This document shows positions 1 to 64,000 of a stretch of 64,000 nucleotides of DNA, in pieces (within the stretch, counting starts at the first letter, position 1; each line of letters opens with the position of its first letter). The position numbers and the translations under genes were made by a program. The notes under the pieces were generated by a model that was not told the origin of the DNA, searched no databases, and was given only the letters and a program-made list of their open reading frames with translations. The stretch covers positions 1-64,000 of the forward strand of contig NZ_JWLL01000006.1 in NCBI RefSeq assembly GCF_000814025.1, given 5' to 3'. The stretch is from Tateyamaria sp. ANG-S1 (GTDB taxonomy: Bacteria > Pseudomonadota > Alphaproteobacteria > Rhodobacterales > Rhodobacteraceae).

Positions 1-15
1 GGGGGCGGTGGGGCG

Positions 16-1608
16 CTATCCATAAATGCTCAGCATCTCGTTCAGATCGTCGAGGCTGTTCGCCTCGGACACGGGTTTGTCGTGCCGCCACCGTGACATG
101 CGCGGAAAGCGGAGCGCCACCCCCGATTTGTGCCGTGTGGACGCCTGGATGCCTTCGAAGGCGATTTCGAAGACGTGATGCGGTGTGACCTGCCTGACGG
201 GACCGAAGCGTTGCTGGGTGTTCTTTTTAACCCAGGCGGTGATCTTGCGGAATTCTTCGTCGGTGAGGCCCGAATAGGCCTTGGTGAAGGGGACAAGTTC
301 GTTGCCTTTCCAGACGGCAAAGGTGAAGTCGGTGAAGAGGTTTGCGCGCCGCCCGTGGCCGGACTGGGCGTAGATCATCACGGCGTCGATGGTGAGCGGG
401 TCGAGTTTCCATTTCCACCAGTCGCCTTTTTTGCGGCCCGTGAGGTAGGGGCTGCCCTTGCGCTTCAGCATCAGCCCTTCGGCCTGCGCGTCGCGGGCGG
501 TGGTGCGGGTGTCAGCCAGTGCTTCCCATGTGTCGAAGGGGACCGTTGGGGAGAGTTTGACAGGGGCGTCAATTGGTAGGTTTTGACAGAGGTTTTCGAG
601 GGTTGCACGGCGCTCCTGAAGCGGTTTTTGGCGCATGTCGGCGCCCTCCCATTCGAGGAGGTCGTAGGCGTATAGGATCACGGGCGCCTCAGTCAGCAGC
701 TTCTTTGGCACCGTCTTGCGCCCGATCCGCTTTTGCAGGGCGTTGAAGTTTTGGGGGGCATTGTCGCCCCATGCCAGCAACTCGCCGTCGAGCACGGTGC
801 CGTCGGGGATGAAGTCGCGGGCGCGGGCCAGTTCGGGGAAGCGGTCGGTCATCAACTCTTCGCCGCGGGACCAGACGAAATGTTCGCCGCCGCGCAGGAT
901 CAACTGCCCTCGGATGCCGTCCCATTTCCAGTCGGCCTGCCAGTCGCCTGGGTCGCCGAGGTCTTCGGGTGCGTCCTCCAAAGCGTAGGCGAGGTAGAAC
1001 GGATAGGGGCGCGAGGCGTTGGCGGCGGGGTCGTCTTCTTCGATCAGTTGTGCCCATGTGGTTGTGGCCGGGTCCCAGTCGCCCATCAGACGGTGGGCCA
1101 TCTCGGCCTCGTCCTTGCCTGTGGCGCGGGCCAGCGCGCGGGTCATCAGTTTTTGACTGACGCCGATGCGGAAGCCGCCCGTGAGGAGCTTGTTGAAGAG
1201 GAAGCGTTGGGTAGGGTCGAGGGACGCCCATGCGTCGAGGACAAAAGCCTTGCGTTCAGGCTCCTCCACTTGAGCAAGGTCGCGCAAGGCGTTGATCCAA
1301 TGCGTTAAACCGTGATCGGTCTCGGTTTCTGGCGGTGGCAGGACCAGCGCGATTGTTTCAGCCAGATCGCCGACGATGGGATAGGCTTCTTCGAACAGCC
1401 AGAGCGGGATGCCAGCGACCTCCGCCCCCCATTCCCGCAGGCGCGTGGTGTTGACCGCCCGCTTGGGACGACGGCCCGAGAAGATGGCGATGGTCCAGAT
1501 GCGGTCTTCTTCCGGGGCCTGTTGGAAATAGTCGGTGAGGGCTGCGACCTTGACCGTTGTCTTGGTGGATTGGTCGATGGCGTTGAACAGCGCGGCGAAG
1601 CGTTTCAT
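16..1608 (-). CDS. ATP-dependent DNA ligase (ligase-associated DNA repair type)
   Basis: A 530-residue ATP-dependent DNA ligase that seals nicks using an enzyme-AMP intermediate. The nucleotidyltransferase motif K-W-D-G lies at residues 228-231 (WKWDGIRG), where the Lys is the expected adenylated residue; the N-terminal ~200 residues are the DNA-binding domain and the last ~120 the OB-fold. The length fits the bacterial family annotated as cisplatin damage response ligase. The start overlaps the stop of the upstream exonuclease gene by 4 bases, so the two form one operon; in relatives a DEXH helicase (Lhr-like) and a metallophosphoesterase follow, which would lie left of this window. Assignment to the family is firm; the repair role is known only by family. 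Confidence 0.93.
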   Translation of the reverse strand: MKRFAALFNAIDQSTKTTVKVAALTDYFQQAPEEDRIWTIAIFSGRRPKRAVNTTRLREWGAEVAGIPLWLFEEAYPIVGDLAETIALVLPPPETETDHGLTHWINALRDLAQVEEPERKAFVLDAWASLDPTQRFLFNKLLTGGFRIGVSQKLMTRALARATGKDEAEMAHRLMGDWDPATTTWAQLIEEDDPAANASRPYPFYLAYALEDAPEDLGDPGDWQADWKWDGIRGQLILRGGEHFVWSRGEELMTDRFPELARARDFIPDGTVLDGELLAWGDNAPQNFNALQKRIGRKTVPKKLLTEAPVILYAYDLLEWEGADMRQKPLQERRATLENLCQNLPIDAPVKLSPTVPFDTWEALADTRTTARDAQAEGLMLKRKGSPYLTGRKKGDWWKWKLDPLTIDAVMIYAQSGHGRRANLFTDFTFAVWKGNELVPFTKAYSGLTDEEFRKITAWVKKNTQQRFGPVRQVTPHHVFEIAFEGIQASTRHKSGVALRFPRMSRWRHDKPVSEANSLDDLNEMLSIYG

Positions 1609-2606
1609 GCGGCTTCGTCCTCGGCATCTTCGCCGCCAAATTCGGTTTGGAGGACTTGTGCATTCCAGCCTTGGTCGTTCAGGTAGCGGGTGAAGATTTC
1701 AGTGTAACCGTGTGTTACGTATATGTTTTCGGCTTCCGTCTCCTTGATTGCAGACAGCAGGCCCGACCAGTCCGCGTGGTCGGAGATGACAAAGCCGCGG
1801 TCGCCTGCGCGCCGTCGCCGGATGCCGCGCAGGGCCATCCAGCCGGAGGCGAAGGCGTTTTCCTGCGCGCCGAATTTGCGCGCCCATGCGGAACCGAGCG
1901 CCGAGGGTGGTGCCAGCACAAGGCTACCGGGATGGGCTTTATGATCGAAATCAGCTCCGGCCTGGGTCGTATCGGGCAGCGCGATGCCCTGCGCGCGCAT
2001 CACGGCATTGGTGTTCTCGATCGCGGTGTGGGTCAGGATCGGGCCGATCTCGGGGTTCAGCATCGACATGAGCCGTTGCGCTTTGCCGAGCGCGTAGCAG
2101 CCGAGAAACGCGGTCTTGCCTGCGGCCTTGCACCCCGCCCACCAGTCGTTGATCTGGCCCGCGATCACATCCTGCGACTGCCAGCGAAACACCGGCAGGC
2201 CAAAGGTGCTTTCGGTGATGAAATGGTGGCACTTCACCGGCTCAAACGGCGTGGACAGCCCGTCATCGACCACCTTGTAGTCGCCGGATGCAACCCAGAC
2301 CTCACCCGCGACATCCACCCGGATCTGGGCGGAGCCGGGCACGTGGCCTGCGGGATGGAAAGAGACCTTGGCCCCGCCGATGGTCAGCGTCTCACCGTAA
2401 CGCACCGTGTCGATGGACACATCGCCCAACCGGTGGCGCATGACGGGCGCGGCGATATCTGTGGCTAGATATGATTCCATCCCCCAGCGCGCGTGGTCGG
2501 CGTGGCCATGGGTGATCAGGGCCCGGTCCACGGGCTTCCACGGGTCGATGTAGAAGTCGCCAGCGGGGCAGTAGATGCCAGCGGGGGTGAAGGTCAGCGC
2601 GCTCAT
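1605..2606 (-). CDS. Ligase-associated DNA exonuclease, metallo-beta-lactamase fold
   Basis: A 333-residue metallo-beta-lactamase-fold nuclease. The metal-binding HxHxDH motif is at residues 33-38 (HGHADH), after a short N-terminal strand pair, and further His/Asp residues follow, including HPAGH near residue 90 and SDHADW near residue 270. The family (ligase-associated DNA exonuclease, related to the SNM1/CPSF group) is found next to the ATP-dependent ligase, as here, where the genes overlap by 4 bases. It probably trims DNA ends before ligation in a repair pathway. Length and motifs are complete, and no truncation is seen. Confidence 0.92.
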   Translation of the reverse strand: MSALTFTPAGIYCPAGDFYIDPWKPVDRALITHGHADHARWGMESYLATDIAAPVMRHRLGDVSIDTVRYGETLTIGGAKVSFHPAGHVPGSAQIRVDVAGEVWVASGDYKVVDDGLSTPFEPVKCHHFITESTFGLPVFRWQSQDVIAGQINDWWAGCKAAGKTAFLGCYALGKAQRLMSMLNPEIGPILTHTAIENTNAVMRAQGIALPDTTQAGADFDHKAHPGSLVLAPPSALGSAWARKFGAQENAFASGWMALRGIRRRRAGDRGFVISDHADWSGLLSAIKETEAENIYVTHGYTEIFTRYLNDQGWNAQVLQTEFGGEDAEDEAA

Positions 2607-2644
2607 GCGAGCGAACCTAGCATGCCCGCAGGGTCAGACCAGCC

Positions 2645-3586
2645 TCAGGCGGCGTCGGCGAACCTGTGGGCGAGCGTGTCGAAGATACCGGCACGGGTGC
2701 GGGTGTCTTCCATCAGCACCTCGTGTTCACCGTTCTGGAGCAGATGCAGGTTGCCGTCATCCCAGCTGTCCATGCGCTGATGGATGCGGCCCACATGGAC
2801 GATGCGCTCATTCGTGCCGAGGAACGTGTCGCAGGGCAGGTTGGGGGCCGGCAGCCTGGACAGGGCCAGCGTTTCCTGCAGCGCCTCGCGCAGCCAGACA
2901 AAGCTGGGGCCGCCAAGGGCGAGTTCGGGATGCGCGGTGAGCTGGTCGCGCATCATATCGAACATCTCGATATCGGTGGTCAGCACATTGTCGTCGAAAT
3001 CCGACGTCAGCACGTAGCTGTCGATGATGGTGCCGGGGGGCAGGCGGTGGCCTTGCCCGATCACCGGCATCATGTGGCCCAAAGCCCAGGCCACGGGCCG
3101 CAGGTGGGGCGAGATGCGGATGCCCCACATCGGGCCGGTAAAGCCCGCCGCGTTCACGGGCAGCCCCCGATAGAGCGCCCGCAAGCCGATACAGCCGCCC
3201 ATGGAATGGCCCAGCAGGAAATAGGGCTCCGGCATGCCGAGTGTGCGTGCGGCCTCAAGCACGGCAGTCACGTCGCGCTGATAGTCCGAAAACTCGTTCA
3301 CATGACCCAGCCGCCGTTCTTCGTGCAGCCGGTCGGCCAGGCCCTGACCCCGCCAATCCACCGCGATGGTGGCAAAGCCGCGCTCTGCCAACGCCCCGGC
3401 AGAGGGGGCGTATTTTTCAACGTATTCGGTGCGTCCGGGGAACATAAGCACTGTTCCCTTGGCGCCATCGGGCCGCCAGCAGCCTATGCGGATGCGCACA
3501 CCGTCCTCGGCCCTGAGCCAGTAGGCGGAACCTTGCAGCGGTGCGGGGTGCACATCCGTGAAAAGGGGGGCGGCCTCGAATGTCAT
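2645..3586 (-). CDS. Alpha/beta hydrolase, lysophospholipase (PldB-like)
   Basis: A 313-residue alpha/beta hydrolase with the nucleophile elbow GHSMGG at residues 126-131 (Ser128). The catalytic His is probably in the last 30 residues (NGEHEVLME) and an Asp lies shortly before it. The oxyanion region PGRTEYVEKY near residue 50 is typical of PldB/monoglyceride-lipase-like proteins. There is no signal peptide, so it is likely cytoplasmic or membrane associated. Its start codon overlaps the stop of the SCP2 gene upstream (ATGA), which suggests translational coupling and a shared lipid-related role. The substrate cannot be told from sequence; lysophospholipase is the family label. Confidence 0.85.
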   Translation of the reverse strand: MTFEAAPLFTDVHPAPLQGSAYWLRAEDGVRIRIGCWRPDGAKGTVLMFPGRTEYVEKYAPSAGALAERGFATIAVDWRGQGLADRLHEERRLGHVNEFSDYQRDVTAVLEAARTLGMPEPYFLLGHSMGGCIGLRALYRGLPVNAAGFTGPMWGIRISPHLRPVAWALGHMMPVIGQGHRLPPGTIIDSYVLTSDFDDNVLTTDIEMFDMMRDQLTAHPELALGGPSFVWLREALQETLALSRLPAPNLPCDTFLGTNERIVHVGRIHQRMDSWDDGNLHLLQNGEHEVLMEDTRTRAGIFDTLAHRFADAA

Positions 3587-3876
3587 CAGGCGAGGACGGA
3601 CGCCAGTTTCATGGCCATGCCCATGTCGCCATCGACCTTGAGCTTGCCGGTCATGAAGGCGGATGTGGGGTTCGTGTCGCCTTCGAGGATCGAACGGAAC
3701 GTGTCGGCATCGGCGGACAGGGTCACATCGGCCGCCTCGTCTGCCGCGCGTGCGCCGCTGGCGTCCATCATGATCGCGCCTTCGCCTTCGATGTCGAACT
3801 TGGCGGTGCCGTCAAAATCGGCGCCTGCCAGTTTTTCGTTCAGCACGGCCACGGCTTCGGTCACTGTGTCACTCAT
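3586..3876 (-). CDS. SCP2 sterol-binding-domain lipid carrier protein
   Basis: A 96-residue protein with a single SCP2 sterol carrier domain; the hallmark end is TSAFMTGKLKVDGDMGMAMKLASVL, of which the G-K-L-K-V-x-G-D core is visible near the C-terminus. The frame is open 93 bases further upstream, but the start at 3876 (MSDTVTEAV) matches the usual family N-terminus and the extra sequence is low-complexity. The family binds lipids or acyl-CoA in a hydrophobic tunnel. It is the first gene of a two-gene unit with the hydrolase. The ligand is unknown. Confidence 0.85.
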   Translation of the reverse strand: MSDTVTEAVAVLNEKLAGADFDGTAKFDIEGEGAIMMDASGARAADEAADVTLSADADTFRSILEGDTNPTSAFMTGKLKVDGDMGMAMKLASVLA

Positions 3877-3949
3877 CTTTGATGCCCTTTTCGGTCTGGG
3901 GCCGGTGCAGTCTCTGGATTTCGCGGGCCGGCCTGTTACATTCCCTGTT

Positions 3950-4507
3950 ATGGGCACACGCACACGCAAACTCTACCCTGTCGTCACGGCACTTTTACTT
4001 ACAGTAGGGAATTCCTTACCTGCCGTTGCGCAATCGTCGGTTGACGAGATGTTGGAGGCGTTGCAGAGCGCCGAAAAGGCAGAGGCGATCCGGCTGACCC
4101 GCGATATCGAGCGGGTTTGGTCGCAATCCGGTTCCACCGCGCTTGATATGCTGCTGCGCCGGGGCCGCGATGCGCTGGAAGAGCAGCAACCGGACATCGC
4201 CATTGAGCACCTGACCGCGCTGATCGACCATGCGCCGGACTTTGCCGAAGGCTGGCATGCCCGTGCCACCGCCTTTTACATGAAGGACCTTTATGGCCCG
4301 GCGCTGAGCGATCTGGAAAAGGCGCTGACGCTGAACCCTGACAACTACAACGCCATGTTCGGGTTGGGCGTCATGTTCCAGGAATTCGGCGACACCGTGC
4401 GGGCCGAACAGGCCTTTCGGCAGGTTCTCGACTTGCATCCGCACCATGAAAACGCCACCAAGGCGCTTGAGCGGCTCAAGGCCGAGGGCATCGGCCGCAC
4501 GCTCTGA
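3950..4507 (+). CDS. Exported tetratricopeptide repeat protein
   Basis: A 185-residue protein with an N-terminal signal peptide (KLYPVVTALLLTVGNSLPAVAQ, cleaved after the AVAQ-type site around residue 27) followed by three or so TPR-like repeats, seen from the spacing of A, Y, L, G and P residues in QPDIAIEHLTALIDHAPD, YGPALSDLEKALTLNPD and TVRAEQAFRQVLDLHP. It is therefore a periplasmic scaffold protein. The start was placed at the ATG before the signal peptide; the same frame is open far upstream but overlaps the antisense hydrolase gene. It lies 21 bases before the helicase gene. Binding partners are unknown. Confidence 0.8.
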   Translation: MGTRTRKLYPVVTALLLTVGNSLPAVAQSSVDEMLEALQSAEKAEAIRLTRDIERVWSQSGSTALDMLLRRGRDALEEQQPDIAIEHLTALIDHAPDFAEGWHARATAFYMKDLYGPALSDLEKALTLNPDNYNAMFGLGVMFQEFGDTVRAEQAFRQVLDLHPHHENATKALERLKAEGIGRTL

Positions 4508-4528
4508 CGAGTTACCGGGGGACAGCCC

Positions 4529-7432
4529 ATGTCGGGCGACGCGCGGGTGGTGGCCGTTCTCGGCCCCACCAACACAGGCAAAACCACCTATGCCATCGAA
4601 CGGATGCTGGGCCATCGCACGGGCGTGATGGGCCTGCCGCTGCGTTTGCTGGCGCGGGAGGTTTATGACCGCATTGTCGCGTTGCGCGGCCCATCGGTCG
4701 TAGCACTGGTTACGGGCGAAGAACGGATCGTGCCGCCCCGCACGCAGTACTGGGTCTGCACGGTTGAGGCGATGCCCGAGGGCATGGGCTGTGACTTCCT
4801 GGCCGTCGATGAGATTCAGTTGTGTGCCGATCCTGAGCGTGGGCATGTGTTTACCGACCGGTTGCTCCGCGCTCGTGGCCTGCATGAAACGCTGTTTCTT
4901 GGGTCCGACACCATGCGCGGGCCTATTGCCGCGCTTGTGCCGCAGGCGCAGTTCATGCGGCGCGAGCGGATGTCGCAGCTTGTCTATTCGGGGCAGAAAA
5001 AGATCAGCCGCATGCGCCCGCGCTCGGCCATCGTCGGGTTCTCGGTTGATAATGTTTATGCCATCGCGGAGCTGATCCGCCGCCAAAAGGGTGGCGCAGC
5101 GGTCGTCATGGGCGCGCTTTCGCCCCGCACGCGCAATGCGCAAGTGGACATGTACCAGAACGGCGAGGTCGACTTCCTCGTCGCCACCGATGCTATCGGC
5201 ATGGGTCTGAACCTCGACATCGACCACGTCGCCTTCTCCTCCCTCACCAAATTCGACGGACGGCGGATGCGCCCCCTCGCGCCCAACGAACTGGCCCAGA
5301 TCGCGGGACGCGCGGGCAGGGGACAAAAGGACGGCACCTTTGGAGTGACGGGCGACGCGCGCCCGCTGGATGATGGCGTGGCGCAGGCGATCATGGACCA
5401 CCGGTTCACGCCCCTGCAAAAGCTGCAATGGCGCAACCACGCCCTGCAATTCGGCACCATCGACGCGCTGATCCGCAGCTTAGAGGCGCCCTCAGATCAC
5501 GAGGTGCTGGTCAAGGCGCGCGAAGCTGATGACCTGCAAGCGCTCAAGTCCCTCTCGGACTCCGCCGAAATCACCGCCCGTTGCACCGACGCCCAATCGG
5601 TCCGCCTGCTCTGGGACGTCTGCCGCGTCCCTGACTTCCGCGGCATCTCGCATCAGGAACACTCCGCGCTCCTCGATGTTATCTTCCGCTACCTGCACGA
5701 ACGCGGCGCGATCCCGAACGACTGGATGGCGCGCCAGATCAAGCGCATCGACCGCTCTGACGGCGATATCGACGCCATTTCCAAGCGATTGGCGTTTATT
5801 CGCACATGGACCTATGTCGCGCAGCGCAAAGGGTGGGTAGATGATGAAAGTCATTGGCGGGACGAAACCCGCCATGTAGAAGACCGCTTGTCAGACGCGC
5901 TCCACGCGAAACTGACGCAAAGATTTGTAGACCGGCGCACGAGCGTGCTCTTGCGCCGGCTAGGCCAGAAGGAGGCCATGGTGGCCGAAGTAAACGACGC
6001 AGGTGAAGTGACTGTCGAGGGCGAGTTCGTCGGCAAGTTGGACGGGTTCCGGTTTTCCCAGGACAAGGGGGCAGGCGCGGCCGAAGCCAAGACGATCAAG
6101 ACCGCAGCGCTGCAGGCGCTGGCCCCTCATTTCCACCTGCGGGCCGACCGGTTCTACAACGCGCCGGACACCGAACTGGATTTCACCGAACAGGGCGGGC
6201 TCATGTGGGGCAGCTCTGCGGTGGGCAAGCTGGTGGCTGGGCCGGACGCGCTGAAGCCGCAGGTCGAGGTGTTTGTCGACGATGTTGCAGGCCCCGAGGT
6301 TGCGCAAAAGGTGCAGCGCCGCCTGCAACACTTCATCGACCGCAAGGTTGCGGCCCTGTTCGAGCCGTTGATCGCCATGCAGAAGGATGAGGCGCTGACC
6401 GGCCTCGCCAAAGGCTTCGCCTTCCAGATGGTCGAAGCCATGGGCGTTTTGCCCCGTGCAACTGTCGCCGATGACGTCAAAGCACTGGATCAGGACGCAC
6501 GCGGGCTGCTCCGCAAGCATGGCATCCGCTTTGGCCAATTCACCATTTTCATGCCGCTGCTGTTGAAACCTGCACCCACGCGCCTGCGTCTGGTGCTGTG
6601 GTCGCTGGCGCAGGGGCTCTCGGAATTCCCCGAATCTCCGCCCCCCGGCCTCGTTACTGTGCCTGCCATGACAGGGGGACCCCGCGACACCGACACCATG
6701 TCGGGCTACCGCAACGCGGGCGAGCGGGCGATCCGCATCGACATGCTGGAACGGCTCGCCGACATGCTGCGGGCAGAGGATTCGCGCGGCGGGTTCGAGG
6801 CCAAGGCCGACATGCTGTCGATCACCGGCATGACGCTGGAACAGTTCGCCACATTGATGGAAGGGCTGGGCTATAAGGCCGATAAGGGCGAGCGGGAAAA
6901 GGTCAAGCCTGTTGACGCAGTTGTCTCGGCCGACGCGACCCCGGACGCCACAGATCAGCCCGTGATGGATGCGGCCGACGCGGAAACGGCAGAAGCCGCG
7001 ACCGAAACACCCGCACCGGCGGATGTGTCCGAAGGCACGGAAAACATCGCAGATGCGGGTCAGGCCCCTGTGATCGAGGAACCTGCGGAGACATCCGAGG
7101 TCCCGGCAGATATCCCGGCCAACTCCGAAACCGAAATTGACCCCGGCACTGCGCCAGATGAAGCCGCCGCTGGCCCAGAAATCGAAGTGTTCTACACCTT
7201 CACCTGGGGTCGCAATCAGGGTGGCAACCGCCGCCAGAACCAGGGCGGCAACCGGCGTCAGAATCAAGGCGGCAAGGGTGGTCCCAAAGGCAAACCCAAG
7301 GGCAAGGGCCCGCGCCGCGACGGCGGCAACAAGCCACAGAACTTCTCGGCTCGGCCGCCGAAGAAGGAAAAGGCGATCGACCCCGATAACCCCTTTGCAG
7401 CCGCCCTCATGGGGTTGAAGGACGACAAGTAA
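4529..7432 (+). CDS. SUV3-like RNA/DNA helicase with long disordered tail
   Basis: A 967-residue superfamily 2 helicase related to mitochondrial SUV3. Walker A is GPTNTGKT at residues 12-19, the DEAD-box-like motif is DEIQ at 94-97, and the C-terminal RecA domain has ATDAIGMGLNL and the arginine-finger motif QIAGRAGRG. Residues from about 780 onward are acidic and low-complexity, followed by a Gly/Gln/Lys/Arg-rich tail with short repeats of the type GGNRRQNQ, probably RNA binding. The stop TAA is immediately followed by the GTG start of the S4 gene. Alphaproteobacterial homologues are common; the bacterial role (RNA turnover or ribosome-linked) is inferred. Confidence 0.88.
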   Translation: MSGDARVVAVLGPTNTGKTTYAIERMLGHRTGVMGLPLRLLAREVYDRIVALRGPSVVALVTGEERIVPPRTQYWVCTVEAMPEGMGCDFLAVDEIQLCADPERGHVFTDRLLRARGLHETLFLGSDTMRGPIAALVPQAQFMRRERMSQLVYSGQKKISRMRPRSAIVGFSVDNVYAIAELIRRQKGGAAVVMGALSPRTRNAQVDMYQNGEVDFLVATDAIGMGLNLDIDHVAFSSLTKFDGRRMRPLAPNELAQIAGRAGRGQKDGTFGVTGDARPLDDGVAQAIMDHRFTPLQKLQWRNHALQFGTIDALIRSLEAPSDHEVLVKAREADDLQALKSLSDSAEITARCTDAQSVRLLWDVCRVPDFRGISHQEHSALLDVIFRYLHERGAIPNDWMARQIKRIDRSDGDIDAISKRLAFIRTWTYVAQRKGWVDDESHWRDETRHVEDRLSDALHAKLTQRFVDRRTSVLLRRLGQKEAMVAEVNDAGEVTVEGEFVGKLDGFRFSQDKGAGAAEAKTIKTAALQALAPHFHLRADRFYNAPDTELDFTEQGGLMWGSSAVGKLVAGPDALKPQVEVFVDDVAGPEVAQKVQRRLQHFIDRKVAALFEPLIAMQKDEALTGLAKGFAFQMVEAMGVLPRATVADDVKALDQDARGLLRKHGIRFGQFTIFMPLLLKPAPTRLRLVLWSLAQGLSEFPESPPPGLVTVPAMTGGPRDTDTMSGYRNAGERAIRIDMLERLADMLRAEDSRGGFEAKADMLSITGMTLEQFATLMEGLGYKADKGEREKVKPVDAVVSADATPDATDQPVMDAADAETAEAATETPAPADVSEGTENIADAGQAPVIEEPAETSEVPADIPANSETEIDPGTAPDEAAAGPEIEVFYTFTWGRNQGGNRRQNQGGNRRQNQGGKGGPKGKPKGKGPRRDGGNKPQNFSARPPKKEKAIDPDNPFAAALMGLKDDK

Positions 7433-7819
7433 GTGCCGGACGAGGCGGGCAAACTGCGGCTCGACAAGTGGCTGTGGTTTGCGCGCTTCTTCAAGACGCG
7501 GTCGCTTGCGGCCACCCGCGTCGCTGCCGGTGATGTGCGGGTCAATGGCGAGCGTGTCACCAAACGCGCCACCACGATCAGCCCCGGTGACGTGCTGACC
7601 TTTTCACAAGGTCGTGTGGTCCGGGTGATTGAGGTCAAAGCCATCGGAAATCGTCGGGGACCAGCGCCCGAAGCGCAGGCGCTTTACACCGATATGTCCC
7701 CGCCACCGCCGCCAAAAGAAACGCCCGTTCCGGAAAATCCGCGCTTTGAAGGAAAAGGACGTCCGACCAAGAAAGACAGACGGCAAGCTGATCTTTCCCG
7801 GTCACGCCATCTTGAATGA
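7433..7819 (+). CDS. S4-domain RNA-binding protein, Hsp15 (HslR) type
   Basis: A 128-residue protein whose first ~60 residues are an S4 RNA-binding domain (RLDKWLWFARFFKTRSLA, then GDVRVNGERVTK). The family member Hsp15 binds 50S subunits carrying a stranded nascent chain. The C-terminal half is Pro/Lys/Arg-rich (PPPPPKE, GRPTKKDRRQ), as in alphaproteobacterial forms. The start is a GTG directly after the helicase stop with no gap, so the gene is almost certainly co-translated with the helicase. Family call is strong; whether it performs the same rescue role is inferred. Confidence 0.88.
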   Translation: MPDEAGKLRLDKWLWFARFFKTRSLAATRVAAGDVRVNGERVTKRATTISPGDVLTFSQGRVVRVIEVKAIGNRRGPAPEAQALYTDMSPPPPPKETPVPENPRFEGKGRPTKKDRRQADLSRSRHLE

Positions 7820-7870
7820 TAGCGCCCACTCCTTTAGCTAAGCTATGCCCGACCAGATGAGACACCCCTT

Positions 7871-8206
7871 ATGACCTATATCGTCAACGACTCCTGCATC
7901 GCCTGTAAATACACCGACTGCGTCGAAGTGTGTCCGGTCGACTGCTTCTACGAGGGGGAGAACATGTTGGTGATCCACCCGGACGAGTGCATCGACTGTG
8001 GTGTGTGCGAGCCCGAATGCCCCGCCGACGCCATCCGCCCCGATACGGAGCCGGATATGGAGAAGTGGGTGGAGTTCAATCGGAAATACTCCGAGATGTG
8101 GCCGGTGATCATCACCAAGAAGGACCCGTTGCCCTCCGCCGAGGAGATGGACGGCAAAGAGGGCAAGATGGAGCTGTTCTCGGAAAAGCCGGGCGAGGGC
8201 GGCTGA
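7871..8206 (+). CDS. fdxA: Seven-iron ferredoxin FdxA
   Basis: A 111-residue ferredoxin carrying one 3Fe-4S and one 4Fe-4S cluster. The cysteines are in [17 protein letters not shown] near the N-terminus and [16 protein letters not shown] around residues 38-55. The conserved extension after the cluster domain ([15 protein letters not shown]) is typical of alphaproteobacterial FdxA. It serves as a small cytoplasmic electron carrier. It lies 51 bases after the S4 gene and is probably followed by the CarD gene under its own promoter. Confidence 0.95.
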
Positions 8207-8494
8207 GCCTTCGAATCGGTTTTACCAAGGGTCGGCGTTGAAATATCGAGACGTATTGGCTTGGAAAATCAGGGGTTTCTGAAAGTTTCCTTTGGGTAAA
8301 CTTTCGAATCCCTCATTTTTATGCTATGGTTTTGTGACAACAGACAGATGGATGCTGGCCTGACCTGTCGCACTGCTGACCGGTCTGCTTGAAAATTTGA
8401 CACAAACCGCACCAAGACGTGGCAATTGCTGCCCCGCCTGATGCGGTTTTGACTGTCAAAAAGCTGGCGTTCTGCGTCGTTATGAGGATCAGGA

Positions 8495-9007
8495 ATGACA
8501 AAATCTAAGAAACTCGACTTCCGCCCCAATGAATACGTGGTCTACCCCGCCCATGGCGTGGGCCAGATCACCTCGGTGGAAAAGCAGGAAGTGGCCGGCA
8601 TCGAGCTGGAACTGTTCGTCATCACCTTTGAAAAGGACAAGATGACCCTGCGTGTCCCCACCAACAAGGCGACCGAGATCGGGATGCGGGCGCTGTCGAG
8701 CCCCGATGTGATCAGCCAGGCCATGAAGACCCTCAAGGGCAAGGCCAAGGTCAAGCGCGCGATGTGGTCCCGCCGGGCGCAGGAATACGAGCAAAAGATC
8801 AACTCGGGCGATCTGATCGCCATCGCAGAAGTTGTCCGCGACCTGCACCGTACCGATGACCAGCGCGAGCAAAGCTATTCCGAGCGTCAGCTTTACGAAG
8901 CGGCACTCGAGCGTCTGACGCGCGAAGTGGCTGCCGTGTCCGGTGGTGACGAGATCGCCGCCGCCAAAGAGGTGGACGAGGTGCTCAGCAGCCGGATTGC
9001 TGCTTAA
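8495..9007 (+). CDS. CarD/CdnL-family RNA polymerase-binding regulator
   Basis: A 170-residue CarD-family protein. The N-terminal Tudor-like RNA polymerase interaction domain is FRPNEYVVYPAHGVGQI with a following beta sheet (ELELFVITFEKDKMTLRVP), and the C-terminal part is helical with the conserved SRRAQEYEQKINSG and basic/tryptophan region that contacts promoter DNA (RAMWSRR). It stabilises open promoter complexes, chiefly at rRNA and housekeeping promoters. A 288-base intergenic region precedes it and a strong intrinsic terminator follows, so it appears to be a single-gene unit. Confidence 0.93.
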   Translation: MTKSKKLDFRPNEYVVYPAHGVGQITSVEKQEVAGIELELFVITFEKDKMTLRVPTNKATEIGMRALSSPDVISQAMKTLKGKAKVKRAMWSRRAQEYEQKINSGDLIAIAEVVRDLHRTDDQREQSYSERQLYEAALERLTREVAAVSGGDEIAAAKEVDEVLSSRIAA

Positions 9008-9042
9008 AATCTGGTTAACGAAAATCGCAAGTCGTTGAAATC

Positions 9043-9075
9043 AAACGTGTCCCCGCGGGGACACGTTTCTTTTTT
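9043..9075 (+). terminator. Intrinsic terminator after carD
   Basis: A perfect 12-bp stem, AAACGTGTCCCC at 9043-9054 against GGGGACACGTTT at 9057-9068, is followed by a T-run at 9070-9075. It lies 36 bases after the CarD stop and just before the convergent cobS stop. Confidence 0.9.
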
Positions 9076-9835
9076 ATGCGATGGTAACCAGCGTCAGCAA
9101 CACAGCCATCTCGCTCAGCACGCAAGTCGCCCCCAGAATATCACCCGTCTGCCCGCCAATCTTGGCCCGCGCGATCAGCCCCACCGCCAGTGCCACAGCA
9201 CCCGCGATGAGCGCAGCGAAGAGCCCCGGCATCCCGACCAAAAGCATGGCTCCGACCACCCCAATCAAAACTGCCACGATCACCGTCCCGAGCGACGCGG
9301 CCCCCACCGCATGTGACAACCCGCTGCTGCGCGCATGGGGCAGGGCCAGCATCAAGGGCGGCATCGCCGCGCGGCTCAACATCAGCGCGGCAACGATCCC
9401 CGCCCAGTTCACCTCCGCCAGCCCAATCCAGCGCAGGCCCATCACCACGATCAGCGCCAGCACGCCGTAGGCGCCAATGCGGCTGTCCTTCATAATCTCC
9501 AACCGTCGTTGACGGTTGTGCCCACCCCAAAGCCCGTCTGCCGTGTCGGCCAGCCCGTCTTCGTGCATGGCCCCGGTGAGCATGATGAGCGCGCCCAGCA
9601 GGATGCCCCCGACGGCCATCGTCGGAAGACCGAGCCCAGCCAGCGCGACGCCCAGCACAGACAGGATCAGGCCTAGCACCAGCCCGACCAGCGGGTAGGC
9701 CCAGACCGCGCGCGCGCCGTGGGCAAAGGCGTGATCGGGCAGCGGCGGCATTGGCAGGCGGGTCAGCAGCACAAGTGCTGCGGGAATGTCCCAGAGGTGC
9801 CCAAAGCGGCCCATGTCGGAATCATTCTGTTGCAT
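9074..9835 (-). CDS. cobS: Adenosylcobinamide-GDP ribazoletransferase (cobalamin synthase)
   Basis: A 253-residue polytopic membrane protein that joins adenosylcobinamide-GDP and alpha-ribazole in the last step of the nucleotide loop assembly of cobalamin. The family signature HEDGLADTADGLWGG is visible near residue 75, with its acidic metal-binding residues, and is preceded by LTRLPMP near the N-terminus. At least five hydrophobic helices follow. The start at 9835 (MQQNDSDMG) was chosen because a longer frame would run into the divergent cobT gene. cobS and cobT start 72 bases apart in opposite directions and probably share a regulatory region; no cobalamin riboswitch was recognised in that short gap. 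Confidence 0.93.
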   Translation of the reverse strand: MQQNDSDMGRFGHLWDIPAALVLLTRLPMPPLPDHAFAHGARAVWAYPLVGLVLGLILSVLGVALAGLGLPTMAVGGILLGALIMLTGAMHEDGLADTADGLWGGHNRQRRLEIMKDSRIGAYGVLALIVVMGLRWIGLAEVNWAGIVAALMLSRAAMPPLMLALPHARSSGLSHAVGAASLGTVIVAVLIGVVGAMLLVGMPGLFAALIAGAVALAVGLIARAKIGGQTGDILGATCVLSEMAVLLTLVTIA

Positions 9836-9907
9836 GTCCGGTCCTGACTTGCGGGTGCGCCCCGTTTGGGTAAAGACCGGTGCACCAACAGGCAAGGACG
9901 ACATTCC

Positions 9908-10915
9908 ATGAGCTTCGACAGTTTGGATGCGCTGCGCGCGCTTTTGGCCGACATGCCCGGTCCTAACGAGGACGCGGCAGCGGGGGCGGCAGATCGCAAC
10001 GGGCAGCTGACCAAACCGCCCGGCGCGCTCGGGCGGCTCGAGGATCTGGCGCAGTGGTATGCGGGCTGGCGGGGCAATCCCCGGCCGTCGATTGAAGCGC
10101 CGCAGGTTATTGTCTTTGCGGGCAACCACGGGGTTGCGGCGCGGGGCGTGTCAGCCTTTCCGCCCGAGGTCACGGTGCAGATGGTGGCGAATTTCGAACA
10201 TGGTGGCGCGGCCATCAACCAGCTTGCCAAGACCTTTGGCGCGCGGATGGATGTGGTGCCACTGGATCTGGAAACGCCCACTGCGGATTTCACCGAAGGC
10301 CCTGCGATGACAGAGGCAGAGGGTGTTGCCGCACTTCGCGCGGGATGGGACGCGGTGGATGAAGGTGCGGACCTTTTGGTCGTGGGCGAGATGGGGATCG
10401 GCAACACGACCTCGGCTGCCGCCATTGCGACGCGGCTTTTTGGCGGCGATCCGGGCGACTGGACGGGCCGTGGCACCGGGGTTGAAGGCGATGCGCTGGC
10501 GCTGAAGGTGCAGGTCGTGGCTGACGCGCTCGCGACCCATGGGGCGGCGACGGACGGGCTGGGCGTACTGATGCGTATGGGTGGGCGTGAGCTCGCTGGG
10601 ATGGCGGGTGCCATCGCGCGGGCGCGCAGCTTGCGTATCCCGGTGATTATGGACGGTTTCATCTGCACGGCGGCTGCCGCCTGTCTGGAAAAGACGCAAG
10701 CGGGGGCGCTGGATCACGTGGTGGCCGGGCACCAGAGTGCCGAGGGGGCCCATGGCCGGATGCTGGAAGCTCTTGGAAAAGAGCCTTTGCTGTCCCTTGG
10801 ATTGCGCTTGGGCGAAGGCTCCGGGGCCGCACTCGCCATTGGGGTGCTCAAGGGCGCGATTGCATGCCATTCAGGCATGGCGACCTTTGCCGAGGCGGGT
10901 GTGTCCGACGGGTAG
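9908..10915 (+). CDS. cobT: Nicotinate-nucleotide--dimethylbenzimidazole phosphoribosyltransferase
   Basis: A 335-residue enzyme that makes alpha-ribazole phosphate from 5,6-dimethylbenzimidazole and nicotinate mononucleotide. Family features are the N-terminal [19 protein letters not shown], the loop [17 protein letters not shown], the glycine-rich [13 protein letters not shown] and the C-terminal [13 protein letters not shown], where the Glu is the expected catalytic base. Translation starts at the ATG giving MSFDSLDAL; upstream in-frame sequence would overlap the divergent cobS leader. The product feeds the CobS reaction, so the divergent pair covers lower-ligand assembly of vitamin B12. 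Confidence 0.94.
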
Positions 10916-10976
10916 CGTCGGTGGGTGCTCTCTTGGCGTTGCCAATTCGCCCACCCGCCGACCCCGTGACGCGAGA

Positions 10977-12860
10977 CTACGCCCGCTTGGGTTCCTCTTG
11001 CCGCGCCGACAGGGCCGCTTCGAGCGATTGTTCGAGGCTTTTCGCCCGTTCGACATAGGCGTCGTTCTTGGAAGCCGGGATGTTCGGGTCCCAGACCTCG
11101 GCCAATTGCCGGACGGCATCGCGGTCGTGGGCGTAGAAGACCCGTTCAGCTTCCGCCGCTTCGTAATCCGTGAGACCTAATTTTTCGAGCGCGTAGCGTC
11201 CGGCGCGAAGTGAACTGTCAAACATCTCGCGCACGATGTCGTCTGCTCCCGCCTGATAGAGCCGGTACACATGCACCCGATCATAGGCGCGGGCGATGAT
11301 GTGGATGTCGGGCCGGGTCTTGCGGGCGTAGGCGACAAGCCGGGTGGCCGCGTCCTTGTCATCGAGCGCCACGACAAGGATGCGCGCGGTGTGCAGGCCC
11401 GCTGCATGCAGGATGTCGGGGCGGCTGGGATCGCCCAGAAACCCCTTGAACCCGAAGCGGCGCATCAGCGCGATGGTTTCCATGTCGTGATCGAGCACGA
11501 CGGTGTTGAAGCCGGAGCCTTGCAGCAGCCGGTTCACGATCTGGCCGAAGCGTCCGATGCCTGCGATGATAACGGGCCCTTCCTCGTCAATGTCATCTGC
11601 TTCAATGTCGCCGCCGGCATCGCTCATGCGGCGTGATTGCAGCTCGTTTATGATAAAGAGCAGTGGTGTGATCAGCATGGTCAATGCGATGACCAGAAGC
11701 AGGGTCTCGGCGACGGATTGCGGGATGACACCCTGGGCGACGGAGAAGGCGACGAGGACGAAGCCGAACTCGCCCGCCTGGGCGAGGCCGAGGGTGAAGA
11801 GCCAGCGATCGCGGCCCCGGATCTTGAACGCGACGGCGAGGCAATAGAGCAGCGCGCCCTTGATCGCGATCACCAGGATCGCCATCGAGATGAGGGCGGG
11901 CCAGTCTTCGAACAGCAGGGTGAAGTTGATGCCTGCGCCAACGGTGATGAAGAAGAGCCCCAGAAGCAGGCCCTTGAAGGGTTCAAGGTCCGACTCAAGC
12001 TCGTGCCGGAATTCGGAGCTGGCGAGTACAACCCCTGCGAGGAATGCGCCGAGGGCGGGGGACAGGCCCACCAGCATCATCAGGAAGCTGATCGATACCA
12101 CGATCAGGAGGGCGAGAGCGGTGTACATCTCGCGCAGGTGGGCGGCGTGGATGAAGCGGAAGATGGGGCGGGTGAGGAAGACACCGGCGAGGATCACGGC
12201 GCCCACCGCCGCGATGGTAACGAGGGTCACGCCCCAGCCGGGCAGCCCTTCGACCAGGCTCATCGTGGCACCGTGGCCGTGGTCACCGCCGTGCCCGTCG
12301 CCATTGGCGCGGTAGATGGAGCCGTCGGCGTTCATCTGGACAGGAACCGTGGCGGCCAGCAGGGGCAGGAAGGCGAGGAAGGGGATGACGGCGATGTCCT
12401 GCGTCAGCAGCACCGAGAAGACGGAACGCCCGCCACTGGTTTGCATCAGCCCCTTTTCCGACAGGGTTTGCAGGACGATGGCGGTGGATGACAGCGATAG
12501 GGTCAGCCCGATGGCGAGCGCAATGCCCCACGGCTGGTGGTAGGCCATGGCCACGCCCATGATGGCCAGTGTTGACAGCACGATCTGCAGGCCGCCCAGC
12601 CCCAGCAGCTTGTGCCGCATGTCCCAGAGTGCGCGCGGTTCAAGTTCGAGGCCGATGAGGAACAGCATCATCACCACGCCGAATTCGGCGAAGTGTTGCA
12701 GGTCTTCGGTCTCTGCCCCGACAAGGCCCAGTACGGGGCCGATGGCGATCCCGGCGGCGAGGTAGCCCAGCACTGAGCCGAGGCCGAGCCGCGCCGCGAT
12801 GGGCACCGCGATCACTGCGGCGGCAAGGTAGATTGAGGCCTGGTAGAGAAAACTTTCCAT
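10977..12860 (-). CDS. CPA2-type cation:proton antiporter with TrkA-N domain (Kef-like)
   Basis: A 627-residue protein. The first ~380 residues form a cation/proton exchanger with about twelve membrane helices, including GLTLSLSSTAIVLQTL and LLTQDIAVIPFLA with its ion-site Asp. A His/Gly-rich loop (GDGHGGDHGHG) sits near residue 200 and could bind metal. The C-terminal region carries a TrkA-N/RCK NAD-binding domain, seen from GPVIIAGIGRFGQIVNRLL. This layout fits KefB/KefC-type potassium efflux systems. The start at 12860 (MESFLYQ) is preferred over a longer frame. Substrate ion and gating ligand are inferred from family only. Confidence 0.88.
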   Translation of the reverse strand: MESFLYQASIYLAAAVIAVPIAARLGLGSVLGYLAAGIAIGPVLGLVGAETEDLQHFAEFGVVMMLFLIGLELEPRALWDMRHKLLGLGGLQIVLSTLAIMGVAMAYHQPWGIALAIGLTLSLSSTAIVLQTLSEKGLMQTSGGRSVFSVLLTQDIAVIPFLAFLPLLAATVPVQMNADGSIYRANGDGHGGDHGHGATMSLVEGLPGWGVTLVTIAAVGAVILAGVFLTRPIFRFIHAAHLREMYTALALLIVVSISFLMMLVGLSPALGAFLAGVVLASSEFRHELESDLEPFKGLLLGLFFITVGAGINFTLLFEDWPALISMAILVIAIKGALLYCLAVAFKIRGRDRWLFTLGLAQAGEFGFVLVAFSVAQGVIPQSVAETLLLVIALTMLITPLLFIINELQSRRMSDAGGDIEADDIDEEGPVIIAGIGRFGQIVNRLLQGSGFNTVVLDHDMETIALMRRFGFKGFLGDPSRPDILHAAGLHTARILVVALDDKDAATRLVAYARKTRPDIHIIARAYDRVHVYRLYQAGADDIVREMFDSSLRAGRYALEKLGLTDYEAAEAERVFYAHDRDAVRQLAEVWDPNIPASKNDAYVERAKSLEQSLEAALSARQEEPKRA

Positions 12861-12987
12861 GGTGGACCCTGTCCTTGGCGGTCTTGTCCTCCACCATGCC
12901 GTGCTGCATTGGAAATACAACCCGACCCCTTGGTATGGGGCCGATTTTGCGGGTGCGGCGCGCCGGGCGCGCGATGCGTTGGCAGTT

Positions 12988-13443
12988 TTACGTGGGCAGC
13001 GGGCCGTCGCGTTTGAGCTGGTCCATCACGATCTGGCTGTGCACGCGGGCGACGGCGGGGTGCGGCAGCAGCACCTCATGGATCAGGACGTTGAGCGCGG
13101 CGAGGTCGGCGCAATAGACCCGCAGGAGATAGTCGGCATCGCCTGTCATGGTCCAGGCGCTTGTCACCTCCGGGCGCGTATCGATCAGGCGCGCGAAGCT
13201 GCTGGCGTGTTCGGGGCCATGAACGGCGAGGTGCACCTGGACGAAGCCCTGGACGCCGAGCCCCAGCTTTTTGGCGTCGAGCCGGGCGATGTAGCCCTGA
13301 ATGTAGCCTTCGGCTTCGAGCCTTTGGCGGCGGCGCCCAACCTGGCTGGCCGAGAGGTGCAGCATGTCGCTGAGTTCTTGTGCCGTCAGGTGCGCGTTCT
13401 TTTGCAGGGCGGCGAGCAGGCGGGTGTCGATATGGTCGAGCAT
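12988..13443 (-). CDS. Lrp/AsnC family transcriptional regulator
   Basis: A 151-residue Lrp/AsnC regulator with an N-terminal helix-turn-helix (DTRLLAALQKNAHLTAQELS...LSASQVGRRRQRL) and a C-terminal RAM ligand-binding domain (GFVQVHL, TSAWTMTGDADYLLRVYC). The start at 13443 (MLDHIDTRLL) matches the family; an ATG at 13473 would add ten residues. It is divergent from the 4-hydroxyphenylpyruvate dioxygenase gene, 136 bases away, which suggests it regulates that gene in response to an aromatic amino acid, as such pairs commonly do. That regulatory link is inference. Confidence 0.9.
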   Translation of the reverse strand: MLDHIDTRLLAALQKNAHLTAQELSDMLHLSASQVGRRRQRLEAEGYIQGYIARLDAKKLGLGVQGFVQVHLAVHGPEHASSFARLIDTRPEVTSAWTMTGDADYLLRVYCADLAALNVLIHEVLLPHPAVARVHSQIVMDQLKRDGPLPT

Positions 13444-13579
13444 GTGCGGGGCTTTCGCGGAAATTCGAGGCATTGTGCGGGAAACGTGCGTAAATGAAAA
13501 GATGTGCGCTTGAATACGCGCAGATGCCGCGGGCAAGAGCCGCCATATTCAGGGGTAACTCAGATTTGGAGGTCGTCCA

Positions 13580-14674
13580 ATGGGTCCGTTCCCGCACAAT
13601 GCCCCGAAATCCGTCATCAACGCCGAGAACCCGGCGGGCACGGACGGGTTTGAATTTGTTGAATTTGCCCATCCCGAGCCGGAGGAGCTGCGCGCGCTCT
13701 TTGCCCGGATGGGGTACGCTAAGGTGGCGCGGCATCGGTCCAAAGATATCGAGCTGTGGCAGCAGGGGGATATCACCTATGTGCTGAATGCCGAGGCGGA
13801 CAGTTTTGGGGCGCGGTTTGTGGAGGAACACGGGCCCTGTGCGCCGTCGATGGGCTGGCGCGTGGTTGATGCGCAGCATGCGTTCGAGCGGGCGGTACAG
13901 TTGGGGGCCGAGCCCTATGAAGGTGCTGGCAAGGTGCTGGATGTGCCTGCGATCTACGGGATCGGAGGCAGCCTGATCTATTTCGTGGATCGGTATTATG
14001 AGACGTCGCCTTACAACGACGAATATGAGTGGCTGGCGCAGTCGAAGCCGCGTGGCGTGGGGTTCTTCTATCTCGATCACCTGACGCACAATGTGCACAA
14101 GGGGAACATGGACACGTGGTTCCGGTTTTACGGAGACCTGTTCAACTTCAAGGAAATCCGGTTCTTTGATATCGAGGGCAAGTTTACCGGGCTGTTTTCG
14201 CGTGCGTTGACCTCGCCTTGCGGCCGTATCCGTATTCCGATCAATGAGGATCGCGGGGAGACGGGGCAGATCGTGGCTTACCTCAAGAAGTACAACGGTG
14301 AGGGGATTCAGCACATCGCGGTGGGGTCGGACGACATTTACGACAGCACGGATGCGATTGCCGAGAACGGTTTGAAGTTCATGCCGGGGCCGCCCGATGC
14401 GTATTATGATCTGTCCAAGGAGCGGGTCGCGGGGCACGAAGAGCCCATCGACCGGATGAAGCGCCACGGTATCCTGATCGACGGCGAGGGGGTCGTGGAT
14501 GGGGGTGAGACCAAGATCCTGCTCCAGATATTTTCCAAGACAGTGATCGGGCCCATTTTCTTTGAGTTCATACAGCGTAAGGGCGATGACGGCTTTGGCG
14601 AGGGGAACTTCAAGGCGCTGTTCGAGAGCATCGAACAGGAGCAGATCAACAATGGGGAACTGGCGGCTGAGTGA
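13580..14674 (+). CDS. hpd: 4-hydroxyphenylpyruvate dioxygenase
   Basis: A 364-residue non-heme Fe(II) dioxygenase that converts 4-hydroxyphenylpyruvate to homogentisate in tyrosine catabolism. It has the two vicinal-oxygen-chelate halves; the iron ligands are expected in FLDHLTHNV (His), GIQHIAVGSDD (His) and IFFEFIQRKG (Glu), all visible in order in the C-terminal half. The C-terminal GDDGFGEGNFKALFESIE is a family signature. A Lrp-type regulator is divergently transcribed. The other homogentisate pathway genes are not in the window. Confidence 0.96.
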   Translation: MGPFPHNAPKSVINAENPAGTDGFEFVEFAHPEPEELRALFARMGYAKVARHRSKDIELWQQGDITYVLNAEADSFGARFVEEHGPCAPSMGWRVVDAQHAFERAVQLGAEPYEGAGKVLDVPAIYGIGGSLIYFVDRYYETSPYNDEYEWLAQSKPRGVGFFYLDHLTHNVHKGNMDTWFRFYGDLFNFKEIRFFDIEGKFTGLFSRALTSPCGRIRIPINEDRGETGQIVAYLKKYNGEGIQHIAVGSDDIYDSTDAIAENGLKFMPGPPDAYYDLSKERVAGHEEPIDRMKRHGILIDGEGVVDGGETKILLQIFSKTVIGPIFFEFIQRKGDDGFGEGNFKALFESIEQEQINNGELAAE

Positions 14675-14675
14675 C

Positions 14676-14772
14676 CGGTTTTCGGCGCGAAAACCGTTTG
14701 GAATTTGGCGCAAACTCCGGTGCGGGGCGGTTTTCAGCGTCGGAAAACCACCGGAAACGGCAGCGGTTTCCG
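14676..14772. repeat. Three consecutive stem-loops between convergent genes
   Basis: Between the hpd stop and the convergent gene stop lie three hairpins: CGGTTTTC/GAAAACCG at 14676-14696, GGTTTTC/GAAAACC at 14729-14749 and CGGAAAC/GTTTCCG at 14752-14772. The arms resemble each other (GGTTTTC, GGTTTCC), so the block may be a repeated palindromic element as well as a two-way transcription stop. No long T-run follows the stems. Confidence 0.6.
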
Positions 14773-14773
14773 A

Positions 14774-17464
14774 CTAGTTCGGCATCTTGAGGATGAGGTT
14801 GCGGTTACCTTTCTGGTAGCGCAACTCGCTGTCGCCAATGGCCGACACACGACCGCCATCAAAGCGGTCGCCCACTGCGACTTTCTGATACCGCCCGTTC
14901 CGCAACCGGACCAGAGCCCGGCGGTTGGACGGTGTGCCATAGACTCCGATCAGGTTCACGCGGCTGAGGTTGATGGCGTTGCGCACGGTGGCCTCACGCG
15001 CGACAGACGCCGAGGAGGGAATGGACGGTGCAACCGTGCGCGGGGCTACAGCGGCCACTTGTTGCGGTGCGGTGGCTGCTGGGCGCGAGGCGCGGGCGAC
15101 GGTGCGCTCGAAATTGCGGGGGCGCGTTTGTGGTCGGAAAGACTGCGCTGTCGCCAGTGGACTGATGGGGGCAGCGGCTTCTGCGACGGCGGCGGCCACA
15201 GCGGCGGCGTCTGTTTCGGGATCAGGGGCGGCTTCCACCTCTTGCGGGGCGGCCGGACGCAAGCGGGGGCGCAGTTGCGCCAGTTCGGATCGTGACAGGC
15301 CGCCCAAGGTCGCGCGTTCGTTCTGTTCCACCAGGTTGCCGGGCCGTGCGCGCGGGCGCTGTTCTGCCAGTTGCTGCAGGTCCGGTGCGGGAGTGGCATC
15401 CGGCTCTTCTGGCGTGCCTGCCGCCGGATCGCGTGGATCTGCGGGTGGCACGAGGGGCGGGCGGCCCAGGAAAACGGTGAACCCGTCCGGGGTCAGCGCG
15501 CCCTCTTCGGTCGGGATCACCTTGCCATTGCTGTCAAATGCAAAGTCTGTTCCGGCGGCCGGGGGGGAGGCGACGTCTGGCAGGGCCACGTCGGTCAGAA
15601 ACCCCTCGGTCTCCGGCAATGCGATGGCGTCGAGTGCGGGGCTGACCGGATCGATGCCGGTGACATAGAGATCTTCGAGCTGGATCAGGCCGCTGGGCTC
15701 TTGCGGTACCTGCGGTGCCTTGGGCCAGATGCCGGTGACCGCATAGCGCGCCTCAAGCGCTGCCTGGTCCAGTTCGGGTTGTGCTGCCGGATCCGGTTGC
15801 GGGTTGCGCAGTGCGTCGAGAACGGCGGCATCTTCCGAGGTCAGGCCATCGGACAACCCCTCGTTCAGCGATGCGATGATCAGGTCATCCCCACCTTGGG
15901 CAGAGGGTTCCAGGTCCACCGTTGCGCCCACATCCTCGGCCAGTGACTGCGCAGTGTCGGCGGGCAGCGTGGAAGCCAGCGTACGCTCGCGTTTGGGAAA
16001 GAGCTTGGCCAAGCCGTCATCGAGGAAGACCGAGGCCCAGGCTGCGACACCTGCAAGGAACACCAGCAGGATGACTGTCAGGATGAGGCCAAGAAAGCGC
16101 GGCTTCCCACCCACTTCGACATCGCTGCGGGCCCCGAAGACAGTCATCTGCTGCGCTTCGGCAGTCGACGCGCTGGCTGTTGCTGTTCGTGCCGCGCGGT
16201 TGGGTGTGACGGTGTCTGTCGCAGCGGGTGTGTGGCGGGGTTTGCGGCGCGACAGGAAACCGGTCTTGCGCTTTGGTTCCTGTGGTGTTTCCGGCTCGCC
16301 CTGCACTTCTGCCGTGCCTTCGATCGGAGGGGCGGCGCGCAAACTCCGGGCCGCAATCTGTTGCGGGCTGAGAGACGGCGGTGGCGGCGTGTCCGAGGCT
16401 GGTTCCGTGATGGTCAGCCGGGGCGTTGCGGGCGTTTTTGGTGGGGTGCGTGTGACACCGCCAAGCGCAGTTGCGGGGCTAGCAAGGTCAGTGGGGCGGC
16501 GGCGCGTCGCAAAGCCGGTGAGCGATGGGCGTTCGTCGCTCTCGCTGTCATCTTTGGGTGGGGCTGACGGGTTTTCGTCGTCTATGTGGTTATCCGACTG
16601 AGAAGGCTTTGAAACCGCCTTTGGTCCGGTTTGGTCGGCAATAACCTTGGGCTCGTCCGCCAGAGGCTTCGGCAGGTCCGGCACCTTTTTGTTTGGCGAG
16701 TCCGGCGTCTTTTCCGATGTGTTCTGTGGTGGAACTGTGTCGCTATCACCCTTCAAAGGCAGGTCATGCGATGTCTCAACCCGGTCGTCTTCGCCGTCAG
16801 ATACGTTCGCGTCGTTTTGTTCTGTCGCGTCGTTTTCTGCTGTTGGTGCTTCTGCGGCAATGCTCGTACTTGGCTCGGCTTGCGTTAGTGTGGCCTGGGG
16901 TTCTTCATCGCCATTGAGATGCGGCAGCACAACAACGCGGATGCCGTCCGGTTCTACGCGGGCCTCTTCACCCAGGATCGACCGGGCATGGGCGGTTTCG
17001 CCGAAAAACGGCTCACCCAGAAAACCCGCATCTTGCGGTGCTGCAACGAAGCTGACCGGGTGGAACTCGTGCTCAACCGCGAACGCCTCTGCCTCGGCCA
17101 GCGTTTCGCGTGCGACAGCTGCAATATGGGATACTTCGCCCTCTGCCGAGATGTCGTAGGCCAGCGCTTCGACCGGGTAGGGCGTTGCGCCTTCGAGCGC
17201 GTTTTGTGCCGCCTCACGACGCGCCGCATCGTCCACGTGCCCGGTCTTTATGCTCAGATATTTAATCTGCTCGTCCGGGATGATCAGTTTCGTGCGCAGG
17301 CGCTCGGCCTTTACGTTCAGCGCCTTCTCGCGAAGTGCAAGTAGACCATCGGACAGACTGGGGGTGTTGACCGCGACTGACCCAATGTCTCGCCACCCCC
17401 CGGCTGCGCGATGCAGCAGGCGGATCCCGTCGAATGACAAGGAAAGCGCGAATTCAGGCTTCAT
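14774..17464 (-). CDS. Large membrane-anchored protein with pilus/secretion-like ends
   Basis: An 896-residue protein with three parts. The N-terminal ~170 residues (ALSLSFDGIRLLHRA, IIPDEQIKYLSI, DAARREAAQNALEG) look like the actin-like fold of PilM/GspL platform proteins. Residues ~170-450 and most of 490-820 are Pro/Ala/Asp/Glu-rich and probably disordered, separated by one transmembrane helix near residue 460-480 (FLGLILTVILLVFLAGVAAW). The last ~60 residues (LIGVYGTPSNRRALVRL, YQKVAVGDRFDGGRV) resemble the PilP/GspC periplasmic domain. Similar roseobacter proteins are often left as hypothetical. No other pilus or type II secretion gene is adjacent. The function is unknown; an envelope scaffold is a guess. 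Confidence 0.7.
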   Translation of the reverse strand: MKPEFALSLSFDGIRLLHRAAGGWRDIGSVAVNTPSLSDGLLALREKALNVKAERLRTKLIIPDEQIKYLSIKTGHVDDAARREAAQNALEGATPYPVEALAYDISAEGEVSHIAAVARETLAEAEAFAVEHEFHPVSFVAAPQDAGFLGEPFFGETAHARSILGEEARVEPDGIRVVVLPHLNGDEEPQATLTQAEPSTSIAAEAPTAENDATEQNDANVSDGEDDRVETSHDLPLKGDSDTVPPQNTSEKTPDSPNKKVPDLPKPLADEPKVIADQTGPKAVSKPSQSDNHIDDENPSAPPKDDSESDERPSLTGFATRRRPTDLASPATALGGVTRTPPKTPATPRLTITEPASDTPPPPSLSPQQIAARSLRAAPPIEGTAEVQGEPETPQEPKRKTGFLSRRKPRHTPAATDTVTPNRAARTATASASTAEAQQMTVFGARSDVEVGGKPRFLGLILTVILLVFLAGVAAWASVFLDDGLAKLFPKRERTLASTLPADTAQSLAEDVGATVDLEPSAQGGDDLIIASLNEGLSDGLTSEDAAVLDALRNPQPDPAAQPELDQAALEARYAVTGIWPKAPQVPQEPSGLIQLEDLYVTGIDPVSPALDAIALPETEGFLTDVALPDVASPPAAGTDFAFDSNGKVIPTEEGALTPDGFTVFLGRPPLVPPADPRDPAAGTPEEPDATPAPDLQQLAEQRPRARPGNLVEQNERATLGGLSRSELAQLRPRLRPAAPQEVEAAPDPETDAAAVAAAVAEAAAPISPLATAQSFRPQTRPRNFERTVARASRPAATAPQQVAAVAPRTVAPSIPSSASVAREATVRNAINLSRVNLIGVYGTPSNRRALVRLRNGRYQKVAVGDRFDGGRVSAIGDSELRYQKGNRNLILKMPN

Positions 17465-17625
17465 GTCTGGCCCATACCAATTGGTCGCGCGGATTGAAAC
17501 ACCCCGCGCCAGTGGGGCAAAGATAAAGCAGGTCTTTGCGCATGCAAAGAAAAAGCCGCGTGAGCTGCTTGTTCACGCCGGGCCGAGTATACAGCTTTAA
17601 CCATAGCATTGACGTGGAGGAATTT

Positions 17626-18309
17626 ATGAAACTGCCTTTTGCAACAGTCGCATTGTGGATGATGCTCGCCCCCTTTGCCGCAGCGCAGCAGGGCGAGATG
17701 CCGGTGTTGTCGGTGACCGGTGAGGGGCAGGTGGCTGTGGCCCCGGATATGGCCGTGATTTCGCTGGGTGTTGTGCATGTCGATGAGACTGCGGGTGCTG
17801 CCATGGCGCAGGTGAGTGAGGACGCGACGGCCCTGATCAACGCATTGTTAGAGCGTGGCGTGGCCGTGCGGGACATCCAGACCGCGCAGCTGAGTGTCGG
17901 GCCAGTTTGGAGTGCTTACGATTCAAATGAGCGTACCATCACCGGGTTCGAGGCCCGAAATACCGTACGGGTCCGTGTCCGCGATCTGGATGGGCTGGGC
18001 GAGATACTGGATGAGGTGCTGGCCGTGGGCGCCAACACGTTCAACGGGCTTAGCTTCGAGCTGCAGGATTCCAGCACGGTGGAGGCAGAGGCCCGTGCGG
18101 CCGCGGTGCGTGATGCGATGCAAAAGGCGGCCGAATTGAGTGGGGCCGCCGACCTGACGCTGGGTCCTGTTCTGAGCCTGAGTGAAGGTGTGGAGGGGCC
18201 GCGGCCGGAGATGTTTGCGGCCGCCGCCCGGTCTGCCGATGTGCCGATTGCAGCGGGCGAGTTGCTGGTCACGGCGCGGGTGTCGATGCAGTTCGCGCTG
18301 GAGCCGTGA
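17626..18309 (+). CDS. Exported SIMPL-domain (DUF541) protein
   Basis: A 227-residue protein with a signal peptide (MKLPFATVALWMMLAPFAAAQ) and a SIMPL/DUF541 domain, recognised from SVTGEGQVAVAPDMAVISLGV near the mature N-terminus and the C-terminal VPIAAGELLVTARVSMQF. Family members are periplasmic or outer-membrane-associated and linked loosely to stress tolerance; no enzymatic activity is established. The start has a GGAGG ribosome site 8 bases upstream (at 17617-17620) and directly precedes the signal peptide. It is divergent from the large gene on its left. Confidence 0.88.
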   Translation: MKLPFATVALWMMLAPFAAAQQGEMPVLSVTGEGQVAVAPDMAVISLGVVHVDETAGAAMAQVSEDATALINALLERGVAVRDIQTAQLSVGPVWSAYDSNERTITGFEARNTVRVRVRDLDGLGEILDEVLAVGANTFNGLSFELQDSSTVEAEARAAAVRDAMQKAAELSGAADLTLGPVLSLSEGVEGPRPEMFAAAARSADVPIAAGELLVTARVSMQFALEP

Positions 18310-18345
18310 TCCCAAGGCCGCGCTGATGCGCGACATCATGTTTTA

Positions 18346-18400
18346 GGGGCTCTGCCCCCGTCGCCGTTGGCGACGTCCCCGGGATTTTTTGAAACAGGGA
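18346..18400. repeat. Dispersed intergenic palindromic repeat, copy A
   Basis: This segment holds GGGGCTCTGCCCC, a hairpin CGTCGCC/GGCGACG at about 18359-18375 and then GGGATTTTTTGAAACAGGGA. The same modules occur in the opposite orientation at 59991-60046, and the GGGGCTCTGCCCC core again at 61202-61214. It lies downstream of the SIMPL gene and its T-run may also work as a terminator. Confidence 0.75.
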
Positions 18401-18561
18401 ATTCGGACGGGTCGATGCTGCGCTTAGGGTGGTGTGCGTGGTTCGCATGGCCGATGTTTGGCGCGTGTCGTGTCGTTTAAGCGCGCCGACGCTGTGTGGG
18501 TTTTGAAGCAGGACCGGGTAGGACAAAGGGCGCAGGTGGATGGCCTGCGCCCTTTCTGTGA

Positions 18562-19854
18562 TCAGCTGGCCGCCTTTGACAGCGCCTGGTCGAGATCGGC
18601 AATCAGGTCGTCTGCATCCTCGATCCCGATGGAGACGCGGACCACTTCGGGTGCGGCACCTGCGGCGCGCTGCTGTTCTGCCGTGAGCTGGCGGTGCGTG
18701 GTGGAGGCCGAGTGGATGATCAGCGACCGTGCGTCGCCCAGGTTGGCCACGTGGCTGAAGATTTCCAGCGCGTTCACCAGTTTCACGCAGGCGTCGTAGC
18801 CACCCTTGACCGCGAAGGTGAAGAGGCCGCCGGCACCGCGGGGGCAGATCTTGGCCACGCGGTCGTAATAGGGCGAGGATTTGAGGCCTGCGTAGGTCAC
18901 GTAGTCGACGCGGTCGTCCTGTTCGAGCCATTCGGCGATCTTGAGCGCGTTTTCCACGTGCCGGTCCATACGCAGCGACAGGGTCTCGGTCCCCATCAGC
19001 GTGTAGTGGGCGGCTTGCGGGTTCATGGTCATGCCGAGATCCCGCAGGCCGATGGCGATGCCGTGGAAGGTGAAGGCGAGCGGGCCGAAGGTCTCGTGAA
19101 ACTTGAGACCGTGATAGGCCGGTTCGGGCGCGCTGAGCGAAGGGAACTTGTCGTTGGCCGACCAGTCGAAGGTACCCGAATCCACAACCACGCCGCCGGT
19201 GACTGTGCCGTTGCCCGTCAGGTACTTGGTGGTGGAGTGCACGACCAGCGTGGCGCCATGTTCGATGGGGCGGCACAGGTATGGCGTGGCGCTGGTGTTG
19301 TCCACGATCAGCGGGATTTCAGCGGCATCGGCGATGGCCGAGATGGCGTCGAGATCGGTGATGTAGCCGCCGGGGTTCGCGATCGCCTCGCAGAAGACGG
19401 CGCGCGTCTTGTCGTTGATGGCGGCCTTGACCGCGTCGAGATCGTCAAAGTCGACAAAAGTCGCTTCCCACCCGAAACGTTTGATGGTCTGGCTGAACTG
19501 GGTGACCGTGCCACCGTAAAGGCGGGTGGAGACCACCACGTTGAGGCCCGGTGCCATCAGCGGGAACAGCGCCATGATTTGCGCCGCGTGACCGGATGAG
19601 CAGCAGACGGCACCAACGCCGCCTTCGAGCGTGGCGACGCGCTCTTGCAGCACGGCAACGGTCGGGTTCGTCAGGCGGGAGTAGATGTAGCCGACCTCTT
19701 GCAGGTTGAAGAGGGCGGCGGCGTGTTCGGCATCGCGAAAGACAAAGGCGGTCGATTGGTAGATCGGCGTCTGCCGCGCGCCTGTTGCCGGGTCTGGCCG
19801 GGCACCGGCGTGGATCTGAAGGGTGTCAAAGCCGTATTTGGGGCCGTCGGTCAT
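18562..19854 (-). CDS. metY: O-acetylhomoserine aminocarboxypropyltransferase (sulfhydrylase)
   Basis: A 430-residue PLP enzyme of the Cys/Met metabolism family, making homocysteine from O-acetylhomoserine and sulfide. The PLP lysine is in VVHSTTKYLTGNG (middle of the protein), with YIYSRLTNPT and SSGHAAQIMALF upstream and the C-terminal SIGIEDADDLIADL typical of the family. The start at 19854 (MTDGPKYGFDTLQIHAG) matches the MetY N-terminus; a longer frame adds eight poor residues. A stem ACGGCC/GGGCCGT lies in the leader but no SAM-II riboswitch could be recognised by eye. Confidence 0.93.
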   Translation of the reverse strand: MTDGPKYGFDTLQIHAGARPDPATGARQTPIYQSTAFVFRDAEHAAALFNLQEVGYIYSRLTNPTVAVLQERVATLEGGVGAVCCSSGHAAQIMALFPLMAPGLNVVVSTRLYGGTVTQFSQTIKRFGWEATFVDFDDLDAVKAAINDKTRAVFCEAIANPGGYITDLDAISAIADAAEIPLIVDNTSATPYLCRPIEHGATLVVHSTTKYLTGNGTVTGGVVVDSGTFDWSANDKFPSLSAPEPAYHGLKFHETFGPLAFTFHGIAIGLRDLGMTMNPQAAHYTLMGTETLSLRMDRHVENALKIAEWLEQDDRVDYVTYAGLKSSPYYDRVAKICPRGAGGLFTFAVKGGYDACVKLVNALEIFSHVANLGDARSLIIHSASTTHRQLTAEQQRAAGAAPEVVRVSIGIEDADDLIADLDQALSKAAS

Positions 19855-19979
19855 GTCTCTCTCCCGCTTCTCGCGCATGGCGCCAGGTCAATGTCATTGC
19901 CGCTGTTGTTAGGCAATGGGACCAAAGTGGGCAAGGGCTGGCGACGGCCCGAACGGGTCAGGCCGTTTTCATCCGGGTG

Positions 19980-20828
19980 TCAAACAATGTGTCCAATGCT
20001 CTCATGCAGTTTTCGATCACCTGCGAATTCCGCCGTATTTTCAACAAGCCCCGTCAACCCGGCCATCTTCAATTCTTCGAAGCAGGAAGAACTAAAAACC
20101 GGATAGAGGAAATTGAGATGGAGGCACCAAAATGGAAGTCTTTGCAGATAGAGGCGCAGAGCGTCTTTATTGACCAGCTCCCCAGCCACCCGTGGCCTCG
20201 AGAAAGGCCCGGAAAAGGGTAAGCGGTGAGGCTTCAAAGGCTTTCGGGCGCGATCTTCGCGCGGAATGAGTATATTGCGTTGAATCCAATGAAAATACCG
20301 TCCAGGCACAGGTGAACCATCCGATTTCGTCAGACTGACATTAAGGAAAATGCTGCCATCAGGGTCTATATCATCAAGCAGTAAGCGGGCGCGTTCAGAC
20401 ACAATACCAAAGGGCGGCCACGCGAATAAATCCGGTATGTGCTCAACCACGTAATCCGCAACCAACTTCAGATCGCTTGCGTACTGGGCAAGGTTCTCTT
20501 CGGTCTCCAAGAAACGCGCATGCATCCACTGCGGGCCAACCTCTGGTGGCATGGCCTGAATGTCAAAAAGCGGTGACTCTTCGGGCGATGCGAGTATTCC
20601 ACGAGGTGGATAGTAGGGCGGCTTTGCAAGGTGCTCAAAGCTGAGATGCCCATCCAGCGTAACGCCCATTTTGCAGTAGAATGTTGCAGGGCGGCAAACG
20701 GTTTTGGATGGCTGTTCGATGATCAGAGGCGGCGATTTAGCCATTTTTTTACCCGTCACTGTAGGCCATTGCGGTTCGGTGTTGCGGATCAGCTTGTGCA
20801 GGGTCGCTGCAAGAAATGATGGTGTCAA
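19980..20828 (-). CDS. Orphan DUF1629 (Imm11-like) immunity-type protein
   Basis: A ~282-residue protein that resembles the DUF1629/MXAN_0049 immunity domain. The supporting pattern is PPFGIVSERARLLL, then DPDGSIFLNV, SDGSPVPGRYF and a C-terminal repeat of the form SSSCFEELKMAGLTGL. Such proteins usually sit beside polymorphic toxins and neutralise them. The first usable start is a TTG at 20828, overlapping the TGA of a broken upstream frame (TTGA); an ATG at 20744 is an alternative and gives 254 residues. Codon use looks less GC-rich than the flanks, which fits acquisition. No toxin is recognisable next to it. The family call is moderate. Confidence 0.6.
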   Translation of the reverse strand: MTPSFLAATLHKLIRNTEPQWPTVTGKKMAKSPPLIIEQPSKTVCRPATFYCKMGVTLDGHLSFEHLAKPPYYPPRGILASPEESPLFDIQAMPPEVGPQWMHARFLETEENLAQYASDLKLVADYVVEHIPDLFAWPPFGIVSERARLLLDDIDPDGSIFLNVSLTKSDGSPVPGRYFHWIQRNILIPREDRARKPLKPHRLPFSGPFSRPRVAGELVNKDALRLYLQRLPFWCLHLNFLYPVFSSSCFEELKMAGLTGLVENTAEFAGDRKLHESIGHIV

Positions 20829-21067
20829 TCAAACCAATTCGTGGAAGTCTTGTCTTCAATCAAGATAGAGGTACCTGCCTGACGTCTGCTGTGAGCGAGG
20901 TGCTGCAACGTTCGTTCATAGCCCACCCCAAACCGCTTTATGGTCGTAAGGTCCTGGTGCGGCATCACCTACGTTTGGGCCACACGCAGTTTTCCGGCAA
21001 AAAATTCGAAAATTTCTCTATCTCTTGCTTCGATTTCAAGGGCGGATGTGGGGCACATCGGGCGCAT
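20825..21067 (-). pseudogene. Possible broken small gene upstream of the immunity-type gene
   Basis: An ATG at 21067 is preceded by a good ribosome site (AGGAGA, 6-base spacing). The frame reads 32 codons (MRPMCPTSALEIEARDREIF...), meets a TAG at 20969-20971, then stays open for another ~47 codons to a TGA that overlaps the TTG start of the DUF1629-like gene. It may be a decayed first gene of a two-gene unit, or a real 32-residue ORF. The product is not recognised. The rest of 20829-21281 shows no other gene. Confidence 0.3.
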
Positions 21068-21281
21068 GGTTCTCTCCTGCGTCGAACGTGCCGCCCGACA
21101 ATGGCGTCGGTGACGGGATGCCTTTCAGAAGTCCGCTGCGAAGTCGCCTGATAGGGCGTATATCGTTGTCTCTTGATCAGGACTTTGGCAGTGACTGCAC
21201 CGTTCTGCGCCGGTGCGTCAGGCCTTGGGACGCACAAAGGGTGCTGATCTTCGCAGCCCCGCCAAAAGCTGGGCGGCACAC

Positions 21282-21716
21282 CTAGCCCTCTTCGTTCGCG
21301 CGCTTAAGTGAGTCAAAGAATTCGCGAAACAGGATCACCTTACCGTTCGTCACCTGTACGATCACAACATACTCGTTCGAATAATCCTTGCCCGTTCGAG
21401 TGTTTGTCAGATCGCCATGAAACTCGATGATGACCCATTCGGGGTCGGCGCCGGGATGGACCGCCTTGATGGGAAAACCGCGCGGCTTCTTGTAGCCCTT
21501 GGTTCGCGAAAAGTAGGTGCGCAGGTTTTCGATCCCGACGACCGGGGCCTGCGCATGGGGTGAAAACGGAAACTCCAGTCTTCCGTCATCATGCCAAAGC
21601 GTCATCAACGTCTCCATATCACCGCGGCCAAGGGTTTCCAGAAAGTGAGTTGCGGCCTCGATCGTTGCATCATGTGCTTTGGTCACAAAGTCGGGGCGGG
21701 CGGTTGTTTCGGTCAT
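21282..21716 (-). CDS. SnoaL/NTF2-like protein
   Basis: A 144-residue single-domain protein with the NTF2/SnoaL cone fold pattern: ATHFLETLGRGDMETLMTLWHDDGRLEFPF, VGIENLRTYF and YVVIVQVTNGKVILFREFFD. The family includes small hydrolases, isomerases and binding proteins, so no reaction can be named. It overlaps the end of the upstream Mo-subunit gene by 4 bases and is the last gene of the oxidoreductase operon, so it may handle that enzyme's substrate or product. Confidence 0.85.
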   Translation of the reverse strand: MTETTARPDFVTKAHDATIEAATHFLETLGRGDMETLMTLWHDDGRLEFPFSPHAQAPVVGIENLRTYFSRTKGYKKPRGFPIKAVHPGADPEWVIIEFHGDLTNTRTGKDYSNEYVVIVQVTNGKVILFREFFDSLKRANEEG

Positions 21717-23947
21717 CGGGGAAGACCCTCCAGAAGATCGTCAAGGCGAATGGGAAGGTGCCGGACACGAATGCCGGTTGCATTGTAGACTGCGTTCGCA
21801 ATTGCGGCAGATGCGCCGACATTGCTGATTTCGCCAAGCCCACGCGCACCAAACGGATTGAAGTCGTAGTCCGGGATATCCAGCATCTCGACGTCAAGCT
21901 CATGCACGTCGGCATTCACGGGGACATAGTACTCACCAAGGCTTGGGTTGACGAAACGACCGGTCTTGTCGTCGATGAATGTCTCCTCCATGAGCGCCAT
22001 GCCGATGCCGAATGTCATGCCGCCCAACATTTGACTGCGGGCGGTTTTGGCGTTGATCACGCGCCCAACGTCAAAGACGCCGGTCATCTTGGGCACGCGA
22101 ATGATGCCATAGTCCCGGTCGATCCGAACCTCGGCAAAGATCGCACCGAAGGAATAGAAACTCTTGTCGGTTTCAACACCGCCTGCAAATCCGTAGATGT
22201 CGTTGGTGCCGCCCTCCGCAGCGATCGCTGGCGACCCTGTGGGTATCAGCTCCGTCATCGGAACCGAAAGTGCGCCCGTGCGCAGCGCACCGCCATCAAC
22301 CACAAGCGGCTCATTGCCCAGCGTCTTGCCGATCTTCACCAGGCGCGCCCGCAGCGTTTCAGAAAGCACCCGGCACGCATCATCGACCGCCGCAGCGACG
22401 CTGGCCGTGGTCATGGAGCCGCCCGCAAGAGGACCGGGGGGCAGGTCACTGTCCCCGATCAGAACGCGAACAGTGTCGGGCGATGTGCGGAACCGGTCCG
22501 CGACCATCTGCGCCAGAACCGTGTACAGCCCAGTGCCGATATCTTGCACCGCAACGGCCACGTGCAAGGTCCCATCGCGATCCAGCGTAAGACGGGTCTG
22601 TGTCGGCGTGCGGTAGCCCGGGTAGCAGGCCGTCGCCATGCCAAGACCGACAAGGTCCTTGCCCTCACGCCATGTGCCGGGTGCCCTGCGGCGCGCCCAA
22701 CCGATCCTTTCGGCACCGCGGTCATAGCAGTCCAGCAAGTGCTTTGACGACCATTTGCGGCCATTGCGCTGATCGATGTCCGTGTGATTGCGGCGGCGCA
22801 ACTCGACCGGATCCATGCCAAGCTTTTCTGCCAACTCGTCCATGGCACTTTCCAAAGCAAACGTACCGGGGGCTTCACCAGGGCTCCGCAAGGGCGTGCC
22901 GGAGGGGCGGTTCAAGACGCGGACGTTGTGCGCAACCTCCAGATTGTCACACCTGTACAGCATCGCGGTTGTCAGTCCGCAGGGTTCCACATGATCCCCA
23001 ACCGGCGAACGGTAGCTGTCCGTCAGATGCCGCGTCGCGGTCAAAACGCCGTCCGTGTCGGCGGCCAGTGTGACCTCCTGTTCCGTATAGGGGCGGTGCC
23101 CGCAGGAGGTGTACATATCTTTGCGGCTTAGAACCAACAGCACGGGCGCGTCCAATACACGCGCCGCGGCGGCCGCGATCAAGCTGTGCGGCCAGGTAAA
23201 GCCCTTGCAGCCGAAACCGCCGCCTATGAACGGGTTCAGAACCCGCACGTTTTCCGGATCCAAGGACATCCCGAACGCCACATAGTTCTTGTCATTCACG
23301 CTGCCTTGGGTCGCGTCATAGACCGTCACGTGATCCCCATCCCACACGGCCAGCGTTGCAGACGGCTCAATCGGATTGTGGTGCTCAATCGGGGTGGTAT
23401 AGGTGGCTTGTACCGTATGCGTTGCCTTGGCCAAGGCGGCATCGACATCGCCGCGTGATACCTGAAGTTCTTCGCCGGTGTTGTAGAGGATGGGCTGCCG
23501 CACCTCTGCATCCGGGCTGTCGAATGCGATCCTTGCGGTCGAAGCCTCGTACTTGACCACAACGGCCTTTGCGGCAGCTTCCGCAGTCTCAAGTGCTCGC
23601 GCCACGACCAGGCCAATGTGTTGGCCCACGAAGTCAACCCGATCACTTTCGAACGGCGTGTATTCTTCGCCTGCTGCAAAGCTCCCATCCGCAGGGTTCT
23701 TGATGCTCCGGATCAATGCGCCATCAAGATGGCTGAGAAAGCGGACAAACCCATCCATGCCTTGCACGGCAGACAGATCAAATCCCGTGATGCGGCCAGA
23801 GGGGATACCGCTCTTGACCAGCACAGCGTGCATTGGTCGATCCTCGCTCGGGCGCTGGTCTGCCGAATATTGCGCGGTGCCCGTCGTTTTCAATCGTCCG
23901 TCGACCCGGGAAACCGGCTTTCCAATGACCTTGCTTTCCAGATTCAT
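21713..23947 (-). CDS. Molybdenum-binding subunit of xanthine oxidase-family dehydrogenase (PaoC-like)
   Basis: A 744-residue large subunit that carries the molybdenum cofactor. Visible family features are the N-terminal GKPVSRVDGRLKTTGTAQYSAD, the molybdopterin loop GGGFGCKGFTWPHSL, the SPGEAPGTFALESAMDEL segment and the C-terminal G-A-R-G-L-G-E motif whose Glu is the expected catalytic base. Length fits PaoC-type three-subunit aldehyde dehydrogenases. It overlaps the FAD subunit gene and the NTF2-like gene by 4 bases each. Substrate is not predictable. No XdhC/PaoD-type cofactor insertion gene is adjacent, so maturation must rely on a factor encoded elsewhere. Confidence 0.9.
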   Translation of the reverse strand: MNLESKVIGKPVSRVDGRLKTTGTAQYSADQRPSEDRPMHAVLVKSGIPSGRITGFDLSAVQGMDGFVRFLSHLDGALIRSIKNPADGSFAAGEEYTPFESDRVDFVGQHIGLVVARALETAEAAAKAVVVKYEASTARIAFDSPDAEVRQPILYNTGEELQVSRGDVDAALAKATHTVQATYTTPIEHHNPIEPSATLAVWDGDHVTVYDATQGSVNDKNYVAFGMSLDPENVRVLNPFIGGGFGCKGFTWPHSLIAAAAARVLDAPVLLVLSRKDMYTSCGHRPYTEQEVTLAADTDGVLTATRHLTDSYRSPVGDHVEPCGLTTAMLYRCDNLEVAHNVRVLNRPSGTPLRSPGEAPGTFALESAMDELAEKLGMDPVELRRRNHTDIDQRNGRKWSSKHLLDCYDRGAERIGWARRRAPGTWREGKDLVGLGMATACYPGYRTPTQTRLTLDRDGTLHVAVAVQDIGTGLYTVLAQMVADRFRTSPDTVRVLIGDSDLPPGPLAGGSMTTASVAAAVDDACRVLSETLRARLVKIGKTLGNEPLVVDGGALRTGALSVPMTELIPTGSPAIAAEGGTNDIYGFAGGVETDKSFYSFGAIFAEVRIDRDYGIIRVPKMTGVFDVGRVINAKTARSQMLGGMTFGIGMALMEETFIDDKTGRFVNPSLGEYYVPVNADVHELDVEMLDIPDYDFNPFGARGLGEISNVGASAAIANAVYNATGIRVRHLPIRLDDLLEGLPR

Positions 23948-24936
23948 ATCGCCCGCTCCTTCAGTGTCTCCATAACCCGGACAATGGCGCGCTTGGCCAG
24001 TTCGATCTTGAAGCCGTTGCCTGCCCTTGGGATTGCCCCTTCAAAGAAGATGTCCGCCGCCTTGGCGAAGGTTTCTGCCGTTGCTGGCGCGCCCCGCATC
24101 GCGTCTTCGGCGTCAGCGCTGCGCCATGGCACCGTGCCCACGCTGCCCACCGCGAGCCTAACGTCGTCCACCGTGTCGCCCTCCAGCTTCAGGGCCGCTG
24201 CAATGGACACCAGCGCAAAGGCGTAACTCGTTCGGTCGCGCAGCTTGAGGTAGGTGGAATTGGCGGCGAAGGGCAGTCCGGGCACTTCGATACCAAGGAT
24301 CAGCTCATCATGGGCCAGTTCAAATTCAACATGCGGCGTGTCGCCGGGCCGCTTGTGAAAGTCGGCAAAGTCGATTGCGCGGTGGCCGTTGACCCCCGTC
24401 ACATGCACCACCGCATCAAGCGCACGCAACGCCACACAAACGTCGGACGGATGCGCCGCAATGCAGTGATCGCTGGTCCCAAGCACCGCACACATGCGGT
24501 TCACGCCGTCCATCGCATCGCATCCGCTACCCGGCGCGCGCTTGTTGCAGCGGGCGGCGTGGTTTGCGTAGTAAAAGCAGCGGTTCTTTTGCAGAAGATT
24601 GCCGCCCATCGTCGCCATGTTGCGCAGCTGCGTTGTGGCACCGGCAAGAATTGCCTCGGACATCATGGGGAAGCGAACTTGGACGTCGGAGTGCCACGCC
24701 ACGGCGGAATTGCTGGCTAGCGCACCGATCATCAGGCCGCCATTGCCACGTGCCTGAACATCGTCGAGACCGCCCAGGCCGTTTATGTCGATCAGATGCG
24801 TCGGGGTCTCAACGCCTTCTTTCATCAGATCGACGAGGTTGGTACCGCCCGCAATCAACCGGGCATTTGGATGGGCGGTCAGGGCGGCAATGGCCGCATC
24901 GGCCGTTTCGGCACGGATCAGCGCAAACTCACGCAT
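23944..24936 (-). CDS. FAD-binding subunit with Cys insertion (PaoB-like)
   Basis: A 330-residue FAD subunit (CoxM/PaoB family). FAD contacts are in LIAGGTNLVDLMKEG and TMGGNLLQKNRCFYY. It carries an extra cysteine-containing stretch (NRCFYY...ARCNKRAPGSGCDAM) like that of PaoB, which binds an additional 4Fe-4S cluster, so a similar cluster is likely here. The start at 24936 (MREFALIRAETADAA) overlaps the end of the 2Fe-2S gene. It passes electrons from the molybdenum centre between the iron-sulfur subunit and FAD. Confidence 0.9.
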   Translation of the reverse strand: MREFALIRAETADAAIAALTAHPNARLIAGGTNLVDLMKEGVETPTHLIDINGLGGLDDVQARGNGGLMIGALASNSAVAWHSDVQVRFPMMSEAILAGATTQLRNMATMGGNLLQKNRCFYYANHAARCNKRAPGSGCDAMDGVNRMCAVLGTSDHCIAAHPSDVCVALRALDAVVHVTGVNGHRAIDFADFHKRPGDTPHVEFELAHDELILGIEVPGLPFAANSTYLKLRDRTSYAFALVSIAAALKLEGDTVDDVRLAVGSVGTVPWRSADAEDAMRGAPATAETFAKAADIFFEGAIPRAGNGFKIELAKRAIVRVMETLKERAI

Positions 24937-25426
24937 TGCGATCAACCTCCAGCCCTTTGCGAACCTCTTGGACGGCGGCAACAATGTTTGGGTAGGCCCC
25001 GCACCGGCAGATATTGCCGCTCATCGCCTCTTTGATTGCTGCCGCATCCGGCCCCCACGGTTCTTCCAGCACAGCCAGGGCCGACATGATCTGACCCGAG
25101 GTGCAGTAGCCACATTGAAAACCGTCATGGGCGATGAATGCGTCCTGCATCGGGTGCAGATCATCTGGTGTGCCGATGCCTTCGATTGTCCGTACCTGCA
25201 CCCCGTCGCACAGGGCGGCAAGCGTCAGGCACGACAGGACACGCTGGCCGTTCACATGCACCGTGCAGGCCCCGCACTGGCCGTGATTGCAGCCTTTCTT
25301 GGTTCCGGTCAGATCCAGCGTTTCACGCAGCAGATCCAGCAATGTTGTGCGTGGATCAATGTCTAAGCCATGCACTGTATCGTTGATGGCAAGATTGATG
25401 CGTAACTGGTTTGCAGATGCAGCCAT
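24929..25426 (-). CDS. 2Fe-2S subunit of xanthine oxidase-family dehydrogenase (PaoA-like)
   Basis: A 165-residue iron-sulfur subunit with two 2Fe-2S clusters. The plant-type cluster motif is CNHGQCGACTVHVNG with the distal Cys in VLSCL, and the second cluster uses CGYCTSG and CRCGAY. There is no obvious Tat signal at the N-terminus (MAASANQLRINLAIND), unlike periplasmic PaoA, so the enzyme is probably cytoplasmic. It is the first gene of the four-gene operon, 145 bases downstream of an AraC regulator on the same strand. Confidence 0.93.
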   Translation of the reverse strand: MAASANQLRINLAINDTVHGLDIDPRTTLLDLLRETLDLTGTKKGCNHGQCGACTVHVNGQRVLSCLTLAALCDGVQVRTIEGIGTPDDLHPMQDAFIAHDGFQCGYCTSGQIMSALAVLEEPWGPDAAAIKEAMSGNICRCGAYPNIVAAVQEVRKGLEVDRNA

Positions 25427-25570
25427 TCCGTGTCCCTTCGCGATCCAAAAGCTCTTGGCTGCGAGGGCACTGTTCAGTCTCGAACAGGCGCACTTTCAGG
25501 GTGCCGCGCAACCTTTACGAAAGGGCAGATAAGAACTGTCCGTAATTCGAACTGTTCAAAAATTGACCGA

Positions 25571-26575
25571 TCAGGTGCGATGTCTCTTGCGGTAGTCGGA
25601 CGGAGTAACCGCGACAGCTTTGCGGAAGGCAGCGCTGAACTGGCTGTGGGTCGCATATCCAAGCGAGACAAAGATCTGCGAAACAGAGTGCCGGTCGTCA
25701 CGCAGCATGGATTTCGCGCGATCCATCCTGATGTCGCGGACAAGTTGCCCCGGGGTCCGGCCCGTACTGGAACGCAACGCACGAATGAAGGGTGATGGGG
25801 CCAGACCAGCCTCAGCGGCCAGCTCCTCCAACCGAATGCGGCGATCCAAATGCGCGTAGGTGTAGTCCACGACTCGGGCCAACGCCCGAGGTTGAAGGCC
25901 CCAAACACTGGCCGATGTTTTGCGATGGCCGCTCATGGTCAGCACATTGTGAACAAACATTTCCGCCAGAAATTCGAAGTGTATGGTTTCAGCCCCGCAG
26001 GCAAGGCTACGGGTCATTTCCTTTGCCAATTGAACAAGGCGGGCATGATTGCCGTTGTCCATAGGTGTGATCGACAACCGTCTTTGTGACGTGAACGCGG
26101 ATTGCGCGCGCGCCGCAAAACTTTCCGCGCATATTTCAAACCGCAAAAACCGAAGATCAGGGGTATGCAGGACCGATCGCCGATCCGAGCCCGATGGCAA
26201 AACAGTCAGCATCCCAGGCTCATCCGCCCCTCGGAACGCTTGACGACCGTTTTTGAAAATCACGGTGTCCCGCGTTCCGCCTGCAAGATTGTAGCAAAAA
26301 CGGTGCCCACGAAGCTGATACGAAAACTCTTCTTGTCCCGTGTTGCGAATAGAAACGACGGCACAAGAAAAGTCATCGGCAATATGCGCCAAAGACCGCG
26401 ACACAGACGACGTCTGCTGCTCGATCGAAAGCAAACGGCTGGTTGATCTTGGTTTGTATCTGTTGCTTGTCTGGATGCCGATCACGCTTGATCGCTTAGT
26501 GGGTTCGTCTGGGCAACGATGTGGAAGATACTCAGGGCGTGCAGTGGATGTAAGTAGCCTAGAGCATTTGAACAT
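25571..26575 (-). CDS. AraC-family transcriptional regulator
   Basis: An up-to-334-residue AraC/XylS regulator. The C-terminal ~100 residues hold two helix-turn-helix units (IRLEELAAEAGLAPSPFIRAL and HSVSQIFVSLGYATHSQFSAAF, followed by GVTPSDYRKRH-like end). The N-terminal part resembles the AraC-binding-2 ligand domain. The start is uncertain: the ATG at 26575 gives an unusual Cys/Pro-rich first 30 residues, and a GTG at 26485 is an alternative. It lies upstream of and in the same direction as the oxidoreductase operon and may control it; this is inferred from position. Confidence 0.85.
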   Translation of the reverse strand: MFKCSRLLTSTARPEYLPHRCPDEPTKRSSVIGIQTSNRYKPRSTSRLLSIEQQTSSVSRSLAHIADDFSCAVVSIRNTGQEEFSYQLRGHRFCYNLAGGTRDTVIFKNGRQAFRGADEPGMLTVLPSGSDRRSVLHTPDLRFLRFEICAESFAARAQSAFTSQRRLSITPMDNGNHARLVQLAKEMTRSLACGAETIHFEFLAEMFVHNVLTMSGHRKTSASVWGLQPRALARVVDYTYAHLDRRIRLEELAAEAGLAPSPFIRALRSSTGRTPGQLVRDIRMDRAKSMLRDDRHSVSQIFVSLGYATHSQFSAAFRKAVAVTPSDYRKRHRT

Positions 26576-26811
26576 CTACCGAAACACGTTTGCGCAACAC
26601 GTGGCCCAGATCGAAAGTGGGCAGTGTTTCAAAAGGCGGCATGCAGTGCTTTGACGCAAGCCGGACCCTCTCTGCAAACATGTTCAACGCGTGGTCCGAT
26701 AGCAGGTGTGCCTGGATTGCCTATCGCCCGTTGAATGCATTCGCAGGAGGGCCATCACGTTCGAAGCAATGCATGCAAGGACCCAGACTTGCCGTGCCTG
26801 ATGCAATGAGA

Positions 26812-27282
26812 TCAACGGTTTATTGCGCGCATAGCCTCCGGGTTGTTTATCGTATTATAGAGGGGCAGCGCGTCGGTCACTTCAGGAAAGCCGAGTGCGG
26901 TGTAGTCGATCATTTCGATCCGGGGCATCAGCGCCATCTTGTCCTGGAACGTGGCATAGCGGACCTGGCTGGTGCAGATATGCGTGCCCGCGCCGTCGTA
27001 GTGATCCCATTCGACCCACAGGGTCGAATATCCCTTGCGCGGCAGGCCCGATGCAATCACGCGGGGGGTGATCACCTGGATGTCGGCTTGCCGCGCGGCC
27101 TCACGGTAGAGCGTCATCGCCTCGATCAGCGTATTGGACGTGCCGAATACCAGAAGCTCGCCCTGGGTGTAGGTCGGCAGGGGGTAGGTGAAATGCCGCG
27201 CGAGTTGCTCAAGTTGGTCATTGCAAAAAGTGCGCGAAAGCATCGTCAGAAAACGAGTCGTGGACTGGGTCATTGCAGTCAT
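26812..27282 (-). CDS. Conserved hypothetical NTF2-like protein
   Basis: A 156-residue protein with no signal peptide. The pattern TFCNDQLEQLARHFTYPLPTY, then LVFGTSNTLIEAMTLYREAA and GTHICTSQVRYATFQDKMALMPRIEMIDYT, fits an NTF2/SnoaL-like cone fold, although the match is weaker than for the gene at 21282. No catalytic residues can be named. It stands alone, with 235 bases of empty sequence upstream and 124 downstream. An ATG at 27273 is an alternative start. Confidence 0.65.
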   Translation of the reverse strand: MTAMTQSTTRFLTMLSRTFCNDQLEQLARHFTYPLPTYTQGELLVFGTSNTLIEAMTLYREAARQADIQVITPRVIASGLPRKGYSTLWVEWDHYDGAGTHICTSQVRYATFQDKMALMPRIEMIDYTALGFPEVTDALPLYNTINNPEAMRAINR

Positions 27283-27406
27283 CCAAAGCTGAGTTGTCGG
27301 GTGTATTGAGCGGTCAAATAGGGATCAGCTTGCCCTTGCGGAAGCGTAAAAACGACACTCGACGTCTCAAAATATCGCAAATGCGACGTTACGCTGCGTC
27401 ACAGCA

Positions 27407-28417
27407 TCAGCGCATCCAGAAGCCGTTGGACTTGATGCGGTTGCGGATGGCCTGTTCGCGCCGCGGCATGTCGTTCTGATCAAACAGCGCGCGCACTTTC
27501 GCGCCACGGCCCTGAAACACCATGCGCTTGATCGGCTCGTAGCCCTTGAGCACTTTCTTGATCTTGTTAGGGGCCGTGACCTCTTCCAGCGTGTCGATGA
27601 CGGCCTGGCTTTCGCGGGCATAGAGCAGGGGGAACATCCGGTAGTGGCAGGTCACGTCGCCGTCCAGATGATCATGAACCGCACTGTCGCGCCCACCACC
27701 GAAGCAGTGGATCACAAGCGGCAAGGCCACCTGATCCAGCCAGGGGTCAAGGGACTGGCAAACCAGCGGGGCAGGCGGATCGTCGCGGATTGACAGGGCG
27801 TAGTGCAGAAAGCGTTCACCGAAGGCATGCGGGCATGCGCCAAAGAAGAAGCCCGCGTTGAAGTAGAGGTAGCGCTTCCAATATTCATCCGGCTCGGACA
27901 GGTCCAGGCTTGTTTCAAAGTCCAGATCGAAGCGGTCATAGAGCGACTTCCAGATTTCGGTGTAGCCAGGCCCGTAGAGTTCGATCTGCGGCCATGTCCC
28001 TTCGCGCCGGAGCGAGGCGGATGGGCTGTCGAAATCAAATGGCACTGCTGCCAGATCGCCCGTCACCAGCGTGTCGCTGTCGAAGAACACGAACGGTTCC
28101 CCCTTGGGCAGCGCAGTCAGCATCTCGATCTTGTTGCCGTAGGGATAGGCCTCGCCGAAGTGCTGGTTGGTGAAGGCTATGATCTCGGCCCCCATGGCGT
28201 CGAGGGCGTCCTCGACGTCTCGCGACATGCGCGGATCACGGGACCAGAGTGCGCTTGGCTGAGGCTCTGCGATCAGGACGCGGCCCTTGAACCCGGGGCT
28301 CTTGGCGCGCAGGGAGGCGACGAACAAAACGGCCTCGTACCCCAGCCGCCCGGCTTGGCCGACAAGGGCGATGTTGAACGTCTTGGGGTTTGCTTTCTTT
28401 GTGCTCTTGCGTGCCAT
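27407..28417 (-). CDS. GT-A-like glycosyltransferase or related protein
   Basis: A 336-residue protein with a nucleotide-sugar-transferase-like layout: an N-terminal Rossmann-like strand (FNIALVGQAGRLGYEAVLFVASL), a DxD-type motif in FVFFDSDTLVTGD near residue 115, and YLYFNAGFFFGACPHAFGERF in the middle, similar to family 8-type transferases. No signal peptide or membrane segment is seen. The C-terminus is basic. The start at 28417 (MARKSTKKANPKT) is preferred over one 39 bases upstream. Acceptor and donor are unknown; it may also be a non-enzymatic member of the fold. Confidence 0.6.
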   Translation of the reverse strand: MARKSTKKANPKTFNIALVGQAGRLGYEAVLFVASLRAKSPGFKGRVLIAEPQPSALWSRDPRMSRDVEDALDAMGAEIIAFTNQHFGEAYPYGNKIEMLTALPKGEPFVFFDSDTLVTGDLAAVPFDFDSPSASLRREGTWPQIELYGPGYTEIWKSLYDRFDLDFETSLDLSEPDEYWKRYLYFNAGFFFGACPHAFGERFLHYALSIRDDPPAPLVCQSLDPWLDQVALPLVIHCFGGGRDSAVHDHLDGDVTCHYRMFPLLYARESQAVIDTLEEVTAPNKIKKVLKGYEPIKRMVFQGRGAKVRALFDQNDMPRREQAIRNRIKSNGFWMR

Positions 28418-28495
28418 GGGCCTGTTGGATCTGCGTTTTCGCGGTTTTGGCACCACTATATGCAGCGTGCTGATGCGGAAAAAAGCCCGAGATGC

Positions 28496-28759
28496 CTATT
28501 CCGGGGGCGGGTTCAGCAGATCGTAGAGCTTTTGCAACAGGGTCAGGATCAGGAAGGCGCCGATGGCCCAGATCAGCAATTCGAACGGGGCAAGGTCCGT
28601 GCCGCGCAGCCATTGGCCGACAAGGCCCCCTTGCGGCCGCAGCGCCTCGATCCCGAACAGCCCGTCGCGGGGCCAGAGGCGGAAGTCCCAGAAGCGGGAG
28701 ACATAGAACAGGATCGCCCCGATCAGCGTTGCAAAGATCAGCCAGAGGGTACGTTTCAT
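28496..28759 (-). CDS. Small two-helix membrane protein
   Basis: An 87-residue protein with two hydrophobic helices (WLIFATLIGAILFYVSRFW and FELLIWAIGAFLILTLLQ). It overlaps the upstream 251-residue gene by 4 bases and is the last gene of the Rieske/ferric-reductase operon. No named family was recognised. Its position suggests an accessory membrane subunit of the redox complex. Confidence 0.7.
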   Translation of the reverse strand: MKRTLWLIFATLIGAILFYVSRFWDFRLWPRDGLFGIEALRPQGGLVGQWLRGTDLAPFELLIWAIGAFLILTLLQKLYDLLNPPPE

Positions 28760-29511
28760 TCAGTCACCTCGATCGTGTCCACGTCGATTTCCCAGACCAG
28801 CAGGTCGCCGCGCTTGGTGATATCGCCCTCGGCCGTGATGAACCGGGCGATGTAGTCATAGGCTTCTGGCGGCAGGCGTGTGCCGTCCGGGCCGGTGACG
28901 AGCAGGAATTCCTCACCCAGCACAGGTTGCGTCGAGACAAAGATGGGGGGCACGTCGCCCAGAAGGCACAGGTTGGCGCAGGCCTTGTGCGCGAGGCCGC
29001 GACCGGGCCGCATGGCTCCGGCGAGGCATTTGCCGTCGCAAATCTCGCCCGCGAGTTTCCAGCGTCCTTGCGGTTCTGGTGTGATCTCGGGTGCGTCGCC
29101 CTCGGCGGCCTGCAGCCCATTCCGTCCGCCGCGGAGTTGCAGCATGTAGAGGTCCCCACGCTCCAGCACGACGCCTGAGACCTGCGCAAGTTGCCCACCG
29201 AGCGGTTCGGCGCGGCTATCGACGCCCGACTTGCCGCCCGCCGTCATCAGGAAACTGTCGCCCGGTTTGATGCGGTCATTGCCTTCGGTCACGTGAATGA
29301 TGGGGTAGGGGGTCAGTTCCACCACGCCCGTCACGGTCTGGCGGCCATAGTCGAAGCGGAAGGCGCCGGGGCCGGGGTCGTCCTGTGCGGCACCCATGAG
29401 CAACCCTGCGCCGCCGAGGCCCGCAATCAGCAGGATACAGGCGGTCAGCAGGAAGGTGCGAAGGGGACCGGGGGCGGGCAGGTAACCGACGAAGAAGGGT
29501 TTGTCGCTCAT
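28756..29511 (-). CDS. Membrane-anchored protein with CDGKC...CANLC metal-type motif
   Basis: A 251-residue protein with one N-terminal transmembrane helix (LRTFLLTACILLIAGLGGAGL) and a large extracytoplasmic part. The diagnostic stretch is EICDGKCLAGAMRPG, then HKACANLCLLGDVPPIF, which matches a recurring bacterial pattern of the type G-E-I-x-D-x-K-C ... H-x-x-C-A-x-x-C ... G-x-P-P-x-F. Its two Cys pairs and His suggest a metal or cofactor site, although the function of this pattern is not known to me. It lies between the Rieske fusion gene and the small membrane gene, overlapping both by 4 bases. Confidence 0.75.
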   Translation of the reverse strand: MSDKPFFVGYLPAPGPLRTFLLTACILLIAGLGGAGLLMGAAQDDPGPGAFRFDYGRQTVTGVVELTPYPIIHVTEGNDRIKPGDSFLMTAGGKSGVDSRAEPLGGQLAQVSGVVLERGDLYMLQLRGGRNGLQAAEGDAPEITPEPQGRWKLAGEICDGKCLAGAMRPGRGLAHKACANLCLLGDVPPIFVSTQPVLGEEFLLVTGPDGTRLPPEAYDYIARFITAEGDITKRGDLLVWEIDVDTIEVTE

Positions 29512-30593
29512 GCTTTGGCTCCTTCCTCGGGCGTGTCCGGTTCGGGGGCCGGTTCCGGTTCGGGTAGGGGCACAGGCTCCACATAAGTGCCGGGCGGGTT
29601 GGCGTCGGGGTGCACCTCGACCATGTCGTCCATAACGCGCACGCGGTAAGTTGGCACCTTTTCGGTGAAGGGGGCGGGGGACCGGCCTGACCGGACATCA
29701 TACTGAAACCCATGCCAGGGGCAGGTGACCAGACAGTCGATGATCTTGCCCTCGCCCAAGGGCCCGTTCTGGTGCGCGCAGGCGTTGGAGATGGCGCTCA
29801 GCTTGCCCTCCATCAGATAGACGGCCACACGGCCGCCATTGGCGAGCTTCGCGATCTTGGCATAGCCTTCGCGGAAGTCGCCCACGCGCGCCACTTCGGC
29901 CCAGGCGCCGTCCTTGGCCGCCGTCTCGCGGCGCTCCGACAGCCACGCCGTGATGTGCAGCACGATCACTGCCCCTGCACCCAACATGAACAGCACCGTA
30001 AACACGTGGTTCTTCTGGTCCTGCAGGATGCCGAGCGACACATGCGCCGCGACCGAGAAATAGGCGGCGTAGATCAGGTAATGCAGCCGTTTCCAGATGG
30101 GCGGCGTCAGGAACTTCAGCCAGAAGTCATGGGACGTGGCTGCCAGGATCAACAGGCAGATCAGGGCGAAAATGCCAAAGAGCTCAAAGGGAAAGCCCGC
30201 GATCTGACCCAGGCTTGCATTGGCATAAAGCAAGCCCACCAGCTTGTCCGTGCTGGAAAAGGCAAAGTACCAGTTCAGGATATACCCCGCATGGGTCAGC
30301 GCCACAAAGGCGGTCATGACCCCGAAATGACGGCGGTTGTAGAGAAGTGGCAGAAACCGGCGATCCAGCCGCGCCGCCGGACCAATGCACAGGATCACCG
30401 TCAGCATGACAAAGGCGCAGGCCCCAAAGGCCCGGGCATTGTGGATCTGTGGGTTGATGGCGCGCTCGTGGCTCAGCACCTCAGGCGTGATATAGAGAAA
30501 CACCCAAAGAAACAGAGCGACACCGGCCAGCATGACCGCGTCATAGATCCACTTGTTCGGGTTCCACTGAACGGGGATGTACTTGACGCTCAT
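29508..30593 (-). CDS. Ferric reductase-like heme b membrane protein fused to a Rieske domain
   Basis: A 361-residue fusion. Residues ~20-220 form a six-helix ferric-reductase/MsrQ-like membrane domain with candidate heme His at 101, 155, 171 and 184. Residues ~235-330 are a Rieske 2Fe-2S domain, with ligands C272/H274 and C291/H294 in CAHQNGPLG and CPWHGFQYD. The C-terminal ~30 residues are Pro/Glu-rich. The fusion would let electrons pass between membrane heme and a soluble iron-sulfur centre in one chain. It is flanked on both sides by 4-base overlaps with membrane-protein genes. The electron donor and acceptor are unknown. Confidence 0.85.
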   Translation of the reverse strand: MSVKYIPVQWNPNKWIYDAVMLAGVALFLWVFLYITPEVLSHERAINPQIHNARAFGACAFVMLTVILCIGPAARLDRRFLPLLYNRRHFGVMTAFVALTHAGYILNWYFAFSSTDKLVGLLYANASLGQIAGFPFELFGIFALICLLILAATSHDFWLKFLTPPIWKRLHYLIYAAYFSVAAHVSLGILQDQKNHVFTVLFMLGAGAVIVLHITAWLSERRETAAKDGAWAEVARVGDFREGYAKIAKLANGGRVAVYLMEGKLSAISNACAHQNGPLGEGKIIDCLVTCPWHGFQYDVRSGRSPAPFTEKVPTYRVRVMDDMVEVHPDANPPGTYVEPVPLPEPEPAPEPDTPEEGAKA

Positions 30594-30970
30594 TGGCTCG
30601 CACCCTCACTCAGTTGCACGGGCGCGATGTCCGCAGGCCATGTCTGGCGTACGCTCAGCCCCGCGATGGCAATGGCGATGATGCCCACGCTCATCAGGAT
30701 CACGGCCATCCCGTAGGACGCCCGTACCGGGCGGTAGCGGTCGGCCCACGCGGCGCGCTCCGTCTCGATCTGCCACCAGCGCCACAGGACGAGGGGCCAG
30801 ATCAACAGCACACCGGGGATCAGCAACGGGCGAAAAATGTAGGCCCCCCGCGCATCCTCATCGATCCGGTCAATCCCGACGGTCAGGAAAAGGGCGGCGA
30901 CCAGTGCACCAATCATCCCCCATGTCTGCATCGCCATCACGAGGGCTGCTGCCACATCCATGGGTGTCAT
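30590..30970 (-). CDS. Small membrane protein, first gene of the Rieske/ferric-reductase operon
   Basis: A 126-residue protein with three or so hydrophobic helices (WGMIGALVAALFLTVGI, IFRPLLIPGVLLIWPLVLW and GMAVILMSVGIIAIAIAGL). The ATG at 30970 (MTPMDVAAALVMA) was chosen; the frame is open further but overlaps the divergent ABC gene. Its stop overlaps the start of the fusion gene. No family name was recognised; it is probably a structural or quinone-side partner of the redox complex. Confidence 0.7.
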   Translation of the reverse strand: MTPMDVAAALVMAMQTWGMIGALVAALFLTVGIDRIDEDARGAYIFRPLLIPGVLLIWPLVLWRWWQIETERAAWADRYRPVRASYGMAVILMSVGIIAIAIAGLSVRQTWPADIAPVQLSEGASQ

Positions 30971-31196
30971 CCTTGCGCCGTTCCGTCGTTCCAACCCAAG
31001 CGTAACAACAGCGCAGGCGTTCCCCCAAGCCAAAACTGTCAATTTGCTCTGACAGGGTGAAATTGTGATCGCCGGATGCCCCCTGGCACGCTCCAATTGC
31101 ACAGCGGCGCAGGTTTGGGGTGTATATTCGGGCCCGTTTGGGTCTATCACTTGCCCCGTATTCTGCGAAAATGCCGCCAGAACAGGGAGCAAAACC

Positions 31197-32162
31197 ATGA
31201 AAAAACTCGCATTTGCCGCAACTTTGATGCTGGGCACATCCGCCGCCTCCATCGCCGCCGCCGACTGTGGCGAAGTGTCGATCACCGAAATGGACTGGGC
31301 CTCGGCCGCTGTCGTGACCAATGTCGCCAAGTTCTTGCTGGAGCAGGGCTATGGCTGTTCCGTCACCGTCGTGCCGACGACCACCGTGCCGGCCATGGCC
31401 TCCGTCGCCGAAACGGGCGAGCCTGACATCCTGACCGAACTGTGGACCAGCTACACCGAGGTCTACGAAGAGCTGCGTAGCGAGGGTAAGCTGGTCGAGA
31501 TGTCCAAGGTCCTCTCTGACGGCGGGGTCGAGGCGTGGTGGATCCCCGATTACCTGGCCGAAGCGCATCCCGAATTGAAAACCCTTGAAGGGATCAAGGC
31601 GAACCCGCAACTGGTCGGTGGCCGTTTCCACGACTGCCCGTCGGGTTGGGGCTGTGACATCACCAACCACAACAATTTCAAGGCATCCGGCCTTGCGGAT
31701 GCGGGCGTCGAACGGTTCCAGCACGGTTCTGGCGAGACGCTGGCAACCGCCATCGCCGCCGCTTACGAGGCCAAAGAGCCCTGGTTCGGCTATTACTGGG
31801 CACCCACATCCGTGCTGGGCAAATACCCGATGGTGCAGGTCGAAATGCCCGCCTATGACGCCGATACCCACACCTGTAATGGTCTGGAAGACTGCGCGAC
31901 ACCCGGCCTGTCTGCATACCCCGTGTCCAATGTCGTGACGGCCGCAACCCAAGCCTTTGTCGACCGTGAGCCCGAGGCCGCAGCGCTGATGCAGAACCTG
32001 ACCTTCACCAACGCCCAGATGGGCGAGGTGCTGGCGTGGCAGGAAGCCAATGAAGCCTCGAATGAAGAGGCCGCCGTGTACTTCCTGACCACCTACAAGG
32101 ATGTGTGGGGCAGCTGGTTGAATGACGACGCGAAGGGAAAACTGTCGGCCCTGCTGCAGTAA
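31197..32162 (+). CDS. proX: Glycine betaine/quaternary amine ABC transporter substrate-binding protein
   Basis: A 321-residue periplasmic binding protein with a signal peptide (MKKLAFAATLMLGTSAASIAAA). The OpuAC/ProX pattern is visible in EMDWASAAVVTNVAKFLLEQGYG, then EPDILTELWTSYTEVYEEL and the aromatic segment WIPDYLAEAHPELKTLEGIK; several Trp residues (e.g. PWFGYYWAP) would form the aromatic cage for a trimethylammonium group. It begins an operon with the permease and ATPase genes. The exact substrate (betaine, choline, DMSP or another) is not certain. Confidence 0.88.
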   Translation: MKKLAFAATLMLGTSAASIAAADCGEVSITEMDWASAAVVTNVAKFLLEQGYGCSVTVVPTTTVPAMASVAETGEPDILTELWTSYTEVYEELRSEGKLVEMSKVLSDGGVEAWWIPDYLAEAHPELKTLEGIKANPQLVGGRFHDCPSGWGCDITNHNNFKASGLADAGVERFQHGSGETLATAIAAAYEAKEPWFGYYWAPTSVLGKYPMVQVEMPAYDADTHTCNGLEDCATPGLSAYPVSNVVTAATQAFVDREPEAAALMQNLTFTNAQMGEVLAWQEANEASNEEAAVYFLTTYKDVWGSWLNDDAKGKLSALLQ

Positions 32163-32246
32163 GCTCAAGCGCCGGGGACTGCCCCGGCGCCACTCGCCCC
32201 GCTTGATTGCTCAGGGGCGCAAGATCAAGAAACGTGAGGGGACGAC

Positions 32247-33281
32247 ATGGCGGCCTATGACGGCGTGTTTGACGGGCTTGGCCTGCGCGACTGGTGTGAC
32301 GAGGGCAAGGAAGACGCGCCCATGTCCATGGCCCAGCTTCTAGCGCAAAGCGGTGGCGGTGATGCAGCTGCAGAGACGAACGGCCTGCCTTTCCCATCGC
32401 TCGATGTCCTGCACGAGGCCTGCGGACGCATCGGCCAGACCCGTGATCTGACCGCCGGGATCGAACAGGGATTCCTGTCGATCCGGTCCGAGTTGAAATT
32501 CGTCCTCGACCCGATCACGCAGCCGCTAAGCTGGATGCTCGACGGCACGCTCTGGGTGTTCCAGTCCGCGCCGTGGTGGGTGATGATCCCCGTCCTGCTG
32601 CTGATCACATGGTTCGTCAGCCGTTCGAAATCCGTGACCACGTTCGTGGCACTTGTCCTGCTCTTCTTCGGCTTCATCGACCACTACGAAGTGGCGATGC
32701 AGACCCTGGCGATCGTCTTTGTCTGCACTGGGTTGTCGGTGCTACTGGGCGTGCCCATCGGCATCGGCATGTCGAAATCGGATACGGCTCAACGCACCAT
32801 CGTGCCCATCCTCGACCTGCTGCAAACGCTGCCAACATTCGTTTACCTGATCCCGCTGATCTTCCTGTTTTCCGTTACGGAATCAAAGCTCTACGGTATT
32901 GCCATCATCCTTTACGCTATCGTGCCTGTGATCCGCCTGACCGACCTTGGCATTCGGCTAGTGGACAAGGATGTGATCGAAGCGGCCAATGCCTTTGGCC
33001 TCACTGCATGGCAAAAACTCAGCCGCGTGGAACTGCCGCTGGCGCTGCCAAACATCATGGCTGGCGTGAACCAGACGATCATGATGAGCCTTGCGATGGT
33101 GGTAATCGCGTCCCTCGTCTCCGCCCCCGGTCTTGGCGTGCTGGTCCTCCGCGGCATCCGCAATCTGGAACTGGGCGTGGGCATTGTCGCGGGCCTTGGC
33201 ATCGTCCTGCTCGCCGTGATCCTTGATCGCGTGTCCAAGGCCGCACTCGCCCGTGTCGACACCGCGCGCAAGGAGCACTGA
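32247..33281 (+). CDS. proW: Quaternary amine ABC transporter permease (ProW-type)
   Basis: A 344-residue membrane permease. The first ~90 residues are a soluble N-terminal extension (LGLRDWCDEG...AQLLAQSG), and the rest has six or more helices with the ABC permease coupling motif EAANAFGLTAWQKLSRVELPLALPNIMAGVNQ, which contacts the ATPase. It follows the binding-protein gene by 84 bases and ends one base before the ATPase start. The family transports betaine-like osmolytes or nutrients. Confidence 0.92.
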   Translation: MAAYDGVFDGLGLRDWCDEGKEDAPMSMAQLLAQSGGGDAAAETNGLPFPSLDVLHEACGRIGQTRDLTAGIEQGFLSIRSELKFVLDPITQPLSWMLDGTLWVFQSAPWWVMIPVLLLITWFVSRSKSVTTFVALVLLFFGFIDHYEVAMQTLAIVFVCTGLSVLLGVPIGIGMSKSDTAQRTIVPILDLLQTLPTFVYLIPLIFLFSVTESKLYGIAIILYAIVPVIRLTDLGIRLVDKDVIEAANAFGLTAWQKLSRVELPLALPNIMAGVNQTIMMSLAMVVIASLVSAPGLGVLVLRGIRNLELGVGIVAGLGIVLLAVILDRVSKAALARVDTARKEH

Positions 33282-33282
33282 G

Positions 33283-34308
33283 ATGACGGCCAAGGTGTCC
33301 CTCCGCGGGCTCTACAAGATTTTCGGCCCCAATGACGCGGCCATGGTGCAGCACGTCAAGGCGGGCATGGACAAGGCGACTTTGCTGGAAAAACACCGCC
33401 ACGTGCTGGGCCTGCGCGACATCAATGTCGATATGCAACCGGGCGAAATCACGGTGATCATGGGGCTGTCCGGCTCCGGCAAATCCACCCTGATCCGCCA
33501 CCTGAACCGCCTGATCGACCCCTCGGCGGGCGAAATCCTAGTCGATGGGCAGGACGTGATGAAGCTGGGGCAGGCGGCCTTGCGCGATCTGCGCCAGAAA
33601 CAAATGTCGATGGTGTTCCAGAAATTCGCGCTTCTGCCGCACAAAACGGTGCTGGAGAACGCGCAACTGCCGCTGAGTGTGCAAGGCGCGGACAAGGCCA
33701 AATGCGACGCGGAAGGGCGCAAATGGCTTGCACGCGTCGGGCTGGAGGGCTTCGAGGACCGCTACCCGGCACAACTCTCCGGTGGCATGCAGCAACGCGT
33801 CGGCATCGCCCGCGCGCTCACTGCCAACACAGACATCATGCTGATGGACGAGGCCTTCTCGGCCCTCGACCCGCTGATCCGCACCGACATGCAGAACCTG
33901 CTGCTCGAATTGCAAAAGGAACTGCACAAGACCATCGTCTTCATCACCCACGATCTGGACGAGGCGCTGAAACTGGCCGACCACCTCGTGATCCTAAAGG
34001 ACGGCGCGGTTGTGCAGCAGGGCGAGCCGCAGGGCATTCTGCTCGCCCCGTCAGACCCGTACATCGAAGACTTCGTCAGCGACATCAACCGCGCCCGCGT
34101 GCTGCGGGTGCGCTCGGTCATGAGGCCAGTGAACGGCGCCGAATGCGACGGAGAGGTCGAGGCATCAAAGAACCTCGAAGACATGATCGCCCTTACGGGC
34201 GGAGACACCAACCTTGTCTACAAGGTGACGGACAGGGACGAGGTTGTTGGCCAGCTTGACATGAAAGATCTGGTAAAAGCGCTCGTGCCGCGGGTGTCCG
34301 GTCAATAA
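33283..34308 (+). CDS. proV: Quaternary amine ABC transporter ATP-binding protein (ProV-type)
   Basis: A 341-residue ABC ATPase. Walker A is GLSGSGKST, the signature is LSGGMQQRVGIARAL, and Walker B is IMLMDEAFSALDPL followed by the H-loop FITHDLDEAL. The N-terminal ProV-type extension (FGPNDAAMVQHVKAGMDK) and a C-terminal ~60-residue regulatory tail are present, though only a weak CBS-like half is seen there. It is the last gene of the transporter operon. The start (MTAKVSLRGLYKIFG) lies two bases after the permease stop. Confidence 0.93.
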   Translation: MTAKVSLRGLYKIFGPNDAAMVQHVKAGMDKATLLEKHRHVLGLRDINVDMQPGEITVIMGLSGSGKSTLIRHLNRLIDPSAGEILVDGQDVMKLGQAALRDLRQKQMSMVFQKFALLPHKTVLENAQLPLSVQGADKAKCDAEGRKWLARVGLEGFEDRYPAQLSGGMQQRVGIARALTANTDIMLMDEAFSALDPLIRTDMQNLLLELQKELHKTIVFITHDLDEALKLADHLVILKDGAVVQQGEPQGILLAPSDPYIEDFVSDINRARVLRVRSVMRPVNGAECDGEVEASKNLEDMIALTGGDTNLVYKVTDRDEVVGQLDMKDLVKALVPRVSGQ

Positions 34309-34471
34309 GCTGAAGGCAACGGCATCACGTTACCTTGTCTCATGTGACGGCAGCTATCCCGACAATGCGGCACGGGCAATTGTGCGCAGCATACCTTGAC
34401 ATGAAGACCGGCAAAATACACTTTTGAGTTGTATTCTGCCTGGAAATTCATTGCATTCATAGGGGATTGCC

Positions 34472-35990
34472 GTGACCGATTATCAGGTTTTTTACAAGCT
34501 ATAAAGATGCCTCGGATGCGACAATTCCGGATACAGTAAAGGCCATTTCCGTCATAACCGGTGGCGGCTACCTGATCGACTACGTCCCTGATACCACATC
34601 TACTAAAGACCCCGAAGTCATGCTGAGTACAAACGGCAATACAAAGCACTGGTCGCCCAGCAACGAGGTGACACCGCAGCACTGGGGCGCTGCGGCCGAC
34701 GCAGCCGCCGACGAACCCACCGACGACTTCGTTGCTATTCGGTTGGCGGACAGATGGGCTGCAAAGCAACGCCGCCCGCTGGTCGGACGCGGCCAATACG
34801 CCATAGGATCAAGACTGAACCTCAGATCCGAACGTGCTGAACTCCGCCTAAAACTCCTGGACGCGTTGCGTGTTGGAAACGTGGACAGCGGTCTTCCACC
34901 ACAAGGCAACTACGCAGTAACGGTGGGATCATTCTTTGCCCAAGGCGCAGCACATAGATATCGTTTCATCATCGACGGCAGCAATATTCACGGGAAAATT
35001 CGCAAAGGTTGGGATGCGAGTTCGGGCAAGTTTCCAACAGAATACTATACCGGCGAAGCCGACTCCGGTGACGAAACAAAACCACCATTCCAGGTTGATC
35101 AGTGGTACACCATCCTTGAACCGCGCGATACGAATTTCACAGACATTGGCGCCGAGGTAAGTGCGCAGGGGGTCTTGTTTAAGGCCACTGTACCTGGTTC
35201 TGGCAGTGGCACAGCAATTCTGAGAAAGCGCGAAAAAGTCGAACCAGATGACGTATTCATCGTGACCCTAGCCGGCACGGTCGATGGTCAGGACTTTAAT
35301 GTGGGGGACAGGTTGCGTGCGTTGATCACCAACCCGTCTGACATTTTTTATGCCGGAAGCTGGGAAAAGGTAAATCCACTGATCGCATGTCGGGTCAGTG
35401 GCTTGGCCAACCCTTTGAATGACATCAATGTGCAGGGTGTCAATTGTGATGTCCTCGTGAAAGTGTTCGGCAACAGCGAGCGGCTGAACGTATTTGCAAG
35501 CGGCGATGCCTGCGGTTGCGTTCTTTGGGAAACGCAGGACGGCTCAAGCACCCCGGACAGCAACACATACTCAATTCGGGGATCGCAGTGCGTTCAATGG
35601 TACAAGGCCGACGGCGCTCTGGTCAGTGCCGTCGATTTCAATACGCAAAACAGCCTCAACACCTCTTTCGATGTGCCCTGCGTCGAGGATCGGGGGCCCC
35701 GCGTGAGGCAATACTCGGGTATTATGCGCACCAACCACAGTTCCGTTCTGATGACGGGGGTGGATGTCTTTGTGCCGGATGTGGCGGACCCGGTCCGAAA
35801 GATGCCAAACCTCATGTTCGATCTTTGCCTAGAGGGCGCGATGCGCACCAGGTCCCAGATCGGTGGCGGCGATCAACCCGTATTGCACATCGCAGAAGCA
35901 CAGAACCTGTCTGGAAACCTCTTATCCGCATACCGGTCAATGGCGCCCGCTTCGACGAAGTCACCGGGAGCACGCTGGCACTTAAGCTGA
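34472..35990 (+). pseudogene. Broken phage tail-spike/pectin-lyase-like gene
   Basis: A GTG at 34472 begins VTDYQVF, a typical tail-spike N-terminus, but a run of six T at 34487-34492 shifts the frame; reading it as five T restores a continuous protein through TSYKDASDATIPDTVKAI. The main frame then runs to 35990 and contains HWGAAADAAADEPTDDFVAI, the entry motif of pectin-lyase-like beta-helix proteins. A second shift is needed near 35919, after which LIRIPVNGARFDEV continues in another frame. The gene is therefore broken at both ends and its last part is replaced by recombinase sequence. It probably derives from a prophage. Confidence 0.7.
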
Positions 35991-36472
35991 CAGGTGTATC
36001 CAGGGATCGGCCCGGTCTACAAGAAATGCTCACATTCTGCCGTGAGGGCGACGCCGTGGTGGTTCATTCATTGGACCGATTAGGTCGTGACATCCGGGAC
36101 CTCCTGAACATCGTTGAGGAACTGAACGCAAAGGGTGTTGCGGTTGAGTTTTTGTCAGAACGGCTGAAGTTCTCCAGGGATGACGACGATCCGTTGGCCC
36201 GGCTCCAACTGCACATGTTGGCCGCCTTTGCACAGTGGGAGCGAAATATTGCAAAGGCCAGGCAGGCCGAAGGTATCGCCCGTGCCAAGGCTCAGCATCC
36301 AGAGAAGTATCAAGGTCGTCCAGTCAGTATAGATGCTGAGCAGGTCAACCGGCTGAAAGAACAAGGGCTCGGCGCAACTGCAATTGCTAAGAAGATGAGA
36401 GTTGGACGGGCATCAGTTTACCGGCATCTCAGACGTGCTGCTGCACAAGCTGCCCAGCCGAAGGGGAGATAG
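35984..36472 (+). pseudogene. Serine resolvase/invertase fragment lacking the N-terminus
   Basis: A coding stretch that matches the second half of a serine recombinase: KLTGVSRDRPGLQEM, REGDAVVVHSLDRLGRDIRDL, AFAQWERNIAKARQAEG and a C-terminal helix-turn-helix (VNRLKEQGLGATAIAKKMRVG). The first ~45 residues, including the catalytic Ser in the usual YxRVS motif, are missing; the frame upstream is tail-spike sequence instead. It is thus inactive alone. The junction lies near 35984-35990. Only 56 bases separate its stop from the LysR gene end. Confidence 0.75.
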
Positions 36473-36528
36473 GCTCTGGAACGAAAGTCAGACAGACCAA
36501 CGTATCGATCAGTACACCGGACCAATCA

Positions 36529-37437
36529 TCAGTAATCAGACCACGTTGGGTTCTTTCCGATCCGTTCTATCAAGAAATCCATAAACACCCGCACCTTTGC
36601 CGACAGAACATTGGTCTGCGGATAAATCAGCCAGAGTGCAGTGTCTGCCACGCAGGTGTAATCGGGCAGGACGCGGACGAGTTGGCCTGCGGCCAGTTCT
36701 TGATGAACGCTCCAAAGGGAGTTTGGCGCAATGCCAGCACCGGCCATCGTCGCGACTTTGTGGCTATGGCCGTCGTCCATGATCAGGTTACAGCGGCCTA
36801 TGCGTGGATCAAAGTCAGCATGGGTACCGTCATCTTTGGTCATGCGGTGTGGCATGTAATTTCCGAATGCTACCAAGTGATGGTTTTGCAGGTCGTCAGG
36901 TGTTTGGGGGTGTCCATGCTCGGCTAAGTATCCCGGCGAGGCACACAGAACGCGGGTGTCATCAGCCAGTTTACGGCCCCGAAGGCTTGAGTCTTCAAGA
37001 ACGGCATTCCGGAGCGCCAGATCGAAACTGCCATCAATCAGGTCGAATTGCTTGTCCGACAGCCGCATGTCCAAACGCAGGTCCGGGTGATCTTTCGTGA
37101 AGTCCGGCAAGATCGGCGCGATGTAGAGTTGGGCGAAGGTGCTGGGAGCCGTGAAGCGTAACGTGCCGGACACCCGTGCTGCGCCCTGGCCAAGTGCCGC
37201 TCTGGCAGCATCCTCACGGGCCACAATGTCTCTGGCATAGGGCAGAAATTCCAGCCCTTCGGTCGAGAGTGCGACCTTTCTGGTGGACCGATGTAGCAGG
37301 TCGGCCCCCACACTTTTCTCCAGCTTGCTCATCCAAGCACTAGCAACCGATGGGGCCAGCCCAAGTTCCCGCCCGGCCGCGCTGATGTTTAGCTTGTCGG
37401 CAGCCAGCACAAAGAGGCGCAGGGTATCTGTTTCCAT
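36529..37437 (-). CDS. LysR-family transcriptional regulator
   Basis: A 302-residue LysR regulator with an N-terminal winged helix-turn-helix (METDTLRLFVLAADKLNISAAGRELGLAPSVASAWMSKLEKSVG) and a C-terminal effector domain (GTLRFTAPSTFAQLYIAPILPDF). The start at 37437 was chosen because the HTH begins there; the longer frame would overlap the divergent operon. It is divergent from the DUF1330-CmcJ-luciferase-SDR operon, with a perfect 12-bp inverted repeat between them, and is the likely regulator of that operon. Confidence 0.92.
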   Translation of the reverse strand: METDTLRLFVLAADKLNISAAGRELGLAPSVASAWMSKLEKSVGADLLHRSTRKVALSTEGLEFLPYARDIVAREDAARAALGQGAARVSGTLRFTAPSTFAQLYIAPILPDFTKDHPDLRLDMRLSDKQFDLIDGSFDLALRNAVLEDSSLRGRKLADDTRVLCASPGYLAEHGHPQTPDDLQNHHLVAFGNYMPHRMTKDDGTHADFDPRIGRCNLIMDDGHSHKVATMAGAGIAPNSLWSVHQELAAGQLVRVLPDYTCVADTALWLIYPQTNVLSAKVRVFMDFLIERIGKNPTWSDY

Positions 37438-37446
37438 TATTATATC

Positions 37447-37495
37447 CAAAACCGGAATTATATTTTCAGATCTGACCCAGTTTATTCCGGTTTTG
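37447..37495. promoter_or_regulatory. Inverted repeat in the LysR divergent promoter region
   Basis: CAAAACCGGAAT at 37447-37458 is a perfect reverse complement of ATTCCGGTTTTG at 37484-37495, with 25 bases between the arms. It lies 10 bases before the LysR start and 49 bases before the operon start. The size and place fit a LysR operator. Confidence 0.65.
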
Positions 37496-37543
37496 CAATG
37501 GTCGATATCTATGCAGGACAAACGATCCAACAGGAGATACCCC

Positions 37544-37846
37544 ATGGCCTACTATTCCGTTCTCGCCGTCACGCCATCCAGCGAAGACTGGATTCCCGAC
37601 TACCTGCCAACCGCGAACAAGCTCGTGGCCAAGCATGGTGGCAAGTATCTCGCCCGCACCGCATCACATGAACAGGTGGAAGGCGGTGAGCAAGCCGCCG
37701 CACTCCGCATCATCCTGGAGTGGCCATCCAAAGAGGCGGCGACGAACTTTATGAATGATCCTGATTACAAACCGCATCTCGATGCCCGGACCGCAGGATC
37801 AGAAAGCTACCACTTCGTGATCGAAGGCAAGGACGACCTTGCCTGA
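37544..37846 (+). CDS. DUF1330-type dimeric alpha/beta-barrel protein
   Basis: A 100-residue protein of the DUF1330/antibiotic-monooxygenase-like dimeric alpha/beta-barrel group: YYSVLAVTPSSEDWIPDYL, KHGGKYLART and RIILEWPSKEAATNFMNDPDYKPHL are the matching stretches. No cofactor residues are evident. A GGAG ribosome site precedes the ATG (caggagataccccATG). It is the first gene of the LysR-divergent operon and may act on the same substrate as the following oxidoreductases. Confidence 0.85.
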   Translation: MAYYSVLAVTPSSEDWIPDYLPTANKLVAKHGGKYLARTASHEQVEGGEQAAALRIILEWPSKEAATNFMNDPDYKPHLDARTAGSESYHFVIEGKDDLA

Positions 37847-37900
37847 TTGGCTGATCTGGGCCCGGCGCATCGTACCGGGCCCATTGCAACGAGGACATTC

Positions 37901-38686
37901 ATGATGCCACGCACTGCGACGGTGAATTACCATGTTCATGCATCAGAGCGGCAAGCCTACCATATCGACGCCGGTGGTGTTGTCGGGAAGATCATCTCGC
38001 CAGAGCACGACGTGACCGAGGTCCAACTGACCGATGTCCGCACCGATGGCGGAGTGAGTTTTGACCAAGACAGTGTTGGTTTCCTGACCGCGCCCTCAAC
38101 CCTGACTGCCTTCGATCAAGACCGTGCTTGGCAGGAGACCTATGACCAGGAACTCACGAACCTGCTCAAACGTGAAGTTGGAGCAACTGAGGTCATCATC
38201 TTTGACCACACCGTCCGTATCGATGACCCCAACGCCACGCGCAAACCGGCCCGCAATGTCCACAGCGATTACAGCCCCGAAGGCGCACATCACCGGCTGA
38301 TCGACATACTGGGTGAGGCGAAAGCTGCTGAATGGTCAGATGGACACTACGGTTTCATCAATGTGTGGCGTCCGGTGGAAAACCCGATCAACTCGGCTCC
38401 TCTGGGCTTTGTGCGGCCCTCCAGCGTGGCCGACGAAGACTGGCTTTTACTCGATCTCATTTACCCTGACCGGCGGGGACACATCATGGGGCTGGTTGGG
38501 AACCCGAACCATGAATGGGTGTATCAATCCCGTATGACGCCCGACGAAGTGGCGATGTTTAATATCTACGACAATCGGGGCAAGGCGTCGGTGGCCCATT
38601 CGGCGCTAGACATGATTGAGGACCCGACGATCACCACGGTCCGGCAAAGCATCGAGAGCCGCACTTTGGTGTGCTATGGACACTGA
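37901..38686 (+). CDS. CmcJ/NvfI-family putative oxidoreductase
   Basis: A ~261-residue protein of the CmcJ/NvfI (AsaB-like) family. Supporting segments are GKIISPEHDVTEVQLTDVR, the conserved HSDYSPEGAHHRL and FINVWRPVENPI, and the C-terminal VYQSRMTPDEVAMFNIYDN...RTLVCYG. These proteins belong to the Fe(II)/2-oxoglutarate-type or methoxylation-linked enzymes of cephamycin and fungal meroterpenoid pathways; the reaction here cannot be assigned. Start at the first of two ATGs (37901) with a GAGG site upstream. It overlaps the next gene. Confidence 0.8.
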   Translation: MMPRTATVNYHVHASERQAYHIDAGGVVGKIISPEHDVTEVQLTDVRTDGGVSFDQDSVGFLTAPSTLTAFDQDRAWQETYDQELTNLLKREVGATEVIIFDHTVRIDDPNATRKPARNVHSDYSPEGAHHRLIDILGEAKAAEWSDGHYGFINVWRPVENPINSAPLGFVRPSSVADEDWLLLDLIYPDRRGHIMGLVGNPNHEWVYQSRMTPDEVAMFNIYDNRGKASVAHSALDMIEDPTITTVRQSIESRTLVCYGH

Positions 38687-39686
38687 GATGGTAGATACCC
38701 AGATGATGCCAAGCACAGCGACACCCATGGCTTTCCCGTCCCTGAACCGGGCTTACAACACCGTGTTCCGACCGGGCGACCTGACGGTTGGTCTGGTTGT
38801 CCCACTGGATGCCCATCATGGCAGCCCAGTGCCAGACATGACCCGTCACATCGAACGGGCGCAAATGGCCGATGAGTTGGGCTTCGCCGCTTTGTGGCTA
38901 CGCGACGTGCCGTTTAATGTGCCGACATTCGGCGATGCGGGTCAGACGTTCGATCCGTTTGTCTACCTTGGGCTGCTGTCCGGTGCGACACAGAACATCG
39001 CACTCGGTGTCGCCAGCATTATTCTGCCTCTGCGCCATCCGGCCCATGTGGCCAAAGCAGCAGCGTCGGCTGATCAGTTGTCAGGCGGTCGGCTGTTGTT
39101 AGGTGTCGCGTCTGGTGACCGCCCTGAAGAATACCCGGCCCTGGGTATGAGTTTCCCTGACCGTGGAGACAGGTTCCGCGAAAGCTTGGATTACATCCGG
39201 GCCATGGCCGCCGAATATCCCACCCATACCGGCGAACATGGAAGACTGAAGGGATCAATGGATATGCTGCCCAAACCTGTGAATGGTCGAGTGCCGATCC
39301 TCATCACTGGCAGCTCACAGCAGAACCCGGAATGGGTTGCGACTCATGGTGATGGGTGGATGACGTATCCACGGGACATCGTATCACAGGCGCAGGTGGT
39401 GAAAGATTATCGTTCGCGCGGTGCAAATGCTGGTGCAGACACAAAGCCGGTCATGCAGTCGCTTTATGCCGATCTTATCGCCGAGGATGATGCAGAACCC
39501 ACACCGATCCATCTGGGCTTCCGATCCGGCATCACGTTCCTGAAGACTTATCTCGCGTCTTTGCGTGATCACGGGATCAACCACGTCGCCCTGAACCTGC
39601 GGTTCAACCAAGCCGACATCGAACACACCATGAAGCGCCTGGCCGATGAGGTACTTCCCGAATTTCCAACAGAAAAGAGCATATGA
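38676..39686 (+). CDS. Luciferase-like (LLM) flavin oxidoreductase
   Basis: A ~336-residue bacterial luciferase-like monooxygenase: YNTVFRPGDLTVGLVVPLD at the N-terminus, GFAALWLRDVPFNVPTFGDAGQTFDPFVYLGLL, TQNIALGVASIILPLRHPAH and LLLGVASGDRPEEYPALG are typical. It would use FMNH2 or F420H2 as cofactor, with the flavin supplied by another protein. The ATG at 38676 overlaps the CmcJ stop; ATGs at 38688 and 38703 are alternatives. The C-terminus overlaps the SDR gene by 4 bases. Substrate is unknown. Confidence 0.87.
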   Translation: MDTEMVDTQMMPSTATPMAFPSLNRAYNTVFRPGDLTVGLVVPLDAHHGSPVPDMTRHIERAQMADELGFAALWLRDVPFNVPTFGDAGQTFDPFVYLGLLSGATQNIALGVASIILPLRHPAHVAKAAASADQLSGGRLLLGVASGDRPEEYPALGMSFPDRGDRFRESLDYIRAMAAEYPTHTGEHGRLKGSMDMLPKPVNGRVPILITGSSQQNPEWVATHGDGWMTYPRDIVSQAQVVKDYRSRGANAGADTKPVMQSLYADLIAEDDAEPTPIHLGFRSGITFLKTYLASLRDHGINHVALNLRFNQADIEHTMKRLADEVLPEFPTEKSI

Positions 39687-40450
39687 TGACCAAAACCATT
39701 CTCATCACTGGATCAACCGACGGCATCGGGCTGCTGACCGCCAGGACCCTCGCTGACATGGGCCACATTATCATCTTACATGGTCGAAGTGCGGCCAAGC
39801 TGGACGCCGCAGCGAAGGAACTCGGTGGCGACGTTGCCACCTATCAGGCCGATCTATCGTCATTGGAAGAAACGACTGCACTCGCTGATGCGATCACAGA
39901 CAACCACGGCCGAATTGATGTGCTCATCAACAATGCCGGTGTGTACAAAACCCCCAACCCGATCCTACCAAACGGTCAGGATGTGCGGTTTGTTGTGAAC
40001 ACGCTAGCCCCGCATGTTCTGACCAAAGCCCTGCTACCGATCATTCCAAGCAATGGCCGCATCATCAACCTGTCATCCGCTGCTCAGGCCCCAGTTGATT
40101 TTGCAGCCCTCGCGGGCGACAAACACCTTGATGACATGGGTGCCTACGCCCAAAGCAAACGTGGCATCGCCTTGTGGTCGGCTCAGATGGCCGCAACCCA
40201 TCCCAACGGCCCCGCCTTCATCGCCGTAAATCCCGGCTCTTTGCTGGCGTCAAAGATGGTCAAAGAGGGCTTCGGGGTCGCTGGACACGATCTACAGATC
40301 GGTGCCGACATCCTGTGCCGCCTATCGCTGGATGACGACTTCACTGATGCATCTGGCCAGTATTGGGACAACGATGCGGGTGGCTATGGGCATGTAGACC
40401 CTAGTCAGGCCAAAGACGTGATGCAGGCAATCGAAGAACTCACCAACTGA
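39683..40450 (+). CDS. Short-chain dehydrogenase/reductase
   Basis: A 255-residue SDR oxidoreductase. The NAD(P)-binding motif is TGSTDGIGLLTART (TGxxxGIG), the structural NNAG is present as LINNAGVY, and the catalytic Tyr/Lys are in GAYAQSKRGIA, with a Ser in INLSSAAQ. It is the last gene of the LysR-divergent operon. The stop at 40450 is close to the presumed left end of the tRNA-linked element. The substrate is unknown but is likely shared with the CmcJ-like and luciferase-like enzymes. Confidence 0.9.
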   Translation: MMTKTILITGSTDGIGLLTARTLADMGHIIILHGRSAAKLDAAAKELGGDVATYQADLSSLEETTALADAITDNHGRIDVLINNAGVYKTPNPILPNGQDVRFVVNTLAPHVLTKALLPIIPSNGRIINLSSAAQAPVDFAALAGDKHLDDMGAYAQSKRGIALWSAQMAATHPNGPAFIAVNPGSLLASKMVKEGFGVAGHDLQIGADILCRLSLDDDFTDASGQYWDNDAGGYGHVDPSQAKDVMQAIEELTN

Positions 40451-40552
40451 GGGCGACATAGCACGGGAGATCAGTTGGGTAAGGCCAACGCCAAAATACC
40501 TCTGAGTGCGGTTGCCGACACCACCGTCGGCTTCGTTAAAGGAGGACCGTAT

Positions 40553-40939
40553 ATGTACAAGATCGATGACTGTTGCGAAGTACCGCAGTCAGACTTGCCT
40601 GACGCACTGGAGTTCTTGAATAGGGTCCGTCAGCGCCGACATGCTGCAACCACGTCAAAAAAACCACCAAACCAAGTACGAACGAGAAGAAAGCTTGCTT
40701 TCCACAATATCGGATGTGGCTGCATGATATCGCGAGAACAGATGCACAGTGTGCTGACGAGCGACCTGCAACGGGACCTCCTCGAACGTATTTTGGCGCA
40801 CCATTATGGCTACGAACACACGCCAGACTCTTTCACGCTAGGGGCTGCGATGTTCTTCGTCAGGCACGTCAGCCGCAACGCCGCAAGCCGTCTCCCCGCC
40901 CTAGGCGGATATCCATGGAATCCACACGAAAATGAGTAA
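40553..40939 (+). CDS. Hypothetical protein at the left end of the element
   Basis: A 128-residue protein of unknown family. The start at 40553 follows a strong AAAGGAGG ribosome site; a longer frame begins at 40475. It has a Cys/His-containing segment (FHNIGCGCMISREQMH) and a helical C-terminal half (LQRDLLERILAHHYGYEHTPDSFTLGAAMFFVRHV). The stop overlaps the next gene start. It is likely phage-related by position only. Confidence 0.6.
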   Translation: MYKIDDCCEVPQSDLPDALEFLNRVRQRRHAATTSKKPPNQVRTRRKLAFHNIGCGCMISREQMHSVLTSDLQRDLLERILAHHYGYEHTPDSFTLGAAMFFVRHVSRNAASRLPALGGYPWNPHENE

Positions 40940-41210
40940 CCTCGCCTTATACCCCGGTGCGTCTGAGCGCCTTGAATTGAGTGTCCTACCTGTCACTTGG
41001 ACGGCACCCAGAAACGCCGGAAATCCAATGCGAGTTCGCATCATCGGCACGCTTGGCTTCCACGTTGCGAGCGGGACCAACGTCACCACCGACTCCATGT
41101 TCATCCCCGATTGCGCAGCCGAAATCCTCAGTGTGGGGTCTGGCGGCACCCTTAGCTTTTTGAAGATGGAGAATAGCAGCGATGGCCCGGTGTGGGTGAC
41201 GGTGGTCTGA
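40932..41210 (+). CDS. Hypothetical phage-type beta-rich protein
   Basis: A 92-residue protein with a beta-rich pattern (RVRIIGTLGFHVASGTNVTTDSMFIP, EILSVGSGGTLSFLKMENSSDGPVWVTVV). Its size and location just before the TerS-like gene are like small structural or decoration proteins of phages, but no family was recognised. The ATG overlaps the preceding stop by 8 bases. Confidence 0.6.
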   Translation: MSNLALYPGASERLELSVLPVTWTAPRNAGNPMRVRIIGTLGFHVASGTNVTTDSMFIPDCAAEILSVGSGGTLSFLKMENSSDGPVWVTVV

Positions 41211-41214
41211 CATC

Positions 41215-41712
41215 ATGGCCGCGAAGAACCACGAACAGCGAGAACGCTTTTGCCAGTTACTGGCCGACGGCATGAAACAGGTCGAAGCCTATGGCGCGGC
41301 GGGTTACCGCCAGTCCGCCAGCGGCGCGTCACGCATGGCAAATGAGCCAGAGATACGCGCCCGCGTTGAAGAGTTGCGGCAAGAGCGGTGGATGGCGCGA
41401 GAAGGGATAGACGTCAATGATCCACGTAGTATCCCGTGGTTGGGACAAGCTTATGTGGAACTCTTCCAAGCGGCGCGGAAAGCGCGGAAGTTTGGCGAAG
41501 CGGTCAAGGCGCTTGAGAACATTACCAAGCTAATCCATTTCGAAGAGCGTGTGAACCAGACCGCCGCATCAAAGCCTGTCGCGCCCTCCGACAAGATCAA
41601 CTTAGAAGACATGCTGGGGGTCATTGATCGAGTCTGCGATATTGCCAGCGCAGCAAATGACAACGCCGCGCGTCAAAGCGTGCCAATGGTCCAAATCCCA
41701 CCGAATAACTGA
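41215..41712 (+). CDS. Phage terminase small subunit-like protein
   Basis: A 165-residue protein with the TerS-type DNA-binding N-terminus: EQRERFCQLLADGMKQVEAYGAAGYRQSASGASRMANEPEIRARVEELRQ is a helix-turn-helix of the kind found in terminase small subunits that recognise pac sites. A helical middle (ELFQAARKARKFGEAVKALENITKLIHFEE) follows and the tail is flexible. No large terminase lies next to it, which is unusual for a complete phage but normal for satellites that redirect a helper phage's packaging. Confidence 0.7.
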   Translation: MAAKNHEQRERFCQLLADGMKQVEAYGAAGYRQSASGASRMANEPEIRARVEELRQERWMAREGIDVNDPRSIPWLGQAYVELFQAARKARKFGEAVKALENITKLIHFEERVNQTAASKPVAPSDKINLEDMLGVIDRVCDIASAANDNAARQSVPMVQIPPNN

Positions 41713-41904
41713 TTTTGGGCCGCGCCCACCGGCCCAAAACCGCGCCCGCCTGCCATTCTCCTTGGAGGCGGGCGCACCCTTAATTCGAAAAACTGAAATC
41801 CGGCCCGACCGGAACCACCGCTGGCCCCGAACCAGCAGACATTAACAGCGGGGCGCGTCAGCGCCCACCCCCGACCGCAGAAGGAAAAATGAATGACTTA
41901 AACA

Positions 41905-42177
41905 ATGAATCGCTACGAACAGCTTGGGCGTTTGCTTCAAAATACGACCGCGCACCCTATGCCCGAAAACGGTGTCAATGTCTGCGAAGGCTGGCTAGAG
42001 GACATGTGCCGCTGCCCATCCACCGCGCGTAAGGCGCTATTATTTGCAGGCTATCGTCCCGCTTGCACAGGCGATGGGGATTGGATCATTGGCGGCTGGG
42101 GTGAAGTTAATTTCACCGACAATCTGGATAGCCAATTCCGCGAAGTGGTGCAGGCCATCATGCGAGATCGCGACTAA
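41905..42177 (+). CDS. Hypothetical small protein in the element
   Basis: A 90-residue protein of unknown family with two Cys near CEGWLEDMCRCPST and a Trp/Gly-rich middle (GDGDWIIGGWGEV). The ATG is preceded by an AAGGAAAAA-type site 20 bases upstream. The 191-base gap before it and the 306-base gap after it hold no clear gene, but the latter contains paired operator-like sites. Confidence 0.55.
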   Translation: MNRYEQLGRLLQNTTAHPMPENGVNVCEGWLEDMCRCPSTARKALLFAGYRPACTGDGDWIIGGWGEVNFTDNLDSQFREVVQAIMRDRD

Positions 42178-42483
42178 AACTACCTACTGTAACATTTCGT
42201 GATCGCGCTGGGCGGTATCCAATTCAGTGACAATCCTTGCCCCCAATCGGGGACCTGCGAACCCCTAATTTAGCTTCAAGCTGAAACGCCACGTTCGGTT
42301 TTCAGCTTGAAGCTAAACTTTGCCCGCATCGTTTGTTTTGAGGGGGAAACAGTGGTGCGAGGCGCTTTTCAGCTTCAAGCATAATTGCATATTTATCAAT
42401 AGGTTAGTCCGTTATATGGGCTTGATTCAGCGCCATGGACGTCACTATTTTTGCCTCAACGCGAACGATGAAAGGAATGAAAA
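42178..42483. promoter_or_regulatory. Intergenic region with AGCTTSAAGCT paired sites
   Basis: A perfect 18-bp inverted repeat has arms at 42269-42286 (TTTAGCTTCAAGCTGAAA) and 42300-42317, each arm itself nearly palindromic around AGCTTSAAGCT. A third, incomplete copy (TTTTCAGCTTCAAGCAT) is at 42366-42382. A CCCCAATCGGGG hairpin is at 42240-42251. The set looks like an operator cluster or binding sites for an element-encoded repressor. Confidence 0.65.
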
Positions 42484-42792
42484 ATGACCTATCCAAATGC
42501 CCAAAGTGGGGCCGATACAGAAACCGCGATTGTGTTGGCTGGTGCCTTGATAAATGACGCCGCCCAGCGCCCTTTGACGCGGCAGAACGCCCGTGACTTG
42601 CATGATGCGGCGGCGGAATTGGCAGGGCTTTGTGAGCGCGTTAGCGCTGGATATGACGACCTTGAAAGCGAGCTTATACGCGATGCGGGCTTACTCACCC
42701 AGCTTGTCGAACAGCCGTTGAACGCCGCGTCAACGGCTTCTGTGACCCGTCTGGCGGACACTATCGCCGAATGTGCGGCGGTGCTGGCATGA
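42484..42792 (+). CDS. Hypothetical small helical protein
   Basis: A 102-residue helical protein (LAGALINDAAQRPLTRQNARDLHDAAAELAGLCERVSAGYDDLESELIRDAGLLTQLVEQPL) without a recognised family. The GAAAGGAATG site precedes the ATG closely. Its stop overlaps the next start (ATGA), so it is co-translated with the 72-residue gene that follows. Expression may be controlled by the operator-like sites upstream. Confidence 0.65.
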   Translation: MTYPNAQSGADTETAIVLAGALINDAAQRPLTRQNARDLHDAAAELAGLCERVSAGYDDLESELIRDAGLLTQLVEQPLNAASTASVTRLADTIAECAAVLA

Positions 42793-43007
42793 CTTCAAAG
42801 AAGCCCAGAAAGCCTGCCGGATGGTGGACGCGCGAAAATGTGCTGCGCGACGCCGCTAGATTCAAGAGTCGGGCGTTTTGGCACGAAATTTCGCGGGGAG
42901 CGCATGGCGCGGCGGTCCGCAACGGTTGGCTGGCAGAGGCGCATAGGATCATAGATCGACGCCGATTGGGCGCGACAATGGATCAGGTGATAGCCGATGC
43001 TTTCTGA
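42789..43007 (+). CDS. Hypothetical basic small protein
   Basis: A 72-residue basic, Arg/Lys/Trp-rich protein (KKPRKPAGWWTRENVLRDAARFKSRAFWHEI) of unknown family. The composition suggests nucleic-acid binding. It overlaps both neighbours (ATGA with the previous gene, 11 bases with the next), a compact phage-like arrangement. Confidence 0.6.
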   Translation: MTSKKPRKPAGWWTRENVLRDAARFKSRAFWHEISRGAHGAAVRNGWLAEAHRIIDRRRLGATMDQVIADAF

Positions 43008-43770
43008 CTATTTGGTGGGCCAAATCGCAGAATGGGTACGTGGGGTGAATTTCGACGCGCCGCCGTTAGGCGGGCTGTCCCTTGCGCTATCTACAACGGA
43101 CCCAACAGCGGACGGTGCGGGCCTGTCAGAGCCACCAGCCGTTGCAGGCTATGCACGCCAGCCCGTCACCTTTTCCGCGCCTGTGGTGGGCGCTGATCGT
43201 GTATCGATGGCCAATGATAAGGTGCTGACCTTTGGCCCTGTCGTGGGCGCATCATGGGGCGAGAATAGCCACGTTGCCGTGTTCAATGACGTTGGCAATA
43301 TGCTTTGGTCAGGTGAGATTGATAGGGCGCGTGAGCGTCCGCTGGGCGATACACTGACCTTTGCCGTAGGTGCCTTGCAGATCGACATAGGCCCTTTCTT
43401 TTCTGCGTATTTCGCGACGGCTGTTCTTGAATGGATGCGCGGTGTTCCGATGCCCAGCGCCCCGCTTGGGGTTCTTGCTGGCCTGTCTATTGCGGACCCT
43501 TCGTTTGACGGTAGTGGCCTCAATGAATCCTCTTTGGCAGGCTACCAGCGCCTTGTTGCGCCGTTCGATTATTCGGGGCGGACTCTGGCCAATAGTTCGG
43601 CCCTGATCTTTGGTCCTGCCATTTCGGACTGGGGCAGCGTGACCTTTGGAACCGTGTTTTCTGATGGCGGCGACTTGCTGTTTTCTGGCCCGATTGCCGC
43701 GCCCGAAGACGTGGATTCAGGCGACACCTTTGCTGTGCCAGCGGGTGCTTATGCAATGCAAATAAGATGA
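42997..43770 (+). CDS. Protein with two tandem ~115-residue beta-rich domains
   Basis: A 257-residue protein made of two related halves. The first starts EWVRGVNFDAPPLGGLSLALSTTDPTADGAGLSE and the second EWMRGVPMPSAPLGVLAGLSIADPSFDGSGLNE; each continues through a conserved LTFGP or LIFGP block, W-G-x-V-x-F-G-type strand, G-x-x-L-x-x-S-G, and a Gly/Asp-rich loop. Such repeats occur in phage tail or fibre proteins, but no named family was recognised. It lies directly after the 72-residue gene. Confidence 0.65.
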   Translation: MLSDYLVGQIAEWVRGVNFDAPPLGGLSLALSTTDPTADGAGLSEPPAVAGYARQPVTFSAPVVGADRVSMANDKVLTFGPVVGASWGENSHVAVFNDVGNMLWSGEIDRARERPLGDTLTFAVGALQIDIGPFFSAYFATAVLEWMRGVPMPSAPLGVLAGLSIADPSFDGSGLNESSLAGYQRLVAPFDYSGRTLANSSALIFGPAISDWGSVTFGTVFSDGGDLLFSGPIAAPEDVDSGDTFAVPAGAYAMQIR

Positions 43771-43947
43771 AAAAAGCCCGCCGCGATGACAGGCGCGACG
43801 GGCAGTTGGAAACATGAACGGGGCGACCAACCCCTGAAATATTTCTACCCGAACAACGCAAACAGGTCAATAAAGCTGACATAAATGGTCGGGAATTTTA
43901 AGGAGCCAAACCGATGAAATGACAGCCAAAACCGAAGGAAACAGAAC

Positions 43948-45324
43948 ATGACAAATGCAATGCCAGACCCGGCCCCAAATCTCGTTTGGGCGGATATCGA
44001 CGGGAAGGTTGAACTATCTAACAGCGAAATCTGCGACTTGATGGTTGCGCGGCAGCTTGAAGAGGGTCACGAACTAGACGCACCATGCGCGGCTGCGCAG
44101 GAATTGTTGGATCAATGGGAGTCCGAAGGTGATGACCTTTCCGTAGACTGGGCAGCGGCGCGTCAGCGCCATCGCGCGGCAAGGCGCGTTAGCGCTGATG
44201 GCGAAGAACCAGAATACGAGGCAATTGAAAATCAGCCCGAATTGACGGAGGACGACCGCCGCAATCTAGCAAGCATCGCTAACGCGATTGCCATGGGTCT
44301 ATTTCCGTTCGTTCGCGAAATGATCGAAGGCAACGCGCCGGGGACACTGATCGACAAGCAGTTCGCGGGGACAGGTTCCGGTAAGCTGGAAAGCGCCTTT
44401 AGTATCATCGCATCGGGCAGCGCGACCCCAGCCGTTTCGCTGCCAGAAGACCCCGAAGAGATGACGAAGCGTCTATTGCCCGTTTTGCGCAGCGGACGCC
44501 CAAACGTCTTTTTCGACAATGTGAACCATGCCGTCGACTCTGGCGAACTTGCGTCAGCTATGACCGCTGATTGGTACGAAGCCCGCATTCTGGGCAAGTC
44601 TGAAACGATTGCCGTAGAGGTGCGATGCCAGTGGGTCGTGACCGGGATTCAGGTGCAGCTTTCGAAGGAATTGGCCCGCCGATTTTCACTGATCTTCATG
44701 GACCCTAAGACGGACAAGCCAGAAAATCGCGAGGATTTTCGACACGCTGACCTGACCGGATGGGTGCGTAAGAACCGGGGCCGTTTGGTCTGGGCCTGTT
44801 TGACGTTGGTGCAGAATTGGGTTGCTGGCGGGCGTCAGCCCGGTTCAGTCAATATGGCGTCCTACACGTCATGGGCGCAGACTATGAGCGGCATATTGGA
44901 AGCCGCTGGCATCCTCTGCTTGCGCGAAAACGCCAGCGATATGTCTGCCCGCGCATCGACCGAAAACGACCCCAAGCAGGTGTTGCTTGCCTACCTTGCC
45001 AGCTTTCCCGATGACACGTTGTTCGTGGCTGGTTCGGTGCCGAAGCGGCTTGAGGGAAAGGCGCAATCGGTCAAGGTCATTCTTGAAGACTTCTTTGGCG
45101 ACGAAGCCGCTGGCGAAACTGCCCTGCGAATTGCGGGCTGGGGGTATGACCGGGACGGCGCTTATGGTGATCCGCAGAAGATCGCAGCGGGGATGCGTAC
45201 GATTGAAGACATGCCGCACTCATATGACGGCGGACAGTTCACACTTGTGAAGGAACGCCACAAGGGCGCTAACGCGCTCACTTGGCGTTTAGACAAGACG
45301 GCGGACCCCGAAAAGCAGGCGTAA
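43948..45324 (+). CDS. Replication-type ATPase (primase/helicase-like)
   Basis: A 458-residue protein with AAA+/SF3-like features: a Walker A-type loop FAGTGSGKLESAF near residue 155, a Walker B-type strand PNVFFDNVNHAVDS near residue 205, and a VTGIQVQLSKELARRFSLIFMD region with candidate sensor and Arg-finger residues. The N-terminal ~100 residues are acidic and unlike known primases. This layout is like the replication ATPases of phages and integrative elements. Directly downstream lie nested inverted repeats that look like an origin, so the protein is a likely initiator or helicase for the element. Confidence 0.65.
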   Translation: MTNAMPDPAPNLVWADIDGKVELSNSEICDLMVARQLEEGHELDAPCAAAQELLDQWESEGDDLSVDWAAARQRHRAARRVSADGEEPEYEAIENQPELTEDDRRNLASIANAIAMGLFPFVREMIEGNAPGTLIDKQFAGTGSGKLESAFSIIASGSATPAVSLPEDPEEMTKRLLPVLRSGRPNVFFDNVNHAVDSGELASAMTADWYEARILGKSETIAVEVRCQWVVTGIQVQLSKELARRFSLIFMDPKTDKPENREDFRHADLTGWVRKNRGRLVWACLTLVQNWVAGGRQPGSVNMASYTSWAQTMSGILEAAGILCLRENASDMSARASTENDPKQVLLAYLASFPDDTLFVAGSVPKRLEGKAQSVKVILEDFFGDEAAGETALRIAGWGYDRDGAYGDPQKIAAGMRTIEDMPHSYDGGQFTLVKERHKGANALTWRLDKTADPEKQA

Positions 45325-45329
45325 AAACG

Positions 45330-45596
45330 AAGTGCGGTGGTTTGCGGTGGGCACCGCACCCGTAACCTATTGATTTTAAACGAGGTGCGGTGGTTGCGGT
45401 GCTTTTTCGGGGTTGGTCGCGAAAATGCCCCGCAATCTTGTTTTCGTTTAGCGAGGGGCACTTAAGACGGACGTTGTACGTAAAAAAAGAAAATCTTTGA
45501 TTTTTATCAAGGGTAGAGGAAAAGCACCGCAACTACCGCATATTCAATGATTTCAATGACTTACGTGTGCGGTGCCCACCGCAAACCACCGCACTT
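45330..45596. other. Candidate replication origin: nested inverted repeats
   Basis: A perfect 30-bp inverted repeat has arms at 45330-45359 and 45567-45596, rich in the repeated unit GCGGTG/CACCGC. Inside it, a second repeat of about 20 bp with one mismatch pairs 45386-45406 with 45520-45540. Between the inner arms is an AT-rich stretch (45480-45511, with runs of A and T). The repeated GCGGTG units resemble iterons and the AT block a DNA unwinding element. The stretch 45325-45640 has no gene. Function as an origin is inferred. Confidence 0.6.
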
Positions 45597-45640
45597 TCCG
45601 CGAATGAGAAAGAAACATCGTAAGTGCCCGCGTTAGCGGG

Positions 45641-46561
45641 TCATGCCGCCTCTGCTTTCAAGATGTGCTCGCCAATCTGTTGAACTGTGCCCAGCGCACG
45701 CAGCCGTAGTTCCTCTTGGTCGGCTTGATGCTCAAGCTCTTTGAAAGCCTCTTCTAAGTTGGCTTGCTGCTTGTCCGTAACCTGTGGGTCGTCCTCAGAT
45801 GGCCGTTGCAAAATCATTTCGTGTTGCCGCGTGAAATTGCTGCCGGGTTCGCGGTCGCGTTCCACCTTCAAATCCCACAACCGCCGCTTAATGAGATTGA
45901 CTGAACCTGTCAGCGAGCCAGCCTTGAGAGTGCCGAAATTCGCAACCAGTTTGGACCCAGAAAAGTCGATGATGACTTTGTGGCTGGTGCCCTTCATTCG
46001 CTTCTGTCGCCCTTCGCGCAGATCAGCGCTGAAAAAACCGGCAAAGCCTTCGCGTCTGTCTTTCACGTAGTCGCAAACCAAAAACGGTAAGCGGTCGCCT
46101 GCGCCTTGTCCCGCAGCCGACAAACCCGCAGCCACTTTGCTAACTGCATTCTCGTTCAACGGCTCAATATAAAGCGATGATAGTGCAGTCATCCAACTAG
46201 AGCCAATGGCCGCGAGACTAACCCCTTCAACTTCGCTGACGATTCCAAATGCAATCCCACTAACCGCAGGGTCGGGTTTTGAAATTGCTTCTGGCCCACG
46301 CTGCGCGAGATCATCGCGCAAATATTCACCTGCGATTTCTATAGCTTGAACTGCACCAACAGCATCCTCGCCATAAAAGCACTTTAGCCGCGCCAATTGG
46401 TTAGCCCACTCCAGATGAAAACCATCTGAATTGAAAACAGCGACACCGACGACAAAACGCTCATATGACCCGGATATGGGTTCGAAAAACACAGGTGCCC
46501 AATGCGCACGCACAGCATCGCGCAGCTTTGGGAATAGGTCTGTGTCTATTGCAATATCCAT
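45641..46561 (-). CDS. Hypothetical partner protein of HipA-like kinase
   Basis: A 306-residue protein with no recognised domain. It is mixed alpha/beta in the first ~200 residues (AHWAPVFFEPISGSYERFVVGVAVF, DLREGRQKRMKGTSHKVIIDF, KLVANFGTLKAGSLTGSVNLIKRRLWDL) and has a long helical, charged C-terminus (KQQANLEEAFKELEHQADQEELRLRALG) that may form a coiled coil. Its ATG overlaps the stop of the kinase gene (TAATG), which points to coupled synthesis and joint function. It is transcribed opposite to the surrounding phage genes, as accessory modules often are. Confidence 0.65.
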   Translation of the reverse strand: MDIAIDTDLFPKLRDAVRAHWAPVFFEPISGSYERFVVGVAVFNSDGFHLEWANQLARLKCFYGEDAVGAVQAIEIAGEYLRDDLAQRGPEAISKPDPAVSGIAFGIVSEVEGVSLAAIGSSWMTALSSLYIEPLNENAVSKVAAGLSAAGQGAGDRLPFLVCDYVKDRREGFAGFFSADLREGRQKRMKGTSHKVIIDFSGSKLVANFGTLKAGSLTGSVNLIKRRLWDLKVERDREPGSNFTRQHEMILQRPSEDDPQVTDKQQANLEEAFKELEHQADQEELRLRALGTVQQIGEHILKAEAA

Positions 46562-47358
46562 TATACCATCGTTGGCACGCCCAGCGCCTTGCTCGCATGT
46601 ACAGGCACCATAGCAGTCCTGTTCTCAAGAAATCCTTTCAGTGCGTCCACGCTCTGTAGCGGCAGAAGGTCGGTGATGCGACTGTTTTTCGACGTTTCTG
46701 TAGCGTCAAATCCGTCTATGTCTGCACCGAACTTGCGGACCTCAGTTGCACGCTGACGCTTTTGTTCCAGCGTCAAAACATGCGTAAGCCATTCACTTAG
46801 CTTGTTTCTATACTCTACTGACGGGTCCAGTTGGTTTGCTTGCCACTCAGGGCCGGTAAAGCAATGCCCGTGGTCGATCAGCCAAAATTCGTTCTGTCCA
46901 CCAAACAGGAGGTTCCCCGGATGGCGGTCTACGTTAGCCACCCAAGCATCGAAAGCATACAAGTGTCCGAGATCGCCCCACTTAACTATCTGATCTTGTA
47001 GGGCCTTACGCCCCGCTTCGTCAGAACCAGTCCAGCGATAGGTCACATTGGGAACTTTCACGTCTACACTTACGAAAACCAATCGCGAGCCGTCGGGTGT
47101 CGTAGGGGCCTTGGTCGCGGTCAGTACGTCAGACCTAGCAAGGCCAAGATAACAGTCGGGGATTGGCAAGCCTACGTCCCTCGCCAAGCTATGCGCAACA
47201 AGTTCATTGCACAATTGAACTAGGTTTAAGTCTTTTATTATTGCCTGACGGGTTTCGTTTTTTGACGTTAGTATTTGGCCTCTAAAAGTGTCGTTTACGT
47301 TATTATCTTTGAAGCCCTTGGCTCCAAGGAGTACCGTCGCAAGCTCAACAGTTGGCAT
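46561..47358 (-). CDS. HipA-like Ser/Thr kinase
   Basis: A 265-residue kinase-like protein of the HipA/PI3-4-kinase-related fold. The catalytic loop is ANVDRHPGNLLF at about residues 140-151 and the metal-binding segment is WLIDHGHCF near 159-167; an ATP-binding Lys is expected around AIIKDL near residue 42. It is shorter than true HipA (~440 residues), lacking its N-subdomain. No HipB-type antitoxin is seen upstream. It overlaps a partner gene of unknown function, so the pair may be a phosphorylation-based defence or regulatory module carried by the element. Confidence 0.75.
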   Translation of the reverse strand: MPTVELATVLLGAKGFKDNNVNDTFRGQILTSKNETRQAIIKDLNLVQLCNELVAHSLARDVGLPIPDCYLGLARSDVLTATKAPTTPDGSRLVFVSVDVKVPNVTYRWTGSDEAGRKALQDQIVKWGDLGHLYAFDAWVANVDRHPGNLLFGGQNEFWLIDHGHCFTGPEWQANQLDPSVEYRNKLSEWLTHVLTLEQKRQRATEVRKFGADIDGFDATETSKNSRITDLLPLQSVDALKGFLENRTAMVPVHASKALGVPTMV

Positions 47359-47464
47359 CAACTACTCTAATTTTTTCAATGTTCATCAACCCTAGCGGGT
47401 TACGTTCTGATTTGGCAACAATTTTGCGACTAGCTGAAATTAAGCCCCACAGCCGCCGCCGAGC

Positions 47465-47486
47465 GTTCATTTGTGAACATTGTTCA
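47465..47486. promoter_or_regulatory. Operator-like palindrome upstream of the kinase module
   Basis: GTTCATTTGTGAAC at 47465-47478 is a palindrome with a 4-base centre, followed by another GTTCA at 47482-47486. It lies about 107 bases upstream of the HipA-like start and could be a repressor site. The rest of 47362-47764 shows no supported gene. Confidence 0.4.
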
Positions 47487-47764
47487 TTTTCTGCATCCGG
47501 CTCCACTATGTGGAACAAGGACCAATGTTTCCTACTAAATTGGTCAGAAATTGATTTGCGCCGACTCTGCAACTTTGGTTGCAATCGCAACAACTTTTCG
47601 ACCGACCCGCCCACTTGCGAGCCATTCGCAAAATTCCCCCTCAAATCGCTTCTGCGATTGTCCACGTTTTCAACCGGATTGTCCCCAAATCAGCCGCTAA
47701 AATCGCCCGTATGAACACGTATATAAAGCACAACCGACGATGACGTTTTTTAGAAGTGGCGCAG

Positions 47765-48436
47765 ATGACCCAAATGACCAAGAAATACGTGATTTACTAT
47801 CGCGTCAGCACAAAGCGCCAAGGTGAGTCCGGTCTGGGCCTTGAAGCGCAGGAACGTGACGTTGCGCTTTATCTTGAGAATTACAGCGACCAGCCATTTG
47901 AAGTGTTGGGCACGTTTACCGATGTGGAGTCCGGCAAACACGCCGACCGCGTGGAATTAACGAAAGCCTTGGACCTTGCCCGCAGTGAGGGGGCAGAGCT
48001 ACTTGTCGCCAAGTTGGACCGCCTTTCGCGGAAGGTCAGTCAGATCGCCGCTCTAATGGACGACAAACGTCTATCTATCCGGGTGGCAGCAATGCCAAAC
48101 GCTGACAAGTTTCAACTACACATCTATGCAGCACTAGCCGAACAAGAGCGCGACTTTATCAGCTTGAGAACCAAGCAAGCCTTAGCATCTGCCAAAGAGC
48201 GTGGCGTTAAACTGGGCGGTCTGCGCGACAAAACAATGAAGCGCAATGAAGCCGCCAAAGAGGTTGCCGACATTGCAGCCAAGCGTATCGCGGATATTGC
48301 TATGCCATTGCGCGAGGCAGGCAAGAGCTACCAAGCTGTCGCTGACGCGCTCAACGCTGCAAAGGTGGCCACGCCGCGTGGTGGTCGTGAATGGTATCCC
48401 GCAAGTGTGCGTAACGCACTGCTTAGGCTTGCGTAG
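47765..48436 (+). CDS. Small serine recombinase (resolvase/invertase)
   Basis: A 223-residue serine recombinase with the catalytic Ser in YYRVSTKRQ near residue 11, followed by GLGLEAQERDV, LLVAKLDRLSRKVSQIAAL and AALAEQERDFISLRTKQAL. The C-terminal ~80 residues have the helix-turn-helix region (AAKRIADIAMPLREAGKSYQAVADALN...REWYPASVRNALLRL). It is complete, unlike the fragment at 35984-36472. No strong ribosome site is visible; ATG at 47774 is an alternative start. It lies in the middle of the element and may mark the edge of a cargo insertion. Confidence 0.9.
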   Translation: MTQMTKKYVIYYRVSTKRQGESGLGLEAQERDVALYLENYSDQPFEVLGTFTDVESGKHADRVELTKALDLARSEGAELLVAKLDRLSRKVSQIAALMDDKRLSIRVAAMPNADKFQLHIYAALAEQERDFISLRTKQALASAKERGVKLGGLRDKTMKRNEAAKEVADIAAKRIADIAMPLREAGKSYQAVADALNAAKVATPRGGREWYPASVRNALLRLA

Positions 48437-49093
48437 CCAAGCGAAAGAGTGAGGATTAACAATCCGTTATCCCGTCAGGGGCCGGGTGCGATACGCCCAG
48501 CACCAGACCTGCCAACGCGGGCCTCTCCTGTCACACATACATATCCGCACACCATACCACCCGCCCACACCCCGGCCAGCCCGTACAGAAGGTCAACCAA
48601 ACACAAAACCAACAGAAGCCGAAACCTCGCAAACACTCGCCCAACATTGGATCCACCGGCCCACCAGCAAGCTATCCTGCCATGTCGCCAGCCCGCCCGT
48701 GGTGCCGCTTCAATCGAAGTTCCGTATTGTAGAACTATTGGGGTGGCTGGGGTGTGGGGGACGCGCGTCAGCGCGGTCAAAGCAAAGATGACTGTTGCTT
48801 CTTGCAAGGCAGTCAGCGTGCGTTGGCAAGCATTGCTTCCAGATTCATGTCGGGGGACCCAAGGCGGGAGTACCCCCTATCATTGAATCGCGCGTAGGTG
48901 CTGTTTATGAGTTGCAGAGCAACTCCATGGTTGCAGTCCGCGAAAACCTTTTTTCACCAGAAATGAATCCGCCTTTTTGAATCGTTGATAGCCATTTTGC
49001 GTTCCAAACATTTAGGATCAAGAGTTTACAGTGCGTAAGTGACAAAGCTTAGATGCTTAAACAAAAAAGCCGATTGATAGCTGTTGGCGACGT
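48437..49093. other. Intergenic stretch without a recognisable gene
   Basis: I see no coding frame with a ribosome site or recognisable protein here. The sequence is mixed in composition, with a CA/CC-rich portion around 48520-48650. It separates the serine recombinase from the oppositely oriented M23 gene. Confidence 0.5.
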
Positions 49094-50095
49094 TTAAAAA
49101 CACTCGCCCGCCGCGACACCGGAAATCCAATCTTCGTCAACACCAGTATCTAGTTCAAACGGCTTAAACTGCTTTGCATTGCAAGAATCTAGAGACCCAT
49201 CAGTAAAAAACTGGGGCGAAATACTTGCTACAAAATGATGTAGCCCTCCGTTAACTTGGCCTTCACTTACGGACTCAGCTCTGTTCATTGTGTAAGACAT
49301 GTAACGTAAGCGGTTATCGTCAATTAACTCTAGATCACCCGAACCGGGGTCTGCAGAAGGCTTCCAATTCAAGCCACATGTATCTTGGATAATACTAGTC
49401 GATCCAGCGGGTGCGGAAAACAAAACTTTGTTGCCAGAAAACGCTGTAATACGAGGCACCCACATGAATTCAGCCACTATTCTACAGCCCGTTTGTAAGA
49501 TCGTCAGTTCCCTTCGCCGAGTGTGAAAGAAAGCCACACCAATAATCTCGCTGCTAAAAATTTTTAGCTCATCCGTTTCAACAAATCGCCCCCCCGGTGC
49601 CGAATATTGCCTCGTCACAGACCATGTGCCGTCAATAAAATTCTTAGTTGCGTGTGTCTGAGGATCGACAAAGTTCCTTGGGTTCCCAGAAGAGGTAGCC
49701 CAACAAGTTTGCCCAGCACCCGGCACCTGAACCTGTAAATGTAGGTGTATGCCTGAAATGTCTGTCCCGGGAGGCGCAGTGTCTCCAGTCTTCCCAAGAA
49801 CAGTCCAAGGGTATACGTCGTCGCCAGCAACAACCGACGTTTCAGAACAGTGCAAGTATTGAATCCAAGTTGCCGAACCGTCTCTTGGGGCAACCGCAAC
49901 TGTTCCGTAGGCTCCGCCAACAAATACAACTTTTCCAAAAATACCGGCTGTAAACGGCGTTGCTACTCCCGAGCTTCGAATGTCTAGTCCTTTGTGTGGG
50001 CATCCGTCTCTCATTTCGCCAAATCTGGCTGAAATCCCCCCCATCCCGGCAAGTCCAACTTCAAATGGCGTCAAACCAATCATTTTTTTCTCCAC
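49094..50095 (-). CDS. M23-like peptidase (LytM domain)
   Basis: A 333-residue protein with an N-terminal LytM/M23 domain: PHKGLDIRSSGVATPFTAG carries the first His and Asp, and IHLHLQVQVPGAGQ carries the HxH motif of the zinc site, spaced ~75 residues later as in the family. No signal peptide is seen. The C-terminal half is of unknown fold. M23 peptidases in phage elements degrade peptidoglycan during entry or lysis, or lie on tail tips. It is transcribed opposite to the tape-measure gene. A role in host lysis is inferred. Confidence 0.75.
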   Translation of the reverse strand: MEKKMIGLTPFEVGLAGMGGISARFGEMRDGCPHKGLDIRSSGVATPFTAGIFGKVVFVGGAYGTVAVAPRDGSATWIQYLHCSETSVVAGDDVYPWTVLGKTGDTAPPGTDISGIHLHLQVQVPGAGQTCWATSSGNPRNFVDPQTHATKNFIDGTWSVTRQYSAPGGRFVETDELKIFSSEIIGVAFFHTRRRELTILQTGCRIVAEFMWVPRITAFSGNKVLFSAPAGSTSIIQDTCGLNWKPSADPGSGDLELIDDNRLRYMSYTMNRAESVSEGQVNGGLHHFVASISPQFFTDGSLDSCNAKQFKPFELDTGVDEDWISGVAAGECF

Positions 50096-50340
50096 AAAAA
50101 AGTATCTGAAACGCTATCGTGACGTTCCACAACCATTTGGTGCAACGTTCGTGTCAGAGACAATCTAAGTCAAGAAGTGATGCGTTAGGAACGGGTCGTT
50201 TAATATGCATGTACCTCCTTTGCGTGCGGCTGGTGAGAGCGTCTTTGGGTAGATCAGCTAGAACTTTAAACGACCAAAGGTTCAGCCGTTCGACCGTCCA
50301 AATTCGGTCAAACACACTCACTGTGATACAATGCAGGCAC

Positions 50341-50401
50341 GCGCCTTCCTTCGGCGCGATGGATAGTCATTTGTCCTCTGGGGCGGTTGCAGGACCGCCC
50401 C
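50341..50401 (+). terminator. Two hairpins upstream of the tape-measure gene
   Basis: GCGCC/GGCGC with a 7-base loop is at 50341-50357, and GGGGCGGT/ACCGCCCC with a 6-base loop is at 50380-50401. Both lie in the leader of the tape-measure gene (50436). There is no T-run, so they may be structured leader or weak terminators. The rest of 50096-50435 shows no gene. Confidence 0.45.
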
Positions 50402-50435
50402 ACACCTTCCTGCAAAATCAAAAGAACAAATAATC

Positions 50436-53400
50436 ATGGAAACACATGAGCTACGTCTAAAGATAGACGCCGCCGCCGCGCAAAGCGGTTCCCGTCAGTT
50501 TGTCGCCGCCGTAAACGCTGTAAAGGCCGCAGTCCGCGACCTAGAGCGTGACACAAACGGGGCCTTCACACAGCTTCAAAATATCAAGCCGCAAGTTGAC
50601 GTAAGCGGCCTTCGCAGCGCCACAACAGAAACGAACAACGTAGCCAAGGCCGCAACCGCAACGGAACGTGCGGCGGCAAACATGGCACGCCAGATTCAGC
50701 AAACGGCGCTGTCAAGCGCGGCAGCATTGCGCACCAGCGAACAAGCAGCACAGCGCCTTAGCCAGCGGATGCTAGATATTGGCGACACTCAGGGGGTGGT
50801 CCGCCTCAACGGCGCTCTGTCGCAGCTTCGTTCTAACCTTACCGCCGCAACCAGCACATTAGATGTGCGCAGCGCTCGTTCCCAGTTCGATGACCTTCGT
50901 TCGTCACTGTTGCAGAACACCGTCGCAGCGGAACGGCTGCGCGGGCAGCAGGCATAGCTTGCGCGTGAAATGGAAGAGTCCGCCCGTGCCGCATCCAGTC
51001 AATCGGCGCGACTTGACGAACTACGGTCCCGTTACAATCCACTTTTCAGCGCATCTAAGGCTTACGAACGCGCATTGGATGAGATCGCGGAAGCCGAACG
51101 CGCCGGGGCTATCAGCGCCCAGCTTGCGAGCGATGCACGAACACGGGCCGCAGCGCAATTGAGCGGGGCCGCGTCGGCGGCAGACCAGTATGCAGTATCG
51201 CTGCGCCGTTCGTCCGCTGCCACTCAGCAGGGCGTCATGGCGGGGCAACAGTTCTTTGACGTCCTAATTCAGGCCCAGCAAGGGTTCGTTGGTGTTGGCA
51301 CAATCGCCCTGCAACAGGGTTCACAGCTTGCCGCTCAAATGAACGGTCTACGCGCCGCCGGGGGCAGTGTTTTCAGCACTCTGTTGGGCGGTCTGACCTC
51401 GCTGATTAATCCGTTGTCGTTGCTGACAATCGGGGCCGTCGCCGCAGGTGCCGCAATCATCAAGTGGTTCGGATCAGGCTCGGCAGAAGTAAAGTCTTTT
51501 GACCAAGCGCTATCTGACGCCACCAGTCGTTTGAATACGCTGCGCGATGCCAACGACGCAATCAACGGGCGAAACGTTGAGCAACTAAGAGATCGCTATG
51601 GCGAGCTAAACGCCGAGTTGGACGCCCACATTGCCCGGATGCAGCAAATCGCAGAACTTGACGCTGCCAAGTCCGCGCGTGAGCTTGCAGACCCGATTCA
51701 GGATGTGGTCACAAGCGATTTCAACCCTCTGACAACCAGCGTCGACTCGGTGCGCCGGACCTTTGGGACGACCAACGGCTCCGCCCGCAACTTCCTGCGC
51801 TTGCTAGAAAACATCCGAAACGCCCGCACCTTCGATGAGCAACTAGCCGCGATTTCAGCAGCCCGCGCCGAAGTGGAACGCCTGACGGGGGGACTCGGTC
51901 AGGCGGAAGGTGCGGCGGCAGATGTGGCCACACAGCTTGTCCGCGCAGAGGATTTGGCAATCCAGTTGGCGAACGCACAGGATGGCACAACGGAAGCCAC
52001 CAACCGCGCAGCGGGTGCCGCGTCAGTTCTGACCGTTGAGATAGGTAGCGCCGCGAATGCTGCCGCTGCACTACTCGCGAACTTGGGTAATGTCCCAAGC
52101 GCAATCGCATCAATTCAGGGGTCAGTGAGTGACCAAATTGCAGAGATCAACGCCGCCAACCGCTCGCTTCAGATTCAGGTTGATAATGGACTGACAGCGG
52201 CGGCGGCGGACAGGACCGTTCAACTCGAACAGCTCGTGGACGCTGTAGCAGAAGGCGACCAGACAGTCAGCTTTGACCAGATCGCTGACCTTCAACGCGA
52301 AATCAATGATTTGAACACGGCGACGGAACGCACCGCCGAATTGCGCGACCGTCTGAGTCAGCAGAATAACCCGACGCGACCACGTGCGCGGCCTAGTTCT
52401 GGCGGCGGGCGTCGTTCATCTGGTGGCGGTGGCGCATCGTCCGCACGCACAGCCGCGATAAGCGAAGAGCAACAGGCGCTAGACCGTCTGAACGAGTCTT
52501 TGCGGTCGCGCCTACAGTCGCTTGAGGCTGAGCGGATCGAAATGGGATTGGTCGCGTCCGGGCAGTTCGAAACAGCCGAAGCCGCTCGCCTAATGGCACA
52601 GGCAATGGTGCAGAGCGGCGGCGCAGTCGATGGCCAAACCGCCGCAATGATCCGGCAAATTGATGCCGCCAGCCGTCTCAACGAAGAGCTACGGCGCGTG
52701 GCAACGGACCCCGTGCGCGAGTGGATGGACTCTGTGCCCAATTGGATCGAAGCCGGACAACAGATTGAGATTGGCGCAATCAACCACCTTAAGGACGCAA
52801 TCTCTCAGTTTGTTCAGACAGGCGAATTTGACATTGAAGCGCTGGGCCAAGCGATCCTTGGCACCATTGCGGATATCGTTGCAGACAAGGCCGTTGCCGA
52901 ACTCGCTAACCTATTCGGGCGGGGGGATGCTGACTCTGGCGGTCTAGGGGGCCTTCTGGGCGGTCTATTCGGCTCACAGGGCGATGAATTGACAGGGCCA
53001 ACAGCGGGCTTCGGACAGGGCCAACAGGTCGCACAGGGCGGCGTACAGGCGGGCAACAGCATATCGCAGGCCATGGTGCAGGCGGGGCAGCAAGTCTCAC
53101 AGCAGATCAGCAGCGCAATGACCCAAGGGGGCCAGCAGGCAGGACAGGCAACGCAGCTTGCACACGCTCAGGGTGGACAGCAGGCAGCGAATGCGCAGCG
53201 CCTTGCAGGTATCCAGCACGGTCAACAGGTACGCATTGCGACCTCGACCAGCGGAAACCAGCACGCAACGCAGGTGCGCACAGCTATTCAGGCGGGCGGA
53301 CAGCAACACGCGGCACTTGTGCGCGGCGCAGCCGCAGGCGGCGGCGGGTTCGGTGGCGGTGGGGGCCTCTTCGGGACTGTCCTTAGCTTCCTGCCCGGAC

Positions 53401-53735
53401 TCTTCGCGGAAGGCGGCATGTCCAATGCGCCAGTTGCGCGTGCCCATGTATCGCCCACCGTTTTCCGCAACGCACCGCAGTTTGCCGAAGGCACAACGAA
53501 CACGTCTGGCATCCCGGCAATTTTGCACGACAACGAAGCCGTTGTGCCCCTGACGCGCGGACGTCGCATCCCTGTTGATATGTCTGGTATGGATGGCATG
53601 GGCGGTGGCGTGAACAACTTCAACGTGACGCAGAATATCAGCACCCCGGACGCAGACAGCTTCCGGCGTTCGTCCAAGCAAATTTCGAGTGATGGATTTA
53701 CGGCTGCGCAGCGGGCAGCGGCGGCGAATAACTAA
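50436..53735 (+). pseudogene. Phage tail tape-measure gene with an internal TAG
   Basis: A 3.3-kb frame for a tape-measure protein, ~1,100 codons. The helical, Ala/Gln-rich body, a central membrane-like segment (LINPLSLLTIGAVAAGAAIIKWF) and the C-terminal AEGGMSNAPVARA and PAILHDNEAVVPLTRGRRIPV are typical of this family. At 50955-50957 a TAG interrupts the frame; the context RGQQA-stop-LAREMEESARAA stays in frame on both sides, so one C-to-T change from CAG (Gln) would explain it. An ATG at 50970 could restart translation to give 921 residues. Neighbouring tail genes are absent. The gene is probably non-functional or a truncated form. Confidence 0.8.
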
Positions 53736-53773
53736 CAAGCCCAGCGCTGGGCGGCGAAGTCCGGCTAACGCCG

Positions 53774-55441
53774 CTACTTACAAGGATCGCTCCGTTCCAC
53801 CCAATGTTTCAGCAATTCGAACTCCGGCCCGTCATCGTAGTGACGAATGGCCCCGCTTTCCACGTGACCAAGAATTGCTCTTCGTACATCTTTTGGTGCG
53901 CCCGCCCGACGCATCGCGTTCTGAAATGTTGAACGAAGCGAGTAGAGCGTTTTGCGTCGGTTTGTGATCGGTTGCCGCATTTTCTTGCGGATCAATTTTG
54001 CGAAGTTGTGCCGCAAGACGGTGACCGTGTCGGTTTGTTGTTCGCCTGTCGTAGTGTTGTGAAAGGCATTCATGCCACCCGAATGCAGCCAGCTAGGGAA
54101 GTCCTCTATATTCGGATGTAGAGGTATCACGCGCCAAGAACTCTTTGTCTTGCCGCCTTCGACCCGAATAGCTCGTTCGTCTACTTGGTCGGATCGCAAC
54201 GCCATAAACTCCGCTGGGCGCATAGCAGAATGAGCCAGCACACGAACCGCCATTTGAAGCGCTGTCCGGCGTTCCTCAGTCAAACCTTGAACAGGTTGCC
54301 CCCAAATATCACTAAGCGCGGCGAAAATGCGGCCACACTCTTCTGTGTCGAACGGTAACCATTTGGACTCTTCGACTGCCCTGCGCTCTTTGGGCAGCTT
54401 AACGCTGACCATGGGACTGATTTCTATCAGTTCTTCGTCCACGGCATAGCCAAACAAACCCATGATTGGACTGAACTCTGCGCGGATCGAAGAGGGCAGT
54501 AAGCCACGGCTCTTTAGCTTGTCGCGGTAGTCTCGAAGGGTCTTCGCTGTGACCTGCGAAACAGGAATGTTGCCAGCGTCCGCGATGAACCTTTCTATCG
54601 TTCTTCGATATTTGTCTTCTGTTTTTGGACGCAATTCTGCGAAAGCATAGAATTTTTCTGCGACCCGCCTTAGCACATCCGGGTCACGTGCAACCCGTGC
54701 GATTTTCCGTTCTAGCCCCATCCTTGCAAAGTCGAACTCGTCTCTTTCATTTGGATTTATTGGAGGCTGTATTTGCTCGCCAAACGCCCCGTTGAAAGCA
54801 TCGGTCAGGCGGTCATGGTATTCGTCGTCATCCATAGGTGTCGGTAGTGCATCGCTTAAACGAACGTGCGCCTTCAAGTGGTCGGGCAAGTCCGTGACCA
54901 TTTCCTTAAATTCGGAAAACGGAGGCAGCTTTAAAACCGCGCCTTGGAAGTCCGCTGCGTGGATACGCTCAATCAATGCCTTTTTTTCGGCTAACCCGTT
55001 AGCGTCGGGCGGCAAGTGGCGCTTCCGTTCCAGTTCCAGACCTTCGTAGACACTGGGTAAGTCTTTCCACGCATCGTTGGGATTGAAGTCTGGGAAAGCC
55101 TCTTGAAATTCTTCGGCGTCAGTTTGGTGCCCATTCGCGACGCACCATTTGGCGTAAGCCGCGTCAGCGGCGGCGTCTTTGACCGCTTTTTCGTCCTCTT
55201 TCGCTCTGCGTGTCTTCGTCTTGTGGTCTTGTCGCTCGATAGGGTCGGCTAAGCGCTCGATTAGAGCGTCATGTTCTTTAGCAAGATCGCGCAGTTTTTC
55301 GTATGCTTGATCGAAGTCTTGCCCCAACGGCGACCGCCACTTTTTGCGCCCGACTGCGGGCTGTAATTCGAGAGGAATTTTGCGCTGATAGAAGTACCTA
55401 CCGCGCTCAATCAGCATGTGTTTTGGCTTGGTTTGCAGCAT
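53774..55441 (-). CDS. Tyrosine site-specific integrase with DUF6538-type N-terminus
   Basis: A 555-residue phage-type integrase. The N-terminus (MLQTKPKHMLIERGRYFYQRKIP) has the DUF6538-like arm-type domain. The SAM-like core-binding region is around KTEDKYRRTIERFIADAGNIPVSQVTAKTLRDYRDKL, and the catalytic domain has the Arg in AHSAMRPAEFMALR and later a His/Arg pair (SLRSTFQNAMRRAG) and the terminal GHVESGAIRHYDD with the Tyr. The start at 55441 was chosen since a longer frame crosses the tRNA. It lies 97 bases from the tRNA-Tyr 3' end and is oriented away from it, as for elements that use a tRNA as attachment site. Confidence 0.88.
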   Translation of the reverse strand: MLQTKPKHMLIERGRYFYQRKIPLELQPAVGRKKWRSPLGQDFDQAYEKLRDLAKEHDALIERLADPIERQDHKTKTRRAKEDEKAVKDAAADAAYAKWCVANGHQTDAEEFQEAFPDFNPNDAWKDLPSVYEGLELERKRHLPPDANGLAEKKALIERIHAADFQGAVLKLPPFSEFKEMVTDLPDHLKAHVRLSDALPTPMDDDEYHDRLTDAFNGAFGEQIQPPINPNERDEFDFARMGLERKIARVARDPDVLRRVAEKFYAFAELRPKTEDKYRRTIERFIADAGNIPVSQVTAKTLRDYRDKLKSRGLLPSSIRAEFSPIMGLFGYAVDEELIEISPMVSVKLPKERRAVEESKWLPFDTEECGRIFAALSDIWGQPVQGLTEERRTALQMAVRVLAHSAMRPAEFMALRSDQVDERAIRVEGGKTKSSWRVIPLHPNIEDFPSWLHSGGMNAFHNTTTGEQQTDTVTVLRHNFAKLIRKKMRQPITNRRKTLYSLRSTFQNAMRRAGAPKDVRRAILGHVESGAIRHYDDGPEFELLKHWVERSDPCK

Positions 55442-55538
55442 TGTCGGTACCGAAAAATCGCTTCTGGGTACCGAAAATAGGCACCGTATGCGCCAACAAT
55501 AAGGCAAAAGCGTATAATTTTCAATTGGTTGAGGTAGA

Positions 55539-55622
55539 TGGTGGGCGACCCTGGAATCGAACCAGGCGTGCGTCTCCGCGAGGGAGTTACAGTCCCCTGC
55601 CACACCTTGCGGCCTGTCGCCC
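55539..55622 (-). tRNA. tRNA-Tyr (GUA)
   Basis: On the minus strand an 84-base tRNA starts with GGGCGAC and ends GTCGCCC-A-CCA, giving a perfect 7-bp acceptor stem. The anticodon loop CTGTAAC carries GTA, the D-arm stem is GCC/GGC, the T-arm is CCTGG-TTCGATT-CCAGG, and the variable arm is long, as expected for tRNA-Tyr. It is the likely integration site of the element. Confidence 0.95.
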
Positions 55623-55731
55623 ACTGCGCCATTAGAGCCTGAAGCCCCGGTCAGCGTGAGCGCGTGATTACCGGGACGCATATCGGGGGTCAAGGCAGAA
55701 AATCCCCCCGACAAACGCCAAAGGGGGCACA

Positions 55732-56508
55732 ATGAAAAAACCCAAATGGGTGGTCGAGAAAGAACAGGCGAAAAAGGCGGATGCCGCAGCCACTGTATGG
55801 CTCTTTGGCCTGCACGCGGTACGCGATGCGCTGATGAACCCCAAACGCGAAAAACTGCGCCTGATGGTGACGCTGAACGCCCAGAACAAGCTGGCCGACG
55901 CGATCACGTCCTCCGGTCTGGAGGCAGAGGTCATCGACCCGCGGAAGTTCAAGCCGCCCATCGATCCCGGCTCAGTCCACCAGGGGGCAGCGCTTGAGGT
56001 CAAGCCGCTCGACTGGGGCAACCTTGCCGATGTCGCCATCGGGGCCGAAGCGCCGCGCCTGATCCTGCTCGACCGTGTGACCGACCCGCACAACGTGGGC
56101 GCCATCCTGCGCTCGGCCGAGGTGCTGGGCGCGTCGGCGGTGATTGGCACGCGCCACCACGCAGCCCCCGAAACCGGCGCGCTGGCCAAGACGGCCTCGG
56201 GCGCGCTGGAACGGCAGCCCTATGTGCGGGTGCGCAATCTTGCCGACGCTATCGTGGAATTGCAGGGCATGGGGTACATCGTGCTTGGCCTGGATGGCGA
56301 AGCCGACCAGACGATTGAGGCGACGCTCCAGGGCCAAAAGGACCGCCCGGTCGCCCTCGTTCTGGGTGCCGAAGGGCCCGGCCTGCGCCAGAAAACGCGC
56401 GAGACCTGCGATGCACTGGTCAAAATCGACGCGGCAGGTGGTTTTGGATCGCTCAACGTCTCAAATGCGGCCGCAATCGCCTTATATGCCTCCAAGGACC
56501 ACGGATAG
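55732..56508 (+). CDS. rlmB: 23S rRNA (guanosine-2'-O)-methyltransferase RlmB (SpoU/TrmH family)
   Basis: A 258-residue SPOUT methyltransferase that 2'-O-methylates a conserved guanosine of 23S rRNA. The N-terminal L30e-like domain is WLFGLHAVRDALMNPKREKLRL, and the trefoil-knot motifs are LILLDRVTDPHNVGAILRSAEVLGA, ALVLGAEGPGLRQKTRETCDALVKI and FGSLNVSNAAAIALYA. The gene follows tRNA-Tyr by ~110 bases and is the first chromosomal gene after the element. It overlaps nothing, but its stop is next to the ribosome site of the zinc-ribbon gene. Confidence 0.93.
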   Translation: MKKPKWVVEKEQAKKADAAATVWLFGLHAVRDALMNPKREKLRLMVTLNAQNKLADAITSSGLEAEVIDPRKFKPPIDPGSVHQGAALEVKPLDWGNLADVAIGAEAPRLILLDRVTDPHNVGAILRSAEVLGASAVIGTRHHAAPETGALAKTASGALERQPYVRVRNLADAIVELQGMGYIVLGLDGEADQTIEATLQGQKDRPVALVLGAEGPGLRQKTRETCDALVKIDAAGGFGSLNVSNAAAIALYASKDHG

Positions 56509-56517
56509 GAGGCGACC

Positions 56518-56808
56518 ATCGCCCACCCGACGAAAATCGCCACCTGCTGCTACTGCGGCACCCGCGCTGCCCTTGTGCTGTCAGGCCGCAACCGGCACGA
56601 GCTGGCCTGCTCAAACTGCGGCGCGCCTTTGCACGACCTCAAGATGTTGCCCAAGAAGAAATCGGGCGACCGGGAACTTGCGCGTCCTTCCGCGGTGCGA
56701 CAGCCGCCCCGACCAAAGCCCACCAAGAAAAAGTACAAAAAGCGCAAGTCGCGCTGGAAGGACATGTTCGAAGACGCCTTTGATATCATTGAAGACATCT
56801 TTGATTGA
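56518..56808 (+). CDS. Small zinc-ribbon protein, probable non-AUG (ATC) start
   Basis: A ~96-residue protein whose N-terminus has a zinc ribbon: CCYCGT and, further on, CSNCGAPL. The last third is Lys/Arg-rich (KKKYKKRKSRWK) and ends in acidic helices. No ATG is available upstream of the first Cys pair; the first usable ATG or GTG (GTG at 56575) would remove half of the zinc site. An AGGAGG at 56507-56512 lies five bases before ATC at 56518, so translation likely begins at ATC. It is probably translated with rlmB and may bind RNA. Confidence 0.65.
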   Translation: MAHPTKIATCCYCGTRAALVLSGRNRHELACSNCGAPLHDLKMLPKKKSGDRELARPSAVRQPPRPKPTKKKYKKRKSRWKDMFEDAFDIIEDIFD

Positions 56809-56879
56809 AAAGTGCCGCTGCGGCGTGGGTTGCCCAGGCATCTTTTAAGCTTTCGTTCACAGATTTGAGAGAGGGTCTT

Positions 56880-57003
56880 TCACATCGTTCAGAAGATCAT
56901 ATCTGAAGAAGTGAACCGCAGGTTTGGAACTCCTGCAGGTTAATCACTGTCCCTCGTTCCGCACCTTTGCGCCCCTTTCGCTTTGCGATCGGGGCGTTTT
57001 TTT
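56880..57003 (+). ncRNA. Candidate small RNA ending in an intrinsic terminator
   Basis: Three stem-loops in a row occur in the gap between the zinc-ribbon and CoA-binding genes: TTCAGA/TCTGAA at about 56888-56907, AACCGCAGG against CCTGC(A)GGTT at 56914-56941, and the terminator at 56970-57003. No coding frame was found. A promoter was not identified. This could be a small RNA or a structured 3' or 5' UTR. Confidence 0.4.
56970..57003 (+). terminator. Strong intrinsic terminator
   Basis: CGCCCC at 56970-56975 pairs with GGGGCG at 56991-56996, with an inner TCGC/GCGA stem, and is followed by seven T (56997-57003). It ends the transcript upstream of the CoA-binding gene. Confidence 0.9.
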
Positions 57004-57042
57004 GGAAATGTGGCGGTGCCCACGGTCGGGCAGGGGACAGGC

Positions 57043-57516
57043 ATGGACGAAACCTACACCGACGCGCATCTCAAGGATGTGCTGACACGGACCAAGGTCG
57101 TGGCGGTTGTGGGCGTGTCCACGAACCCCGTGCGACCCAGCTACTACGTTGCGCGCTACCTGTCGCTGAAGGGGTATACCGTGATCCCCCTGAACCCGGT
57201 CTACGCCGGTGAAACCCTGTTCGGGCGGACGGTGGTGGGCGATTTCGCCGACATCGAGGCACCCGTGGACATGGTCGACATCTTCCGCCGCTCCGATGCC
57301 GTCCCGCCCATCGTGGATGCGGCGATGACCCAGTTGCCCCACCTCAAAACCATCTGGATGCAGATCGGCGTGACCCACGCCGACGCAGCGGCCAAAGCCC
57401 GCGCAGCCGGGCTCACCGTCATCCAGAACCGCTGCCCTAAGATCGAATACCAGCGCCTTTTCGGCGAGCTGCGCATGGGCGGCTTCAACACCGGCATCAT
57501 ATCGTCCAGGCTCTAA
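57043..57516 (+). CDS. CoA-binding domain protein
   Basis: A 157-residue protein of the YccU/CoA-binding Rossmann family: VVAVVGVSTNPVRPSYYVARYLSLKGYTVIPLNP, then DMVDIFRRSDAVPPIVDAA and IWMQIGVTHADAAAKARAAGLTVIQNRCPKIEYQRL. It resembles the CoA-binding domain of succinyl-CoA synthetase alpha, without the rest of that enzyme. The start at 57043 (MDETYTDAHLKDV) is preceded by a GGGGACAG-type site. The cellular role is not known. Confidence 0.9.
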   Translation: MDETYTDAHLKDVLTRTKVVAVVGVSTNPVRPSYYVARYLSLKGYTVIPLNPVYAGETLFGRTVVGDFADIEAPVDMVDIFRRSDAVPPIVDAAMTQLPHLKTIWMQIGVTHADAAAKARAAGLTVIQNRCPKIEYQRLFGELRMGGFNTGIISSRL

Positions 57517-57616
57517 CGCCACCCACCGCGCCAAAACACGCCGATAAGGCACGCACAGGTTGAACTCGGCTCCTGACATGCGCAATCTGGCCGCTCTTGC
57601 TGCAACATAAGTGCCA

Positions 57617-58123
57617 ATGCCTTTCGCAATTGTTCCGATCCAGATGACGCATGTCCCGGCGTTCCACAGCGCAGTGGACGCGGTGGCGAAGGAAAAGAAG
57701 TACCTCCAATCGCTCAAGGCCCCGCCGCTGGGCAGCACCCGCGATTTCGTGCGCAGAAACATCGAAAGGGGCCTCACGCATCTGGTCGCAACCGAAGCGG
57801 ACGCCGTCGTCGGCTGGTGCGATGTGCTGCCCCATGCGGCCCCCGTTCGGTCTCATGTCGGCATCGTTGGCATGGGGGTGGTGCGAGCCTACCGGGGCCG
57901 TGGCTTGGGGCGGGCGTTGCTTGGCCGGGCTCTCAGGGACGCGCGCAGACATGGCTTTGACAAGATCGAGCTTCGGGTCCGCGCATCAAACCGGGCGGCG
58001 TGCCACCTTTACCAGACCATGGGGTTCGAGATCGAAGGCACGCTCCAGGACGACATCCGCATCGACGGCGTGCCCGACAGCACCCACTGCATGGCGCTTT
58101 TCCCGGAATATGCCGCACCATGA
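57617..58123 (+). CDS. GNAT-family N-acetyltransferase
   Basis: A 168-residue GNAT acetyltransferase with the acetyl-CoA-binding motif R-G-R-G-L-G-R-A (YRGRGLGRALLGRALRDARR) and the C-terminal ASNRAACHLYQTMGFEIEGTLQDDIRID typical of ribosomal-protein and amine acetylases. The ATG at 57617 was used; a GTG at 57611 is possible. Acceptor is unknown. It converges with the DUF2147 gene across an intrinsic terminator. Confidence 0.9.
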   Translation: MPFAIVPIQMTHVPAFHSAVDAVAKEKKYLQSLKAPPLGSTRDFVRRNIERGLTHLVATEADAVVGWCDVLPHAAPVRSHVGIVGMGVVRAYRGRGLGRALLGRALRDARRHGFDKIELRVRASNRAACHLYQTMGFEIEGTLQDDIRIDGVPDSTHCMALFPEYAAP

Positions 58124-58145
58124 CCGGATAGGTCCGGTGGCAAAC

Positions 58146-58175
58146 AAAAAGCCCCGCACCGGGTGGGTGCGGGGC
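58146..58175 (-). terminator. Intrinsic terminator for the DUF2147 gene
   Basis: GCCCCGCACC at 58151-58160 and GGTGCGGGGC at 58166-58175 form a 10-bp stem with a GGGTG loop, and the A-run at 58146-58150 becomes the T-run on the minus strand. Confidence 0.88.
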
Positions 58176-58198
58176 TGCCAATGGGTCGGTTCCAAAAG

Positions 58199-58582
58199 TC
58201 AGTTCACGCGCGACCACGTCTGCTTTTTGCAAAACGGCCCGACACAGCCTGATACGTTCAAAGTATTGCCGCTGAGCGACATCTTGGACTTGAACACCTT
58301 GCCGGTAGAGGGTTGCCAGATCTTACCCGATGCATAGCTCCCATTGCCCTGCGGCTCCATATCCCACACCAGCTGTTTGCCGACATTCTCGGACGCGATC
58401 GGGCCGTTCGCGTCAAAGGCCTTCGCGATCTTGCCGCAGATTTTTGCGCCGCATTTGCTCATGGCGACATGGGCATATGCGCCATCATCCACCTGCGTTT
58501 TCCACGTGCCGACAACAGGATCAGCCAGCGCCATCCCCGCGCTCGCAACGGCCACGCACGCGGCTGCAATCAGATGTTTCAT
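58199..58582 (-). CDS. Exported DUF2147 protein
   Basis: A 127-residue protein with a signal peptide (MKHLIAAACVAVASAGMALA) and a DUF2147 domain: ADPVVGTWKTQVDDGAYAHVAM, CGAKICGKI and GKIWQPSTGKVFKSKMSLSGNTLNVSGCV. Two Cys pairs could form disulfides. The domain is common in Proteobacteria, has no established function and is periplasmic. It has its own terminator, described separately. Confidence 0.88.
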   Translation of the reverse strand: MKHLIAAACVAVASAGMALADPVVGTWKTQVDDGAYAHVAMSKCGAKICGKIAKAFDANGPIASENVGKQLVWDMEPQGNGSYASGKIWQPSTGKVFKSKMSLSGNTLNVSGCVGPFCKKQTWSRVN

Positions 58583-58714
58583 TGAGTGTCTCCTCCCTAG
58601 TGCGCCTGACTGTGAGCCAAGCCGGGGCGCCGTGGCAAGAATGACCTTGGGTCGCGTTGCAAATCTCACAAAGAGGTGCGAGGACGCGACCAAACGAACG
58701 AAAGGCCGCGACCC

Positions 58715-59434
58715 ATGATCCTATACCCCGCCATCGACCTCAAAGACGGCAACGCCGTGCGGCTCGTGCACGGGGACATGAACCGGGCCACGGTCTTCAA
58801 CGACGATCCGGCGGCGCAGGCGCGCAGCTTCGTCGAAGCGGGCTGCGAATGGCTCCACCTCGTGGACCTGAACGGCGCGTTCGCAGGGGAACCGGTCAAC
58901 GCCGCCCCGGTCGAAGCCATCCTGAACCAGTGCAAAGTACCCGCGCAACTGGGCGGCGGCATCCGCGACATGGCAACAATCGAGATGTGGCTGTCCAAAG
59001 GGCTTCAGCGGGTGATCCTCGGCACCGTGGCGGTCGAAAATCCTGACCTCGTGCGCGAGGCGGCCAAGACCTTCCCCGGCCATGTGGCTGTCGGTATCGA
59101 CGCGCGCGGTGGCAAGGTCGCAACCAAGGGCTGGGCGACGGAAACGGATGTGGAGGCCACTGACCTCGCCAAGTCATTCGAAGACGCAGGGGTGGCCGCG
59201 ATCATCTACACCGATATCAACCGCGACGGGGCCATGGGCGGCCCCAACATCCCGGCCACGCAAGCCCTAGCCGAAGCCGTGGACATCCCCGTAATCGCAT
59301 CAGGTGGTGTGTCATTACTGGAGGATCTGACGGCGCTCAAGGCCACAGGCGTGATCTCGGGCGCCATCTCGGGCCGCGCGCTCTATGACGGGGCCATCGA
59401 CCTCGCCACGGCACTCGCGGCCCTCAAGGGCTAA
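58715..59434 (+). CDS. hisA: 1-(5-phosphoribosyl)-5-(phosphoribosylamino)methylideneamino imidazole-4-carboxamide isomerase
   Basis: A 239-residue TIM-barrel isomerase that performs the Amadori rearrangement of ProFAR to PRFAR in histidine synthesis. Catalytic Asp residues lie in [18 protein letters not shown] near the N-terminus and in [12 protein letters not shown] in the second half; phosphate-binding QLGGGIRD and IASGGVSLL are visible. It is the first of three his genes on this strand, separated from hisF by an oppositely oriented DUF302 gene. Confidence 0.95.
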
Positions 59435-59437
59435 GGC

Positions 59438-59890
59438 TTACTGCGCAGCCCCGTCGGTGAACTTGCCAAGCGCACCGGTCATGGTCTGGATGTAAGCGGC
59501 ATCCTCGGCAATCCCGCCCAATTGACCCAGCATGGCGGCAGGGTCTTCATAGGCGATCACGGTCTGACCGGTCTCGTCTTCGAAGACGGCAACCTTCATC
59601 GGCAGGAACAACCCGGCACCCCGGTCATCCAGCATGGCCTGCGTGCCCAGTTTCGGGTTGCCAAAGATCAAAAGCTGCGAGGCACCGATATCTTCGCCCA
59701 CACCTTCCGCCCCCGCACCGTGATCCACACGGGCAAAGATGGTCAGCCCGGCACCTTCAAGGGCGGTCTGCAACGCATCCATGGTCTCGTCAACGCCCTG
59801 CGCTGCTTCTTTCCGAATGATTCCACTGTCACCCGCCATCGCTGTCCCTGCCAGAAAAACGCCCATCACCAGGGCCATCAAAATCCGCAT
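59438..59890 (-). CDS. Exported DUF302 protein
   Basis: A 150-residue protein with a signal peptide (MRILMALVMGVFLAGTAMAG) and a DUF302 domain: VDETMDALQTALEGAGLTIFARVDHGAGAEGVG, LLIFGNPKLGTQAML and LPMKVAVFEDETGQTVIAYEDP. The family has a beta-alpha fold with unproven function, often near metal or stress genes. It starts and ends between hisA and hisF on the opposite strand, so it interrupts the his operon. Confidence 0.9.
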   Translation of the reverse strand: MRILMALVMGVFLAGTAMAGDSGIIRKEAAQGVDETMDALQTALEGAGLTIFARVDHGAGAEGVGEDIGASQLLIFGNPKLGTQAMLDDRGAGLFLPMKVAVFEDETGQTVIAYEDPAAMLGQLGGIAEDAAYIQTMTGALGKFTDGAAQ

Positions 59891-59990
59891 ATTGCGCCTC
59901 CTTCATTGCAATGCCGCATACCTGACATAGCCGCCAGCAGACGCCACGCACCTTTCCGTGATTGGGCCGTGATGCGCGGGCGTCCGCTCC

Positions 59991-60046
59991 TTCCCTGTTT
60001 CAAAAAAATCCCGGGTGAGGCGCACAGCGCCGAGGGGCAGAGCCCC
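59991..60046. repeat. Dispersed intergenic palindromic repeat, copy B (inverted)
   Basis: This is the reverse of copy A at 18346-18400: TTCCCTGTTTCAAAAAAATCCC at its left end, and GGGGCAGAGCCCC at 60034-60046. It lies in the leader of hisF, 36 bases before the start codon. Confidence 0.75.
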
Positions 60047-60081
60047 TTTCCCCGACCAGAAATCCACGCTACCAGAGCCAA

Positions 60082-60843
60082 ATGTTGAAAACCCGCATCA
60101 TCCCCTGTCTCGATGTCGCCGATGGCCGCGTGGTCAAGGGCGTGAACTTTGTCGATCTTATTGACGCCGGCGACCCGGTCGAGGCCGCACGCGCCTATGA
60201 CGCCGCCGGCGCGGACGAGCTCTGCTTTCTCGACATCCACGCCACCCATGAAAACCGGGGCACGATGTTCGCCCTGGTCCGACGCACGGCAGAACAATGC
60301 TTCATCCCCCTGACGGTGGGCGGTGGTCTCCGGACGGTCGCGGATGTGCGCGCACTGCTTCTCGCAGGGGCCGACAAGGTGTCGTTCAACTCCGCCGCCG
60401 TGGCCGACCCCGATGTGCTCGCGCGCGCCGCGGACCAGTTCGGCAGCCAGTGCATCGTCTGCGCCATCGACGCCAAGACGGTGGAACCTGGCCGCTGGGA
60501 GATCTTCACCCACGGCGGCCGCAAACCCACTGGCATCGACGCAGTCGAATTCGCACGCACAGCGGCAGCGAAAGGGGCAGGGGAGATTCTGCTCACGTCC
60601 ATGGACCGCGACGGAACGCGCGCGGGCTTCAACCTGCCGCTGACCCGCGCCATTTCCGACGCAGTACCCATCCCGGTGATTGCCAGCGGCGGCGTCGGCA
60701 CGCTCGACCACCTCGTCGACGGCGTGACCGAAGGCGGCGCATCAGCGGTACTCGCGGCGTCCATCTTCCACTTCGGCGACTACACCATCGCGCAAGCCAA
60801 GGCACACATGGCTGCCGCAGGCATCCCGATGAGGCTCACATGA
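60082..60843 (+). CDS. hisF: Imidazole glycerol phosphate synthase subunit HisF
   Basis: A 253-residue TIM-barrel cyclase. It combines PRFAR with ammonia from HisH to give imidazole glycerol phosphate and AICAR. Features are [22 protein letters not shown] (catalytic Asp), [33 protein letters not shown] and [15 protein letters not shown] with the second catalytic Asp and [12 protein letters not shown]. Its stop overlaps the hisE start (ATGA). The partner hisH lies downstream on the other strand. Confidence 0.96.
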
Positions 60844-61157
60844 CGCTAGACGACCTCTTCGCCACGATCGAAGCGCGCAAGGGCGCAGACCCCGACAGCT
60901 CCTGGACGGCCAAGCTGCTCGCCAAGGGCCCCGAAAAATGCGCCGAGAAATTCGGCGAAGAAGCGGTCGAGGCAATCATCGAAGCGGTGAAGAACGACAA
61001 GGCCGCATTGACCTCAGAGGCGGCAGATGTGCTCTACCACCTCCTCGTCATGCTGGCCGCGCGCGACGTGGCCTTCACAGACGTCATGAAAGAACTCGCC
61101 CGCCGCCAAGGCACCTCCGGCCTCACCGAAAAGGCCGCCCGACCCACTGACAGCTGA
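60840..61157 (+). CDS. hisE: Phosphoribosyl-ATP diphosphatase
   Basis: A 105-residue HisE (MazG-like all-alpha) protein that hydrolyses phosphoribosyl-ATP to phosphoribosyl-AMP. The metal-site helices are [53 protein letters not shown], with the E-E-x-x-E and E-x-x-D motifs. It overlaps the hisF stop by four bases. It is the last his gene on this strand. Confidence 0.94.
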
Positions 61158-61170
61158 CGGCCTCCAATAT

Positions 61171-61214
61171 CTTTCTTCTGGGTAGAAATACCTCGGGGTT
61201 TGGGGCAGAGCCCC
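61171..61214. repeat. Dispersed intergenic repeat, copy C
   Basis: The core GGGGCAGAGCCCC at 61202-61214 is preceded by a CTTCTGGGTAGAAATACC segment and GGGG. Only the core is shared with copies A and B, so it is a related variant. It lies between hisE and hisH in a 258-base gap with no gene. Confidence 0.6.
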
Positions 61215-61415
61215 AATCAATCAAAATGAATCGCGTCGCCGCAGGCGTCCTTCAGGTCACCGCACGTTGCGTTAACCACCGCGATACCGCCCGATGGGGG
61301 TGTACAGGGGGTGCACGCATGGTGCACGGGAGGTGACACCCTTTTTCTGGCGTCAATCTCTATGAAAACAAGGTAAATGCGGGGCCCGACTCACCCCGCA
61401 TCGCACACCCGTATG

Positions 61416-62054
61416 TCAGGGTGCCCAGGTCAGGAAATTGCGGATCATGCGCAGCCCCACGTCCTGGCTCTTCTCCGGATGGAACTGCATGCCCAGCATC
61501 GTATCGCGACCCACCACAGCGGTGACATCACCACCATAGTTCACATGCGCCAGCCGCATCGTGGGGTCGGCCACCTGAAAGTGATAGGAGTGCACAAAGT
61601 AGGTGTGATCGCCCGTCTGAACGCCATCAAAGACCGGGTGTGCTGCATCCAGAACCAGATCATTCCAGCCCATATGCGGCACCTTCAGTGAAGCATCGGA
61701 AGGCGCGATATGCACCACCTCTCCATCGACCCAGCCCAGACCAGGCGTATCGGTATACTCCCGGCCCCGGGACGCCATGAGCTGCATGCCGACACAGATA
61801 CCAAGAAAGGGTTTCCCTTTCTTTTCAACCGCTTCGATCAGTGCATCCTGCATGCCTGAGGCGGCCAACGCTGCCGCACAGGCAGGAAAGGCCCCGTCGC
61901 CCGGCAACACGATCCGATCCGCCTTGGCCACCACATCAGCGTCCGAGGTTACGACGATAGTCCCCGCATCCGCCTCGCGCGCCATGCGCTCAAACGCCTT
62001 TTCCGCCGAGTGCAGATTGCCGCTCTCGTAGTCGATCAGAACCGTCAGGCTCAT
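61416..62054 (-). CDS. hisH: Imidazole glycerol phosphate synthase subunit HisH
   Basis: A 212-residue class I glutamine amidotransferase that supplies ammonia to HisF. The nucleophile is Cys in [13 protein letters not shown] (G-I-C-V-G-M), and the His-Glu pair is in [16 protein letters not shown] near the C-terminus. Other markers are [16 protein letters not shown] and [15 protein letters not shown]. It overlaps hisB by four bases on the minus strand, converging on hisE. Confidence 0.95.
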
Positions 62055-62638
62055 AGGCTGCCCTTGGTCGAGGGGATGGCATCCGCCGTACGCGGATCCA
62101 CCTCTAGCGCCACACGTAACGCCCGCGCCACCGCCTTGAACGCCGCTTCGGCAATGTGGTGGCTGTTCAGCCCGTGCAGCATGTCCACATGCAGCGTGAT
62201 GCCGCCATGGGTGCTCAGCGCCTGGAAAAACTCGCGCACCAGCTCGGTGTCAAAGGTACCGATCTTAGGGGTCGGCAGGTCCACGTTCCACACAAGGAAA
62301 GGTCGCCCCGAAAGGTCAAGTGCTGCCCGCACCAGCGCGTCATCCATGGGCAACAGGCAGGACCCGTAGCGCTGGATTCCTTTTTTGTTTCCAACGGCTT
62401 GGCTCAGCGCCTGACCGATGGCAATGCCCACATCCTCGACCGTGTGGTGATCGTCGATATGCAGATCCCCTTTGCACCGCACTGTCATGTCGATCAGCGC
62501 GTGGCGGGCCAACTGGTCCAGCATGTGGTCGAAGAACCCAACGCCGGTCTCGTTGTCATAAGTGCCCGTGCCATCAAGGTTGAGGGAGACCGAAATGTCG
62601 GTCTCCGCCGTGGTCCGGGTGAGGGTGCTCGTGCGCAT
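62051..62638 (-). CDS. hisB: Imidazoleglycerol-phosphate dehydratase
   Basis: A 195-residue dehydratase that converts imidazole glycerol phosphate to imidazole acetol phosphate. The two metal-binding His clusters are [18 protein letters not shown] with [17 protein letters not shown] and the C-terminal [17 protein letters not shown]. The start at 62638 ([17 protein letters not shown]) matches the family; the longer frame has no support. It forms an overlapping pair with hisH. Confidence 0.95.
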
Positions 62639-62777
62639 GGCGCGCCTCCTGCAAATGTGGTCGCGGCTCTCTATAGGCGGGCAGGGCAGTGCCGCCAAGA
62701 GGGAGGCCGCAGCGCTTGCGGGCACCTGTGCAGACGTGCCACTACATTCCCATGCCACCTGAGCAAAGGCCAAGCCC

Positions 62778-63017
62778 ATGACCACCTGCGTCTTCATCCA
62801 GATCCGCTGCCGCCCCGGCTCCACCTACAAGGTCGCCGAAGAGATCGCGCTGCGCGAAATCCACTCGGAGCTATATTCCACATCAGGCGACTATGACCTG
62901 CTGATGAAGGTCTACATCCCCGAAGGACAGGATGTGGGCAAATACATCAATGATGAGTTGCTGGATATCCAGGGGATAGAACGGTCACTGACAACTATGA
63001 CGTTCAAGGTATTTTAG
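62778..63017 (+). CDS. Lrp-like ligand-binding (RAM) domain protein without DNA-binding domain
   Basis: A 79-residue protein that is only the RAM/Lrp ligand-binding domain: [58 protein letters not shown]. The helix-turn-helix of a full Lrp regulator is missing. Stand-alone RAM proteins occur in several alphaproteobacteria and may act as amino-acid sensors or effector subunits. It is divergent from hisB, 140 bases away. Confidence 0.85.
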
Positions 63018-63131
63018 ACTTTTTATCAAAGGGCTACGCCGCAGCCGCCCCGCCGTTGGCAACGCCTCGTCTGCGTCGCTCACGCAAGCCGTTGGCCCAT
63101 GTACCCCCTTGAAACCAACCCGCCAAAAAAA

Positions 63132-63157
63132 AGGCCACCCGAAGGTGGCCTGTTTTT
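63132..63157. terminator. Bidirectional intrinsic terminator
   Basis: AGGCCACC at 63132-63139 pairs with GGTGGCCT at 63144-63151 around a CGAA loop, with T-run at 63153-63157 on the plus strand and A-run at 63125-63132 for the minus strand. It ends the RAM gene and also the minus-strand tRNA-Gly transcript. Confidence 0.88.
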
Positions 63158-63178
63158 CACTCCCGGTTGGGAGGATGT

Positions 63179-63253
63179 TGGAGCGGGCGAGGCGATTCGA
63201 ACGCCCGACCCTAACCTTGGCAAGGTTATGCTCTACCCCTGAGCTACGCCCGC
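63179..63253 (-). tRNA. tRNA-Gly (GCC)
   Basis: On the minus strand a 75-base tRNA begins GCGGGCG and ends CGCCCGC-T-CCA, with a perfect acceptor stem. The anticodon loop TTGCCAA carries GCC, the D-arm reads GCTCAGGGGTAGAGC and the T-arm CGGGCGTTCGAATCGCCTCG is normal. It is followed on its own strand by an intrinsic terminator. Confidence 0.95.
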
Positions 63254-63373
63254 TTCCTTGGGTGAGCCGTGGAATACTTTCAGCAGACGTGGCCTGCAAG
63301 TGGAAAATGGGGCGTTGTCGCAAAAAATTTCCGCTGCCGCGACGGAAAGCATGTGGCGCGTCGTTGAACGGCC

Positions 63374-63757
63374 ATGACCCACCACTCGCGGCATATTCTT
63401 GCGATCCTGATCCTGACATGGACCTGTGTTTCAGCGCTCCCCGTCGTTGCGCATGATGGATCGCACACACCCAGCATGGTGGCCCGCGTCGATGCGGCCA
63501 CCATGCTGGGCAACCGGGTCGATCTGCGTTTGACGCTGACGGGCTTCAGGGCCCCGCTGGTGCTTGACGAGATGGCAGCATACGGCGCGACGGTTCAGTT
63601 TCAGGGTCCCCTCACCGTGGGGTTTGCCGAGGATACCGCACTGATCGTCACCGTCACTTTTGACGATGCCTCGCCGGGTCTCTTCACGCTGATGCTTGAT
63701 TTTGGTGAGGCTGGCCAAGGTACCGTGACCGTCATTCCCACCGTGGCGACACATTGA
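63374..63757 (+). CDS. Exported hypothetical protein
   Basis: A 127-residue protein with an N-terminal signal peptide (HILAILILTWTCVSALPVVA) and a beta-rich mature part (VDLRLTLTGFRAPLVLDEMAAYGATVQFQGPLTVGFAEDTALIVTVTFDD) with a Gly/Thr-rich tail. It looks like a small periplasmic copper-chaperone-like or Ig-like fold, but no metal ligands are clear. The stop is 29 bases before the next exported gene, so they are probably one unit. Confidence 0.7.
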   Translation: MTHHSRHILAILILTWTCVSALPVVAHDGSHTPSMVARVDAATMLGNRVDLRLTLTGFRAPLVLDEMAAYGATVQFQGPLTVGFAEDTALIVTVTFDDASPGLFTLMLDFGEAGQGTVTVIPTVATH

Positions 63758-63786
63758 CAACACAGCCAAACAGGAAGGTTCTCACC

Positions 63787-64000
63787 ATGCTATTTACGCT
63801 ATCCTCCGCAAAGTCATTGGTTCTGGCCTTCGCCATCGTGCTGGGATGCGCGGCCTCCGGTGATGCGCAACCGCGCCTGCGCGTGCACACAGCGACCGAA
63901 GCAGAGCCGTTGTCGCTCATGGCCCTGCGCGACACGCCACGCGGGGCCGAGGTTGCGATGCAGGTCACAGGCAGCACCCGCGTCATCACCTCAAACGGGA
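63787..64000 (+). CDS. Exported protein, partial at window edge
   Basis: A start at 63787 opens a frame running off the right edge of the window. The first ~28 residues (MLFTLSSAKSLVLAFAIVLGCAASGDA) look like a signal peptide with a Cys that could mark a lipobox-like site (LGCAAS). The rest (QPRLRVHTATEAEPLSLMALRDTPRGAEVAMQV) is too short to assign. It follows the exported gene by 29 bases. Confidence 0.6.
   Translation, partial: MLFTLSSAKSLVLAFAIVLGCAASGDAQPRLRVHTATEAEPLSLMALRDTPRGAEVAMQVTGSTRVITSNG

Follow-up and report, generated by a model that had tools for sequence, protein, structure and literature searches.

The window, that is, the whole 64,000-nucleotide stretch of Tateyamaria sp. 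ANG-S1 DNA analyzed here, carries an insert at a tRNA-Tyr gene that spans approximately positions 34,309-55,538, with a satellite part at about 40,420-55,538 (Table 1). Comparison of related genomes showed that the 3' end of this tRNA gene adjoins sequence equivalent to window position ~34,308 in relatives, and the whole insert therefore measures ~21.2 kb; with the host-type cassette set aside, a satellite part of ~15.1 kb is left. An earlier, sequence-only reading had proposed a possible PICI-like phage satellite of about 15 kb, which fits the satellite part and not the whole insert. The related genomes placed the boundary at ~34,308; no left attachment repeat was found. The right attachment site is presumably the 3' end of tRNA-Tyr; 12-mers of this region have no second copy elsewhere in the window. 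Matches of 7 nt near 40,430-40,457 were considered as a left repeat and rejected, their score being no better than that of 28% among 2,000 windows drawn at random from the host. The block forming the host-type cassette is located elsewhere in congeners (72% in G005, 70% in G007).

Table 1. Features of the tRNA-Tyr insert and the basis of their assignment (window coordinates).
Feature	Position	Strand	Basis
Remnant of a different element: open frame lacking a family match, fused to an invertase missing its N-terminus	34476..36472	+	
Host-type cassette within the island (LysR, DUF1330, unknown, luciferase-like, SDR)	36548..40419	.	Pfam; matching block elsewhere in congeners
Two small unknown genes, left edge of satellite part	40475..41210	+	ORFs only
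Terminase small subunit (TerS)-like gene	41215..41712	+	PHROG terminase small subunit E=1.6e-9
Small gene pair upstream of Rep	42484..43007	+	
gp80-like fibre/head protein	42997..43770	+	Pfam PF23140 E=1e-37; Caulobacter and Brevundimonas phages
Rep, C-terminal helicase-like part only, 458 aa	43948..45324	+	phrog_10537 E=2.3e-66
Origin-like palindrome whose 77-nt arms contain TGCGGTGG repeats in either orientation	45325..45596	.	
Unknown gene adjoining kinase	45641..46561	-	phrog_21150 E=1.8e-28
HipA_2-like kinase	46561..47361	-	Pfam E=4.6e-10; weak PADLOC candidate matches
Small serine resolvase, upstream of TMP	47756..48436	+	Pfam Resolvase
M23 peptidase, accessory	49094..50095	-	Pfam E=1.5e-8
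Chimeric short tape-measure gene (TMP)	50436..53735	+	PHROG TMP families
Tyrosine integrase, 555 aa	53774..55441	-	Pfam Phage_integrase E=3.9e-7; PHROG
tRNA-Tyr (gta)	55539..55622	-	ARAGORN

The genes named by the sequence-only reading were recovered. The integrase lies against tRNA-Tyr, as described; its relatives are found beside tRNA-Tyr in G008, G002, and G011, and also in the satellites L175, L181, L182, L184, L185, L186, and L188. The small-terminase-like gene was confirmed by a match to the TerS of phage RcXuper (33%, E=1.9e-23), and its relatives sit directly behind TMP in L190 and L191. The replication-type ATPase belongs to phrog_10537 but aligns to positions 897-1147 only of 1,229, and its 458 aa compare with Rep frames of ~700-1,240 aa in most relatives; it shows 45% to the Rep of L175 and ~50% to a roseophage protein. 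Directly behind this gene, an inverted repeat of 77 nt (45330-45406/45520-45596) corresponds to the origin-like repeat noted in the middle of the element. With a score of 42, this palindrome is far beyond chance: 200 dinucleotide shuffles reached no more than 13.5, and 150 windows of the host flank no more than 17.5.

The tape-measure gene is present, but its frame is broken by one in-frame TAG (50955-50957; codon 174 of 1,099), which splits it into 50436-50957 and 50970-53735. The N-terminal piece matches residues 3-48 of the DSS3_MAL1 TMP at 85%, and the C-terminal piece residues 1395-1823 at 71%. A closer relative was sought in 19 other genomes of the genus, with only two weak partial matches. 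The resolvase has homologs (up to 75%) directly upstream of TMP in relatives. The M23 peptidase, also reported earlier, has only partial and weak phage matches; like the kinase, which is likely cargo, and the gene adjoining it, it has no match in 22 related loci. Of the two small genes upstream of Rep, the one at 42484 is weakly related to sequences of L182, L186, and L187 (E 8e-4 to 0.002), and the one at 42771 matches phrog_20046 (E=3.6e-6). The pair at the left edge matched no Pfam or PHROG family above the cut-off.

In agreement with the first description, neither large terminase (TerL) nor portal nor capsid genes were detected among the island ORFs scanned, which included a subset of the small ones, and the RcXuper portal, major capsid, and TerL had no match in the window island or in 16 relatives (E 1e-3). 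A whole-genome profile search of the strain's own genome for TerL_ATPase (PF03354) found none, a result that concerns this TerL family only. Decay is evident: the window copy is a relic, with the left attachment repeat absent, TMP interrupted, and Rep short. These three deficiencies were counted against a satellite reading.

Complete relatives bounded by direct repeats have been found in Rhodobacteraceae at 16 of the 22 TMP loci searched. They measure 14,704-16,132 bp (mean 15,507, s.d. 410), and 15 of them lie at tRNA genes (Val in six, Phe in four, and one each of Met, Asn, Leu, Thr, and Pro). Direct repeats were detectable only at a spacing of ~8-18 kb; that of L184 (20 nt) has no tRNA called, that of L188 comprises just 15 nt, and the left copy in L178 begins at the border of the retrieved sequence. 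No repeat was accepted for L083 and L084 (both at a contig start), L176 (a 15-nt repeat at 15,098 was not counted), L179, L183, and L190, the last three having none.

Integrase and Rep are encoded in all 16 elements and the resolvase in nine; TMP is likewise present in all, because complete elements were sought through it, and it lies downstream of Rep in every case. A TerS-like gene occurs in 14, as a Nu1-like candidate in 12 and as a roseophage-type TerS in two others. TerS families are only weakly similar to the Nu1-like protein: one member reaches E=3.3e-5, and another has no match. The TerS of the window type has better support. The predicted structures of the Nu1-like protein (mean pLDDT 89) and of s165 (81) gave no significant PDB match. 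Not every element of this kind carries a TMP: in G240 (L090), a 26-nt repeat encloses 16.0 kb with related genes for integrase, TerS-like protein, Rep, and resolvase but without a TMP match, and L096 likewise has none. Within 600 bp behind Rep, the iterons of 11 of the 16 elements surpass every one of 200 shuffles, with a 9-mer repeated up to 15 times in mirror arrays; those of L178, L181, L182, L186, and L188 do not. Both integrases and origin sequences vary among family members.

The scan of the remaining content omitted TMP, Rep, and integrase; of 201 ORFs with 80 aa or more it took the 137 that reach 110 aa, and it also covered 143 ORFs of 50-110 aa. TerL, portal, and capsid are absent from the complete list of 20 Pfam families matched by the 137 ORFs, from the 143 small ORFs, and from the best 25 of 65 PHROG families. 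One ORF carries a minor-tail family in the Pfam list, and at least one a tail-completion family among the same best 25 PHROG families. No gene for capsid size was recognised in the elements. Several elements carry defence genes, with matches to DarTG, in at least two, together with ThsB, CapP, OLD/Gabija-like, SAVED-HNH, and AbiJ (Pfam; best 25 of 90 PADLOC families).

The tape measures of this family are chimeric. In all 21 TMPs of full length, ~50 residues at the N-terminus and ~280-430 at the C-terminus match the TMPs of CbK-like roseophages, and a shorter module unrelated to theirs occupies the middle. They comprise 862 to ~1,090 aa, counted from the conserved start in L176, L178, and L179, whose frames extend upstream of it, compared with 1,815-1,909 aa in the 146-150-kb phages. 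The nearest relatives found for the TMP ends, Rep, and the window-type TerS are DSS3P8, MD18, DSS3_MAL1, V10, RcXuper, and RpAliso. The hosts of the CbK-like roseophages are Rhodobacteraceae where recorded; DSS3_MAL1 has none recorded. When 1,045 RcXuper ORFs were compared with the 16 elements and the window island (n=17, E 1e-3), the annotated genes matched were TMP in 17, the Rep-like gp133 in 14 (up to 83%; not L177, L181, and L189), an integrase in six, TerS in three, and gp56 in one. Portal, capsid, tube, chaperone, minor-tail, and TerL frames reached a best E of 0.049 in these 17; a RcXuper-type tail chaperone was found in none of them, although TAC can diverge beyond this test.

A TMP profile scan of IMG/VR returned 48 loci, mostly C-terminal matches, and a scan with one Rep gave no match. 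Six records were inspected: four have frames of 1,454-1,950 aa, one lies near a contig end, and one of 7.5 kb contains a full short TMP. No free packaged satellite DNA was seen among them, the sole contig with a full short TMP keeping a tRNA-Val at its end.

These data suggest, with a probability of about 0.7, that the window carries a decayed copy belonging to a ~15-kb phage-satellite family of Rhodobacteraceae. The satellite assignment of the first reading is supported by 16 relatives of near-equal size with integrase, Rep, TMP, and no head gene found. In the proposed cycle, infection by a CbK-like siphophage (146-150 kb) would trigger excision, and the primase-helicase Rep would fire the iteron origin directly behind its gene. 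The satellite TerS would redirect the large terminase of the phage to satellite DNA. Anti-phage cargo genes may protect the host from other phages. Since the shortened TMP has both ends like those of the viruses, the sequences suggest that intact relatives build short-tailed particles from viral parts. The short TMP would replace that of the phage and give a tail ~55% as long (~170 vs ~300 nm); the tail tip, chaperone, and tube proteins should still fit the phage-matching ends, and the phage would supply the remaining virion parts. That the satellite sets the tail length of its own virions, through a chimeric ruler that joins ends of the helper type to a short core and yields roughly half-length tails, is put at even odds. 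A 15.5-kb element contrasts with a head made for ~147 kb, a discrepancy also counted against a satellite reading.

Another possibility is that the elements are satellites whose short TMP acts as a dominant-negative ruler, poisoning phage tail assembly rather than building satellite tails. A decoy would be expected to keep the phage-type ends and lack the phage middle, the elements carry defence genes, and tail-assembly interference is a known defence theme (PMC11364771). However, the gene is large and remains in one open frame in 20 of the 21 full-length relatives (in L182 the last part is in another frame), not reduced to a small fragment, and the TMPs of the Vibrio cholerae PLEs are virion parts required for transfer (PMC12987554). 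A decoy function is considered unlikely.

It is improbable that the family consists of integrative plasmid-like islands that are never packaged, with TMP and TerS-like genes as passengers. Rep, iterons, and resolvase do resemble those of plasmids, but the size range is narrow, the position of TMP relative to Rep is constant, a TerS-like gene is present in 14 of 16, the shared genes indicate a single phage group, and no conjugation family occurs among the 20 Pfam families of the 137 ORFs. Very improbable is a window element derived by deletion from an ordinary prophage, for which TMP, gp80-like, and M23 genes could be leftovers in a decayed copy and an integrase gene is indeed carried by such phages (RcXuper; DSS3phi8, PMC4961962), but size, attachment repeats, and gene order are common to elements in many genera, head genes are absent from what was scanned, Rep-iteron modules are retained, and none of 65 phage records covers 80% of the window TMP piece. 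A decayed prophage as the origin of the whole family was rejected. TMP is a gene shared by the family and not, as the earlier reading had weighed it, a sign of a decayed prophage. The same integrase and origin together with a full capsid and terminase set at this site were not seen in the loci examined.

PICIs and SaPIs combine an integrase, a Rep with an iteron origin, TerS, a size of ~15 kb, the lack of head genes, and defence cargo. The satellite family described here resembles them in its terminal integrase, internal Rep-origin module, TerS-like candidate gene, size, lack of any head gene found, and defence cargo. It differs in having a TMP, in the kinship of Rep, TMP, and part of the TerS genes with a single group of large phages, and in showing no AlpA family in the 137 and 143 ORFs, where diverged or very small regulators could escape the scan; the earlier label of PICI-like is not supported as membership. 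PLEs carry a large serine integrase. They share with the present family an integrated state and a TMP of their own; the family has tyrosine integrases at tRNA genes, probably a CbK-like siphophage as helper, and a TMP ~40-55% shorter than that of the phage with phage-like ends. PLEs are further characterized by the ICP1 helper and the TAC and BhuB genes, a set that does not fit the present family, in which the RcXuper chaperone had no match. According to a 2026 report (PMC12987554), PLEs, with ICP1 as helper, encode their own TMP, and that of PLE11 is 95 aa shorter at 20% identity; the chimeric tails are 10 nm shorter, and tmp deletion cuts transfer by 96-99.9%. The same paper states that no earlier case of a satellite with its own tape measure had been reported, and the legend of Extended Data Fig. 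10 mentions putative tmp genes in some cf-PICIs (PMC12987554). The cf-PICIs encode their own capsid and packaging genes; capsid genes were not found in the elements scanned here. The annotation of RcXuper, a CbK-like roseophage, lists genes for portal, capsid, tail, and TerL, a difference from the satellites. Attachment repeats together with the absence of TerL, portal, and capsid in the ORFs scanned characterize the family at 16 of 22 loci, and the window copy lacks the left repeat.

In searches of openly licensed papers, bioRxiv preprints excluded, no report of a TMP-bearing satellite of Rhodobacteraceae was found. If the satellite reading is correct, the family would represent an independent case of a satellite tape measure in another bacterial class and virion type, with a length change far larger than in PLE and TMP ends that plainly match one phage group. 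Tail length would be under satellite control in the way that head size is in other satellites. Likely helpers, which are isolated roseophages, and hosts with intact elements, among them Ruegeria halocynthiae, R. sediminis, and Citreimonas salinaria, are named, and this control is therefore directly testable. With this family, a further carrier of defence genes is recognized in Rhodobacteraceae.

The window carries a decayed copy of an integrated, phage-satellite-like element of about 15 kb whose relatives occur in the Rhodobacteraceae. A search across 394 genomes of the family with a piece of the window's tape-measure protein (TMP) recovered full-length relatives near integrase and replication-type (Rep) genes. 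When a TMP alignment (A1) served as the query, near-full-length proteins came from 5 of these 394 genomes, the window genome among them, and in a sample of the class from 1 of 385, the window genome itself. GTDB contigs contained 28 matching TMP loci, of which 26 belong to the Rhodobacteraceae, judged by record title; at the other two, from Hyphomicrobiaceae and Rhizobium, the match is confined to the C-terminal part. After 17 further 20-kb stretches had been taken, 22 loci were searched for direct repeats, and 16 contained complete elements with such repeats, 14,704-16,132 bp long (mean 15,507, s.d. 410). The repeat lies at a tRNA gene in 15 of the 16, with the tRNA at either end of the element, and the integrase also stands at one end or the other. 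The usual order along the TMP direction is a Nu1-like gene (the small-terminase, TerS, candidate), s165, small genes, Rep, cargo, resolvase and TMP. Two relatives, L090 and L096, have Rep, integrase and direct repeats and lack a TMP match, so that the TMP is a module of these elements and not a condition for them; L096 has a weak TerS-like match.

The TMPs of five CbK-like phages comprise 1,815-1,909 aa, those of the elements 862 to ~1,090 aa from the conserved start. In all 21 full-length element TMPs, the first ~45-160 residues match the phage proteins, and the match resumes from phage residue ~1,385-1,485 towards the C-terminus. Between these parts, ~500-660 element residues, resembling ordinary siphophage or prophage TMPs (~30% identity where given), replace ~1,250-1,430 phage residues. 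At one locus, L182, the final part lies in another frame. The N-terminal piece of the window TMP is 85% identical to residues 3-48 of the DSS3_MAL1 TMP and the C-terminal piece 71% identical to residues 1395-1823; none of 65 phage records covers 80% of the latter piece. The tail of DSS3phi8 measures ca. 300 nm (PMC4961962), which with a TMP of 1,825 aa corresponds to 0.16 nm per residue. Extrapolated at this ratio, a 1,041-aa ruler would specify a tail of ~170 nm.

Homology to the CbK-like phage RcXuper was surveyed with its 1,045 ORFs against the 16 complete elements and the window island (E 1e-3). Among the annotated genes, the TMP matched in 17/17 targets and the Rep-like gp133 in 14, including the window (absent from L177, L181 and L189), with a best identity of 83% over 438 residues in a Pseudotabrizicola element. 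TerS matched in the window, L191 and L189, gp56 in L188 (63%), and one integrase in six targets; the remaining matching frames listed all overlap TMP, gp56 or gp133. The portal, major and minor capsid, adaptor, tail tube, chaperone, minor-tail and large-terminase frames reached at best E 0.049 in the 17 targets.

Origin-like repeats are found behind Rep. The most frequent 9-mer in the following 600 bp occurs 10, 3, 2, 6, 2, 2, 9, 3, 3, 10, 3, 6, 15, 13, 4 and 4 times in the 16 elements, against maxima of 2-3 in 200 shuffles of each; 11 elements exceed all shuffles, and seven have at least six copies. The repeated sequence varies among elements, and some arrays are mirror-symmetric (seven forward then eight reversed in L191, three and three in L189). 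In the window, the top 9-mer (three copies) does not exceed shuffles. The palindrome there, with three forward and two reversed copies of TGCGGTGG, does: it scores 42, whereas none of 200 dinucleotide shuffles scores above 13.5 and none of 150 host-flank windows above 17.5.

A Pfam scan of the 137 ORFs that reach 110 aa (E<=1e-5; TMP, Rep and integrase excluded) gave 20 families, none of them head genes: resolvases, DarT/macro (two each), TIR, caspase, OLD-type TOPRIM, AAA ATPases, AbiJ, Panacea antitoxin, CHC2 zinc finger, one phage minor tail protein and others. Among the PADLOC matches listed (25 of 90 families) are DarTG, ThsB, CapP and SAVED-HNH. The 143 small ORFs scanned yielded one zinc ribbon and no AlpA. 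The conserved helical s165 protein (~160 aa) lies near the Nu1-like gene in 12/16 complete elements; the members scanned gave no family match and no significant PDB match, and it is a candidate for head-size or packaging control. A small serine resolvase directly precedes the TMP in 9/16 elements and may resolve multimers.

The observed ends, size, content, TMP chimerism and phage homology, together with the precedent of the Vibrio cholerae PLE satellites (PMC12987554), argue for a satellite that makes short tails. The element would be induced, replicate from its iterons, be packaged under the direction of its TerS and have its TMP built into virions, the helper probably being a CbK-like phage. 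One phage of this group, MD18, is a siphophage with a lytic life cycle, whose head is prolate and whose tail is long and flexible (PMC7643831). The short TMP might instead act as a decoy that poisons phage tail assembly without building satellite tails, which we consider rather unlikely. Phage satellites, even with TMPs, are already known; our literature searches found no report of this family, of the helper group proposed for it or of the extent of its TMP change.

The integrase, tRNA-Tyr, TerS-like gene, replication-type gene, origin-like repeat, tape measure and M23 gene listed in the sequence-only reading were all located in the window. The left direct repeat is missing (no copy of the tRNA-Tyr 3' end was found on the left side of the satellite part), the replication protein covers just positions 897-1147 of the 1,229 of its family, and the TMP contains a stop; this copy has most likely lost the ability to move on its own. 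An assembly error might also account for the stop.

Features of the window and of related loci
Sequence	Positions	Feature	Remark
Window	19,975-26,860	Second island	~6.9 kb; xanthine-dehydrogenase-like frames by eye
Window	~34,309-55,538	Foreign DNA	
Window	34,476-36,472	Relic	Invertase cut at N-terminus
Window	36,548-40,419	Host-type cassette (LysR/luciferase-like/SDR)	Elsewhere in congeners G005 (72%) and G007 (70%)
Window	~40,420-55,538	Satellite part	15.1 kb, after subtracting relic and cassette
Window	42,269-42,317	Perfect 18-nt inverted repeat, 13-nt loop	Between genes 41905 and 42484
Window	45330-45406, 45520-45596	Palindrome arms	Behind replication gene
Window	45,641-47,361	Kinase pair	Between Rep and resolvase, the cargo position of relatives
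Window	47,756	Serine resolvase	
Window	50436-53735	TMP frame	1,099 codons, open except a single TAG at codon 174
L090 (G240)	890-16,923	Relative without TMP match	16.0 kb
L096 (G081 C15)	1,101-15,839	Relative without TMP match	14.7 kb
L104	688-1158	s165	
L122	1485-1985	s165	

The surroundings of the equivalent tRNA-Tyr were compared in 18 genomes from the genus and the family. In G010 and G012 the upstream ABC transporter gene ends (window ~34,308) at a distance of ~20 and 110 nt, respectively, from the 3' end of the tRNA, which sets the limit of the foreign DNA. The site is an insertion hotspot, as indicated by G004, where 41 nt of the tRNA 3' end recur at a distance of 1.7 kb, and by inserts of ~3-9 kb in four genomes (G001, G006, G015, G017). 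Parts of both ends of the host-type cassette, without its middle, occur elsewhere in the same genome (C28:51603-51841), as if the resident copy had been deleted and another acquired. At the second island, relatives without it have window positions ~19,972 and ~26,861 adjoining.
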